Source: Sphaerolaimus hirsutus (lineage: Eukaryota; Nematoda; Chromadorea; Monhysterida; Sphaerolaimidae). From it: 64,000 nt of DNA. Of this stretch, positions 1 to 64,000 are shown one piece after another. Made by a program: the position numbers and the translations under genes. The notes below the pieces were generated by a model. It was not told the DNA's origin and did no database searches. It saw only the letters and a list, made by a program, of their open reading frames with translations. Position 1 is the first letter of the stretch. The number at the start of each line of letters is the position of its first letter. The stretch lies in the NCBI GenBank assembly GCA_964036195.1, contig OZ038459.1, positions 4,771,206 to 4,835,205 on the forward strand. Reading direction: 5' to 3'.

Positions 1-71
1 ATCTTTGATGAACCCTTTTAGCCGCTGCGTATGCTTGCTCTACAGTGAGCGGTAAACACAAAGGCACAGAG

Positions 72-290
72 TAGTGATGGAAAAAGCGCTAGAACTTTGG
101 CACCAAGCGCCATGGCGCTTTTTGCTTTAGCGCTAGCGCCAGCGCCAGACATTTTGTTCCTGGCTTCACAGAAAAATAGCGCCAAGTGCCATGGCGCTTT
201 TCATGGGTGCAGCGCCAATGGCGCCACAGCAAGATAGCGCCAAAAGCGCCATGGCGCTTTTTGCTTTGGCGCTAGCGCTTTTCGATTTTT
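72..290. mobile_element. GCGCC-rich hAT-like MITE, truncated
   Basis: The left end reads TAGTGATGGAAAA directly after GCACAGAG (64-71). The body consists of palindromic GCGCCATGGCGC blocks. The right end is missing: the expected CCATCACTA plus second GCACAGAG, present in copy B at 7339-7355, is replaced by a junction to sequence homologous to about 7560. This suggests a deletion from inside the element into its right flank. Confidence 0.65.
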
Positions 291-686
291 TGGCACCAAA
301 TTATTGCATTTTCTGCTAAAATTTGAATACATCATGGTATGTTTTACAGCTTTCGAAACTGTTACCCAGACACTGCTTTACTACATGGCACCATTGGCAT
401 TTGGCGCCCTTTTTCTGATGTTTACATGGCAAATTTTTTGAAAACTACCATATTATCTTGTAGGGATTGTGACTAGTATTTTACATGGACGTGTCCTTGC
501 CAACCTTTCCTACACATGTCCTTGAACATGCTTATCTATTGAAAATACAACATTAACCATAATAAATTTACTAAACACGAACAAATATGTGTAATCAACA
601 AGCTAAATTTAAATTTGCCATAATTCTAACATGCTTTTGCACAGCACACGGTGAGTCCTGTCAATCCTGTTACATGTGGTTGAGAA

Positions 687-1703
687 CAGGGTTGGCAAAA
701 TCTCAGAAAAGAATAAAAATAAAATAAAAATAAAATGGAAAATTGAAGAATAAAATAAAATCAAATAAAATGGAAAATTTCAAAATAAAAATAAAAATTG
801 TATAAAAATTCGAATTTTTGTAAATAATTTGTAAAATTGTATACAAATTCATATTTTTGTAAAAATTGTAAAAAAATTCATATTTTTTGTAAAAAAATTT
901 TCTGTTGTTTATAGTTCAACCTGTTCATTCGCGGAGCTTGGGCAGTCCCAAGCCATGTAAAGTGTCAAAATGTCATATGAAATGGAATGGAAAGTGTCAA
1001 TTTTCATGAAAATGTTAAGTAAAGTGTCAATTGTCATGACAAATATAAATTAAAGTGGAAACTGTAAAGCAAATTGTATCCTAATCTTATCTTTTGTATC
1101 CAGATCTTGTTGTTTTTGTAACCAAATCTTATGTGAACATTTGGATACAAAAACATAAGATTTGGATACCAAAATATAAGGTTTGGATACCAAAACATAA
1201 GATTCAGATACACAATTTACACTCTGCACAACATTTGTCATGACAATTATACTTTGCTTGACATTTGAGATGCCAATTGACACTTTACTACATTTGTCAT
1301 GACAATTGACACTTTGCATGATGTTTTACAAATGCGCCCAGCACACTCCAGTTATCCTTCTACTGAAAATGCAAACCATTCTTATCAGTAATTGTAACTT
1401 AACACTTGCAACTAGCTAACCATACCTACTGCATGCAACTTTTGCAGAGTAATGGAAAATTTGTCACACGTTTTTCATGTTTAGGTCTAATTATCAGATT
1501 TTTCTGACCTTGCATGCAAGATTTTGATTTTTTGTAAAAGTTCTGTAAAATTTTTGTAAAATTTTTGTAAAATGGTCCATTTTATTATTTTATTATTATT
1601 TTGGAATTAAATAAAATAAAATAACATGAAACAAGAATAAAATTAAAATAAAATACATTTTTATACAATTTGTATACAAATGATTTTTATAAAACCAACC
1701 CTG
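687..1703. mobile_element. hAT-like non-autonomous element, 1017 bp, family 1
   Basis: The termini read CAGGGTTGGCAAAATC and AAAACCAACCCTG. They are flanked by an 8-bp target duplication GTTGAGAA at 679-686 and 1704-1711. The orthologous position in copy B (8009-8016) carries GTTGAGAA once and no element, which directly shows insertion after the duplication. The interior is a low-complexity AAAATAAAA-rich inverted repeat around a core of short TGTCAATTGTCATGACAA palindromes. No transposase is visible. 8-bp duplications with CAG-type ends are typical of the hAT superfamily. Confidence 0.9.
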
Positions 1704-2043
1704 GTTGAGAAGGTTTGTACCCAACAGTGCAATAAATTAAGTTAATTATGGTAAAAACAAACATCAGAGCAGTGAATGTTGTGATTCTTACCCCGGATGG
1801 AACAACCACTGTGCAGCAGCAAACAAACTACTGCAAAACAAACATAAGCCCCCTTGAATAACTCCCTTTGAATAACCCCCCTGTTCGCCAGGTGAGTAAC
1901 AAAAAAACCCTCCCCTTGAATAACACATCCCAAAAACGCCCCCTGTTCACCAGATGAGGAACAAAAAAATTACTCCCCTTGAATAACTCCCCCAAAAACT
2001 CCCGTGAAGTCTTATTCAAGGACGTTTAAGATAGACATGAAAC

Positions 2044-2537
2044 CAGAGTTGTTAGAATTACTGAGCTTTTTTCAAAAGTATATGTAAATGTAAGTATTTT
2101 ATTTTTACCCACCACAAAGTATAGAAAATGTAAAATACTTTTTTTTACTCGTACTCATGTGTAAATGTGAGTAAAATACTTTTTTCTCAGGAAAATGTAA
2201 AAGCCAGTACTTTTCTTCTGGAAAATGTAAAAGCTTTTTATACTTTTTACATGTGAGAGTGTCAGTTTTACTCTGAAAAGCATAATAGATGTCGTTTTTA
2301 GTGATCATATAGTGTTTTTTTGAAAAATGATATGATTTCTTCTAAATTTTCTTATTTTAGGAACAGAAAATTGTCATTTGATCAACAGAAATACATTTTC
2401 TCTGTACGCGTGTACTTTTAAAATGTACGCGTAAAAGTGAGTACATTACTTTTCTCAAAAGTATACGTAAATGTAATTACCGTGTACTCGCGTACGCGTA
2501 TTCTTAGAGTAAATGTACGTACATTTTAACAACTGTG
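2044..2537. mobile_element. hAT-like non-autonomous element, 494 bp, family CAGAGTTGTTA
   Basis: The ends CAGAGTTGTTAGAATT and TTTTAACAACTGTG are flanked by CATGAAAC at 2036-2043 and 2538-2545. Copy B has the uninterrupted site (single CATGAAAC near 8345-8352, running into the same downstream exon). The interior is rich in GTAAATGTAAGTA-like steps and CGTACGCG. A second member with near-perfect duplications is at 58381-58852, and remnants occur near 21.12-21.32, 33.69-34.20 and 43.0-43.8 kb. Confidence 0.85.
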
Positions 2538-2553
2538 CATGAAACACCTGCAG

Positions 2554-5500
2554 GCATCCAGCCCCAGCCCATCATGCAGGCGAGCATGCAGGCACGGGTC
2601 GACCTGACCACTTGGTGCTAGTCCCAGACCCTGTAAAATGCCCTGTAAAATGTCAAATGTCATGCAAAGTGTCAAAAGTCATGTAAAATGCCCGGTAAAA
2701 TGGCCCATTTTACCGGGCATTTTACATGACTTTTGACACTTTGCATGACATTTGACGATTTACAGGACATTTTACAGGGTCTGGAATTGCCCCCTGGTGC
2801 ACCACACAGCAGGGGGCCGTTTTCAGTAGCCCATCACAATTGGCTAACAACAAAATCGCTGAAACCCGGCTCGTGGGCGACGTGTGCTACATGCACCTGC
2901 AAAGGGTCGCCGGCGACAATACGAGAAATGCGGTGAACTTAAAACAGGCTTGTGAGGTTGGTCGAACTTGAGACGAGTGCACCATGACTTCGGTGAAAAC
3001 TGAAACTTTTTCAAATGCAAATAAGTCATCACGGTGGAATGATTGAATTTAATTAAAATTAAAATTAATGAAAGTTTAAATTTGAATATTTAAAAACTAA
3101 TACACATGGCATACAATAAGAGGCTGAATGCCGCCATGTCGCCATTTCAGTTTTCATTCAAGTCTAGTGAAAACTAGTCTGTGTAGGGCCATTGTCTACA
3201 GTAATGAGACAAAAATTCAAAGTGTCAAATAACTGGTTCAATGGCGCCACAGTAGCTAGTCTCCTTTAACAGTAGTTCAAGATCATTTCTGTAAACTAAA
3301 AATTGCATCCCAATACTAGTGCGCTGACCGCTAATTCTCAGTTAAGTGGTCAGTTAATCAACGTTCACGTCGCCATTCAGTTTTTGACAAAGTTTTCAAA
3401 TTGGAACCATGAAAACTATGTAGGGCCAAAATGTCTTCAGAAATGAGACAAAAATTCAAAGTGTGATAACTCGGCGTACATGATACTATACAATGAGTTG
3501 CATGATGTCATATCATGCACGCTGTATCCAACCCGTAGAACTCTGTTTTGGTGACTCGTGCTTACGCATATACAGAGTGAAACTATTCAATTGTGCCTGC
3601 ACAATTCAAACCCCCGTCAAAGTGTAGTTGAGTTTTTTGGCATGATGCCATCCAAGCGTTGTCTGGATCTGAATAAATACAAAGCGGGAACGTTTTCTGA
3701 ATTCAAAATTTTGGACGTAACAAGTTTTCGTTAAAATGAATCGATAGCGTGTAACTTTTCTAAATATGAATTAGATTAAACGTAGGTAAACGTATAATCA
3801 AAAATTTGCAGCACCTAGCGGCACAAAAATTGGAGTAAACGGGTGCGTAAAGAACAGCACATTTTTATTTTCCTTCTTACTATCTTTATATTTTCTTTTT
3901 TACTAAATTCCTTTCTCGTTCGCTCTACAAGAACAAAATATAACTTTCCAATTTTGTAGAATGATATGTCCGTCGACTATACATATTGACATATTCACGA
4001 CCCACTGTGCACCGTTTTTCTACCGTATTTAAGATGTATCGCACTTCGCTGTTCAGTAAGATGTTGAATTTCATCGACGCTCAGCGAAGCGAAACATAAG
4101 TGGACCAAACCTGTGTAATATCATGTCTGCCGACTATACACAAACGTTTTAATGGTTCCGTTCATACTAAATACCTGCTGAAAACCTCCAAATAAACTTA
4201 CAGGCATATGTTGTGCCAGATGGGATGGTGGCACATTTGGCCTACTTGTACAGTGACTGGGTGATTGATGTAATTAGAACATTCCTCAATCAAAGTGTGC
4301 GTTATTTCCATGTTTGATACTTTGCATGCAGTTTATCATGGAGTTCATATAAAAGCTCCAGCCAATACAGCAGGAAATGTGTTATAGTAAAACCTGCCAT
4401 AGTATTCATACACATAATCCTGAATGGAACACATGATGCTTATTGTGGTTTTTCAATTCCTTCTGCTAATGATAATTTTGAAAGATTCAGATTCATTTTA
4501 ACAATACTAAACCTACTGTATATCATTGAAAAAGACCTCCCCTTGAATACCACCCCCTGATTTTGGGACAGAATTGCCGCACTTGAATGCAGGTGGAGCA
4601 GTTGGGTACATTGCAGGGATATGGCGTCGGATTAACAAAAAGTGGTGACACGTGGTACAATGCACCATACAGTGACACGAGTGTATATGACAACACTTTT
4701 GACTGGCCATTTATGTTTGAACACATGTGGGACACAGGTGCGCTGTTCATTGTGATGTGATTCACATTAATGTGCCCAAATGTGTTGCTGCACACAGGCG
4801 AACCGACCACTGGCACCCATGGTTTCATTGACCACACCACATTCAAATTGAAGTCAGTGCCCAATTTAAGGACTGGCTTTGGAGTGTGCCAAGTTTCATA
4901 TGGCGAGTGAAGTTGTACAGATCCATATCGCGCCTAGAGTATTCAATTTTTCAATCAACCCTCTCATATTTTCAGCAGCCACAATTTTGCGACCAACACC
5001 AAAAATATATTCGCAGAGAAGCCTTTTCTGCCGCTGCCCGGCGTCTTCCGTCCCGCGACCGACTTCAAAGCGAAGCCGACCAATGAGACCACGTTGGCGC
5101 GGCAGGGCGGCATAAAATCCATGCTGCTGTGCACCGACATGTGCGCCAGGCGGCACTCCCAGATCCTGTAAAAGACACAGTAAAGTGTCAAAGTTCCTGT
5201 ATAACGTCAGGTGTCATGTAAAAGTCCCTGTAAAATGGCATGTTTCATGTAAAAAGCCCTGTCAAATGTCATGTCTCATGTAAATAAAGGGTCTTGTAAA
5301 GTGTCCTATCAGGTGTATCCAAATCTCATTTTATCGCATCCAAATCTTATCTTTTTGTATCCAAATTTCAAATAATCTAAAAAGTAAGATTTGACACTTT
5401 ACAGGGTCTTTTACATGACACCTGACATTGTACAGGGTCTTTTACACTTTACAGGGTCTTTTCCAGGGTCTGGGAGTGCCCCCAGGAAGCACCTGTGCAC

Positions 5501-5618
5501 GGCCGTGGCGCACGACCCCAATGCGCAGCTGTGTTTGCTAGCCGTCGACATGACCGTGGAGAATAAGTTCTTTGAACTGGATGACAATTTTGATGTGTAC
5601 TTGAAGGTGACAAAGTGA
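2554..5618 (+). CDS. Unrecognised PAN/apple-like gene, copy A (8 exons, 5' end not found)
   Basis: The exon model is 2554-2614, 2797-2932, 4204-4294, 4332-4378, 4593-4737, 4798-4906, 4976-5149 and 5486-5606, or on to the stop at 5618. All phases agree across the joins, giving about 295 residues. No initiator or signal peptide was found upstream. I recognise no whole-protein family. The end of exon 7 plus exon 8 has four closely spaced cysteines (LLCTDMCAR, KHLCTAV, AQLCLLAVDM), resembling a PAN/apple module; exon 5 has an aromatic-rich stretch (GDTWYNAPYSD, DWPFMFEHMW). Coding is supported by copy B: in exon 3, five of the differences are synonymous and the frame is kept. Intron 1 has no AG acceptor at the frame-restoring junction, intron 7 is GC-AG, and both are inverted-repeat elements. 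Intron 3 would be only 37 nt. Function unknown; probably extracellular if the PAN assignment holds. Confidence 0.6.
2615..2796 (+). mobile_element. Introner-like inverted-repeat element interrupting exon 1/2 of copy A
   Basis: The element begins GTGCTAGTCCCAGACC and ends GGTCTGGAATTGCCCCCTG. Its body is an inverted repeat of TGTCAAATGTCATG motifs. Removing it joins codons as ..ACT TG|G TGC.., keeping one frame on both sides. TGGTGC occurs at both edges (2613-2618 and 2795-2800), so the junction can slide, but no position gives a 3' AG. Copy B has the same element at the same place (8424-8618), so the insertion predates the duplication. Confidence 0.7.
2933..4203 (+). other. Long intron of copy A, no gene seen
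   Basis: AT-rich sequence between exons 2 and 3. Two short related stretches occur (about 3186-3240 and 3419-3475, both running GTAGGGCCA ... AATGAGACAAAAATTCAAAGTG), an internal dispersed duplication. No open frame longer than about 60 codons looks coding. Confidence 0.5.
5150..5485 (+). mobile_element. Introner-like inverted-repeat element forming intron 7 of copy A
   Basis: The intron runs from GCGGCACTCCCAGATCC to GTCTGGGAGTGCCCCCAG, so it is a GC-AG intron whose two ends are the inverted termini of one element. Internal motifs are ACACAGTAAAGTGTC and CATGTAAAAGTCCC, plus a CATCCAAATCTTATC stretch. Splicing joins ..TGC GCC AG|G AAG CAC.., in frame. The copy B equivalent is 15937-16273. 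Confidence 0.7.
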
Positions 5619-5639
5619 TTTTCTCGTTTTTGGCTACAT

Positions 5640-7077
5640 TACATAACCATTTAACACCATTCGTTTAGGTTGTTCAAAAATTCAAAATTCAGCATATTTA
5701 CTCAAATATGCGTGGCCATAAGAATGTGGCAGTTTCATTTAAAAAAACCATTATTGCTCTATCGCATCGCAGTATTGTGCCAGTGCATTGCACCTTTTCA
5801 TTTTTTACAAAGTACAGTATTTACTCGAATAATTCCCCACACTCGAATACTTCCCCCCTGCTAGACGAGTGAGGAAAAAAAATTCCCCCACTTGAATAAT
5901 CCCCCAAATGAGAGGATAGATAATGCACATACATTAAAAAAACAATCAATGAAATTCAAATCAATGAAATCAATCATTCACAATGACACTTGTTGACACT
6001 TCACAAACCATGCCAATATGGTTCCACATGCATCATGAAGATTTCCGTGAAAACACTTTTTAATTTCTTTTTAATAGGGCACTGGCAAACATATTTATAT
6101 TTATGTTGGGGAAGCGAGTGGGCATCATATAGTGTCTTCCACAATTTTGGAAGAGTGAAGCGCGGTGAAGCTAGATGAAGCATGTGGAACACACTTCACC
6201 CAGATGCTGTATGCTAAATATTCACCTAACTGTGCCACAAATACAGTATCTGACCCGTTCACTGGCTTTAGCAACAAACGAACACAAAAGTGCTTGAACG
6301 GCGCATTAAATGTAAACACATTGCCAGTGGCAGAAAGTGCATTGTGACAAGTCAATGTGAGATGAGTAGGGATCAAAAATGTTATAACTTACACTCTGAA
6401 GCAATGCAATGGCAAATCAGGGTAGCTTGGCAACCAGCTTTTTTCCACTGATAGATATATTCCGTTCATTTTTTTGTAATGGATTTTGCCAGAGCATGTT
6501 TATAACGATCATTGTGGATTGTGGGGTCATTCAAACTGTATTTAGCAGTATTCGTATTTTAGTAAAAAAGGCTGGTATACTTTTTTATTTCTCCATAAAG
6601 TATTTGTATTTTGACTTTTATACTGAATTTGGATAACATCTTTATGTTTTGTGGCCAGATACCGTATTACCTCGAATTATCCCCCCCTTGAATTAAACCC
6701 CCCCTCGAATTAACCCCCCCTCAAAGTGGGCTGGGGAAATAATAAACCCCCCCTCGAAATACCCCCCCTCCGGAATGATGTACATCATGTATGCAATGTA
6801 CATGATGTATTTATTACTACTTATTTGCATCGCAGCTACACTTATACGCTCATTTGTGTACAGATGTACATTTATAGCCCCAATTTGACCTATTTTCTCA
6901 CATTTATTACCGTTTTTGTGTAAGAAAAGGCGTATTCTTTAGTATGAATTTCACGAAAATTCTGGCGAAATAACAAACCCCCCCCCCCCTCGAATTAACC
7001 CCCCCTTAAATTTTGCTGGCGAAATAATAAACCCCCATGGGGGTATTTCGAGGTAATACGGTAGATATTTTACCATA
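5640..7077. other. Spacer between duplication copies
   Basis: AT-rich DNA without a convincing gene. It contains a short repeat near 5818-5910 (TATTTACTCGAATAATTCCCC motifs) and the palindromic CCGTATTACC element at 6660-7061. The open frames present are short and have no domain signature. Confidence 0.5.
6660..7061. repeat. CCGTATTACC palindromic element, 402 bp
   Basis: Long terminal inverted repeat: TACCGTATTACCTCGAATT at the left and TATTTCGAGGTAATACGGTA at the right, with runs of CCCCCCC and CCCCTCGAA next to each end. TA flanks both ends, compatible with a TA target duplication. Related copies lie at 9996-10374, 30170-30572 and 41026-41240, with shorter variants near 35579-35680 and 41556-41627. 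A cousin family with TATTTGCTCGAATAATTCC ends occurs near 49.54-49.82, 51.16-51.50, 54.94-55.19 and 59.04-59.34 kb. Confidence 0.8.
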
Positions 7078-7148
7078 ATCTTTGATGAACCCTTTTAGCC
7101 GCTGCGTATGCTTGCTCTACAGTGAGCGGTAAACACAAAGGCACAGAG

Positions 7149-7347
7149 TAGTGATGGAAAAAAAGCTAGAACTTTGGCGCCAAGCGCCATGGCGCTTTTT
7201 GCTTTAGCGCTAGCGCCAGCGCCAGACATTTTGTTCCTGGCTTCACAGAAAAAATGCGCCAAGTGCCATGGCGCTTTTCATGGGTGCAGCGCCAATGGCG
7301 CCACAGCAAGATAGCGCCAAAAGCGCCATGGCGCTTTTCCATCACTA
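7149..7347. mobile_element. GCGCC-rich hAT-like MITE, 199 bp
   Basis: TAGTGATGGAAAA ... TTTTCCATCACTA flanked by the 8-bp duplication GCACAGAG (7141-7148 and 7348-7355). The interior is nearly all GCGCCATGGCGC and GCGCTAGCGCC palindromes. This is the intact version of the truncated element at 72-290. Confidence 0.85.
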
Positions 7348-8423
7348 GCACAGAGTGTTTGCCACCCACTGTATTTAGAGCAGGCACATTGTGACTAATG
7401 ATGGCAAACCCTCCAAAACAGTATTTAAAGTTTTAAGTGTTTTTTTAATGACTTTTGAATTTAAATTTTATCCAAAAATAGTATAGAAATTTCCAAATTT
7501 GTTTTTGAATTTCCAAGTTTTTTGGGGTTTTTTTGAAATGTTTTAATCTTTTGGGACATTGTTAATTTTTTGGCAACAAATTATTGCATTTTCTGCTAAA
7601 ATTTGAATACATCATAGTATGTTTTACAGCTTTCGAAACTGTTACCCAGACACTGCTTTACTACATGGCACCATTGGCATTTGGCGCCCTTTTTCGGATG
7701 TTTTTCCATCACTACTGCCAAGTGAACCTAGCTCATAACGATGACGTGGAAGTTTCGTGCCAAATTTTTGAAAACTACCATATTATCTTGTAGGGATTGT
7801 GACTAGTATTTTACATGGACATGTCCTTGCCAACCCTTCCTGGACATGTCCTTGAACATGCTTATCTATTGAAAATACAACATTAACCATAATAAAGTTA
7901 CTAAACACAAACAAACATGTGTAATCAACAAGCTAAATTTAAATTTGCCATAATTCTAACATGCTTTTGCACAGCACATGGTGAGTCCTGTCAATCCTGT
8001 TACATGTGGTTGAGAACGTTTGTACCCAACAGTGCAATAAATTAAGTTAATTATGGTAAAAACAAACATAAGAGCAGTGAATGTTGTGATTCTTCCCCGG
8101 AAGGAACGACCAAATACCACCAAATCCCCATTGTGCAGCAACAAACAAACTACTGCGAAATAAACATAAGACCCCCTTGAATAACTCCCCCTGTTCGCCA
8201 GGTGAGTAACAAAAAACCCTCCCCTTGAAAACTACCCTTTGAATAACACCTACCAAAAATCCCCCCCCCCCTTGAATAACTCCCCCAAAAACTCTGATGA
8301 AAAAATAACTCCCCTGGGGTCTTATTCAAGGACATTTAAGGTAGACATGAAACAACCTGCAGGCATCCAGCCCCAGCCCAGCATGCAGGCGAGCATCGAG
8401 GCAAGGGTTGACCTTACCACTTG

Positions 8424-8618
8424 GTGCCAGTCCCAGACCCTGATAAATGCCCCGTAAAATGTCAAATGTCATGCAAAGTCTCTAAAGTCATGTAAAATGC
8501 CCGGTGAAATAAGAAACGTATGTTTACCATTTTACCGGGCATTTTCCATGACTTTTGACACTTTGCATGACATTTTACATATTACAGGGCAATTTACAGG
8601 GTCTGGGACTGCCCCCTG
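8424..8618 (+). mobile_element. Introner-like element in intron 1 of copy B
   Basis: Starts GTGCCAGTCCCAGACC and ends GGTCTGGGACTGCCCCCTG. As in copy A, TGGTGC flanks both sides and removal keeps the frame (..ACT TG|G TGC GCC..) without a 3' AG. The interior is an inverted repeat with a spacer around 8505-8530. Confidence 0.68.
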
Positions 8619-8871
8619 GTGCGCCTCTCAGCGGGGGAATATTTTCCGTACCCCATCGCAAGTGTATGACAACAAAATCGTTGAAACCCGGCTCGTGGGC
8701 GACGTGTGCTACATGCACCTGCAAAGGGTGGCCGGCGACCACACTAGACCTGCGAACACCTTAAAACAATCTTGTGAGGTTGGTCGAACTTGGGACGGGT
8801 GCACCATTGTCTGCAGAAATGACACAGAAATTCAAAGTGTCGGATAACTGTTTCAATGTGTCTAGACTAGT

Positions 8872-9073
8872 GATGGCAAAGCGCCATTGTGCTGGCGCCT
8901 GGCACTAGCGCCAAGCAAAAAGCGCCATGGCGCTTGGCGCTAAAACGCTCTGGCGCCATTGCCGCTTGCCGCTGAGGTGTGAGAAAGCGCCATGGCGCTT
9001 GGCGCCATTTTCTGATGGTGCTATTAGCGCCTGGCGCCAGCATTAAAAATGGTGCCAAAAAAGCGCCAACCAT
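8872..9073. mobile_element. GCGCC-rich MITE remnant
   Basis: Starts near TAGTGATGGCAAAGCGCC and continues through repeated GCGCCATGGCGC and GGCGCTAAAACGC blocks. The right terminus is not recognisable as CCATCACTA. Confidence 0.5.
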
Positions 9074-9447
9074 GATAATATAAAATTGTTATAATACAGT
9101 GAAACTGACACTCCAGTTGATCAATTTTGAGGAAAAACTGAATAAATGTTGATTAATATTAGGGTAGACGTTATATCGAATAAACGCAGAGGCGTTAAAA
9201 ATAAAATGTGTTTACTTTTACTTAAGATGTCCACATATTTGAATGTGGAGTGTTGTGAATTGTGACAATTACATGACATCAGATCTTTTCTGATCTTGTG
9301 GCCCCTGTGTCCACAATTCCAAACGTTGAATAGTAGCCAAAAATGGTTATTGGAGTGACAATTAATCTGTGGAAAAGTTTAGATGAATTTGCAGTGTAAT
9401 TTATTGTAAATACAATGTGACCAGTAGTTTTACATTTATCAATCAAA

Positions 9448-10538
9448 TTATGGATCAGAGAAGCCGGGAATAACATCTATGAAATTGGTGTCATCAATTT
9501 CATTTTCCTTTTCCAGATCTTCATCAATCTCTCGATTTTCATCATGAATGTCTGAAAGAATAGTGCAATATAGTTAAAATTGTACGCAAAAATAAACTTT
9601 GATATTGTTGTGATAATCTTAGGTTCTGAATCAAACCTGGTGCCGGTTCCGCAAGTGGAAAAGTTAAGAGTTAAAACTTAAGAGTTGAGTAAAATGATAA
9701 ATGGTAAGTAAGGAGTAAAGTTAATAGTTAAGAGTTGAGTAGAATCATTTGGCGTTTTACTCAACTCTTAACTCTTAAGTTTACTCATATCTTGTCATTT
9801 GTCATTTTACTCAACTCTTAAATTTTAACTCTTAACTTTTCCACTTGCGGAACTGGCCCCTGGGTTTTCTGTCGGGTTTTCTGTCTTCCATTTCTGTGTT
9901 TGACTGTCCGTGTTCATCATCAGATTGCACAGTGTTCTGTGGGAAATTACCTTTTGCAAAAGTATTTTGATTTGTGTTAGACAAAGTTTTCAATGTACCG
10001 TATTACCTTGAAATACCCTCCCCCCCCTCGTTTGACCCCCCCCCCTCTTGAGACTACTATGAAACAATCACCCCCCCTCGAAATACCCCCCCCCCAGATT
10101 GAGCGTAGTGCAGAACACACGTTAAAACAATGTCGGAATCATGTTAGAACAGTGTTTATACCATCTACGTACTAATATTAGTCTACAGGAGTCTATACAT
10201 GTCAGTTATTGATGCATTTTTCTACCCCAGCGCACATCACAAACAATGATTTTGTACTAGGATGTCAAAAAAAATGTTACGAAATAATACCCCCCCCCTC
10301 GTTCAACCCCCCCCCCCTCTCGGGAGCACTATGAAACAATCACCCCCCTGGGGGGTATTTCAAGGAAATACGGCATAATCACTCACTATGGAATTCCCAA
10401 TTGCAGTGGCCAAATTGTCCATCAGTGATGCCAAATTTAGATAAACTTTATTTGCCAGAGGTCCTTTCATATTATTCTGCTGATTCATGTTTCTATTGTG
10501 TGTGGCTGAAGGACCAAATGATTTGACTCCACTGTAGC
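9448..10538 (-). CDS. Unrecognised hydrophilic protein, 3' part of a gene (frame conflict)
   Basis: Three exon-like blocks. 10387-10538 (acceptor AACGCAG, donor ATAGTGAGTG) encodes a region with PSATHNRNMNQQNNMKG and an amphipathic NLASLMDNLATAIGNSI. 9860-9936 (acceptor CCCACAG) joins in phase and is acidic (SDDEHGQSNTEMEDRK). 9448-9551 (acceptor CTTTCAG) ends with a TAA and is very acidic (ENREIDEDLEKENEIDD). The middle block ends at an inverted-repeat element with GG instead of GT, and canonical phases do not connect it to the terminal block in its acidic frame. A GC-AG reading (exon to 9857) followed by a 46-nt intron (9552-9597) would restore it. The 5' part was not found. It lies inside an intron of copy B on the opposite strand. 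Family not recognised. Confidence 0.4.
9636..9859. mobile_element. Introner-like element, CAAGTGGAAAAG family
   Basis: Ends CTGGTGCCGGTTCCGCAAG and CTTGCGGAACTGGCCCCTG. The interior is an inverted repeat of GTTAAGAGTTGAGTAAAATG-type motifs around 9745. On the minus strand it lies directly between the coding blocks ending at about 9860 and the sequence at 9635. The terminal GTGCCRGTTCCGC pattern is shared with the UBASH3-like gene introns. Other members or fragments lie near 20572-20645, 37255-37366, 59.94-60.13 and 63.32-63.43 kb. Confidence 0.65.
9996..10374. repeat. CCGTATTACC palindromic element, second copy
   Basis: TACCGTATTACCTTGAAATA at the left, TATTTCAAGGAAATACGG at the right, with flanking C-runs and two internal copies of ACTATGAAACAATCACCCCC. 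Same family as 6660-7061. It lies in the intron between the first two coding blocks of the minus-strand fragment. Confidence 0.75.
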
Positions 10539-10559
10539 CTGCGTTTGGTGGAAGTTTAT

Positions 10560-12240
10560 TATAAGAAAGAGGAGTTGAATCCCAGTTTGAACCGCACCCG
10601 TGACCCCATGCTTGCAAAACTGTGCAATACTCCCCTGACTAACCGCTTCACATTTGTGCATCTCCTCCTGTTGCGTCAAAACCTCGTTCTGCGACTGAAC
10701 CAACGTGCTCCTGCGCTGCTCCATCCACAGTTGCAGTTTTGCCGCTCTTTGTCTTGTGTCAGCGCCTCCATCTCGCGCGCAACCATGCTCATGTCTGTCG
10801 GGATAGCCATTGGGTCTGAGCTATCGCTGGTGCGGTTTGAAGCCATGTTTTTGTACACTTTGCTTTTTGCACCGCCGCCTGCGCGTTCACCAGTTTAAAT
10901 TCGCATTTCTGATTGCCTACCCAGTTTACTTGAGACCTACCCCCCGCGCTTGAGTTGCATTTTGTGCGTTTGCATCCTAGATTATGAATTTCACTTCCAA
11001 ACTCGCAAAATTTCCTGCTTATCCTTGTGACATGTCTTTGTGTCCACCCCTATCACTTTCCCTATATTTTTTGGAATCCAATATCGATAATCGAAGTCAC
11101 TATGTGATAGTCCCCCTCTTATCCGTGTGCAATTTCTTAAGCCGTTGTGCTGTTTAGGCTCCGCCCTTTTTCCACGTTCACCCGTCCACTCTCTACTTGT
11201 CTTCCCAAAAATCCAAAATCCCCCCTTGACCTGGTCCAGTTTACCCGCTGTCTGTCCCTTTTGCTTTGGGTCTCTTCGCACATCCTGACCCTTTGATCAC
11301 CGCCGCGTTCTGCTTGCAACCACCGGTGTGTCCGCAGTTTGGCTCTCTGCCAAGAGTGCCAATTCTTTGGCTTCCGACGGCGCTTTTCCTCCGGTTTGTC
11401 CGCTGTCCAGCCCCGGAGCACTCTGCAGCAGCAAAGCTTGATCGCGCGCCGAGTCGTAGCTGTCCAAGCTGCTATCCATCCGCTGCTATCTTTATCGCAT
11501 TTTTAAACCCCAATGTCGGAAGTCCAACTTTCGCGCGTGTGCTAACCACGTTTTTTGCCGCGCCTCCACGTTTTTCCCCGCCGCGATCGCCGTCCGCGTG
11601 TTTCATGAACGCTAGCTGCCTGCCCGCTCGCTTTCCGACGTTTTTGAATGTCGCTGCGAAGTTTTTCGTTTCTTTTGGCACGTCGACAGCTTTTGACACG
11701 TTGCCAACCATTGGAAAGTTGCCAAAAACCGTAGGGGTGCACAAATTGTACACACCTACTAATGTAACTATCAAGAAAGTTACTCTGGTCCCCATCATTG
11801 CCAACTGTGACAAACCGTGCCTGAATGTGAAATTTCCATGGCTACTGGTTCCCGCTTTGTTTTTGAAGACGTCTATTTGTTCCGCTGAATTGCATTTGCT
11901 TCCAAGTGTCCTTCTTTGAGACAGTCTGCGTTCCGTTCAGTTAATATAAAAACACCTTACGGACACAGACATTTGACCCAGGTTCCTGGGTCAAATCCCC
12001 TGTTGTCTCCGCTGTTTTTGGCACTTTTCCAGGAACAATTAAACGTCCTGTTTGGAGTGTTTAACAGCAATAGGCTCGCCTTCCGCCTCCTCGGCACTTG
12101 CTCCTGTGCAGCCCCTAAAATGGGGAAGTGCACAGACCGCAAGCGAAGCCTAATTTGACCGCTTTTCGACACTTCGCTCCTTGGAGGGAAACTCACCTTT
12201 TTCCTTTTTCCTTTTCCCCCTGTTTTTTTAACAGTCATGT
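10560..12240. other. GC-rich block with a degenerate gag-like open frame on the minus strand
   Basis: Base composition differs sharply from the neighbours, and open frames occur on both strands, the longest on the plus strand (11266-11919). On the minus strand an ATG at 10846 opens a hydrophilic, Met/Glu-rich frame (SMVAREMEALTQDKERQ) that continues one base out of frame as a Gln/Glu-rich helix (EQRRSTLVQSQNEVLTQQEE), as if disrupted by a single indel. Such a start is reminiscent of a retroelement gag N-terminus, but I see no zinc knuckle, protease, reverse transcriptase or clear LTR. A 25-nt hyphenated palindrome centred near 11980 (TTTGACCCAGG/CCTGGGTCAAA) stands out. Origin unresolved: a foreign insertion or a retroelement remnant. 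Confidence 0.4.
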
Positions 12241-12749
12241 TTCATGTGAAGCTTGAACTCATAAACGTACATAACTACAAAAAGTTGATTTAAGAAATTG
12301 GCATTTTATGCTTTGCTTCCAATTCTTTCTTGCAGTCTAAATCATTATGATGGGGGTTGGGTTGGGAGGGAGGTGTTACCCCCAAATGTTCCAGCTATCT
12401 ATCTCTCCTGAGGCAAAATTTTAGGCTACTATCACTAGTGCCCCCCCCAAAAAAAATCGACCAGCTATGTATCTATCAGGAGCGATTTTTGAGAAATTTC
12501 GCCCAGATTTTCACAAAAAATTGCTGATTTTCATACTTTTAATTGTTTTTCACCTTCAAAATCACTGTCGTGATTTTTCAGGCTTCAAAATCATCATTGT
12601 TCATGTGAATTATCACCGTTTTCCACTGTTTACCGCTATATATGACCATTAAATAACTCCACCATTTAGCTGGGTCAGGAACAAAGAACTCCCCATTGAA
12701 AGCTCCATAGTCATGATGCACTCATGTTTCTACCATCAAATTACAGAAA

Positions 12750-12935
12750 AATCTTTTTGGCGTTGGCGCTATTGGCGCTTGGCGCCATTACCCTCTGGCG
12801 CCATTGGCGCTTGGTGCTGAGGTCCAGAAAAGCACCATGACACTTTTGGCGCTTGGCGCCATTTTGCTCTGGCGCCATTGGCGCTTGGCGCCGGGATCTG
12901 AAAAGCGCAATGGCGCTTTTTCCATCACAATCTCC
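12750..12935. mobile_element. GCGCC-rich MITE
   Basis: Block of GCGCTTGGCGCCATT repeats ending GGCGCTTTTTCCATCAC near 12928. It lies just upstream of exon 3 of copy B. The left terminus is unclear. Confidence 0.5.
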
Positions 12936-13301
12936 AAACAAACTTTCAGACATATGTCGTGCCGAATGGGATGGTGGCACATTTGGCCTACTTATACAGT
13001 GATTGGGTGATTGATGTAATTAGGACATATTTCAATCAAAGTGTGCGTTATTTGCATATTTGCATGCAGTTTATCATGGAGTTCGTATAAAAGCTTGAGT
13101 CAATTCAGCAAGAAATGCAACGGATCGATTTTTATGTATTTTTTTTTCACCGCGTGATAAAAATTAGAAAAGTCCTAAAAAATTCAAAAATTCAAAAACG
13201 TTTTCGAATTTTCTAATCTCTTTTTGCCATTGTTAGTTGAATGCCATTCTAAATGTGCTGATTAAAAATGGCCAAAATTCTAAGAATCCAATAGACACGC
13301 C

Positions 13302-14778
13302 CAGGGTTGGCAAAATCTCAGAAAAAAAATAAAAATAAAGTAAAAATCAAATGGAAAATTTAAGAATAAAATAAAATGGAAAATTTCAAAATAAAAATAA
13401 AAATTTATAAAAATTTTAATTTTTGTAAAATTTTTGTAAAATTGTATAAAAATTCATATTTTTGTAAAAAAATTTATTTTGTTGTTTGAGTTTCTACCTG
13501 TTTGTTCATGTAACTGGGAGTAGTCCCAAGTAACGATGGCAAAAAAAGATTCAAAAATTTGAAAATATTTTCGAATTTTCAAATTTTTTTGGACTTTTCA
13601 AATTTTTGAGCACGCGGTGAAAAAAAACAACATAAAACTCGATTTTTTTCAAAAGATTCGAAAAGACTTTTCTAATTTTTTTAGGTTATTCAAGGCATTG
13701 ATATGTATTCTTAAGTTCAACATTCTACATCAATTGAGAATTGACTTGCGGTGTGTCTGAGCTGTAATAAAAACATAAAACATTGAATTCCGTGTTCAAT
13801 TAAGTTTTGAATACAATTTTTTCAAAAAATTTTCGAAATTATGTTAAAAAATTCTAAAACTACCCAAAAAAATGGAAAACTACCTAAAAATTCAAAAACT
13901 ACCCAAAAATTCAAAAATTCAAAAACTAAATTCAAAAATTCAAAAACTGTTTTGGCGAAAAATTCAAAAAGTCATTTCAGAAAAAATACTGGAAAATTTA
14001 AATACCTACTTATTTTCTGGAGGGTTTGCCATTGTTAGTCCCAAGCTTTGCAAAGTGTCAAATGTCAAGTAAAATGTCATGCAAAGTGTCAATTGTCATG
14101 ACAAATGTAAAGTAAAGTGTCAAATTGTCAAGCAAATTGCATCCAAATCTTATGTTTTGCATCCAAATCTTATTGTTTCAGAATCCAAATCTTATGTGAA
14201 CATTTTGATAAAAAGCCCACCAAGATTTTGATACAAAACATAAGCTTTGAATACAGAAAAAACATAAGATTTGGATACAGAATTTACACTGCAAAGTTAT
14301 GACATTTGTCATGCCAATTGTCAATCTGCTTGACATTTGACATTTTGCATGACAATTAACACTTCACTTTAGATTTGCCATGACAATTGACACTTTGCAT
14401 AACATTTTACAAATGTGCCCAGCACACTCCAGTAGTCATTCTACTGAAAATGCAAACCATTGTTATCAATAACTGTAAGTTTACACTTGCAGCTAACTAA
14501 CAATATCTACTGCACTTTTGTAAAGTAATGGGAAAATTTGTCACAGGTTTTTCATGTATAGGTCTAATGATAACATTTTTCTGGCCTTGCATGCATGATT
14601 CTGATTTGTTTGTAAAATTTCTATAAAATTTCTATAAAATTTTTGTAAAATGGTGTCATTTTATTATATTAACGACTTTTGGGAATAAAATAAAATAAAA
14701 TGAAACAAGAATAAAATAAAAGTAAAATACAATTTTTATACAATTTGTATACAAATAATTTTTATAAAACCAACCCTG
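13302..14778. mobile_element. hAT-like non-autonomous element, 1477 bp, family 1
   Basis: CAGGGTTGGCAAAATC ... AAAACCAACCCTG with the 8-bp duplication GACACGCC at 13294-13301 and 14779-14786. It is about 460 bp longer than its siblings at 687 and 39553; the extra part (about 13520-14040) is an AATTCAAAAA-rich region, possibly a nested insertion. Confidence 0.88.
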
Positions 14779-15936
14779 GACACGCCTGTTCCCATACCAC
14801 ACAATAAATTGGCTCCCACATTTGTTTACAGGTTTATCTTGGTATTTCGTCAGATTGATTTTGCCGGTGTGAAATAAATGGGCTTCATAAAAAATGGAAA
14901 ATTGAGAAAATCGAAAATCAGTATAAATTTAAACATGTAGTTCTCCACTTGCGAAATTGGCACTCTCTTCACGTTAAAGCATGTTGAACTCATCATTATA
15001 CACTACGTTTGTCAAATAATATAATGCCCTGTAACATATTTTTTACGTTTTCTATGGTACCCATGTAATTGTGCCAGGAAAACGTAACAAAATGTAATGG
15101 TATTTTTGGAAAGCGTAAATGTAAACGTAAATATTAAAACCAGAATAACCAGATATTTTGGGTATAAATGGGTATTTTGGGTATTTTATAAATGTAAATA
15201 CGTTTTTGCAGCACTGGTATGCATTCACATAATCCTGAATTGAACAAATGATGCTTATTGTGTTTTTTTTCAATTGTCCTTCTGCTAATGATAATATTGA
15301 ACGATTCAGATTCATTTTTACGAAACTAAGCATAAGACCTCCCCTTGAATAACCCCCCCTGATTTTGGGACAGAATTGCCGCACTTGAATGCAGGTGGGG
15401 CAGCTGGGCGCATTGGAGGGAATTGGCGTCGGCGTAAAAAAAAACGGTGACACGTGGTACAATGAGCCATACAGCGACAACACTTATGACTGGCCATTTA
15501 TGTTTGAACACATGTGGGATACAGGTGCGCTGTTCATTGTGATGTGATGCACATTAATGTGCCATAATGTGTTGCTGCACACAGGCGAACCGACCACTGG
15601 CACCCATGGTTTCATTGACCACACCACATTCAAACTAAAGTCGGTGCCAAATTTGAGAGATGGCTTTGGAGTGTGCCAAGTTTCATATGGCGAGTGAAGT
15701 TTAACAGATCCATATCGCGCCTAGAGTATTCAATTTTTCAATCAACCCTCTCATATTTTCAGCAGCCACAATTTTGCGACCATCACCAAAAATATATTCG
15801 CAGAGAAGCCTTTTCTGCCGCTGCCCGGCGTCTTCCGTCGCGCGACCGACTTCAAAGCGAAGCCGACCAATGAGACCACGTTGGCGCGGCAGGGCGGCAT
15901 AAAATCCATGCTGCTGTGCACCGACATATGCGCCAG

Positions 15937-16273
15937 GCGGCACTCCCAGATCCTGTAAAAGACCCAGTAAACTGTCAAAGACCCTGTATAACGTCAGGTG
16001 TCATGTAAAAGTCCCTGTAAAATGGCATGTGTCATGTAAAAGACCCTGTCAAATGTCATGTGTCATGTAAATAAAAGGTCTTGTAAAGTGTCCTATCAGG
16101 TGTATCCAAATCTCATTTTATCGCATCCAAATCTTATCTTTTTGTATCCAAATTTCAAATATGTAAAAAGTAAGATTTGGATACAAAAACATAAGATTAG
16201 GATAAGATAAAATGATATTTGTACACACCTGACACTTTACAGGGTCTTTTCCAGGGTCTGGGAGTGCCCCCAG
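15937..16273 (+). mobile_element. Introner-like element forming intron 7 of copy B
   Basis: GCGGCACTCCCAGATCC ... GTCTGGGAGTGCCCCCAG, a GC-AG intron equivalent to 5150-5485. The central part carries an inverted pair of CAAATCTTATCTTTTTG and ATACAAAAACATAAG. Confidence 0.7.
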
Positions 16274-16619
16274 GAAGCACCTGTGCACGGCCGTGGCGCA
16301 CGACCCCAATGCGCAGCTGTGTTTGCTAGCCGTCGACATGACCGTGGAGAATAAGTTCTTTGAACTGGATGACAACTTTGATGTGTACTTGAAGGTGACA
16401 AAGTGATTTTCTTTTTTTGACTAGGTACATTGCATGGGAACATGACCATTTAACAACACTTGTTAACGTTGTTCAAAAACTCAAAAGTCAGCATATTTAC
16501 TCAAATATGCGTGGCCATAAGAATAAGGCAATTTCATAAAAATACCCATTATTGCACTATCGCATCGCAGTATTGTGCTAATGCAGTGCACCTTTTTTCA
16601 TTTTGATTAGCCCATATAT

Positions 16620-18507
16620 TTCAACAATGGAAAAAATTGAACGTCAAACTCATGACACCAAATCTTCACTTTTTTTTGTTAGTGGTGATTCTGTGACATT
16701 TAAAGAAATTGCCAGAACCTAGTTACAGCAGAGTTGTTGAAATTACTGAACTTTTTACAAAGTATATGTAAACGCAAAATACTTTTTACTCACCCCTGAA
16801 TACAAAAAAATCCGCCATTGCATCCACAGTGCTGATTGCTGATTGGCTGAGCACGAGCAGTGAGAAATGCCTTCTCTTCAATGAAGTAGAAATACGGGAG
16901 AAATGCTTGACTTTTTTCTAGGGTACTCACTTTACATGTGGTCTAACTCGACATTGCTTTACAATAACCTTAAAACCTTAAAAAGCATAGCATCGCATGG
17001 GGCGTGAAATTGTGAAAAATTTATGTAGGTTTGACTTAACTTCACTCACATGGAGAAAGTAATGTGAGACACAAAATTTTCTAGCAATTGTAAATTGACA
17101 CTCAATATGCACTCTATTTTGAAGTATTTTAGATTTTTTGAACCATCACCTCAAATAAAACACCCTGGGGTTTGAAAATTTCAAATCACTAAACTGTAAA
17201 TATGGGGGAAAGTGAAACTGGAAAACTTGGACTTCACTTGTCTCACACAAAGAAGTAATGGGAGATAGGTACCTGATTTTTATGGTGACACTTGACACTT
17301 GACATGTATTCTTGACATGACATTACACAGCTTTACCAGAACCTTAAATAGCATCATCTGGGTTTCAAAATGCTTGAAAATCATCATATTGTTTATCATA
17401 ATCACACTTTGTGCAAAACATTCAAATATTAAAATTGGGTTGTAAAAATAAAAGTATACAAAAACAAAATGCATAGTAAATATGTAGGCAACTAGAAATA
17501 ACAAGTGGGTGGAGAAGTAAAAAATGGAAAGAGTCAAAAAATATTAACAAAATTGTAAATAAAATACAAATGGATAATGCATTGAAAATACTTTGACTAG
17601 CAGGCAGTTTTGGAGCATTAATAGTGTCCATTCACACTTTTTGAGCTGATCAATCTCAAAAAGGCACGCACAGGAAAAGTGATCGTTGGAAAGGAGCCAG
17701 AATCGAAGCCTGTTCCCTTAATTTTTCTCCCTAGACTGTGGTCCTCAAAAACTTAATCCAAAACACTGAAACATGGATAAAAACAAAATTGTCAATTAAC
17801 TTGCAAATATTCACGGGATTGTATGGGACGTGAGTGCAGCCATTTCTGCTCCTCAGAAAACACTTTACTTTGTCTCCTATGCATACTAGTTCACAACAAT
17901 GGGTTTCAGCTGCATTCTATTTCAATTCGAATTTTAGTTGACCTTTAGAGCAACTTTCAAATCTCCACATATTCACATTTCTTCATACACTGTCTGAACT
18001 AGTGACGTAGTGGTTTTGGCGCCAAAAGCCGCAGAAAAGCACCATGGCACTTTTCTGCTCGCCAGCAGCGAAATGGCAAAATAGCGCCAAGTTCCAAAAG
18101 ACCCATGGCGCTTTCCGTACTGGTGATTGAGACATGGCGCCTTTATATCACTTATCTGAGCATATGTCACACTGACACTAAGATGGAACACACGTTAGAA
18201 CGTTATTTATTTGCCTTAAATGGGTCCCATAGCCAATGCCTTGAATATTTAACATATGTTGATTAACTATTTACATTGCCAATAAGCGTGATTACTAGCA
18301 ATGGAAAGGCGCCAGAGGAACTGGCAAAAAGTGACAAGGGTGCCAGGATGAATCTAAAATATACAGATGTGTACACAGATTCCACCAGTCCATTGCCAGT
18401 AATAACATAATCCATTAAAAACAACAAGCCAAGGCGCTTAAACACTCAAAGAGACAGGCGGAAACAACTGGAAGAAAAAAAAACTCAATAAAAACACAAT
18501 GCACCCC
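16620..18507. other. Intergenic spacer between copy B and the K2P gene
   Basis: The two genes converge here. AT-rich, no convincing exon. A decayed GCGCC-type repeat lies at about 18004-18125 and a fragment of the ACTTTTTACAAAGTATATG repeat near 16740-16790. Confidence 0.5.
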
Positions 18508-21500
18508 TCATAGACTCCAATCGCACATAGCAACCAGACTATTAACATCATCCCTACTTTTAGCATCGAAATCCTTGATCGCAGCCAGTTTCATAGGCCC
18601 GGCGCGCATCAGAAACTCGTCGGTTTGCAGTCGGACGCATCGTTTACGCGCGCAGCTGTGCCACTTGCGCAACAGCGCGTCCTTGCGCCACTGCGGCATA
18701 AAGCTGTAGTACAGGGAGGACGACCCTGGGAGGGGGGGGGGGTTGATGTAGGCTCTCGGGTCATGTAAACTCGCTGGTCATGTAGACCCGGCGGACATGT
18801 AATTCTACCCGGCGGCCGTGTAATTCTACCCGGCGGCCGTGTAGACCCAGGTAAATGATGAGAAATCTTTACTCATCATATTTTGACTTTATTCAAGGAA
18901 TATCTTCACATTATCACGTGAAAAGTGACAAAAAACACATCACAAATATACATTTTTGACATTTTTTTGTCACTTTTCACTTTTTCTGTGCTGAAAACAT
19001 TTGATAAGGTCAAAAATGATAAATAATGACATTTCTTATCCTATTTGACTTTACTCAAATGTGTTCAGCACAGTAAAAGTGAAAAGTGACAAAAAAACGT
19101 CAAAAATAGACAGTTTTTGACACTACATGTCCAGCGGGTATACATGGACGCTGGCACAGAGTCGTTGGATTAACTTGTATAGAGAGGTGCCTTCGAGGCT
19201 GATGGTTGAGTAACCCGGAAACTGCCTTACAACGTGCTCTTCCGGCAAGTGGCAATTCCTCCACTGCACTGAGCAAGTTAAAAAGTCTTATCAAGTGCCA
19301 CTCCCAGACCCTGTGATATGTCAAAGGTCAAACAAAGTGTCACAAGTAATGTAAACTGTCAAATGTCATGCAAACTGTCAAAAGTCATGTAAAATGAAAT
19401 GCAAAATAACACGGGGTACGTATGCCATTTTCCAGGGCATTTTCCACCACTTACAGGTCACTTCACACTCTTTAACCCCCCCCCCCCAACCCTCACTCTG
19501 ATCCACCCCCCCTCAAACACACATGGCAATTGGTGCAGCATTCTATCAATGCCTAGCTGCGCGCCGGCGGGGTCCTGGGCCATGTCCACGCCGAACTCCT
19601 CGCCGTCGAGCATCACCGCCAGGTACTGGTCCTCGATCTGGTTGTTCACCGCCACGAACACGGCCGACATCTTGGCGCAGATCACCTGGGGGGTGTTTGA
19701 ATGCTATGGGTGTTGAGTGGAGTTATTTGGTGCTATGTGGGGTGTCAACTTTCCGTTTTCAGTTTTCCGTCTCCATTTTCCAGTCAGCGTAAACATTTCT
19801 CCGCTTCCATCTCCGCTTTTTGTAAAGAAATTATTGTTGACACCTTAGCTGCTCTGTAATATTTACTTGTTTCTAACATTTAAATTTTATTGGATGAATT
19901 CAGTCCATTCCAGGGCTAATTTGATGCATTCCGAATTTTGCGTGAAATTCAATGATGGTGCACATTTTGGCTCCATGCCAGCCCTTTATTGCGCGTTAAA
20001 TGAACCATGCCAGCCCTTCATAACCATGACTCTCGCGTTTCGTTGGACTGTATAATTACAGAGAATTGTACTGCAAGATTTTTCTCGGGCTTATCTGATG
20101 CGTGTCTCGTAGTCTCCCACCTTGCAAAATGTCACACAAATTTGTCAAATGTTATGTAAAGTAAACGTAAGCGCCTGCAAGTTCTTTCAATCAATTTTCA
20201 ATATTTTTCAATTTTAGCCAGAAATTTTGATTTTTTGTACCCATTTCCTCCAAAATTTCCCTCCACTTTCCAGTGTATTCAACCAACCAATGGCTCTGAA
20301 CAACCCCCTCCCCCAAAAAAAACTCCCCCAACCCCCCACCCACCCCCAACCACGCTCACCTGAATGACGGTTGACACGAGCACCATGGCGACGAGCACGA
20401 GCGGCAGCGCGAGCAGCACGAACCTCCTGTCGTCGGGCATCACGTCGCCCAACCCGATCGTGCTCGCAGATATCAGCATGAAGTAGATCGCCGTGCCGAA
20501 GTCCATCGATTGCTGGGTGAGAAAGAGGGAGGGTTTGGTTGTTGGACACTGGAGGGGGTGTACATGCAGGGGTCAGTCCCCGAAGTTGACAAACACTTTA
20601 CTCTTGACTCTTGACTTTGTCACTTGCAGAAACAGCACCAGGGGACAGTCCTAATGTATCAATTTAATATCCAAATGCTTTGTTTTCATATCCAAATCTT
20701 ATGTTGAACTGAGATTCGGATACGAAGACAAAAGATATGGATACGAAAGCATAACATTTGGATACACAATTGACACATGGTGCTTTGGCCCATTTGGCCC
20801 ACATTTCGCGTTGGCCAGCGCCATTTTTAGGCGCGGCAAACCTTCTCGAGCACAGAGCAAAGAGAACAAAAGGTCGGTTAAATACTAAACACCGGTATAA
20901 TTATGAGTACACCCACCTCAAAAGCCATAAATATAATGGCGGCCACGAACAGCCACAGCACGGCGATGAGCATGAGCGGGAACACGGGCAGGTGGAGCAG
21001 GAGCGCACTGGGGCCGAGCGAGTGCCACTGGCGCCGGTTGCACAGCGCCCACGCCCCGGTGATCACGCTGGCGAACAGACGGCCCAGGTCCTGTCGGGGG
21101 GGGGGGATGCTGAACGTCTTAAAACGTAAAGGTGTTAAAACGTATTTACGTTTTCTCCAAAAATACTAAAAGTACTCATCTTTAAGTGCACTTTTAAAAA
21201 ACAGAAACCAGAGTACAGAAAGCGTATTTTAAGGGGCATTTATAGGTGGATATTGCGTTGATTGATTTAAGCATACTTTATATTTACGTTTACTTTGAAA
21301 AACGTTCAGTAATTACTTTGAACACCAATGCTAAATATGATGTGTTTTAGTAAATACAACAATGCCAGACTGTCGCTTTATATACTCGACGTACATGATA
21401 CTCTGCCGTCGCACTGATTTATGTTTCGGGTTGGAAGCGTGCCAATGATTGTTAATCATGCGATTTCCGTAAAAAGATGAAAAAAATTCATCGATGTGAA

Positions 21501-24500
21501 TATGTTAATGAATGACATTATAACAGCAATCAATTTTGTCATCTTTTTATGAAACTCGCACGCGCTAACCATCGTTGGCACACTTCCAGAGGGAACCACC
21601 CGTGCAGGGTGTAAAGTAACCGGAGTATACCAAAAGCAAAATCTGTAGTTTGTCTAAATTTACATTAACCCCACTCCGTTTTACGGTTTCCTCTTTTTCA
21701 GACAAATTTTACTGTTTTCCTCCATATTCTCCTTAATGCTGCAGCTCGGGCGTAAAATTGATTTTTGGGCATAAAATTGATTTTTGGGCATAAAATTGAT
21801 TTTTGGGCATAAAATGTATTAAAGGTGAATGAATAAAGATATGGTGTTGTAATTTCAGTCAAACAAAGCGCACATGCAGATGTTGCTTGTGTCCAAAGCT
21901 CATCAGTTTATTTTAATTGTACTAGAAGTTATGAATTTTGGCGCAAATTTTTGTAATTTTACACCCTAATTTTACGCAACTTACAGCGCATAATTGAAAA
22001 AATTGTGCTAAAATTCATCACTCCCAGTACGATTAAAATAAACTCATAAGCTTTGGACACAAGAAACGTCTGCATCTAAGCTTTCTTTGACTGAAATAAC
22101 AATGTCGTATCTTTATCCATTCATCTGTAATTAATTTTACGCCCGGTCAATTTTACGCCCGAGCTGTAATCAATCACAGCATAAAAAAATTGTGATTTTA
22201 ATGCCCATAAAATATATTTACAATGGCATGATATTTTGTATCATTACGTTTGTATCGAAGTTGTCGAGCGTTCGTTACATACAAACACACTACATATATA
22301 GTTAACACACGTCCGCAGTCAACTGGAAAAATCTGTTTTTAATGGATTTAGAACGACAGGTATTGACGGGGAGCCATCGTCGTCACGTCCATAAACTCTC
22401 CGTCAACTAAAACGCATTTCAAACAGATCCCCGTTGACTCAGTCAACTAGTTCGCACAGCCACTTGGCGCATCCGCTCGCGAACTGACCAGTATGACGGC
22501 GAAGGCGAGCGGTATGCCGAGCAGGGCGTAGCCGATGGTCCACGCGCGGCCGCGACCGGTTGCCGCCGCTATGTCCCCGTAGCCTGTCAAGGGGAAGTTG
22601 CAATTTGGTTGACACTTGATTAGGGATGGAACAAACGTTTTTCGGCGAACAGGTTTTTGTTAAAAAAATGTTAACAACGTTTTTGTGAGAAAAACGTTTT
22701 CATCAAAACTTCTGAACATGCTTGTGAGACAACATGTACAGGGGTGGGCATCTTCAGTTACCGCTGGGAAAATGCGATAGATTGAGCTACGGTTGAGCTA
22801 TCAGAATGAAATTTTAACACAATGGAGTAGACTCCATAGGACACCTATTCTGAAGTTTGCAACCCAAACGGCCACATTTTGGGTGAGTTGTGGAACACAC
22901 GGTTTTTAGTGTAATTTTGTGACTTGGCGTCACCCATAGGATAAATCGAGGGTGGCATTTGAGGGGGGGGCCATCGGTCGTTGGTGTCGTCCCATTCTGT
23001 CGTACATCGGCCGATTTTGATGCCCTTTGAGTATGTTGTGGTCGCGCCTACTACCAAATTCTTTTTTTACTCGAATAGTCCCCCAGTCCCGAGATAAGGG
23101 GGGTGAAGTCACAAAATTACACTAAAAACTGTGTGTTCCACAACTCCTCCAAACTGTGGCCGTTTGTGTTGCAAACTTCAGCATAGGTGTCCTATGGAGT
23201 CTACTCTATTGTGTTAAAATTTCATTGTGATAGCTCAACTGTAGCTCAAGCTATCGCGTTTTTCCAGCGGTAACTGAAGATGCCCACCCCTGTATATCAA
23301 AGTGGAAGTACTTTGTGATGTTATATATAACCATAGAATAGCTGTGAAGCCATGGTATAGCCTCATTTCTATGGTATAGCATCATCATCAAGTTGTGATT
23401 TCTGCCATACGAATCTAGGTAATGTGAAGGCACATTAGATTCGTATGGCAAAAATAAATAACTTTTTAAAATCTTAAACTCATCAGACTCGAATAAAAGA
23501 AATGACTTTTCACACCCAATCCCCGTCACAGAAACTCACCGATGGTCGTGTAGATAGTGATGCAATACTGCACGGCGGTCCACAAAGTCCATTCAGGCTC
23601 ATAATCGTCATAATTCTCTTCTAGCAGGTCCACCTCGATGTGCTTCAGCTCGGCGAGCACGGCGGACACGCGGCCCGCCTCGTCCAACTTGTCGTCGTTG
23701 TAGATCTCGTCGATCTGCGTGCGTGTTGGTTTGGTCGATGTCGATGGATTTATCGACAATTTTGGATCGGTTTAATTGTATCGTAAAGTTCAGACCAATC
23801 TGTTGAAGATGAATTAAACGGCGTTACATGTATTTGGATCAGTGCCAACTTGCCATTGCTCATTTGGTGTGGCGCATGATAGCGATAAATCGACCCGACC
23901 CGAACGTAATACCTACATATAAAAAAATACAGAAACCTGATACCGGAGCCTGAATATTTTGGAATTCCCAACCCTAGTCCTTGCCTATGTTCTTTGTGCT
24001 GATGTTATTTAAAAAGTTGGCAGGTTGCCAACAAAACATATTACAACTTCGTTAGTGGGTGCGAGACATCACGAAATAGTTTTAGAATTTTCGCATTTTA
24101 TGTCCTGAATTGTGAATTTTTATTGTTTCGTCGGTTTTGTCATATTTTGCGTATTTTTTACAGATATTATTCGTAGGCACAATCACTTATTGTGACCTAA
24201 AATAGCCTCAAATCATAGAATTATTTTCAAATTTCTGTTTGTCATCATTAGTTGGACTTTCGCATTATTTCGCAGCCATGTTAATTGACCGACCCTGTGC
24301 CGTCAGCCATATAAACCCGCTGGTCATGTAGCGTCAAAAAGTGTTTTTTTTTAATTTTTGGTTTGTTGTAACTTTGCACTGTTTAAAGCGCTGAACACAT
24401 TTGAGTAATTAAACTCAAACATGATACGAAATGTCATTACTTATCATTTATGACTTTATTCATATTTGTTCAGCACTCCTATTCCTGATATTCCTTGAAT

Positions 24501-25221
24501 AAAGTGAAAATATGATGAGTAAAGATTTCTCATCGTATAAATAGGTATATGGGTTGGGTTTACATGGCCGCCGGGTAGAATTAAATGTCCGCCGTGTCTA
24601 CATGGCCAGCGGGTTAAAATGGCCAAGGAGCCTACGTCAATTGACCGGTGGCAGTCCCGCACCCTGTAAAGTGTTAAGTAGAGTTCAGATGTCATGTAAA
24701 TGTCGATCAAAATACCTATGAAAAAGACTTTATTACTGAACTTTTGACATTTTGTATGACATTTGACAAATTTGTATGAGATTTGACATGACATTTGACA
24801 AATTTGTACGAGATTTGACATGACATTTGACAAATTTGTATGAGATTTGACATGACATTTGACAAATTTGTATGAGATTTGACATGACATTTGACAAATT
24901 TGTATGAGATTTGACATGACATTTGACAAATTTGTATGAGATTTGACAATACATCTGACACCTGACTTTACACTATACAGGGTGCGGGACTGCCCCCAGG
25001 CCGCAGTTTGAACGAACCTTGTTAGCGTACTCCCCTCTTCTCCTATTCAAATCGTTGCTCTTTTCCTGTGCGCTCGCAATTTCGCTTGGCTCCTCTATCA
25101 TGAAAAAAATGTAGGCACCGAAAAAGGTGTACAGCAACAATAATACCAACAAAACTAGCGGTCTGAACGCTTTTTCGAACGCGTTCAGACAAGAATAAAC
25201 TTTTGGAGGGGGGTCGGCCAT
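18508..25221 (-). CDS. Two-pore-domain (K2P/TWK-type) potassium channel
   Basis: Seven exons: 25018-25221, 23540-23714, 22489-22583, 20917-21090, 20360-20512, 19523-19685 and 18508-18725, all GT-AG and in phase, giving 393 residues. The start is the ATG at 25221, first in frame before the hydrophobic segment. Membrane segment M1 is at about 21-45. The first pore has TTIGYGD at 124-130, split between exons 2 and 3 after the G of GYG. M2 is at about 140-158, M3 at about 193-215, the second pore has STIGLGD at 233-239, and M4 is at about 248-266. Two selectivity filters with GYGD and GLGD define the K2P family, plasma-membrane leak channels that set resting potential. The short exon 1/2 linker is acidic; the cytosolic tail has a basic RKWHSCARKR stretch. 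The join between exons 6 and 7 (donor CCATGTGTG) is the least certain. Confidence 0.92.
18745..19150. repeat. Inverted-repeat element, CGGGTCATGTAAAC family
   Basis: Left part: repeated CTGGTCATGTAGACCCG and GGCGGACATGTAATTC. Right part: GACACTACATGTCCAGCGGG. Between them is a large imperfect palindrome of AAAGTGACAAAAAAC and AATGATAAATAATGAC motifs. A relative spans about 24290-24640, also in a K2P intron, and a fragment lies at about 46020-46080. Confidence 0.5.
21742..22166. repeat. Inverted-repeat element CAGCTCGGGCG, 425 bp
   Basis: CAGCTCGGGCGTAAAATTGA at the left and TCAATTTTACGCCCGAGCTG at the right. Next to the left end the unit ATAAAATTGATTTTTGGGC is tandemly repeated three to four times. 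The centre is a palindrome (AAATTCATCAC / GTGAT..). I see no clear target duplication. It lies in the intron between K2P exons 3 and 4. Confidence 0.6.
22739..23292. mobile_element. TA-flanked MITE, 554 bp, copy 1
   Basis: Begins CAGGGGTGGGCATCTTCAGT and ends ACTGAAGATGCCCACCCCTG, with TA on both sides. The whole element folds as one long imperfect hairpin (for example GACTCCATAGGACACC and GGTGTCCTATGGAGTC). It is nearly identical to 37981-38534. It lies in the intron between K2P exons 2 and 3. The TA duplication suggests a Tc1/mariner or other TA-targeting family. Confidence 0.85.
24647..25000. mobile_element. GTGGCAGTCCCGCACC inverted-repeat element with internal tandem repeat
   Basis: Left end GGTGGCAGTCCCGCACC, right end GGTGCGGGACTGCCCCCAGG. 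It lies 17 nt inside the first K2P intron; the intron's own donor is AACAAG|GTTCGT, so here the element is a passenger, not the splice-site donor. About 24755-24950 holds six to seven near-identical copies of a 32-33 bp unit (TTTGTATGAGATTTGACATG plus ACATTTGACAAA). Confidence 0.7.
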
Positions 25222-25607
25222 TTTAATCGCGGTTATCAATTAAAGGTCGAGTCAAATAATTTCCACCAGCTTCCTGTGTCTCCTCTAATTAGACTCTATG
25301 CATGCACTATGGACATTTGCGTAGGAAGCCGCGTAGAGTCTAAGCCATTATTCGCTGGCTAATGCGTAGAGCCGGTAGCGGCTAATAAAAGTGTTCGACA
25401 GACGGTCAGATTCGAGGCAAAAAATGATTACGTTAGTATTATAATTTGGGTCGATAATTAGTTGTAGACTGTTCGAAGCGTTTTGCGCCAAATGGCAACT
25501 TTTGCCTTTTACTCTTGACATTTGCCCAAAGCGGTCGCTGAACCGCATCGCCGGAAAATTTACACACTTGGGAAAAAGTGTACACAATTCACATTTACCT
25601 ACGTCTC

Positions 25608-25763
25608 ATGAAAAAAGTTCTCATGTCGCGACACATTCACAAAACTGTGCCATTGAAGCCCAAGGCTTTTAATGCAAAAATTATTAAAAAATTATCCGCC
25701 CATGAAACCATTGACACGGCGCGGCTGCACAAAGCACTCGGATATTGCCCACCCAAAAATTAG
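25608..25763 (+). CDS. Possible small basic protein, 51 residues
   Basis: An ATG-started open frame (25608 to TAG 25761-25763), very Lys/His-rich (SRHIHKTVPLKPKAFNAKII) and 387 bp upstream of the divergent K2P start. There is no recognisable domain. It could be a real single-exon small gene, an exon of a larger one, or chance. A further open stretch with clustered cysteines (CCKKKHCAAVKSRCTDTCSM) lies in the same direction at about 25860-26150. Confidence 0.25.
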   Translation: MKKVLMSRHIHKTVPLKPKAFNAKIIKKLSAHETIDTARLHKALGYCPPKN

Positions 25764-26262
25764 TGCGCCGTCAAACCCGCACTACACATTTATATAACCA
25801 CCGGTGTCGCGGCAAAATATGCGACCCCTTATAACGCGAAATAATTTTCAACGTAAAAATTGGGGCATATTTTCGCGTGGCATCGTTTTGGCCCTGGAAC
25901 TGAAGTGTGCTGCAAGAAAAAGCACTGCGCCGCGGTGAAGTCGCGTTGCACGGATACGTGTAGTATGCCGTGTGCGCGCGCATTGGCGCCCTACGAAACC
26001 CGGCACCAAATTACATTAGAACCTAAGGCGCACTTAAGGCGCCCTACAAGTGCCATACACAGACACTCACATTGGATGTCAACTGGTTTCGGTGTCAACT
26101 CAATTTTGGCGCAATTTAGGTCACGGAAAAATTTTACACATGCACATGCGCACTGTCATGCAGAAATGTGGAAAGGGAATCAATATGTGAATCAATATGT
26201 CAATTGAACATCATTTCATAACCCATGAAGTAAAATCTTAATGAAAACCGGTTGGCCCAGTA

Positions 26263-26462
26263 GCAGAGCCTGTAAAGTGCCCAGAGCCTGTAAAATGCCC
26301 TGTAAAATATCAAATATCATGCAAAGTGTCAAAAGTCATGTAAAATGCACTGCAAAATGGCAACTCTGTTTTACAGGGCATTTTACATGACTTTTGGTTT
26401 TGACACTTTGCATGACATTTGACATTTTACAGGGCATTTTACACTTTCTGGGATTGGCACCT
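26263..26462. mobile_element. CCAGAGCCTGTAAAATG inverted-repeat element
   Basis: Left GAGCCTGTAAAATGCCCTG, right TTTTACACTTTCTGGGATTGGCACC. Interior TGTCAAAAGTCATGTAAAAT and its complement. Member of the GTGCCARTCCCAGACCCTG family with a degenerate left end. The flank at 26463-26590 is GC-rich and open on both strands. Confidence 0.6.
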
Positions 26463-26880
26463 GGTATAAAAGGCCGTGGTGCATTTCGGTCAGGTGCTTT
26501 TCCGCCCGCGCCCCGGGAGACATTGTCGCAACGACTTAACCCCATTGCCAGTGGGTCCGGATGATGTGCACAGAAATTGCGCCAGTTGTCGCCGCGGGCT
26601 AACATAAATACTCGCATTATGCTTTATGTACTCATTTCGCTAACTAGGTATATGGCCGTGTATTTGGGTATTTGTATTGCGTATATAAATAGGTACATTA
26701 GCAGAGACAGAGTTCGGGTAAGAAAAACTTTTCACTTTTGCACCTTGGATTGGACAAACTGCCGCCGGCAGTTCCAGGTTGCCCTGCCCCTTTGAAACGT
26801 AAACATTGAGCCAGCGTTGAAATTTGACATCATTTATGGATATTTATCTTCCACTAGCAGTCAAGCAGCCCCACGTTCTG

Positions 26881-27122
26881 GTGCCAATCCCAGACCCTGT
26901 AAAATGCCCTGTAAAGCGTCAGCTGTCGTGTTAAAGTGCCAAAAGTCATCTTAAATGTCTGGGAAAATGCCAAATGTCATGTAAAAATTCCAAGTCATGA
27001 AAAATGGCAAATGTGCGTTGGCAAACAAAGGACAAAATTTGTTCGTTTGGCTCACAAATGTACATGATTTTTGACAGTTTGCGTGACATTTGACATTTGA
27101 TAGGGTCTGGGACGGATCCCTG
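26881..27122. mobile_element. GTGCCAATCCCAGACCCTG inverted-repeat element
   Basis: Left GTGCCAATCCCAGACCCTG, right ATAGGGTCTGGGACGGATCC. Same family as the introner-like elements; no coding context is recognisable here. Confidence 0.6.
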
Positions 27123-28092
27123 TCCGGTAGTGCAAAATGACATTACTCTACAATGTGATGGAAGTTGTAACTTTCATTCGCTTGATGAAAAAGCTTTCTT
27201 GTGGCAGCGTTTCATGATTTTACATTTGAATTAAAAAAACAGAAAAATTTTACCAGAAATTTTCATCAGTAGAAAACATAAAAAAAACCTGGAAAGACAG
27301 TAAATGTGTAGTAGGTAAAATACAATATCACTAAATACAAAACTTCAACATCTATTCAAGTCTAGCAAAATATATGATTTCATGAAAAGTGAAAGATCAA
27401 TTGGGTAAATATTCTCAAAAATCAAACATCAGATTAACATGTTCAAATGACATGTTACCATCAAAAACATCATAATCCAAGTAGTATCCACAATCATCTC
27501 CTTCCATAATTACTGCCAGTAGTCTTTGGGTCCCTGGTTTTGGTGTCCGTGTCTTTGCCAGCCGCGTCGGCTGGACAGTGGTCAGTGTTGGTTTTCATGG
27601 CACAGCCACTTGATTTGAGCAGCTCCACTGTGGGGGTGGGAACGTGACTGTGGTTGGATTGGAACAGGCATTGGGCTCACGCAGACACACACACACACTA
27701 GTTAACCATTATGAAATGATAGATCAATTTGGTGAACTGTTTTGACAAAACAGTACGAAACACAGTACAACTCTGCAAAGTGTTTCGTACTGTTTTGCGC
27801 AAACAGTTGACAAAATGGTCGAGCATTTCATGTTGGTACGGTAGTGTGTGTGGGCCCAATATGTTTACACATAGCAACTAATAAGCGTTGAAACGTGCAC
27901 ACGTGCAAACCAAAACCCAGCATTTTCATCGCACCGTCACTGCTAGTAAAACGGGCGCGAGTTTCTGACGCGATGGCGCCACAGCCATGGCGCGAGTTTC
28001 TGACGCGATGGCGCCACAGCCATGGCGCCCTTCTCTCTGGCGCCATTTCCCGTGGCGCCATCCATCCACACCCTTTTCCACCACTAACACAA
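27123..28092. other. Intergenic spacer downstream of the ShKT gene
   Basis: AT-rich. A GCGCC repeat lies at about 27957-28050, with a tandem of GCGCGAGTTTCTGACGCGAT. A palindrome around 27735-27800 uses TTTTGACAAAACAGTACG and AAGTGTTTCGTACTGTTTTG. No gene seen. Confidence 0.45.
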
Positions 28093-30713
28093 TCACAACC
28101 AACGAGTGCACCCGGGACTGCCGCAGCTCTTCTGGCACACGGGCAGCATGAACACTGCGTTGTTCTCGCACTCGCCCCCCAGCGCCCACTTGCAGCAGTG
28201 CGTGTGCCAGTCCCTAGGCCCGCTGTCCGCCGCCTGCCAATATAGGGTTGGATTGGATTGTGTAAATAAATTTATGACCTTTTCGATATTAGGAGTAGTT
28301 TTCAAAGTGTCGGATACGTGTGGTGATGTGTGTGTACTTTCCACAATTTTCAAAGTGCATGAAGCATGCTTGAAGCTAGTTGAACTTGCAGCATGTGGAA
28401 GACAATTCACCATAAATTACCCATGTTATGCCATTTTGTGAAGGACCACATGTTATGCAATTTTCTGAAGGAAACACCCCATCATGACATCATCGTAAAT
28501 AATTATAAAATTTTTTCAAAAAAGCAAAGAATGATCTCAGGCACAAAACATATGTTCCTTGTACTCAACCCACCTATAATTTTGTGTGAAAGTGCATGCA
28601 TAAGTATCCTGGTTACACAACTAAGACATAAGTAACTTTGGGCTCACACTTTGTGGTCTGCCAAGTATACACAACCACCTATATAACCTGCGTATTAGTG
28701 CCATTTCCACCATCCCCTCCATCAGGCTGCTCCCCCTCCCCATCAGGAGCATCAGTGGCTCCATCAGGTGCCGGCTCCTCCCCATTTCCATCTGGCTCTG
28801 CTAGTGGCAATGGGGGTTGGTAATGTGAAAAGTGACAGAATTTTGGCACAAAGCCAAGTGCCCCAAGAGTGTGATGGTGCTTTTTCTGTGGTGCTAGCAC
28901 CAGGAACTGGTGTTGGGTGTTTTGTTGTGGGCCTTGGAGAAAAATAGTGCTGTGGTGTTTTCGCATCACAAATCTACCGGACATTAAGGAAAAAGTGACA
29001 GGCATTGAATGCATCAAGCATCAAAAATAAACTTCTATTATTGCACATTCTTGAAAAATAACTATAGCACATACCCAACCCAGGTTAATATGTTACACAA
29101 CTTCAAATGCCAAATCTCAATTGGTTGATTTGTGTCCAAATGAGCTCATATAACTTACCGCCACCCCCTCCTCCCAATTCACTCAGGATCAATTCCACGC
29201 ATGCTGGGTCCACTGAAATAATTGTCAATGTGTTTGGTTAGTAAATTGTTGCAAATGGGTCTGTAGTAAACTCGAGTGATGTAATTACTATTGCTAAACA
29301 TTTACCCGTGATGAAACAGGTGCAATCCATGTGAACACACGCGTTTGCTGCCTTATTTTGGTAAACTTTAAAATCAGCTTTGAGTGCATTCAAGTTTACT
29401 GGAATGAGTTATCCTAAATCCCATCAACTGCAGTTGACAGACGCTTCATTTTGGTAAACTCAAATAAATACATTCAAAGCCGATGTATGAGTTTACCAAA
29501 ATCTGGCAGTAAACTAGAATGTGCAGCACCAATATACACCAACACGGATTACACACGGTTAGCTCAAAATATCGTGACGCATAATATAATGAACTACTAT
29601 TCAAATGAATAAATAGGATCTGTCCGAACAAATTAAAATCAAGACATAAGTATCCACACCTAACTATCCGAAATCACACAGCAAAAAGGTCACTCGAGTT
29701 GAAAAACAACAACAAAACTGTAAGCACCCAAAATCGGAAACAAACCGGGCACACAAGTCTGTACTGGGAGCGGAATTGGCTGCGAATCGTCCACGAAAAA
29801 AGCACAGATTTCGTCGGGAATCGAGCAAGGCTGGGGGTCCCCAAAAGTCAAACCGCAGTCAGAGGGGAAGTGAAGTGGCGGCAGGGCGCCTGTGCGATAA
29901 TATTTTTCATCTACCTCTACCTAATAGAAGGGCGTCTCTAATATAAGGTACACTTTCAACTTTTTTTAGGGCGCCGAAATAAATAGAATGGCGGTCTCCA
30001 ACAGAAGGGTCAAAAACTGTTGGAATCGTGCCAAATGCGTCAAGAACTAAAAAATGTCAATGTTCGGTAGAAAAATATGTTATTTAGTGGCTTTGGTGCT
30101 CTTTTAAAATCAAAGTTTGGATGAACTCTGAGTCGTCGCATAAAGCAATGCGATAATCCCGCATTTACATACCGTATTACCTCGAAATACCCCAATTGGG
30201 GTTCATTATTTCGCCAGCTAATATTTGAGTGTGGTTAATTCGAGGGGGTGCTTATGATTTCGTCAGAAATAATCGTTAGGATCGTAGTAAATAAGTAGTA
30301 GGCATTTGCGTACCCAAAACAGGTAATAAATGTGTCCAAACAGGGTAGGTACCTACCATTTGGACATAAAAACGTAGATAGCTACACAAACTACTCTATG
30401 TGTAGCTGCAATGCCAATTAGCGGTAACCAAATACATTATGTACATTGCATACATGATGTACATTTTTCCGGTGGGTATTTCGAGGGGGGGTATTATTTC
30501 CCAAGCCCATTTTGAGGGGGGTTAATTCGAGGGGGGTGAATTCAAGGGGAGATAATTCGAGGTATTACGGTAAATACTAAGTTGACAATTTTGGCTGAAT
30601 ACCAACAAACATATATCGGGAAAATTAGTCAAAATCTCTGCGATAGCGACTGGGTCCAAATCTTGGCATGATGCCAGGCCAACCGCCACTAGGATAATCA
30701 CGATTTTGTGCAT
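28093..30713 (-). CDS. Small secreted ShKT-domain protein
   Basis: Four exons: 30611-30713, 29159-29212, 28688-28797 and 28093-28233. All are GT-AG, phases 1, 1, 0, giving 135 residues. A signal peptide is evident at 1-16 (hydrophobic IVIILVAVGLA, cut near ASCQ). Residues 34-52 include LDPACVELILSEL and a Gly run; 53-89 are a Pro/Asp/Gly/Glu-rich linker; 90-135 carry the ShKT-like module with CCKWALGGEC, NNAVFML, PVCQKSC and GSPGC. ShKT modules are six-cysteine folds common in nematode secreted and cuticle or enzyme-associated proteins. The first canonical cysteine is not at its usual place before the Asp (AADSG here); the Cys in DPAC or the second Cys of the CC pair may substitute. Role unknown; the domain name does not imply toxicity. 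Confidence 0.8.
30170..30572. repeat. CCGTATTACC palindromic element, third copy
   Basis: TACCGTATTACCTCGAAATA at the left, TAATTCGAGGTATTACGGTA at the right, with TACATGATGTACATTT and TACATTATGTACATTG internally. It lies in intron 1 of the ShKT gene. Confidence 0.75.
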
Positions 30714-32255
30714 TTTGTTAGAAAAATTTCAGGGTTTGCAATGACGATAGGAAGTGGCTTAGCCAAACTGATTGAAACAACTTGACAAATCCTAGTTTGG
30801 ATCCATTACCGTAATACACCGAATTGAATCGTGAATCTTTACTCGAGTTTGTAAAAGTGTACAGTACATATTTTCAAACAGAAAGTACATTTTATGTAAA
30901 TCACGTGTAGATTACGTTTTTTAAAAATACAAATGATAAAAAAATTGGCAGAGAAATCTGAGAAATGATGTGAATTTATGTCAGCGGTCTATTCAATGCA
31001 AAAATAAAGCCTTCACATATTTTATCATTTGAAAGTGTTGTCGTTTTTTAGAACACAAATCGCTGTATGGCGTTAAATTAAGGAAATTACTGTAGAACAC
31101 AAGCCTCGCCCTCTATAATACACATGGGATAAAGGCACATTAAATATCGTTTCCCACGCAGTCTCTAGATTAAAAACAAATGCGGCTAAAATTACTTTGC
31201 TGTAAAACATCTGCGCGGAGATGCCGCACCTTTTTCTGATTTTCAGATTTTATCCATTTTCGGTCTTTTTGTGCAATTGTAAAAATGATTATACCTAGTA
31301 TTTAAGACGGCTAATAAAGACCATAGTAGAAAAACGGAGAAAATTTTTTGGGAAACTGTAAAAAAAATAGTGTGCAACTTCACACGAGTACGTTCAAACA
31401 AAATCTATTGTGTAAATGCTTCTGAATCTGTCGGAGAAGAGACAATGTGTAAAAAGTGGAGGTGAGAAGTTATCTTTGACCAGGATATTGAGTAAAATGC
31501 ATTATAAATTTATAGTGTGAATGGGTATAATTGGTTCTACAAATCATAGATAGTCAGAAATTATATTATTCAGGCAATAAGATTAATGACAGTAAAAATC
31601 AGCTCAAACAGAATACACGGTTCTAATCAACACATTCTACTCACATAAATACCTTATTTTAGAGGTAAAACCTTATATTAGACGGTACCTAATACGTTAA
31701 AGGGTACCTTATATTGGAGGTAATACGGTACTTATTTCGCCAGTTCATTTGACTTTTTATTGCAACATTCATCCAGCCATTTTCACACAACCACACACTA
31801 GTGATACGCAGTCACAAACAACTCTGGAGCCAAATTCACAAGTGGGCAAGTGACAAGGAAAGTGCTGAGTAGTGAGTAAAGTCATAGGATAAGTGACAAA
31901 TAGGTAAGTAACCTTACAAGTCAGGTGACCAATAAGTGACAAGTATTTTGTGTAACAGGTTTACTGTCAATTTTTCTAACCACTTGACTTGCCTAGTGGC
32001 GGCATTGAAATCTACTAGTTCACAATAATGAATCGGTATGATTAGTTTTCCCACAATACATTGATTAGGCAAATTATGTAAAATTGAGTACAAAATTTGT
32101 CACTTGACTCAACTCATCAAATAAGGAACACATTACGTGCAAAGCACTCGCTCCACTTAGCTTACCACTTAACCCGTCAATTCTCACTTAATCATCAACA
32201 CACAAATCAAATCACACTTTACCCCCTCGATCACATCACTTTGCCTTTCTTCCCC
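30714..32255. other. Intergenic region upstream of the ShKT gene
   Basis: Separates the ShKT start from the stop of the histidine phosphatase, both on the minus strand. AT-rich. It includes a decayed AGTGGCAAGTGACAAG-type repeat near 31830-32000 and a degenerate CCTTATATTAGACGGTACC stretch near 31660-31730. No gene seen. Confidence 0.5.
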
Positions 32256-35200
32256 TCACTTTGCATCCACGGGTCTATTGAAGAAGTTATGGTTGACCTT
32301 GGTGCTAAAATCGCACGTGGTCATAGCGGGAATGGAGTGCCTCAAAAGACGCCAGGGGGCAGTCCCAGACCCTGTCAAGTGTAAAGTAAAGTGTCAAATG
32401 TCATGTAAAATATCTACCAAAACGAAAAAGATCTTTGCATGACAATTGACACTACTTTACATTTTACATGACAATTGACACTTTACTTGTCACTTTACAT
32501 GGTCTGGGATTGGCACCAGGGCTGGCCGGCGGCGGGCGGCTCGCAGAGGACCACCGTGCAGCAGTAGGGGTAGTGGAAGCCAAGGCGGTCGATCTCCAGC
32601 TTGGTTACTGGGGGGGGGTTGATTTGGTGGGTTGAGAGGGGGGATCGGACCATTGAGAATGGCGTAGAGATGAAAATGTCCAATGTCGTGTAAAATTATA
32701 ATGCTTGGAAAAACTAAATTAGCTAAATTTAACACTTTACATCATTATTTACCCTTTGCATAGCATTCTCCATTAAACATGACATTTTACAGGGTAAAAT
32801 GGTAGTTTTCCATAATGACATGGGTCCAAATATTTAAAAAAATATTACCTACTCTGCTTTCACAACGATAACTGTGTTGAGGTATCCGAAAAACATTTTT
32901 TTTCCGACCACATAAATCTCCAAATACACTTCACATGCAAACCTCACTTAGGTCACCGCACGACTACCCCCGCCCCCCCCCCCCATCACACTAAAAACAA
33001 CCCCCCTCACCATTAGCGGTGGACTTGTAGGGTTCAATGAGCGCGCGCACGCCCGCGTCGATGGTGGACGCGTGCCCGACAACCAGGGCGCACCCGTTGC
33101 CGGGCACCTGCAGGGCGCTGAGAGCCTTCATAACCCTGCCCACGCGTTCGTAGTGCGCCTGGGGGGTCTCCTCGGCGATGGAGCCCCTGCGCAGCAGCCT
33201 AGTCATCGGCACTATCGGCTTGTAGGTCATGTCCACCTATGCGTTTTGAGATTGAGTTTTGAGTAGTGATGGAAAAGCGCCATGGCGCTGGCGCCTGGCG
33301 TTAGCGCCAAAGCAAAAAGCGCCATTGCGCGCTTGGCGCTTGGCGCCATATTGCTCTGGCGCTTTTGGCGCTCGGCGCCAAAGTCCTGGCGCTTTTTCCT
33401 TCACTAGTTTTGATGATGTTTGAATATCTGGGTTCAGATTTTGACCCCAACAATGTCGGGTTGTTGTCAGTTCCGTTCCGGCCCCGACGGCGGCAATTGA
33501 AATACCAATAATTATTAAAGCATGCGATTTCTGCTAAAATACCTATGAAAAAATGTATTGTTGTGACTACGTTAACGTAAAACGTTATAACAGCATTGAA
33601 TTTTTTATCTTTTACTGAAAATCACATGCGTTAAATAGCGTTGGCGGCGAGAACTCGGCCGTAAAGTAAACCCGGCCGTAAAGTAAATCCGGCCGTAAGG
33701 CATAGTTCTACAAACGTATTTACGTTTACCCGATAAATACGTATACTCGAGTGCGTAAATGCGTTTACGTTTACTCCCGAAAAAATACCGGTACTCACTT
33801 TCTCGCGTACTTTTTGAAAGTACGCGAATACAGAAAACGTGATTGAGAACATTTTTTGAGTGCATAAAAAGCAAAAAATCACTCACACGAATATAAACGG
33901 CTGAAAAAAAGCGTAAAATAACAGCGGAAATTATCGAATTCGCGATGGGTAGGGATAGCGACGACTCTTGCTTTCACCTATACTCATTTTTACGTTTTCC
34001 TAGGTACAAAATGGAAAAATTTACTTTTACGCTTTCCCTGAGTATTTACAGATCTGTACGTTTACTCACCTTTTACACAGCGTAAAAGTAGAAAAATTTT
34101 AGATTACGTTTTCTGTACTCAGGTGTCACTAAAAATAAAATACTTTACGTTTACGTTTACTTTGAACAAAGTTCAGTACTTTTAACAACTCTGCCGTAAT
34201 GATGCCCGGCCTAAAGTCGCACCCTCTACCTTACGGCCGGGTTCACTTTACGGCCGGACCATCCCCACCGTTGGCACGCTTCCAGCGTGAACCATCCGTA
34301 CAAAGTGTAAAGTCGACGGGGTACAAACCAGTGCTTCTCCCGATCCCGATAACCACTTCTTAGAAAGTGGGAATTTTTCAGCTCACCTTGACAGGATTAA
34401 AGAGTTTCTCATAATCGGCATACTGCAGCCAGGAGAGCTGTTCATTCTGATACCAGGCGAGCCATTCGAATAGACCAGGTTCTATGCGAATGATGGCATT
34501 AGAATGGGCCGCCTTTGCCACTTGAAGGGCGGTCTGCGCCGCCCGGTAGCACGGCGACGTGTAGATCACCTATGGGAGGTTTGGGTGCGGTAAATTGGCA
34601 AACGGTACGGATTTACGGTACGGTGAGTTTTCCGTTTTACGGTGAACGGTTATCAAGGATGAATTTTGAAATTTGCGATAAACGGTACGGTAAATTTGAG
34701 ATTGCGGTAAACCGTACGGTACGGTAAAATATATGTCTTGATCCAGTAAAAATCTAAAGTCAAAAAAGAGAACACGTTTTGTACTTTGTATGTGACTCCG
34801 CCTTTTTATTTTCAAATGTTGTTTTATAAATGTGAAAGTGCGTGCATCCCGCTTGCGCGTTATCAACGGAAGACAAAGTAATTTTAAAAGTATACTCTGC
34901 GGTCCGCCGAATCGGTTCTTTGATAAAAAAAACGGTTTTAAATTTGAAAAAATCCCAAACACCCCACCCCACCTGCGGCACCAATTCGCCCGCGTGCACA
35001 ACGCGCAGCGCCCTGCCCACCATGCTGGCGGTGATGGCGCCCACCTCGGTCTGGCGGACAATTCCTCAAGTGGACGAGTGTCAAGTCAAGTGACAAGTGA
35101 CGCGTAAAGTTGTGGGTAGTTGGTCATGTGTAGTGATGGACAAGCGCCATGGCGCCTGGCGCTAGCGTCAAATGAAAAAGCGCCATGGCGCTTTTGGCGC

Positions 35201-36656
35201 TTGGCGCCGAAGTCCTGGCTCTTTTTCCATCACTAGTCAGGTGACAGGCAAACTAATGAGTGACAGGTTATCTACAAATTTTACTTGACACTCGTTAGTT
35301 TACTTGTCACCAGACTTTCAACACAACTTCCGACTTTACTCACCACTTACCACTTGTCTCAGCACTTATCCACTTTCGGAATGGGCACCAGGGGCGCGTC
35401 GTTGCGCCAGCCGCCCTGGCCGCCGGCTGCGGGCGTCCGCGACGGCAGTGCGAGCGGCATGTTCAAATCGTACGGCTTGTACACGTCCTGGAACCAGTTC
35501 CGAGAGTGGATAAGTGACGGGAAAAGTGGTAAGTGTTAAGTGAAGTTTGGGTGGTTAGTCAAGCGATAGTTGAACGTATACTGTATTTCCCCGAACTACC
35601 TCCCTCGTTTAAACCCCCCCCCCCCAAATTCTCACTCTGAAAATATAAACCCCCCGGGGGTATTCCTAGGAAATACGGTTGTTTACTTGTCACTTGACTA
35701 GGCACATCACTTAACTTGCCACTTCCCACTTTTCTCGTCACTTATCCACTAGCGGAATTGGCACCTTTTCGAATGCGAGCTTCATCCAGTTGGGGAAGAC
35801 TCGGTCGACCCGCTCGGCGTGCCGCATCACTATGAGACGTTTGCCGCCCGTTCCCGCGTGCTGCGCCCGCTCGTACAGACCTGGGGCCAGTTCCAATTGC
35901 TAGAACGCAAGTCACGCGGTCGAATTGTTGAGAAGTTGAGACGTAAAAAAAGATTTAAAAGAGACGTAGAATGAGACGTAAAAACTTAAGAGACGTAAAT
36001 TTAGAGAGGTAAAATGACTTTACTCGTAAAAAGTGTTTACTTTAGCTACTTATAATACTTACTTAATTAACCAAATGCATCCAAGTGAAAGCAATGTAAT
36101 GCGATGAGAAGAAAAACAGTTTTGGTTGTTTTTTTTACTCAGATGGCATACTTCATTTTGGATTTACAGTAGGTTCAATATTTTACTCTTCTTATAAAAT
36201 TCACATACTGTAAGCTACAATAATTTACCTAGTGACCTTCTGCATCATAAAATGTCCCAACTCGAATAAAACCCCCAGCTACCATAATCCCCCAAACAAA
36301 CTAGTAGTACCCTCCTTGGACGCCGCAAAAGCATCACCAGGCACAGTTTCATTAGCCTCGGTGGGCACCAACGACCCGTCGCCGGTGGTCGTGAAGCCAG
36401 GGGCCAATCCCAGACACTGTCAAGTGTGAAGTAAAGTGTCAAATGTCATGTAAACTGTCAATTAAACCAAAACATATTTTCTTACTGAACTTAACATGAC
36501 ACTTGACACTTTACTATACACTTTACAGTGTCTGGGATTGGCACCAGCCTCGTCGCCGGTGGTGGTGAAGTCCGACTGGTCGCCGGTGGTCGTCGTGTAG
36601 CCGGACGCGTCCGTGGTGGACGTCATGGTCGTGGGCACCGACCTTCTAGATGACAT
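32256..36656 (-). CDS. Histidine phosphatase, UBASH3/ecdysteroid-phosphate-phosphatase type
   Basis: Nine exons: 36545-36656, 36311-36397, 35765-35880, 35389-35487, 34973-35050, 34387-34569, 33011-33236, 32517-32607 and 32256-32340, giving 358 residues. The phosphoglycerate-mutase-like fold shows MRHAERVD (R86, H87, R90), DLNMPLALPSR (about 112-122), SPCYRAAQTA (R173), EPGLFEW (194-200) and VVGHAS (H280): the two catalytic histidines and phosphate-binding arginines of the family, with UBASH3-like DLNMP and EPGLFEW signatures. The first 66 residues are Thr/Ser/Asp-rich with repeated TTTGD; no UBA or SH3 domain is seen, so it is the bare phosphatase module. Likely a soluble phosphatase acting on phosphotyrosine or steroid phosphates (inference). 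Three introns show element-derived ends on both sides. The exon 1/2 join lacks an AG in the frame-preserving position and is uncertain. Confidence 0.88.
32341..32516 (-). mobile_element. Introner-like element forming the last intron of the histidine phosphatase
   Basis: On the minus strand it runs from GTGCCAATCCCAGACC to GGTCTGGGACTGCCCCC plus TGGCGTCTTTTGAG. A canonical AG exists 12 nt beyond the element end (TTTGAG|GCAC) and gives the same frame as cutting at CCCCCTG, so either junction is possible. The interior repeats CTTTACTTGTCACTTTACATG-like units in opposite orientations. Confidence 0.7.
33264..33406. mobile_element. GCGCC-rich hAT-like MITE, 143 bp
   Basis: TAGTGATGGAAAAGCGCC ... 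GCGCTTTTTCCTTCACTA with GTTTTGAG (33256-33263) and GTTTTGAT (33407-33414) as the 8-bp duplication, one mismatch. It lies in the intron between exons 6 and 7 of the histidine phosphatase. Confidence 0.8.
35051..35388 (-). mobile_element. Whole intron formed by an inverted-repeat element (intron 4)
   Basis: On the minus strand the intron starts GTGCCCATTCCGAAAGTGGA and ends GTCCACTTGAGGAATTGTCCGCCAG. The two ends are complementary and coincide with the donor (CCCCTG|GTGCCC) and acceptor (CCGCCAG|ACC). Arms continue with AGTGAGTAAAGTCGG and TGACACTCGTCC motifs. A younger hAT-like MITE (35131-35235) is nested inside. Confidence 0.8.
35131..35235. mobile_element. GCGCC-rich hAT-like MITE, 105 bp, nested
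   Basis: TAGTGATGGACAAGCGCC ... CTTTTTCCATCACTA with GTCATGTG (35123-35130) and GTCAGGTG (35236-35243), an 8-bp duplication with one mismatch. Inserted in the introner-like intron 35051-35388. Confidence 0.8.
35488..35764 (-). mobile_element. Whole intron formed by an inverted-repeat element (intron 3)
   Basis: On the minus strand it runs from GTGCCAATTCCGCTAGTGG to CCACTCTCGGAACTGGTTCCAG. The terminal inverted repeats again coincide exactly with donor (GAAAAG|GTGCC) and acceptor (GTTCCAG|GACG), phase 0 on both sides. A small CTGTATTTCC...GGAAATACGG MITE (about 35579-35680) is nested in the middle. Confidence 0.82.
36398..36544 (-). mobile_element. Introner-like element between exons 1 and 2 of the histidine phosphatase
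   Basis: On the minus strand it runs from GTGCCAATCCCAGACACTG to CAGTGTCTGGGATTGGCCCCTG. Excision at the shared CTGG restores GDEA-GFTTTGD in one frame but has no AG. A canonical alternative (donor GC at GAG|GCTG, acceptor ACCGAG|GCT) would also be in frame and drops 11 codons. Confidence 0.6.
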
Positions 36657-37565
36657 TCTGTCAGCGTTCTGGTGCCATGTGGGGGAGATAACAGTTAAGG
36701 GGGGTCAAGTTAAAAGTGAGGTGAATTTAGAGGTGAGAAGTGAAATGAGAAGTATCAAGTAAAAAGGTATATGAATTTAGACCTGAGAAGTGAAATGAGA
36801 AGTGTTAAGCTATTAGTGAGGTGAATTTAGAGTTGAGAAGTGAAATGAGAAGTAAAAAGTTAAAAGCGAGGTTAATACATTTAGAAGTGAGAAGCTATAA
36901 GAAAATCTAAGGGTTACTTTTAACTTTTTACTTATCATTTCACTTCTCACTTTTCATTTGACTTCACTTAAAATTTTTTAGATTTCAAATCGATCCCACT
37001 TCCAACTTTTTACTTGTCACTTTTAAAATGTTTCTTTATTTACTTCGCGGAATTGATCCCTGGAGCTGGAGTCACTCCAGTGGAGTGTAGCAGGTTTTTG
37101 GGGTGGGGGATTATTTCAGCCGATTTTGATTGAGTGATTTGAGTGTTCCTTTTTGGCAGCGTTATTGGGGGTTTTATTGATCGCTTGGGGCTGGGTATTT
37201 TTAGCGCGCTATCGGGTGAAATTTTTGAATATTTATTAAAATGGATAGTGAACCTGGGGCCAGTTCCGCAAAATAAAAAGTGAGAAGTGAAATGGCAAAT
37301 TCAATTGCCATGTCACTTCGCCTTTGCCATTTCACTTCTCACTTCTCATTTTGCTGAACTGGCACCTGAAGTGAAGTGAAGTGGGTCCACAGACAAAAAT
37401 GAAAAATTTTATTCAATTTGTCCCGAAAAGCGAGATTGTTGTCTTCAGGAAAAAGTGCCCCAAATCGATCTATAAAATGATTGAAAAGGCCCTTAAAGAA
37501 CATGATTGATTAGTTTCACACTAAAGAGGACAAGTATAAAAAAACTACTTTCAAAGGCTGTGGCT
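36657..37565. promoter_or_regulatory. Divergent intergenic region between the two phosphatase genes
   Basis: The histidine phosphatase (-) and the PP1-like gene (+) start on either side of this 0.9-kb segment, so it should hold both promoters. It contains AAGTGAGAAGTGAAATGAGAAG tandem-like runs (36700-36900) with their complement (36910-36990) and a complete small inverted-repeat element at 37255-37366. I see no clear TATA-type motif. Confidence 0.4.
37255..37366. mobile_element. Short introner-family element, 112 bp
   Basis: TGGGGCCAGTTCCGCAAAA ... TTTTGCTGAACTGGCACC around a AAAGTGAGAAGTGAAATGGC hairpin. Smallest complete-looking member of the GTGCCARTTCCGC family, here in intergenic DNA. 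Confidence 0.65.
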
Positions 37566-40500
37566 ATGCCAGACGATAAAGAAACGCAATTTGCTGAGAA
37601 AAAGCGTGGTGATGTACAAGCGAATATAGAAGCGACTGGACAAGACAAGAAAGGTCAGATATACTCAATTGACCGCACACTGCATTCTACCATAAACTGC
37701 AATTCGATAAGCCATCTGAATAAAAACCGTAAAACATTTCAAATCACTTGATTCATCAAAATACGGTAAGATATTTATTTGAATAGCTTGCAGTCCTGTC
37801 GGTATTTAGGTATATTCGTGAGGCGTCAAGAAAAAGGCCTCAAATGAATGTCAACTGTGATATTTGAAAATAACGGCGTGAAGTTTAAAGTTGAGGAATC
37901 CGTTGGAAAAATTCGTGGTTAAGCGCTTCATGCTAATCTAATGGCGTTAATTGTGTTATCCAATAGTCTTCGTAAATATACAGGGGTGGGCATCTTCAGT
38001 TACCGCTGGGAAAATGCGATAGATTGAGCTACGGTTGAGCTATCAGAATGAAATTTTAACACAATGGAGTAGACTCCATAGGACACCTATTCTGAAGTTT
38101 GCAACCCAAACGGCCACATTTTGGGTGAGTTGTGGAACACACGGTTTTTAGTGTAATTTTGTGACTTGGCGTCACCCATAGGATAAATCGAGGGTGGCAT
38201 TTGAGGGGGGGGGCATCGGTCGTTGGTGTCGTCCCATTCTGTCGTACATCGGCCGATTTTGATGCCCTTTGAGTATGTTGTGGTCGCGCCTACTACCAAA
38301 TTCTTTTTTTACTCGAATAGTCCCCCAGTCCCGAGATAAGGGGGGTCAAGTCACAAAATTACACTAAAAACTGTGTGTTCCACAACTCCTCCAAACTGTG
38401 GCCGTTTGGGTTGCAAACTTCAGCATAGGTGTCCTATGGAGTCTACTCTATTGTGTTAAAATTTCATTGTGATAGCTCAACTATAGCTCAAGCTATCGCG
38501 TTTTTCCAGCGGTAACTGAAGATGCCCACCCCTGTATTACACAAACGGAAACGATGCATGACAAAAGATCATACAAAACAGCCTGCAGTCGCAGATGAGA
38601 AACCAACATCATCAGAACACCAACCTGAAAAACCTACTAAACGCGAGGATGCACAAAAATATGATGATGCACCAAAACCGGATGAAGCACCAAAAACGAG
38701 CACTAAAAGTGGAACACGGAAAGAACCACTGGCCAGGTACAGGGTTTACTTAGCCAGATACGTTTTTGGGGCAGCCCGATGTGCCCAGTTTCCGGTTGTC
38801 CAGGGGTGTGAACTGTGCACATGCAGTTGTCCACTGAGCACAGTTGTCTGGCGCTGTTTGTGGACCAAGTGTTATTCGCCATAATTTTGCTATAAGGAAC
38901 CGCAAACGGATGTTCAATAACAGAAAATAATAACCCTTTTTCTGCCCTGCTAACTTATAATCATCAGCACCCAAATCGGGCAGCCCGACGGAACTACAAA
39001 TCGCCAAATCTGGCAATTCAAACCCGTGCCCAGATCCCCGCCGCCCGCAACAGACGATGAAGATATCGCCCTAGTAGAGGAGACATTGGCCGCGGCGGCG
39101 GCGATGGAGCGGCGCCCGCTGCCCAAAATCGACATCGACAGCGTGATCGACCGCTTGAAGGGCATGGTCGACTCGGACAAGCTGCTCAGCGAGGTTCTAA
39201 GGCAGGACGAGGTTGGTGCGGATGGGGTTTTTTGGGCATGTGGATTTTTTAGGGTCTGGCTCGAATGTCGGTGAACATTTTACAATTCTACATTTTTATC
39301 TGAAAAAAAATTAATTTTTTCGCATTGTATTGCATTAATATCGGTGGGTTGGTGCAGAATTTTAATGCACGTGCATAGATAGAAAAAAACGGTAACAGGT
39401 TTCTATTTAACTCATATTTAAAATGTTTTTTGTATATTTGGCAAACTTGATGCTGGACAATATTCAAAACATTTACGCTGAGGTGTTTCACATAGGTACC
39501 TATTTATGCACTGTGTGCATTTTATGCACTATGCATAATACCACATCCTGACCAGGGTTGGCAAAATCTCAGAAAAGAATAAAAATAAAATTAAAATAAA
39601 ATGGAAAATTGAAGAATAAAATAAAATAAAATAAAATGGAAAATTTCAAAATAAAAATAAAAATTGTATAAAAATTCGAATTTTTGTAAAATTTTTGTAA
39701 AATTGTATACAAATTCATATTTTTGTAAAAATTGTATAAAAATTCATATTTTTTGTAAAAAATTTTTATGTTGTTTATAGTTCAACCTGTTCATTCGCGG
39801 AGCTGGGGCAGTCCCAAGCCATGTAAAGTGTCAAAATGTCATATGAAATGGAATGGAAAGTGTCAATTTTCATGAAAATGTTAAGTAAAGTGTCAATTGT
39901 CATGACAAATTAAGTGGAAACTGTAAAGCAAATTGTATCCAAATCTTATCTTTTGTATCTAAATCTTGTTGTTGTAACCAAATCTTATGTGAACATTCGG
40001 ATACAAAAACAGAAGATTTGGATACCAAAATATAAGGTTTGGATACCAAAACATAAGATTCAGATACACATTTTACACTCTGCACGACATTTGTCATGAC
40101 AATTATACTTTGCTTGACATTTGAGATGCCAATTGACTCTTTACTACATTTGTCATGACAATTGACACTTTGCATGATGTTTTACAAATGCGCCCAGCAC
40201 ACTCCAGTAATCCTTCTACTGAAAATGCAAACCATTCTTCTTGATAATTGTAACTTAACACTTGCAACTAGCTAACAATACCTACTGCATGCAACTTTTG
40301 CAAAGTAATGGAAAAATGTGTCACACATTTTTCATGTTTAGGTCTAATTATCACATTTTTCTGACCTTGCATGCAAGATTCTGATTTTTTTGTAAAATTT
40401 CTGTAAAATTTTTGTAAAATTTTTGTAAAATGGTCCATTTTATTATTTTATTATTATTTTGGAATAAAATAAAATAAAATAAAATGAACCAAGAATAAAA

Positions 40501-43500
40501 TTAAAATAAAATACATTTTTATACAATTTTTATACAATTTGTATACAAATGATTTTTATAAAACCAACCCTGATCCTGACTGAAAAAACTGTCTCAACCA
40601 TCACACTACAGTCTTATAATGATGGTTAAAATCGGTGCGCAGTTTGCCACAAAAAAAATTATTCATCCAAATACGGTAACACCATCCACACAAACTTCAG
40701 TCCGACAACCAAACACCGGATATTTTAAACACAAAACCGCACTACCGTAACTCAACCCCACAACCGCCACCGCAGATAGAATCAGTGGCCGTGTGCGCCA
40801 GGGAGCTGTTCGCCGCCGAGTCCACCCTGCTCGAATTGAGCCACCTGCCGCTGCGCATCGCCGGCGACACGCACGGGCAGTACTCTGATTTGCTGCACAT
40901 TTTCGAACGCATGGGCTTCCCTAGCAAGGATAATGTGGGCTTTTTTAATGGGTGTTTCAGAGGGATGCAGTGAAAAACTCGTATTGAGTGTAGTGTAGTG
41001 AAAGACACTACACAGTTACAGTGGGTACCGTATTACCTCGATTTATCCCCCCTATAATTAACCCACAGGTCTAAGCGAGCTGAGGAAGAATAGACCCCCT
41101 CGAAATACCCCCGTCTGGAATATTGTACATCATGTATGCAATATAAATGATGTAGGTATTAATTGCTCAAATTAACCGCCCTCAAATTTTACTGGCGAAA
41201 TAATTAACCCCCCATGGGGCTATTTCGAGGTAATACGGTATATTCTACCATATCACATCCAGGAGGAAGTTATTCATCGGGCAGCTATTCAAGCGGGTTT
41301 TATTCCAGGATATACGGTAAATCCCCCAAACTCCTCCCATCGCAGCCGTGGCTTTTCCTGGGCGACTACGTGGACAGGGGCAGGCAGTCTCTGGAAACGG
41401 TCACTTTGCTGTTCGCTTACAAAGTGAAGCTGCCGCAGCGCATTTGGCTGCTGCGCGGCAACCACGAGTGCGCCTCCGTCAATAGATACTATGGTTGTTC
41501 ACGGAGTTGTGAGGATTTATTTGGTTTTACTTTGACAGTAGGTATGTAGGTATATACCGTATTTCCTCGAAATACCCTCCAGGGGTTATTTTTTTCAGGG
41601 TGGAAATTTTGAGGAAATACGGTATATTCACAGAACAACATACCATTTTGTTTAAATTGGACCAAAACTACTTGATCATGTTGTAGTAATCGATATGCCT
41701 TAAGGGGGGCACTATTCAAGCAGGGAATTATTTTTCCTCACTCGTCTAACATAGGGGGAATTATTCAAGCAAATACGGTAGTTACTTTACACATGCCTCA
41801 ACCCCGCCGGTTTCTACGACGAGTGCGCGCGGCGCTACTCTGCCCGGCTGTGGGCGACCTTCTGCGACACGTTCGCAGAGATGCCCTTGGCCGCCAGGGT
41901 GGCCGAGAGGATCCTGTGCATGCACGGCGGCTTGTCGCCCAGGTTGCGCGCTTGGGACGACTTGAGGAATGTGCCCAGGTGGGTGGGGGGTTGCTTGGGG
42001 AGAAAAAAAATATGTATTTGTTTCTCCTGTTTGTTTGTTTTTCTGGAGAGGTTTAATATGAGAGATTTTTTATGAGAAGAAAATATAAAAAACGCTCCTT
42101 TATATTTTTTTATATTCATTTATATTTTCCTTGCGTTTTTAGAGTGATTCAATTATGTTTTTTTCTTTGAAAGATTTTCTGTGATTAAATTTAACTATTT
42201 TTTTCCTGAAAAACCTACATTGTTTAGAACGCTAATTGTGATGTAAAGGCGCTGGAGCACCGATGCCCGGCCCCTGGTCAGGGTGTAATTGCAATTTACA
42301 GTTGTGCCCCTCCTGTGCCAGTGTCATTTTTCCGCAAATCACCCATTTTTGCAGCGCTTGATGCAATAATAGTTCGATTCCCACCAGTAACAGTGCATTT
42401 TTTGCATTATTTTCAGACAAACATACCCCCACCGACCAGTAGTCTCCCACCAACAAACCCCTCCCCATCCAAGACCCATGCCCGTGGTGCCCGACGACAG
42501 TCTCGCCTGCGACCTTCTCTGGTCGGATCCCGAGCTAACAAAGTCGGGCTGGTGGCCGTCGCAGCGCGGCATCAGCGTGCAGTTCGGCTCCGACGTGGTG
42601 CTGCACTACAGGAGATTGTTGAAGATCGATTTGGTGTGCCGCGCCCATCAGGTGGGGGGGGGTGAAGTGGATGTTGGGGGCGGGTAGAGGGGGGGGGGTT
42701 GACACGTGTTGGGTAACGATGGCAACCACGTGGAAAAAAGTGTTTAGATTTTTAAGTGTTTTTTTTCTTTAAAAGCTTTTCGAATTTTTTTGATTACTTT
42801 TCGAATTTTTTTGCACCGAATGATTGCATTTTCGACATTTTTCTGGTGAATACGCTTTTATGTCTTTAGAGCTTATTTCCAAGCTGTAGCCATAGATATG
42901 TACATTTTCACAATTTTTGTTTCGAAAAATGCATATGAAATTGATGTTCTCGATTACGTTTCTGCACTTTAGACCAGAGTTGCGAAAACGTATTTACGTT
43001 TACCCGAAATACCCGGTTATTCGGGTATTTATACTTACGTTTACGTTTACGCTTTCCAAAAATACCGTTACGTTTTGTTACGTTTTCCTGGCACAATTAC
43101 CCGGGTACCAGAGAAAACGTAAAAATATGCTACACAGAACCATATTGTTTGACAAATGTAGTGTATTATGATGAGTTCAACATGTTCTAATGTTGAAGAG
43201 TTTGAATTCCGCAATTGGAGAACTCAAACACCAATTTGCAAGTGAAACGTAAAAAGTTGAAGGAAAGTATTTTTGTGAGGGAGAACTGCAATGCGAATAA
43301 AAAGTCAAAACATTTTTAGTGTTTTCTCATGACTGACCATTTGTCTTGTAATACCCCATTTAACTTTAAAATTTACTTTTCTTTAAATTTTTACTTGCCA
43401 TTCAACTTGCCATTACTTCTCACTCATAATTTTATTTAGTTCTCCTGTTACGGAATTGGCACCTTATGGCCATACACCCAGTAGTTGACAACGACGCAAA

Positions 43501-45210
43501 ATTTCAACTCCAATCCCAATTCAATATCCCGATCCCATCATTCTAAATATATATAAAATACAGGTATTTAAGCAGAAAATGTTGATGGAGATCATATGAA
43601 CATCCATAATGTTGTAAAAAAATTGTGTTTTTGTATTCTCTGATAGCATAAGCACTTAATGTAATTTTTACGTTTACGTTTTATTTTACGTTTTCCCTGG
43701 TATTTTAAAAATACCTTACGTTTTAGTATTTATACTTTTGATTTGGAAAAGGTATTTACGTTTACGTTTACGTTTTCCAAAAATACCAGTATTTGTACAA
43801 CTCTGCTTTAGACCTATTTTCAAGCAAACATTCAAAAAATATTTGTCTCGTGGCCGCTCTCGTTTCTTTCAAGTTCTTCATACATGTCACTTTTTCCCAC
43901 TTTGTGACAAAACGTGCGTCACAAACGTAAACACCCAGGTTGTCGAGGACGGCTACGAATTCTTTGCCGATCGCTCACTGGTCACAGTTTTCTCCGCGCC
44001 GCAATACTGCGGGGAATTCGACAACGCCGCCGCCGTGATGACTGTTAATCCGGACATGCTGTGCCAGTTTGAAGTGAGCGAATTGCACACAATTTTAACA
44101 AATGAACTTTTAAAATTTTTGTAAACTTGGAAATTGGCCAACTTGGGTTTACTGTCCGCCAAATGTAATTGACAATCACCTAATTCCAGTCAACTGAAGT
44201 GTCATTCAAAATTGATCTATGAGTTGACCAAACTTTTTGGTTTTAATCAACTAGTGTGTGCAGTTCCATTTTGAGGTTACTAATAATTTGCGCTGGAAAA
44301 ATGTTTTGTGTTTTTGTGTTCTAATGTTTGTTTATAAATACTCCCAGGTAATCCGAGCCCCCGGCCAAGTCGTCCGGGTGGATAGTAGCTCGGAAGAAAC
44401 GATCGACTACATGTCTGGCGAGCCGTCGACCAGCGCAGACTCCGCGCACAAAGAGCACAAAGACGGCAGGCCCGCGCGTAAGGCGCAGAAACTGTCGCCC
44501 CTGGCCGCCCTGGGCGCCCTAGGCGCGATGGGCGTCAAGTTGAAGGCGCCCGAAGACCACACCAATGATTCGGTTGCGCTGAGTCCCACCAGGTGCGTGT
44601 TGATGGATGGTACCCTCTGCAAGGAAGCTCGCTGTGCAAGTGATTGTGACCACTTTGCAAGTGTACTCATCCTGCAAGTAGGTATGTAGTCCCAGCCATC
44701 ATTGAAAAATTGGTTCATATTGAGAAAATATAATCTCAGAAAATCTCTCAAAATAAAAACAGAATTTAAGTTATCTGAAACAGCAGGATCAGCATTTACA
44801 AAAAAATCAGTCAATTTATATGAATTTATATTTATATAAATTTAAAAACCTTCAAATTTTAGATATTTAAATTTATATCTAATGATATCTTCTCAAAATA
44901 ACCCATTTTTCAATGCTCGCTATGCATAAATACTTTCAGGGCAAACACACTTGCAGAGCGGTCTTAACTACTATCAGCCTGCTACTACTTGCAGAGAGAT
45001 ACATGGTCATGTATGGATTGGTTGATTAATGTGGGTTGGCAACTAAGCGCGTTTCTATGTTAAGAAAGCCACTATTACAAGAATTACGGTACTTACCCAC
45101 CTCGCAGCATCGCGGCGTCAGAAGCGGGCACACTGAAAGCGAGCAATGAAAAATTGACCTCCGATATCGCAAAGGAAATCCCGCCAAGCACCAAAGCCTC
45201 GCAGTTATAA
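37566..45210 (+). CDS. PP1-type serine/threonine protein phosphatase with long N- and C-terminal tails
   Basis: Ten exons: 37566-37653, 38589-38736, 39034-39211, 40776-40934, 41346-41493, 41810-41978, 42474-42651, 43939-44073, 44348-44592 and 45108-45210, giving 516 residues. The PPP-family metal and phosphate motifs are all present: GDTHG (168-172, usually GDIHG), GDYVDRG (197-203), GNHE (229-232), the HGG in exon 6, RAHQ (353-356) and [11 protein letters not shown]. Overall it matches PP1 catalytic subunits. Unusual are about 85 extra N-terminal residues (Lys/Glu/Pro-rich, then an Ala run) and about 110 extra C-terminal ones (Ser/Ala-rich). Orthodox PP1 is about 330 residues. Intron 5 has no AG where the conserved RYYG-FYDEC join requires it; the other introns are GT-AG. 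A divergent PP1 paralogue is likely, as occurs in nematode germline families (inference). Confidence 0.9.
37981..38534. mobile_element. TA-flanked MITE, 554 bp, copy 2
   Basis: CAGGGGTGGGCATCTTCAGT ... ACTGAAGATGCCCACCCCTG flanked by TA. Almost base-for-base the same as 22739-23292. It lies in intron 1 of the PP1-like gene. Confidence 0.87.
39553..40572. mobile_element. hAT-like non-autonomous element, 1020 bp, family 1
   Basis: CAGGGTTGGCAAAATC ... AAAACCAACCCTG with ATCCTGAC at 39545-39552 and 40573-40580. Very close to the copy at 687-1703 over its full length. It lies in intron 3 of the PP1-like gene. Confidence 0.9.
41026..41240. repeat. CCGTATTACC palindromic element, 215 bp
   Basis: TACCGTATTACCTCGATTTA ... 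TATTTCGAGGTAATACGGTA with ATTGTACATCATGTATGC internally. It lies in intron 4 of the PP1-like gene; a smaller relative lies at about 41556-41627 in intron 5. Confidence 0.75.
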
Positions 45211-48050
45211 TTCGATCCGGATTTGGGGGATGATCGATTCTAATTGGAAAAAGTGATGTGGGCGGAGTCGAATTGAAGCGAAATGTTGAACTACTAGTCA
45301 CTAAATTATCGAAAATGAACGGAATTATTTAAGTGTGCGTTTTGTTGGAAAAGTGACGTATTGTGCGTACACACTAGTTTTCAGCCAACATTTTGAAAGC
45401 GAAAACTCATAAATCAGCTTTGAATGCGTTTGCGTTTACCGGGACGAGTTATTGTGAAGACAAATACACATACTAAATCAAAAATGAGGACACATCACAT
45501 CCGCACCTAATGCACCGGTAAACTCATTCAAAGGTGATTTATGAGTATTTTAAATTCTGGTTGAAAACTTTGGTATCTTTTTCATCAAAAAATGATACTT
45601 TAAAAGTTCTCTGCATATAGTAGCGTGCAGTCGGAACACTGATGAAATCTGGGCGTTGTTTCATTATGCACGGTGTTCGTTTGTTTCTGAAATTGACTGA
45701 ATTGTAAACGTTTTTGGAGACATTTTATTTTTGAACATTAGGTAAGGTCATGAGATAATGCAACAGAAGAAGGAAACTCACAGAAAAACATTGTTTGAGG
45801 TTAATGATTCAGGCAGATCTACTTTATACACGCACTAGGTTTCAACTGAAACTTTGAAAACTCAGCTTTGAACACATTCGAGTTTACTGAAATTGGGTGA
45901 TTTTGGGTGAAGGTTGGGGAAAAACGCTTGAAAATTTGCTCCACTTCGATAGTAGAAACTTGATAGATTTGAGACGGGGCTCAGGGTATAGTATCCTCGG
46001 GATAGCTAGCTAGCTGAGCAGGCCCCCCCACAACGGGTCTACATGCCAAGCGGGTTAGATGCCAAGCGAACCTACGCCCCTGGTGATCAGGTGTTATCAA
46101 GGCTCAGAAGTGTGATCACGGGCTGTAAAGAGCCTAGTGATCAGGCGTAATCAGGCTCTGAAGTGTGATAATGGCCTGTGAAGTGTCAGGTGATCAAGTG
46201 TGCTCAGGATCTAAAGTATGAGTACAAGGGGCACTTAACGAGCAGTTCAGATCACTTTAGTGCACTTAACGAGCACCATTTGTGTGGTGTATGTGTCTAA
46301 AACTTATTTATGAGTTTTCAAAGTTTCTGTTGGAAACTAGAATGTGTAGAACCATTTGTGTATCTTGGGAAAGAAAGAAGTGTCCAGAATCCAAATCCAG
46401 TTATGAAATTTACACTTCAATATTTTGAATGCCAGGCTTCCATGTTTATCTGGAAAAAGAATGTATGACAAGTGTCTGTTAATTGGAAATTACAACGCAT
46501 CAGGTGGGAAATGTTAATAATGTAAATTAGTATTTAAACCAGAAAAAGTTTTTCTAGAAACATGAATGCTTGGCAATTGGAATCACTCCAAACATCTATA
46601 CAATAGATGCCAGATAATATTTCTATGTATTTATTCATTAGCTTACCGCCCTAAAATTACTTCCCAATGATGAAAAACTTGCAGTCATTTTGGCAGAGTT
46701 AGATATTTATTATAACAAGCTTAAACCTAAACCTAAATATATAAATACTATATACATACACACTTGATTTATATGCGTGGGATACAGAAATTATAGCGAA
46801 AAATAGCAGAAACGTCCACAAATTGGACAAATCCCGTAAAAATGTAGATAAAAACGTTAGGAGAAATCTGAACACAAAAAGGGGTAAAATAGGTGCTGTG
46901 CTTTAGCCAATGTGTGCACAGATTTATATCGTATAATACAAAATATAAATACATGCATTCATTATGCCGTGGTGTCACTGGTGATCTTGTATGCTACACA
47001 TACCCGCTATTCTATCACAACTGAATATGACTATCTTTTATCGATTCGAAACAAAAAAAAACAAGGTGACACTTCTCCTAAACATTTGCACATGTTGTCA
47101 GAATCATTTGGCAAGTTGCCATGAAATAATACCCACAAATAATGTAAAATAAAATGAGGTAATTTTCAAGTTAAAATACCAACAGGTCAAGTGATCAATT
47201 TTCGGGGTTTTTTTGTGATGACTGGTGAATCAAAACATGTGTTGCTGAAAAAATCTACTTCTGCTTAAACACATGGCTGCATTTAGGCATCTCATTTCTA
47301 TTTATATTTATACAAAACACATTATTACAGTTTACCTAAATTTCACTTTTACTTGATTTTTTCAAAATGGTTTGCAAAGATTTTTGAGTGACAACTTGTA
47401 CAAAAAACCAGGGCTAAAATCTGACCACACCATGTGCCCAAAAAAAAAATTTCAGAAAAGTTTCATATTCCTGACAAACGTTCCGTGGGGGCACCTAAAC
47501 TTAGGTTGTCATCTGACACGAAATTCAAATATCTTACAAAACAGTCTACCGGTAATTGGAAAAATTGTCATAACATTCTCTTCTCAGTTTTCGGGGCACA
47601 TGGCAAGTGTCAAATTGGTAATGCCACTTTACACAACCGAATCATGCTCTGTAGAAATACAGGTTAATTACCTAGGTATTTAGTATATTTTAATAAATAG
47701 TGCACTCCAACATTAAAAAGGTGAAAGCTGAAATTCGTACACCACATGGCCACTCACCGTATTTATTAATTAATATCACATGCCTCATTTCATACAATGC
47801 TTGAAACGTCCTCACAAAATTGCGCCTACGCACACTAGTTGACGACCAAAAATTTTGAAAAATGATAGATTGGTATTGCACACATTCAGTTGACCACAAT
47901 GCATCGTTCTTCAACTCAATAAACAGTAGTTGACAAACTATCCAATCCGGTGAACTCAAATGCTTTTCAACCAGATTTATCAGCCTCAGAAATTTCTGTC
48001 GTCAACTTGTGTGTGTGGCCATTTCGCCCAACATCCAACCAAAAAAACGA
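45211..48050. other. Convergent intergenic region
   Basis: Between the PP1-like stop and the NPDC1-like stop. It holds several members of an inverted-repeat family with CACACTAGTTTTCA and AACTCATAAATCAGC...TTTGAATGC motifs (about 45369-45560, 45830-45890 and 46290-46350; others at 29.28-29.53, 50.43-50.61, 59.38-59.54 and 61.48-61.66 kb), and an imperfect tandem of TGATCAGGTGTTATCAAGGC units at 46080-46215. No gene seen. Confidence 0.5.
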
Positions 48051-51000
48051 TCACTTTTCCCTATTCAACATGCCATTTTTGCCATTTTCCCTCAGCAGTG
48101 GGGCACTTTTTTCAAGTGGCTCATTTTCCTTCTGCAGCATGGGCGAAGGGGGGTGGAACATGGGGTTGGCCACTTCTATGTCGCCAGTCTGGAAGGGGTG
48201 TCATTTTGTGTTTTTGGGTGTGGTGGTAATTATTGTTATAGCGATGGGTTCTTTTTGGAAAATATCATTAGATGATTATAATAATGTCAGAATATTACTC
48301 AAAAATAAGATATGATAAAACATTTTTCGAGAAAACAAAACAAAAGAAAAACAAAGGTAAAAGAAATCTTGAGGATAGATTGGAATAAATAAATAAAAAT
48401 CATATTTGAGAGGTTTTCTGGCATTGATAAATTATTGAAAGTATAAATCTCCCAAACTCTTTAAAAACCACTGGTCGATAAATCCAAATTCAAACCGTGC
48501 ACAAACCGGTGCCAAACCAGGACATTCATACACTGAACAGTCTCCAGCTTGATCGTCAGCTTCTGAATCGTCGCTGGGGCAGTCGACGCCAGTTGCAGCT
48601 GCCGCGGCCCTGTTTTTGTGTGGGAGTTGATTTTTTGTTGATTTTTGTATAGTTATGTACCTAGTTTAGGAAGTCACTGGACAGACCAGTTTACTCAAAT
48701 TTTGCATTGGCGCCTTGCGCTCTTCTTCTGTGACGCCCTTGGCGTTTGGCCCCCAGTTTCTGAATGTCGCCATGGCGCCGTTGGCGCCAGGCGCCCTTTT
48801 TTCTGGCGCTTTTCCATCACTAATTACAGTGTATTCAGCGTAATTACTCACTGTTGCATATGCAATATCTTGGCCTTATTCTGCTGGTAGTGGTGCAAAT
48901 GAGCGTCATAAGCCATATCCCTATCGCCCTTATCCTTGACCCCGTCAGGATTGACTTTGCCCTTGTTGCCCTTGCCGCTGTTCTTGGACGAGTTCGACGT
49001 GCGTCTCTTCTGCTCGTTCATGTGCGCCACGGACTTTTTGCCGCAGTTGTTCGAACAGTGCGCCCCGCAGCTAGAAGCGAATGGGTCTGATGTCCGGTGT
49101 CTGCGTGCGTGTTTTTGGGTCTGTTCGTGACGTATTTTTTATTGTGTGGTTGATATTGCATGTATTATACGCATGCGCCCCCCTTTAAAATTTTACCCCT
49201 GTAGTAGGGGCATGGCGCCATGGCGCTGGCGCCATTCGTAGGCGCCACGCCGTGGCGCCACTGGCGTTGGCATTGGCGCCAAAACACCAGTATACGTCTG
49301 TTTTTTACAGGCAAATAGAGTGACATGGGCAGGAATTGGGTCCATTTTCACTGGCTTTAAGGCGGCGGAGACCAGTCAGCCAAAAAATATATGTTGTGAA
49401 GGGAAAATGCGCGCTCGCGCGCAAAATTTTTTCAAACTGTCGACAAACTCGTCTTCTGGAAGTGCCATTTCTGGCACATTTTTTGGTCCGGCCCGGGAAG
49501 GGAGAGGGGCGGCCGCCCCCCCCCCCCTGGCTACGTCCTTGCCCTGGAGTAATTCCCCCTTTTAATTACCCTCTGTAAGACGAGTGAGGAAAAAGAATTC
49601 TCCCTTAAAGGATATGATTAATTTGTTATGTCTAACTTGGACAAAAATGACATATTATTCTGTTAATAAAGCATGTTTTGTGGAATGAGTGAAAGAAACA
49701 TGCTCTAAAATTTTCGCGAATTAATAATTCCTCCACTTGAATAATTCCCCATCGAATAGTTCGTCCTAAAACAAGTCTGACGAAATGATTATTCCACGGG
49801 GAATTATTCGAGCAAATACGGTATCGCAAAGACCGATTCACACACACACCAACCCACCAACCTGTAATACAGTGCCATGATAACAACTACCGTGGCAACC
49901 AGACAGGCACCTCCAACAATACCTGCAAATCAATGCAAAATGAATTTGAAAACTTTTAATTTTTCACAAAATTGTGCATTTAAAACACTGAATGTAAAAT
50001 TACCAATCAACAAATAATTGCCAGCAGAAAAGAAAGACATCGGACTATTTTCATCAGTGAATTGTAGCTCCGGCGCCCGTTTCACAGAAACTGTCTGTTT
50101 GTTTACGTGCTGTTTCGCCGCTGCGGCGTCCCTATCGTAGAATTCCACAAATTCCTTTTGTCCTAAAATGTTGCAAAAATAGTTGTCATGGATATTTAGG
50201 ACAAAATAAGTGGGTAGTTTGTGTGTACATTGTGCAAATTATATGGATACCTGTGGGGTGCTTTATAATAGCCGGTTCAGCGGGGCCTTTTTGTTCTTGG
50301 CCTACAGATCTGGATACATCCATGTTTTCTGCTTCAGATCGCCTAGTTTTTGAAGTTTCACGTTTTTCAGCTTGTTTTTCCTGTGGTAGGACAAATGGAA
50401 CTTTATGGATGTAAAGAAACATCAAAGTGCCTACACACACTAGTTTTCATTCAAAAATTGAAGGGTCATAAATCAGCTTTGAATGGATTTGTAGTTTACC
50501 AGACAGAGTTGTTCTTGATCCCTATCACCTTTATTAGTTGATGGACACTTAATCGCAATAGACTCAGACGCATTGAAAGCTGATGTATGACTAGCATTCC
50601 AAAATAGATGTTTTTCAGAAAGTATAATTACCTCAATACAATCTTGGAAAGGATCCCAAAAATATATATTTAGTCTCTATAAAAGACGTCGTGAAAATAA
50701 AAAGGAGAGATTTCTTATATCTCCTTTTATGAAATAAATTGAATTAAATCTCACAGGAAAATTTGGAACAAAAATAAGTAAATATAAGATATATAAAAAT
50801 AAATAAATGCAAAAAATATATAAATCTCCCATGATAGTGGGAACGTTATTTATGAGTCAAAATTTCGGTTTACAGTGTAGAGGCCAAAGTCAACCAAACG
50901 CACATTTTCATCCATTTTTTCCTTCTGTTCTCCACTATCCTCGATCTCAAGCTCAAATGTCTCACCACTACCTGGACTTTTATTGTTGCTACCATTTGCA

Positions 51001-51858
51001 GTTTTTTCCGCTTTGACATTGCTGGCATCATTCAGTTGTCGACTGTCAGATTTCATATCGATTTCTATGTCACGAGTTTCTGCAAAAGGGAGGTTTTGAG
51101 GTAAATTAGTATTGTTGAGTCGTATTTAGGTAAGTGAGATAGTGAATGTGCCTAAAGTGCATATACCGTATTTGCTCAAATATTTTTGAATTTGAATAAT
51201 AAAAGACTCAATGTTTTCGGAAAATATCAAATTTGTTGTCTTTTATTTGTTAAAAATCATTTTTGTAAATATTCTTTGTCCACATAGCCTTCCAGAAATT
51301 AAAAAAATTGACAAAAATTATTTTTATTCGAATTATTTTTTCGAATTATTTTCGAAAAAAAACTCTAATTATTTTTTCGTCAAACATTTTTAGGGGGGCT
51401 ATTCAAGGGGGAATTATTCAAGGGGAGGAATTGTTATTCTTCCCTCACTTGTCTAACAGGGGCAAATTATTCAAGAGGGAATTATACGAGTAGATAGGGT
51501 ATTTACCTTTTCCATCATTTGAGATATAGCCCTGCTGCTCCAATTTCTCAATTAATTCGAGTTCTTTCTCCGCCTTCTCTACACTTTTCGCATCTACATC
51601 TCCTCTGTCTGCGATTGTAAAAAAAATAATAAAAAAATGCGCAAAAACGTCAAATTTACAATATCACAAACCATTGTCATCATCAACGGAGACTTCAAAC
51701 CAGCCCTGCTTGTTTCCACCGGAAAATTTGTCGGCATTTACCTTTGAATCAACTTTAGAATTTTTATTTCCATCAAAATTATCGGAGCCGGCCAATTTGG
51801 CAGCGGTTATCGCACTAGATAACACCACTGAATGCAGGAGCAAAAATAGAATGTTCAT
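48051..51858 (-). CDS. NPDC1: NPDC1 / CAB-1 homologue, single-pass neuronal membrane protein
   Basis: Nine exons: 51672-51858, 51507-51608, 50874-51079, 50251-50380, 50004-50162, 49862-49922, 48852-49070, 48507-48609 and 48051-48188. All are GT-AG and phase-consistent, giving 434 residues. Signal peptide at about 1-20 (NILFLLLHSVVLSSA). A charged, low-complexity luminal or extracellular part runs to about 250. The membrane helix is encoded by exon 6 (262-281, GIVGGACLVATVVVIMALYY). The cytosolic tail has a Lys-rich segment, YDAHLHHYQQNKAKIL (336-351) and YECPGLAP-TGDIEVANPMF (382-400), the last two matching the conserved C-terminal motifs of NPDC1/CAB-1. In C. elegans CAB-1 binds AEX-3 and acts in synaptic function (established). 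The YECPGLAP|TGD boundary falls on an intron. One residual doubt is exon 3's donor (CACT|GTAAAC). Confidence 0.93.
48690..48826. mobile_element. GCGCC-rich MITE
   Basis: GGCGCCTTGCGC ... GGCGCTTTTCCATCACTAAT in the intron between exons 7 and 8 of the NPDC1-like gene. The left terminus is degenerate. A small relative (GCGCCATGGCGCTGGCGCC) lies at about 49210-49285. Confidence 0.5.
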
Positions 51859-51955
51859 GGCATCGATACGGAGCGCCAGAATGGCACCTGTGCGAGGGGG
51901 TGGTTTGATTGCACGCTTGTATGCAGACAATATCATTATGTATGTGATCAGGTAG

Positions 51956-52066
51956 GGTTAGGGTTCAAACGGAACCGCGGTCCCGGTGCTCGTACATGGT
52001 TCGGCGAAAAGTCGGGTCTGGGGCGGTCCCGGTCCCGGTCCGAAAATGTGGTCCCGTTTGAACCCT
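51956..52066. repeat. Short inverted repeat TAGGGTTCAAACGG
   Basis: TTAGGGTTCAAACGGAACC ... GGTCCCGTTTGAACCCTA with CGGTCCCGGTCCCGGTC inside. It has the same terminal sequence as the larger element at 53169-53638. Confidence 0.6.
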
Positions 52067-52327
52067 ACATCAGAGACTAGGTAGTTATTTGTGAGATAGT
52101 AATTGCTTATCTGATGAGGCACTGATCATGTAAATAGGTAAATATAAACAGTTATAATAGGTAAATATTTATATTGTCCCGTTTTTCTTACGCAGAAATA
52201 ACAGCGGCGGCGTTACTGTATCTATTTACATATGTACCTACATACTGTAACAAGATCTGTTTATTAAAATTGACACACGTCATATATATTGTGTTATATA
52301 CATCAGTTTTATAAGATAACACATACC

Positions 52328-52996
52328 TAGGGTTGGCCGATGTTTTTTTTTAAACGTTTTTTTTATTAAAAAAACATGACGTCCGAAATGTTTTTTTTTT
52401 AAAAAAAACATCGGCCGAAATTTTTAGTACTAAGCACTAGGTATTTTGCAAAATTTTTGCGCGCAAGCGCGCAATTTCACACACAAATTAACATTGGTGG
52501 TTGTTTTCATTGGTTTTGTGGCATTTTTAGTATCAAAACATCCATTTCTATGTGCTACCATGGGTGAATAAGCCGACATATGTTGCTGTAATATATAATA
52601 TTGAGGTAATGTGCTTCCATGTACCTCCACAGTGTGTAACTTCACTCCCAAAGTAACAACCTCCTTTTATAACCTTGTTTGATCACCATTCCGTGCCAAA
52701 CTTTACCTGAAGTCACAAACATTCGACTATAAGGCGATATACAAACGATATGTCGACGAAAAATGGATATTTTTGACACAAATCACCACTTATAATGCTA
52801 TCCCATGGCTCCACAGCCATTATATGGTCATATTTAACATCACAGAGTATTGCCAGTGTCTGATATACCTATATATGTTGACACTAGGTCATATCTGGGA
52901 GCTTTAAAAAAAAAAAGTTTTTTTTTAATAAAAAAAAAACGTTTAAAAAAAAATAAAAACATCGAGTTAAAAAAAAACGTTTTTTTTCCAACCCTA
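52328..52996. mobile_element. hAT-like non-autonomous element, 669 bp, family 2
   Basis: TAGGGTTGGCCGATGTTTT ... TTTTTTTTCCAACCCTA with the 8-bp duplication CACATACC at 52320-52327 and 52997-53004. The core (52420-52900) shares long identical stretches with 61701-62279. No transposase seen. Confidence 0.88.
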
Positions 52997-53168
52997 CACA
53001 TACCTAACTATTAAAATATTCATATACCGAGTACTTGTCATGCTAGCCGTCCCAATTGAATCCGGCCCCAGGAACGAGATTTAATCAACCCATCAAATTG
53101 CGAACAACATTTTTTCTGTATGGGAGTGATTTCGGACGGTAAATACAATGAAAAAGTGTCGGGCCAAA

Positions 53169-53638
53169 TAGGGTTCAAACGGGATCCCGATCCCGATCCC
53201 GGATCCCGTGAAATTCCGGGATTTAGCAGTCCCGATCCCGATCCCGAAACTTTTCAAATCCCGATCCCGAACCCGAGAAACTCAAAAGTCCGGGATCCCG
53301 ATCCCGGAAAAATAAGTGGAAATTATCAAAAGTGAAAAAACGACGATTTGGCATGCAAAAATGTGAACGCAAACCCCCAGCGTTCATTATATGCCACGTT
53401 TCTGGCATCCAACAGTGTTTTTAGACCTTTATGAACAACTGTGGATGCCAAAACATTGGCCAAAATCTCTATCCCAAGACCCCAATCCCGATCCCGAAAA
53501 AATGCCAATCCCGATCCCGATCCCAATCCCGTGACCCCAATCCCGGCCAATCCCGATCCCGATCCCGATCCCGAAATCTCAAAAAACCAATCCCGATCCC
53601 GATCCCGATCCCGAAAAGTCAATCCCGTTTGAACCCTA
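53169..53638. mobile_element. hAT-like element built of a CCCGAT satellite, 470 bp
   Basis: TAGGGTTCAAACGGGATCC ... GATTGCCGTTTGAACCCTA-type ends (the right end reads CCCGTTTGAACCCTA) with the 8-bp duplication GGGCCAAA at 53161-53168 and 53639-53646. Both arms are arrays of the hexamer GATCCC with the spacer AATCCC; the centre (53330-53460) is unique AT-rich sequence. Confidence 0.85.
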
Positions 53639-54057
53639 GGGCCAAATGAATCCCGTCCCAGCGGTCAACTGAAAACTTCATATTACATCTGTTCAGTCAA
53701 CTGAAAAATGCCCGAGCGACTACCAGAAATAGTACATCCCTTTTTACAAGAAACGGATTCAATAAAATTTTCAGTTGACTACATTTCGACTGTCAACTAG
53801 TGTGCACATGGGTATACTTCGTATTTATATAGCACGCGGTAAAAAGTTTCCCTGCCCACTCAGAGCTGTCAACTGTTTCTGGTGGAATATAGAAGCAATT
53901 TCGCACTCAAAACGGATTTCCTACGGTGGGTGTATTTATTTATTACCTACTCGGGGAATTGATTAAAATGAATACTAATGAGTATATCCATCTACGCGGG
54001 CTTGGCAAAACAAGCCTCTAAAGACACATGACTGTTTACGTCATGAAGCTATATGTT

Positions 54058-54425
54058 GCTAGTGATGGAAAAGGCACCGGGAAATATCGCACCGCACCGC
54101 ACCGCACCGCCACATCTCCCAGTCCTCAGAAAGGGCACGTGGCACCATGAGCACCGGCCCGTAATTTGAAAAAAAAGCACCGGCACCCTGGGGCACCGGC
54201 CGGCAGCCGGTGCCAGCACCGAAAGGCACCGCACCGGGCTTGATGTTCCGATGTTATTTATCGGGTATATTCTTAGAGGCCGCACATTCGGAATTGTATA
54301 TTTCCATGAATTCTTTACCGATTTTGATGGTTGAGCATTTAAAATAATCCGATTGATGTGGCGATCACTTCGGTGCCCAGCATCGAGGCACCGGTGCGGT
54401 GCCCCGGTGCCTTTCCATCACTTCA
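54058..54425. mobile_element. GGCACCGG-rich MITE
   Basis: TAGTGATGGAAAAGGCACC ... GGTGCCTTTCCATCACT with CGCACCGCACCG and GCACCGGCCGGC blocks inside. It has the same outer ends as the GCGCC family but a different internal repeat (GCACCG). The target duplication is not clear. Confidence 0.6.
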
Positions 54426-54429
54426 CTAT

Positions 54430-56400
54430 ATGTGGCGTGTATCCAAATACAATATGATGCGATGATGGCGGAAAAAAAGAATGTTTTGTAATTCTTTTTT
54501 TCTTCATCAAATCTTGATTTTTTTGTGTTGAAAATGTCGAAAAATATTGTTTCACATGAAACTCCTGTGTATGCAAAAAAATCATCCAGCTATTAGATAA
54601 AAAAAATTTAAGGCACTTGCAAAACACAGCCATTATCTGAAATTACAGCGCCGAGCACATGCAAAATACACATTCTAATAGGACAGAAGCTGCATAAAAA
54701 CATGCCACATGATTTTGATGAATAAGATCCCGTGAAAAATTGTGCACAATCTATTGATCTTTTCATTCAGATGGGATTTGGTATCTTTTTTTCATAGCAA
54801 AGCGTGCTGTCAGTGACTATAATTATCTGAAATTACAGCACAAAGCACAATCATTAAAAAGTAGAAAAGTACACACATACCCAGTTAGAATAGCAGCACA
54901 CCATGCAGAGAGTAACAATAGCAGCATTCTACATACCGTATACCATCGATTAGCCCCCCCCAGCCGAGAGATAAAACATAGTCCCACTTGAATAATTCCC
55001 TCATTTGATCGGCAATGTTACCGATAACAATGTCCAAAAAAGTTGTTTATAAAATACAATAAAAAATTAAAAATGTGGTCAAAAATCTCGACGACAAAAC
55101 AATCCCTCCCTTGAATAATCCCCCCCCCCCCTTAAAAAGTCCGTCGAAAAAGTAATACCTCGCGCGAGCTAATCGAGGAATTACGGTAGTTATATTTTGC
55201 ATGGACCGCATACATATGTAAAACAAGCAAGCAGTGCAAATTAGAAGAAAGCAAAGGGCAAATGTAGTCAAAAAGTGTGACCAACTTCAAAAGGCACATT
55301 TTCAGTTGCCGCGAAGCGACTTCTCTTCCAGCAGCTACCAAATATAGCTGTTGGAAAGTGGAAAAACTGAAGCACGCAGCCTACTGAATAGAAGCTATTT
55401 ATCTGTGCTTGTTTGGGCCAGCGCTGGCAAGTGTGCGAGGTTTTTTCTTCGCAAATTAAATCTTTAATTTTTCTTTAGAAATTAGTTTTCAATTTAATGT
55501 TTTTGCATTTTTTACGGTTCTATTTTTGTCAATTTTTTTAATTTCTGGAAGGCTATGTGGACAAAGAATATTTACAAAAATGATTTTTAACAAATAAAAT
55601 ACAACAAATTTGATATTTTCCGAAAACATTGAGACTTTAGGAGCTTATGATGCTTTCCAAACAAAAAAACATCAAAACTTCACTTCTGAAGGAATAGTTC
55701 AGCTTCAATAGGCATAGAACATAGGTATTTAGCTGCAAGGTTCATAAAGTTCCACTTAACAGGTTAGGTAATGCATACTCAATGGTATCTTGGTCAATGG
55801 TTCTCTTGACATAATTTTGATGAAAGTAAGTGCCTTCAAGAGTCTCAATTGAAAGAGTTCCCAACCAAAATTGCATAATGGAAAAAGTTTCTCAGTTGAT
55901 GTATTCAGGGCGATACCAGTTCTGGAATCACAACTTTTATGAGCATAGCAAATACCCAATAGCAGCAGAACATCATTATTATGATTCTAACTGAAAACTG
56001 GGACACGCCCCAAAATGCCACTGTAAATTTTGATAGGCAATGAAACATAAAACAAATGTATGTGCAGTGTTTCAGTGATTTTTATGTAACTAACATGTTG
56101 ATATGTTTTGCAAGTTATTACTTAATGATAAATGTCAAATTGACCCAAATTGCAAAAGACCCAGCATGGGAAATTGACACTTTTGCATACGGAAGGATGC
56201 TTTTTTCCTTCAGAGTTCAGAAAATTTCAGTAAGCACAAAAATGTCAAAATTAGTTGCCTTGTTTACATGTCCATGTCACAATGCACATCACACACCAAA
56301 CAAGTTTTCCAAATCTGAAATTCAACAATCCAACATAAAAAATTCCACAAAATTTACATTCTAATTTTTTTTGCCATCACCACCACACAGAGTACACACA
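54430..56400. other. Gene-poor AT-rich region
   Basis: Contains a TACCGTATACC...TAATCGAGGAATTACGGTA element at about 54936-55188 and a stretch (55540-55635) that is the complement of 51195-51300 (AATATTTACAAAAATGATTT). No convincing exon seen. Confidence 0.45.
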
Positions 56401-56409
56401 CAGGCCCTA

Positions 56410-57777
56410 AAAGCCTCAGTCCACTGAAGCGTGCGCCGAATGCAAAGTGCATGTATGATGCGCCGCGATTCTATCGGATTTAGTCCCAACCCTCACAAAT
56501 GAAAGACGTGCCGCAACATTGGTGAAAAAATCAATGGGGTCCCAAACTTTTGGCTGCGGTGTTGCGCCCCCTCCCTCTTCCCCCAGGTGCCAGTCCCAGA
56601 CCCTGTGAAATGCCCTGCAAAATGTCAAATGTCATGTAAAATGCCCAGCAAAATGGCAACTCGGTTGCCATTTTGCAGGGCATTTCACGTGACTTTTGAC
56701 ACTTTGCATGACATTTGAAATTTTACAGGGCATTTAACAGGGTCCGGGACTGCCCCCAGGGGGTTCAGAAGATGTGAACTGCGTTCCATTTGGAGCTTTT
56801 GGGACTTGGGTCTAGTGATCGGACTGAACGCTGCGCAAAAATGCTACCGTTTTTGGTGGATTAAGTAAATATGTTAAATATTTTGCAACAAATGCACTCA
56901 TAGCGGGGGCACTCTGATGTAATGAGGCAATGTAAATTTTTTAGTTTTTTTCTTCATTCAGATGGATGCTTTCATTGTATATTGCGAGGTCACTGGCGTG
57001 AAGTGTTTTTTTTATGACGTAACTCACTTTTATGTTCTCAAAAGACGCGGCCAAAAAAGTTGCCAGGCGTTTTTTATTTTTAAAAAACAGCTACCTAGTG
57101 ATATGAACAATAATAATCTGTCAATTTCACCAAACTCTCCACCACAAAACACAATTGCAAAAATTCCCCGCCAAAGTCACCGACCAAAGCCAACATTATA
57201 ACTGGTATATAAGCCCACATAACGGAAAAGGCCTCAAAACTACATCGCAGTGCACCGCACATCATATTCGATGCGGTGCACTGCGCGACACGCAACTACC
57301 AATAAGCTGTACCAATAAGCCCAAAACTTCAGGTGCCACTCCCAGAGCCTGTAAGATGCCCTGGAAAATGTCAAGTGTCATGCAAAGTGTTTTAGTTATG
57401 TAAAAGTCCCTGTAAAGTGTTAAATGTCATGCAAAGTGTTTTAAGTTATGTAAAAGTCCCTGGAAAATGTCAAATGTCATGCAAAGTGTCTAAAGTCATG
57501 TAAACTTCCCTGGAAAATGTCAAATGTCATGCAAAGTGTCTAAAGTCATGTAAAATGCCCTGGAAAGTGCCAAATGTCATGCAAAGTGTTTAAAGTAATG
57601 TAAAATGCCCTGTAAAATGTCATGTGTCATGCATTGTGTCTAAAGTCATGTAAAATGCACTGCAAAATGGCAACAGAGTTTGCACTTTGCATGACATTTG
57701 ACATTTGACAGGCTCTGGGATTGCCCCCTGCGCGGCGCCTCCCAAACTTCGAACCCATCCATCTCTTATCATCAGAT
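56410..57777 (+). CDS. Candidate gene fragment with exons flanked by introner-like elements
   Basis: Weak evidence. An inverted-repeat element at 56587-56759 starts at CCCCCAG|GTGCCAGTCCC and ends GGGACTGCCCCCAG|GGG, a canonical GT-AG intron shape. Open sequence lies on both sides, but I could not fix the frame. A better exon is 57251-57332 (acceptor CATCGCAG), encoding a Cys-containing stretch with TNKPKTS, which would continue after a second element (57333-57730) at 57731-57777 (RRLPNFEPIHLLSSD, donor GATGTAGGA). That second junction again has CTG, not AG. No family recognised. Confidence 0.25.
56587..56759 (+). mobile_element. Introner-like element with intact GT and AG ends
   Basis: GTGCCAGTCCCAGACCCTG ... 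AGGGTCCGGGACTGCCCCCAG, 173 bp, an inverted repeat of TGTCAAATGTCATGTAAAAT and complement. Both splice dinucleotides are preserved. Confidence 0.7.
57333..57730. mobile_element. Introner-family element expanded by internal tandem repeats
   Basis: GTGCCACTCCCAGAGCCTG ... CAGGCTCTGGGATTGCCCCCTG. The left arm has about five to six copies of a roughly 60-bp unit (GGAAAATGTCAAATGTCATG, CAAAGTGTCTAAAGTCATG); the right arm has one. This shows arm growth by tandem duplication. Confidence 0.7.
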
Positions 57778-58380
57778 GTAGGAATGTATATAATGCTGGG
57801 CCTTGGCTTTGAGGTTTGTCTGTTGGTGTTAAGGTGTGAGAGGAATAAATATTTTCTGTTTCTGTTGTGTATTTATGTTGCAAAACTGTGTTTTGCTACT
57901 TTCTGCGTTTTGAAGGGGATTCAAAATGATTGAACATTTACTGTATATTCCTTTTAAAGGTTACACTATAAATTGCGGTAAATTTAAGGTCCCAAAAATG
58001 CTGGCACAGTGTAAGCTGCTTTACCCAAATTTCACTGACTTTGGGATATACGCACTTTTGTTGCAATGTTTCAGGGAAAGGTAAATTTAGAAATAAGGTA
58101 GTGCCTTGAAAACGAAAATGCTTACAATTTAGTCTACACGCACGATAAAATCGAGAAAAAAATCGCCTCACACTTTTTGTTTCTCAAATAAAACCTCGCC
58201 ACTCACACAAAAACAAAACACAGAAAAAAAACACAGTTCTCAGATGATCTAAACAAGTTGCCATCGCCAGTGCATTTAACACCGTCCACTTTATAATCTC
58301 TCGAGATCACGCAATGCAATTCTACGAGATTGGTGTTGGTCGCGCGGCTGGGTTTCGGTTTTGAGCGATCGGTCAACTGA

Positions 58381-58852
58381 AGCGCGTCTGAAACACAGTT
58401 GTTAGTGCGTATTTACTTTTACTCAAAAAGTACGCGTACTCGAGTACCGAGTAAATACGCATACGCATACTTTGAGAAAAGTATCTGTAGTCACATGTAC
58501 GCTTACTTTTTGAGTGTAGTTGAGTACAGTAGAGGTATTTTTTCGAGTACAGAAAGAGTATTTTTGCCATTCGAGACCCCTGCTTTTCATAAAGAATGCT
58601 TATTAATAGAAGGAAAACAGCTTTTTGCTGTCCAGGGTAATCATTCAAAAATTCCTTTTCCAGAAAGATAAGTTCTATTTACCAGCCTTTATCCTTTTCG
58701 TAAAAAAAAAATTCTCACATTTACGCTTTCTGGGGAAAACGTATTTTACTCTCATTTACTCACGTGTTAAAGTGAATAATACAAGGAGGGTGAGTAAAAA
58801 CATACTCATACTTTGAAAAAAGTTCGGTGCTTTTTACAACTCTGGTCTGAAT
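58381..58852. mobile_element. hAT-like element, CAGAGTTGT family
   Basis: CACAGTTGTTAGTGCG ... TTTTTACAACTCTG with GTCTGAAA before and GTCTGAAT after, an 8-bp duplication with one mismatch. Interior rich in GTACGCGTACTCGAGTACC. Same family as 2044-2537. Confidence 0.7.
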
Positions 58853-59550
58853 TGCGAAGCTGAGCTTTTTCCATGTGAATTTCGAATTTCGGATGGTCAG
58901 AAATGGGAAGTGCGTCCGTGTTGTGGCTAGACTGCTTTTACACTGACTGGGACTATGCAAAGGCAGTGATTTTTGCGCGCGTTTCATCTATTGACTTGGT
59001 TCCACTGGGACCCATTCCAAAAGCTGTCAAGAGAAAATAAAACGTATTTGCTTGAATAGTTCAACACTTGAATAATTCACCCCTCGAATAATACCCCCCT
59101 GTAAGAAGAGTGAGCAAATAATAATTCCGAAGAGATTTTATCAATTTGTTGCGCCCATTTTAACAAAAATTGCACGTTATTGTGTTTATAAAGCATATTT
59201 CGTGAAATGAGTTGATAGAAACATGCTTGAAAATTGTGACGAAATAATAATTCCCCCCCCCCCTTGAATAGTTCCCCCCTCAGAAATGTCTGACGAAACA
59301 AAAATCCCACAGAGGGGATTATTTTAGTAAATACGGTAGGTTGACATAGGTTGGCACGCTTCCTGGCTGTGCCTTCACAGTTACCATATTAGTTTACCCA
59401 CATTTTGAAAACTCATAAATCAGATTTTCACGCATTTGAGTTTCTAGAATTAGTTATTTTTATATCCGTCAACTGTAGTTGACAGACACCTAATTGTGGT
59501 AAACTCAAATGCGTCCAAAGCTGATTTATGAGTCTTCGAACGGGGCAGGC

Positions 59551-59921
59551 CTGATACGCACATCTGCCCGTTACACACATTTGCCCGTTTTTTTCACTTG
59601 ACACTTTTTCATGTGATTTTCAGATATGATTTAAGTGAAAAAAGTTGCGCATAGACATTGGTGAACTTTTTTCACGTCATTCATATCTGAAAATCACTTG
59701 AAAATGTGTCAAGTGAAAAAAAAAACAGTGAAAAATAGCCATTTTTCACTGTTTTTCACGTGACACATTTTCAAGTGATTTTCAGATATGAGTGAAGTTA
59801 AAAAAGTTCACTAATGTCATTGCGCAGCGTTTTTCACTTCACTCATATCTGAAAATCACTTAAAAAAGTGTCAAGTGAAAAAATCTGGCAAATGTGCGTA
59901 ACGGGCAGATGTGCGTATCAG
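59551..59921. repeat. Perfectly paired inverted-repeat element CTGATACGCACATCTGCCCG
   Basis: Left CTGATACGCACATCTGCCCG, right CGGGCAGATGTGCGTATCAG. The arms contain further nested palindromes (TTTTTCACTTGACAC, TTTTCAGATATGA and their complements). No clear target duplication. Confidence 0.75.
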
Positions 59922-60165
59922 TGCACCCCCCTTCGAACTTGGTGGAGCCACTCACAACAAGTGGTTAGAAAAATTTTAAGCTAAGTAAAGTGACAAGTGT
60001 ACTTTTAAGTGACAGGTATCTTCACTTTTTTAGATATCGCCATTACAACTTTAGTTACCACATTTAATTTGACTGTATTCACTTACAACTAAGTATACTT
60101 GTCACTTGTCAACTTTCAGAATGAGTTCCAGGTGTCGTATATGATGATATAGGTCCCAATAAATA

Positions 60166-60593
60166 TTGGGCTGTCGGGAAAGTTCGTTCCGTCTCCCCTT
60201 GGATGGTCAGGGATTGTGAGTTTTGAGTCGGTGTAAATACATAAGCTGGAATTAACGCTTAACGTAAAATTCAAAAATAAAAGTTTACCGCGAAATTGAA
60301 TACATAAAAGTGGATGCTAATATATATCTCCAACTTTATGTTTCCAGCTGATTTTACATTGAAATTTCATCGAAAAATCGAAAACTCCGGAAACGCTGGA
60401 TCGTGCACATTTAGTTTTGAACATTATTAAGAGATAAATTAGCACTGCATCGACTTTGAAAAATCAACTTTGTGGTAAAATTTATGCTTTGATAAATTCC
60501 AGCTTATATACGCCAGCTGAATGCCCACTGATCGTCCAGGACGATCCAATGGGGGACGATCCTAAAACGGAACGAACTTTCCCGACAGACCAA
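60166..60593. mobile_element. Mariner-like non-autonomous element, 428 bp
   Basis: Terminal inverted repeats of 26 bp with one mismatch (start TTGGGCTGTCGGGAAAG, end CTTTCCCGACAGACCAA), flanked by the TA duplication (60164-60165 and 60594-60595). The interior contains a secondary inverted pair (GGGAGATATATA-like; CTTATATACGCCAGCTG). No intact transposase frame. The terminal sequence resembles mariner ends. Confidence 0.8.
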
Positions 60594-61700
60594 TACAAGT
60601 GCCAGAATTTTGCCAGAATGTTCTTTCAAGTGTTTTATTTACTCATTTAGTAAATTAATTAAAATACCTATCATCTGATATTGTTCTTACCCTCTAAAAT
60701 GAGTCTAAGAGTGGATATTGAATTAGAGATTTAATACAGGCTGTTAAGTAAATTGGAATTTCATAGGTAAATGCAGGGATGACCTGCTTGTGGATGATAG
60801 ACTGAAAAAACTATTCATCATGGATATTAAAGGTTTTGGATTGAGTCAATTTTTTTTTATACATAGCATCAAAAAGTAAGTGATTAGATTTTATCCCGGT
60901 GATAATGACGTAAGAGTTTATCCCGGACGTTTTGACCTTTGAGGTCTGAAAATATAAATTCTTTACCGATCGTACATTATGTACAAAGCATGCTACCTTA
61001 TTTTAATAAATAAAGTGACACGACAAATTGCGCACAAAATGGCAAATTCACCCAAATGTGAGAAAAAAATGTAATTTTGCAATGTGGTGAGAAAAATAAA
61101 ATTCTTGGTTTTACATTCAGATGCGATATGATAGATTCCCCTGTGAAGTCTGCCTTTAATGAATTTTTTCCACATTTATTTACATTTTAAAGTATTGGGG
61201 GGGGGGGGTTAAAGTGGAAACCAAAACACAACAGCAAAACAAAATTCCGGCGACAATGATCTGAACAAAAGTAAACTTGGTAAATAGATACACTATACAA
61301 GCTCATGCACTAGCGACAAAGGCTTCTTCAAGCCTACGATACACTCTGTGCATGGCACAAACAAGCACTCTAAACGGATTTTGGGGGTCTGAAATCTGCG
61401 CTTAAAGTAATGGTGGCAATTGTGGAATAGCAGAGTTTTAGAATGCTTTTGAGTTGTTGTTTTTTTGAGAATGAGAAGTTTTTTCAACTCATAAATCAGC
61501 ATTTAATGCATTCAAGCGCTTGAGTTTACTGGAATGAGTAATTTTTGCTCTTCGTCCACTAATGTTGATGAACACCTTATTCCAGTATGCTCAAATTCAA
61601 ATGCCATTAAAAGTGCATTTTAGTTCACTAAATTTTCAGTTTGCTGACTGTAAACTGATGTTTACTGCACCTATAAACCACAAACCTTCTGTGATGGGTG

Positions 61701-62279
61701 TAGGGTTGGCCGATGTTTTTTTAAACGTTTCTTTTTAAACATGACGTCCGAAATGTGTTTTTTATAAAAAACATCGACCGAAATTTTTAGTACTAAGCAC
61801 TAGGTATTTTTGACCGCGTGAGCGCGCAATTTCACACACAAATTGACATTGGTGGTTGTTTTCATTGGTTTTGTGGTATTTTTAGTATCAAAGTATCCAT
61901 TTATATATGCTACCATGGGTTAATCAGCCATCATATGTTGGTGTAGTATATAATATTGAGGTAATGTGCTTCCATGTACCTCCACAGTGTGTAACTTCAC
62001 TCCCAAAGTAACAACCTCCTTTTATAACCTTGTTTCATCACTATAAGGCGATATACGAACGTATCGACAAAAAATGGATATTTTTGACACAAATCACCAC
62101 TTATAATGCTATCCCATGGCTCAACAGCCATTATATGGTCATATATAACATCACAGAGTATTGCCACTGTCTTATATACCTATATATGTTGACACAAGGT
62201 CATATCTGGGAGCTTTTAAAAAAAAGTTTTTTATTTAAAAAAAACATAGAGTTAAAAAAAACGTTTTTTTCCAACCCTA
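61701..62279. mobile_element. hAT-like non-autonomous element, 579 bp, family 2
   Basis: TAGGGTTGGCCGATGTTTT ... GTTTTTTTCCAACCCTA with the 8-bp duplication GATGGGTG at 61693-61700 and 62280-62287. Closely related to 52328-52996 but shorter, with one visible internal deletion of about 30 bp near 62035. Confidence 0.88.
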
Positions 62280-62928
62280 GATGGGTGTATCGTTTCTCAA
62301 AAAATTACGATTTTAAAAGTTAACATTTTAGTGCCGAAAATTAAAAAAATGTTCGGACGCGGATCAACATTTTCCGTGCACCGTGCGGAAAAATTGCGTC
62401 AAATGCGGGCGATGCCGTGCATATTAATATGTTTTGATTAAAATTGGAAAGCTAATGTCAAGATATTTCAAAAGAGTTGCCTCTGTAATGGGAAATGGGA
62501 AGAGAAAGCGCGGACAAAAAAATTCAAACTGATAATTTTAGCGTAAATCACGGAAGAAACCTTGAATAACTCCTCAGTAAAAAGATGTAATAAAGAAAAC
62601 AATAACTCCCCTCGGGGCATTTCGAGGATTACGGTAAGTGAAATTCGAAGTACAAACAAGTCAAAAAGTATAGGACAAATTCATATTGTAATACCACCAA
62701 ATTAACTTTTTATCATCGGAATTTGTAAGACAAATATAAAATTATTCAAAAAACGAGGAAATATTTGGTGCATTTGGTCAGAATTTCCCATCTTTGGCTC
62801 ATCAAGTAACTCAGAAAAACAAGCAGATAAATATATACATAACACATTAAAGTAAACCTTTTGCAAATGGGATCAATGTAGGTATTGAAATATCCATTTG
62901 TTTCTAAATTTAGGTATGTACACCACTG

Positions 62929-63295
62929 CAGGGGTTTAGTAGGGGTTGGGGGGTAACGCGTCAAATCCGCCAGCTATCTATCTATCCCCGAGGCAAAATG
63001 TTTGGCTACTATCCCCTGAACCCCCATCCCCTCCCCATCACTATTTCAGTTTTTCATTCTATTTTCGATTTCAGTGTATATTTTGTGCACTATTTATGCT
63101 TATACACCTATTCTTCACCTACTTTTTTCGATCTTTTCCCTTTTCATCCTTCTATACCTTGGAAAAGCCTGTATATTTGACCCCCGAGAACACCCCGCCA
63201 AAATTTTTTAGCTCTTTTTTCAAAAAATCCATCCGGAGGAGAGATTCACTATCTATATGAACCCCCACGGGGGTTCCCAATCTACAAAACCCCTG
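62929..63295. mobile_element. hAT-like element CAGGGGTTTAG, 367 bp
   Basis: CAGGGGTTTAGTAGGGG ... CTACAAAACCCCTG with the 8-bp duplication CACCACTG at 62921-62928 and 63296-63303. Its left arm (CCAGCTATCTATCTATCC, GAGGCAAAATG) is shared with a fragment at about 12350-12480. Confidence 0.85.
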
Positions 63296-63446
63296 CACCA
63301 CTGCCATCTCAAAGGGATGCCGGAGTCAATTCCGCAAAAAGTCAAGTCACAAGAAAAGTGGTAAGTGAACAGAAATACTTGTCACATACCAGTTTTCTTG
63401 TCACTCGTCTACTTGTAAAATGGTTAACTGATTCCGCAATGCAAAG

Positions 63447-63490
63447 TAGTGATGGAAAAGCGCCAGAAAAATGGCGCCATTCCATCACTA
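63447..63490. mobile_element. Minimal GCGCC hAT-like MITE, 44 bp
   Basis: TAGTGATGGAAAAGCGCC ... GGCGCCATTCCATCACTA: little more than two terminal repeats around AGAAAAAT. Flanked by ATGCAAAG (63439-63446) and TTGCAAAG (63491-63498), an 8-bp duplication with one mismatch. Confidence 0.8.
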
Positions 63491-64000
63491 TTGCAAAGTC
63501 AAATGGATGGTGTTTTACTAGGAAATAAAACATAGATCACATGAGCAGCTTCACTGAGCCATGGAACGTTGAAACGAAAATAAATGACCCATTTACAAAA
63601 CAAATAAATACCTAATGATGAGTCATTTCAGTGCCGCCATCCCCACTTCCGCTGTGCTTTTTATTCATTTATTGAATTTTTTTTTAGAGTTTTAATGGGT
63701 TTTATTTTATCCAAGTAAATAGAAATCATTGTAATTATTTAAAAAGATTTTTAAAAGGATACCCGTAGTAAACACTTCATATATTAATCAAATCTCGTGC
63801 TTTGCAGATAAATAAATAACATTGAAGTGCATTTGTAGTGAGTTGATCAACACATGTAAAATTCGTGTGATCAAATAATTAGAAATTCAATGTGTTTCAA
63901 TGTTCAATAAACAGTGGAATTTTTGCAGCATGGATACACAAACAAAATTTCAAAATTGTCTATGCAAAGTAGTTTACCACTAAAAAATCTGTTTTAACCA

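Follow-up and report, generated by a model that had tools for sequence, protein, structure and literature searches.

DNA transposons that generate introns are said to have been described by Huff et al. in 2016 in Micromonas and Aureococcus, where one of the two splice sites reportedly comes from a terminus of the element and its partner from the target duplication; these cases are in algae and reportedly involve longer duplications than those considered here. Transposon-made introns with such borders have been reported from very few animals. In the accessible text of a survey of 835 animal and land-plant genomes, introners were found in only two groups, both animals and with copepods named, and no nematode is seen among the hosts in that text (Gozashti et al. 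2022, PMC9860276). The transposon NuwaI, of the PHIS superfamily, is characterized in the available part of its description by CWG target duplications and terminal inverted repeats (TIRs) that usually start with GGG (Han et al. 2015, PMC4482050). The authors of a study of the larvacean Fritillaria borealis, in the portion available, mention that introner transposons whose splice sites are weak could be among the origins of splice-site divergence (PMC13326754). For nematodes, the available portion of a 2022 study discusses the failure to identify source sequences of newly gained introns (PMC9169325), and a search restricted to open-licence papers, in the text accessible there, returned no nematode introner in print. 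Intron gain in animals is an old open question, for which the family described here offers a source and a mechanism that can be read in the sequence.

The DNA analysed, a stretch of 64,000 nucleotides from Sphaerolaimus hirsutus (the window), carries on its minus strand a gene for a UBASH3-like phosphatase that hosts the introns K and J, each with a younger MITE nested inside it.

Intron K, 35488..35764, minus strand: element at 35491-35764 plus the acceptor CAG at 35488-35490; triplets AAG and CAG.
Intron J, 35051..35388, minus strand: element at 35054-35388 plus the acceptor CAG at 35051-35053; triplets CTG and CAG.
Nested MITE in K, 35560..35700 (approximate borders), minus strand: younger insertion.
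Nested MITE in J, 35125..35240 (approximate borders), minus strand: younger insertion.

Read on the minus strand, intron K (35764-35488) starts with GTGCCAATTCCG and ends with CGGAACTGGTTCCAG, and intron J (35388-35051) starts with GTGCCCATTCCG and ends with GGAATTGTCCGCCAG, exactly the termini given in the original prediction. That each intron is one inverted-repeat element, as it had proposed, is confirmed by these ends and by the complementary arms, which in K match at 85% over 53 nt; a left arm of 57 nt is common to J and K with 82% identity. The accompanying proposal that the inverted termini are themselves the donor and the acceptor stands for the donor but not for the acceptor, as the CAG is a copy of the target site lying just outside the repeat, and an arrangement with both splice sites within the inverted repeat is thus ruled out. 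The nested inserts, also foreseen, are real repeats, with matches (self-matches counted) in 40/52 fetched records for J and 31/52 for K, a set that includes the window and an overlapping copy, L005, and of which 30 records (L005-L034) were fetched using J as the query.

The two introns fill exactly the gap between two coding exons, with no older intron sequence flanking the element on either side, and their similarity extends up to both splice borders, as is expected of introners. When K and J are spliced out, the protein aligns to the solved histidine phosphatase 3c7t (E 9.8e-30), in agreement with the identity initially assigned to the gene, and also to UBASH3-like proteins; among 26 such matches the first is an unnamed protein, followed by Trichinella, Toxocara, Trichinella, Ascaris and Acanthocheilonema, with arthropods lower. 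The J junction is gap-free in 9/9 aligned homologues; at the K junction the query has the length of 3/9 homologues and is one residue shorter than 6/9. The unspliced frame meets a stop 8 codons past the K donor and 9 codons past the J donor. The original prediction had stated that orthologues with introns lying here but lacking the repeats would count against it; the sole comparator, the paralogue L055 of the same genome (57% identical to the J/K gene, and in which intron loss is possible), speaks in its favour, as unbroken exons encode both junction regions and there is no intron at either. A further mark of introners is that a related gene lacks the intron at the corresponding site, as L055 does here.

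By sequence, J and K belong to a dispersed, transposon-like family with borders that match the splice sites. The element has the structure GTGCCARTYCC...GGRAYTGSCMC, flanked by CWG-like triplets, and its strict 22-base left end has 1181 exact occurrences in the window's own 348-Mb genome, while the reversed control has 0. Within the window GGTGCCARTTCC occurs 36 times with up to two mismatches (8.62 expected) and GGAACTGGCCCCAGG 19 times with up to three (0.56 expected), numbers reached in 0/100 shuffles in either case. The hand-curated elements in the window (n=14) measure 109-395 bp between triplets; they are short, have no coding capacity, carry terminal inverted repeats and belong to a family of high copy number, the properties of MITEs. 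In a set of 25 copies that an end-neutral finder located in the window and a 200-kb sample, the ends are unequal, with GT or GC at one and GG at the other in 21/25 (end-base pairs T+G 18, C+G 3, A+T 2, G+G 1 and T+T 1); one end starts mostly GGG and the other GTG, where NuwaI TIRs usually start GGG. The flanking triplets, most of them CAG or CTG, are identical in 14/25 copies versus 7.2 by shuffling (P 0.00065), in keeping with the CWG duplication typical of NuwaI, for which no identical empty site was found; they differ in 11/25. Duplications of WG, WGG and CCWGG were also weighed; CWG is the best fit and leaves the element with symmetric ends.

Further copies lie in the window.

Element I, 32356..32516, minus strand: in the final coding portion of the UBASH3-like gene; triplets CTG and CTG.
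Element L, 36401..36544, minus strand: in the 5' part of the UBASH3-like gene, where its removal lets the frame continue (EAG/FTTTGDG); CTG and CTG.
Element M, 37257..37365, minus strand: upstream of the UBASH3-like gene, at a place without coding support; CAG and CAG.
Element B, 5150..5482, plus strand: splits a PAN-like domain, with a GC donor; CAG and CAG.
Element E, 15937..16270, plus strand: counterpart of B within a duplicated gene segment.
Element A, 2615..2793, plus strand: in a coding-like segment; TTG and CTG.
Element C, 8424..8615, plus strand: counterpart of A within a duplicated segment; TTG and CTG.
Element D, 9640..9859, plus strand: in AT-rich surroundings; CTG and CTG.
Element F, 24648..24996, plus strand: adjoins, in antisense, an exon of a minus-strand K2P-like gene, the single match of which is in Dracunculus; CCG and CAG.
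Element G, 26254..26460, minus strand: degenerate right end; CAG and AAC.
Element H, 26881..27119, plus strand: CTG and CTG.
Element N, 56587..56756, plus strand: at a place without coding support, with no Pfam match for its joined flanks; CAG and CAG.
Element O, 57333..57727, plus strand: internal tandem copies; CAG and CTG.

Copies of the family split three domain-like regions in frame (PAN_1, 2.7e-4; CUB, 8.5e-4; Exo_endo_phos, 6.1e-4), all three scores being below the Pfam curated cut-offs, and five other joined-flank peptides had no Pfam match. Pfam searches likewise returned nothing for the peptides of L, A and C, and for that of H only a weak sub-threshold match (0.0066). Between B and E the exons have 3/255 changes versus 56/333 for the whole element (P 1.3e-11); when only the first 221 element bases are taken, there are 9 changes and the contrast with the exons has a P of 0.075. 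With regard to enrichment in genes, another mark of introners, the flanks of the 25 copies are richer in GC than random sites (48% versus 41%, P 3.6e-4). The open frames that cross the junctions, however, do not exceed GC-matched controls in length (KS P 0.14), and open-frame statistics do not demonstrate exonic position once GC is matched. A search of the fetched records with 33 joined-flank queries found no empty site besides the paralogue, the only junction-spanning match being that of L036 to its own locus (90% over 115 bases). No match to the end patterns was found in a bacterial contig collection, viral matches (one for one pattern, three for another) contained no element when inspected by eye, and searches of the window for RNA families and tRNAs found none.

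With family borders at splice sites, an uninterrupted paralogue and other copies splitting coding sequence in frame, the introner reading of the original prediction is supported and can be refined: J and K are very probably introns that arose when a short non-autonomous NuwaI-like MITE (PHIS superfamily, CWG target) was inserted into the gene. A transposase would insert at CWG and duplicate it. On a gene strand that reads CAG, and with the GT end upstream, the product would be CAG/GT...element...CAG/ (slashes at the splice sites), in which the element's first bases, GT, would be the donor and the duplicated CAG the acceptor, and splicing would restore the old message. As NuwaI is marked by CWG duplications and a GGG terminus, a single change from GGG to GTG could make a transposon end a splice donor, and such a change in one terminus was probably the founding step. 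Insertion at CTG would put TG at the right border; these copies may gain an AG by mutation, make use of the first AG further on in the exon or be spliced at TG. Intron J looks like a copy that gained its AG by mutation.

It could be argued that the CTG copies inserted recently or are tolerated, that they disrupt or truncate the message, and that no splicing takes place at the border of the element. These copies indeed lack an AG there, as the CTG triplets of element I illustrate, and in A a stop follows soon after the conserved stretch, a stop that C does not have. Against this, the frame beyond the junction of I is conserved through to the C terminus, with homologues aligning on both sides, and A and C are one insertion in two copies whose element differs by about 10% (19/179). 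We regard this explanation as possible, although the balance is against it.

A less probable explanation, and in our view an unlikely one, is that the duplicated CTG serves as the acceptor in I, L, A and C, which would then be genuine GT...TG introns. If I is removed at TG, the length past a conserved W matches that of the homologues exactly, the next AG is out of frame in A, C and L, and TG is an alternative 3' splice site in 36 human genes according to the accessible part of one report (PMC2374985). However, the AG that follows I, 12 nt downstream, is in frame; by hand tally, splicing to the AG at +13 would place more of the substitutions between A and C at third positions; by eye, the donor of L can join an acceptor at 35881 in frame; and J seems to have regained an AG by mutation. 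Similarly unlikely, as read from these sequences, is the full scenario in which a single base change in one terminus made a CWG-targeting transposon generate introns, thousands of them, in a nematode-like genome, its CTG copies being spliced as GT...TG introns, such that one element would supply canonical and non-canonical introns to the same genes. Insertions at CAG and at CTG can be compared as a natural experiment in coping with a missing acceptor.

Far less probable is that ordinary MITEs were inserted into pre-existing introns and that their ends lie at splice sites by chance. The family does occur at places without coding support (D, M, N and O), and F adjoins the K2P-like exon in antisense. 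This explanation does not sit well, however, with the lack of older intron sequence beside the element in J and K, with a paralogue that is intronless at both positions, or with the same exact fit of element to coding gap in B and E. Removal through the hairpin rather than by ordinary spliceosomal splicing is scarcely credible, as the long folds joining both ends (K, -116 kcal/mol, z -7.11; J, -152.6 kcal/mol, z -11.75) are common to any palindromic MITE and the ordinary GT-AG ends of J and K make another pathway needless.

The probable origin of J and K as introners invites comparison with the described systems, each taken from the portion of its report that is available. Like the J/K family, the introners of the genome survey are dispersed, near-identical introns, similar right up to both splice borders and often with TIRs and target-site duplications; that of Chrysochromulina, in contrast, has 4-bp duplications and no TIRs, whereas the family here has TIRs and a 3-bp CWG duplication (PMC9860276). 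Fritillaria borealis shares with the present case an animal host, very many introns and a repeated triplet, there YAY, at both ends, but 95% of its introns are non-GT/AG, mainly AG/AC and AG/AT, while the clear product here is GT(GC)-AG (PMC13326754). The likeness to NuwaI lies in CWG duplications, animal hosts and, at one end, a GGG start of the TIR; the NuwaI hosts reported are 12 bony fish and one each of beetle, crustacean, mollusc and anthozoan, with no nematode given, and the family here differs in reading GT or GC for GG at one end (PMC4482050). Through it introners would be connected with a named group of transposons, and the short list of animal lineages that have them would grow by one.

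By homology, the minus-strand gene holding introns J and K encodes a UBASH3 or ecdysteroid-phosphate-phosphatase-like histidine phosphatase. Once J, K, a further copy (I) and three ordinary introns had been removed, the protein aligned to 3c7t (E 9.8e-30) and to 26 proteins, the top named ones being UBASH3A-like or histidine-phosphatase entries from Trichinella, Toxocara, Ascaris and Acanthocheilonema; read unspliced, it meets a stop 8 codons into K and 9 codons into J. The terminal letters that the original prediction had assigned to both introns (35764-35488 and 35388-35051, minus strand) were read in the sequence as stated, and the younger MITE that it had placed inside each proved to be two different MITEs, each repeated elsewhere. 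The family copies discussed are:

2615-2793, plus strand: A
5150-5482, plus strand: B
8424-8615, plus strand: C
15937-16270, plus strand: E
24648-24996, plus strand: F
26881-27119, plus strand: H
32356-32516, minus strand: I, in the phosphatase gene
35051-35388, minus strand: J, intron of that gene
35488-35764, minus strand: K, intron of that gene
36401-36544, minus strand: L, in that gene
37257-37365, minus strand: M, upstream of that gene
56587-56756, plus strand: N
57333-57727, plus strand: O

Family end motifs (consensus left end GTGCCARTYCC, right end GGRAYTGSCMC) are far more numerous in the window than expected by chance, and hand curation gave fourteen paired elements there. A finder that leaves the second base of either end free returned 12 elements in the window plus 13 in 20 stretches of the same genome that form a 200-kb sample, 25 in all; J, whose right end has one extra base, is absent, and at least two members (L040:3677 and L053:7987), with flanking triplets unlike CWG, may be chance calls. 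Left and right triplets are identical in 14 of the 25, versus 7.2 by shuffling (P 0.00065). The two ends are unequal, the second bases being T and G in 18/25, C and G in 3, A and T in 2, and G and G or T and T in 1 each. Across the 348-Mb genome there are 1181 matches to the strict 22-base left end after CA, versus 0 for the reversed control; scaling from 12-13 per 200 kb suggests ~20,000 copies genome-wide, relics and false calls included. Element F contains tandem 32-bp units (24756-24960, ~97% alike) and O units of ~50 bp (57350-57674), the latter indicating that expansion within the arms is another way in which family members lengthen. The left flanks of L036:5119 and L052:5695 end like another copy's right end (CATTGGCCCCAG, AATTAGTCCCAG), as if neighbouring elements had inserted side by side. 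A 562-bp direct repeat (22734-23295 and 37976-38537, 99% identity), whose ends are mutually inverted copies (94%), resembles a transposon of another kind that was active recently.

It had been proposed that the inverted termini supply both donor and acceptor. The donor does come from the element; the acceptor comes from the CAG target, so that insertion at CAG would yield CAG/GT...CAG/. K fits this pattern with left triplet AAG, and so do B and E, whose donor is GC; M and N, which need not lie in coding sequence, carry the letters of the pattern. A CTG target leaves no AG at the border. J has the left triplet CTG and the right triplet CAG, and looks as though mutation had given it its acceptor AG. 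The triplets are CTG and CTG for I and L, and TTG and CTG for A and C. The evidence is divided on whether these CTG-site copies (I, L, A and C) are spliced at TG: removing I at TG restores the homologous length after a conserved W in the homologue alignment, and in A, C and L the AG that follows is out of frame, but an AG 12 nt beyond the border of I is likewise in frame. Within 35881-36544, the intron preceding exon 35878-35765 ends in an element right end (GGAACTGGCCCCAG) with no recognised left end; an in-frame join from the L donor to its acceptor could skip the intervening stretch.

Further coding regions are interrupted by copies of the family. The insertion shared by B and its duplicate E falls inside a PAN-like domain (PAN_1, E 2.7e-4, 21.1 bits versus a cut-off of 21.4), the match spanning residues 30-82 and the junction lying after residue 43. 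Between B and E the exons differ at 3/255 sites and the element at 56/333 (P 1.3e-11); taking just the first 221 bases of the element (9 changes) leaves a weak contrast (P 0.075). The duplicated segments sharing this insertion lie at 4402-5804 and 15217-16604 (89% identity), and those sharing A/C at 2538-2985 and 8346-8807 (86%). A and C differ at 18 codons across two exons, 14 of them amino-acid-changing, and constraint is thus not shown for these exons. Two domains are divided by copies from the 200-kb sample: CUB by L050:7990-8146 (8.5e-4, 20.1 bits versus 21.4; 0.03 for the left half by itself and no match for the right half; no PDB match for the peptide at E 0.05), and Exo_endo_phos by L040:6705-6935 (6.1e-4, 20.1 bits versus 24.5), the latter in what may itself be a mobile-element gene. 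The H peptide has a weak Carb_bind match (0.0066, far under cut-off), and no Pfam domain matched the A, C and L peptides or the joined flanks of L040:5489, L054, L017, N and L008. Open frames across junctions are no longer than in GC-matched controls (P 0.14), and the argument therefore depends on homology rather than on frame length. The flanks of the 25 elements average 48% GC, and random sites 41% (P 3.6e-4). In the homology-backed cases (J, K, I, B/E, L050 and L040:6705) it is the GT/GC end that faces upstream in the gene, a tally that is not unbiased since sample flanks were translated in the element's own orientation only; F, which adjoins a K2P-like exon, is antisense.

A protein search of the same genome found a second gene, on C2, 57-58% identical in the two best exons. 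Its exon GERRLIVVRHGERLDTIFPTWPHLAFTSAVGYRAFDLNMPLSVPDR is continuous across the K position and its exon RREEWTNDPPITELGQITAGLVARAIKQ across that of J; other non-coding stretches separate the matched exons, an arrangement that does not suggest a processed copy. The simplest reading of these sequences is that J and K were gained in the first gene, their loss from the second being a less simple account of the same uninterrupted exons. Joined-flank queries among the fetched records found no empty site besides this paralogue. By eye, the 3' region of the UBASH3-like paralogue (L055, C2 ~13403630-13403880, minus strand) appears to carry a copy of the MITE nested in K.

NuwaI transposons are described as duplicating CWG and as having TIRs that usually begin GGG (PMC4482050). 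At one such terminus, a single G to T change would create a splice donor, and we infer that this was the historical step.
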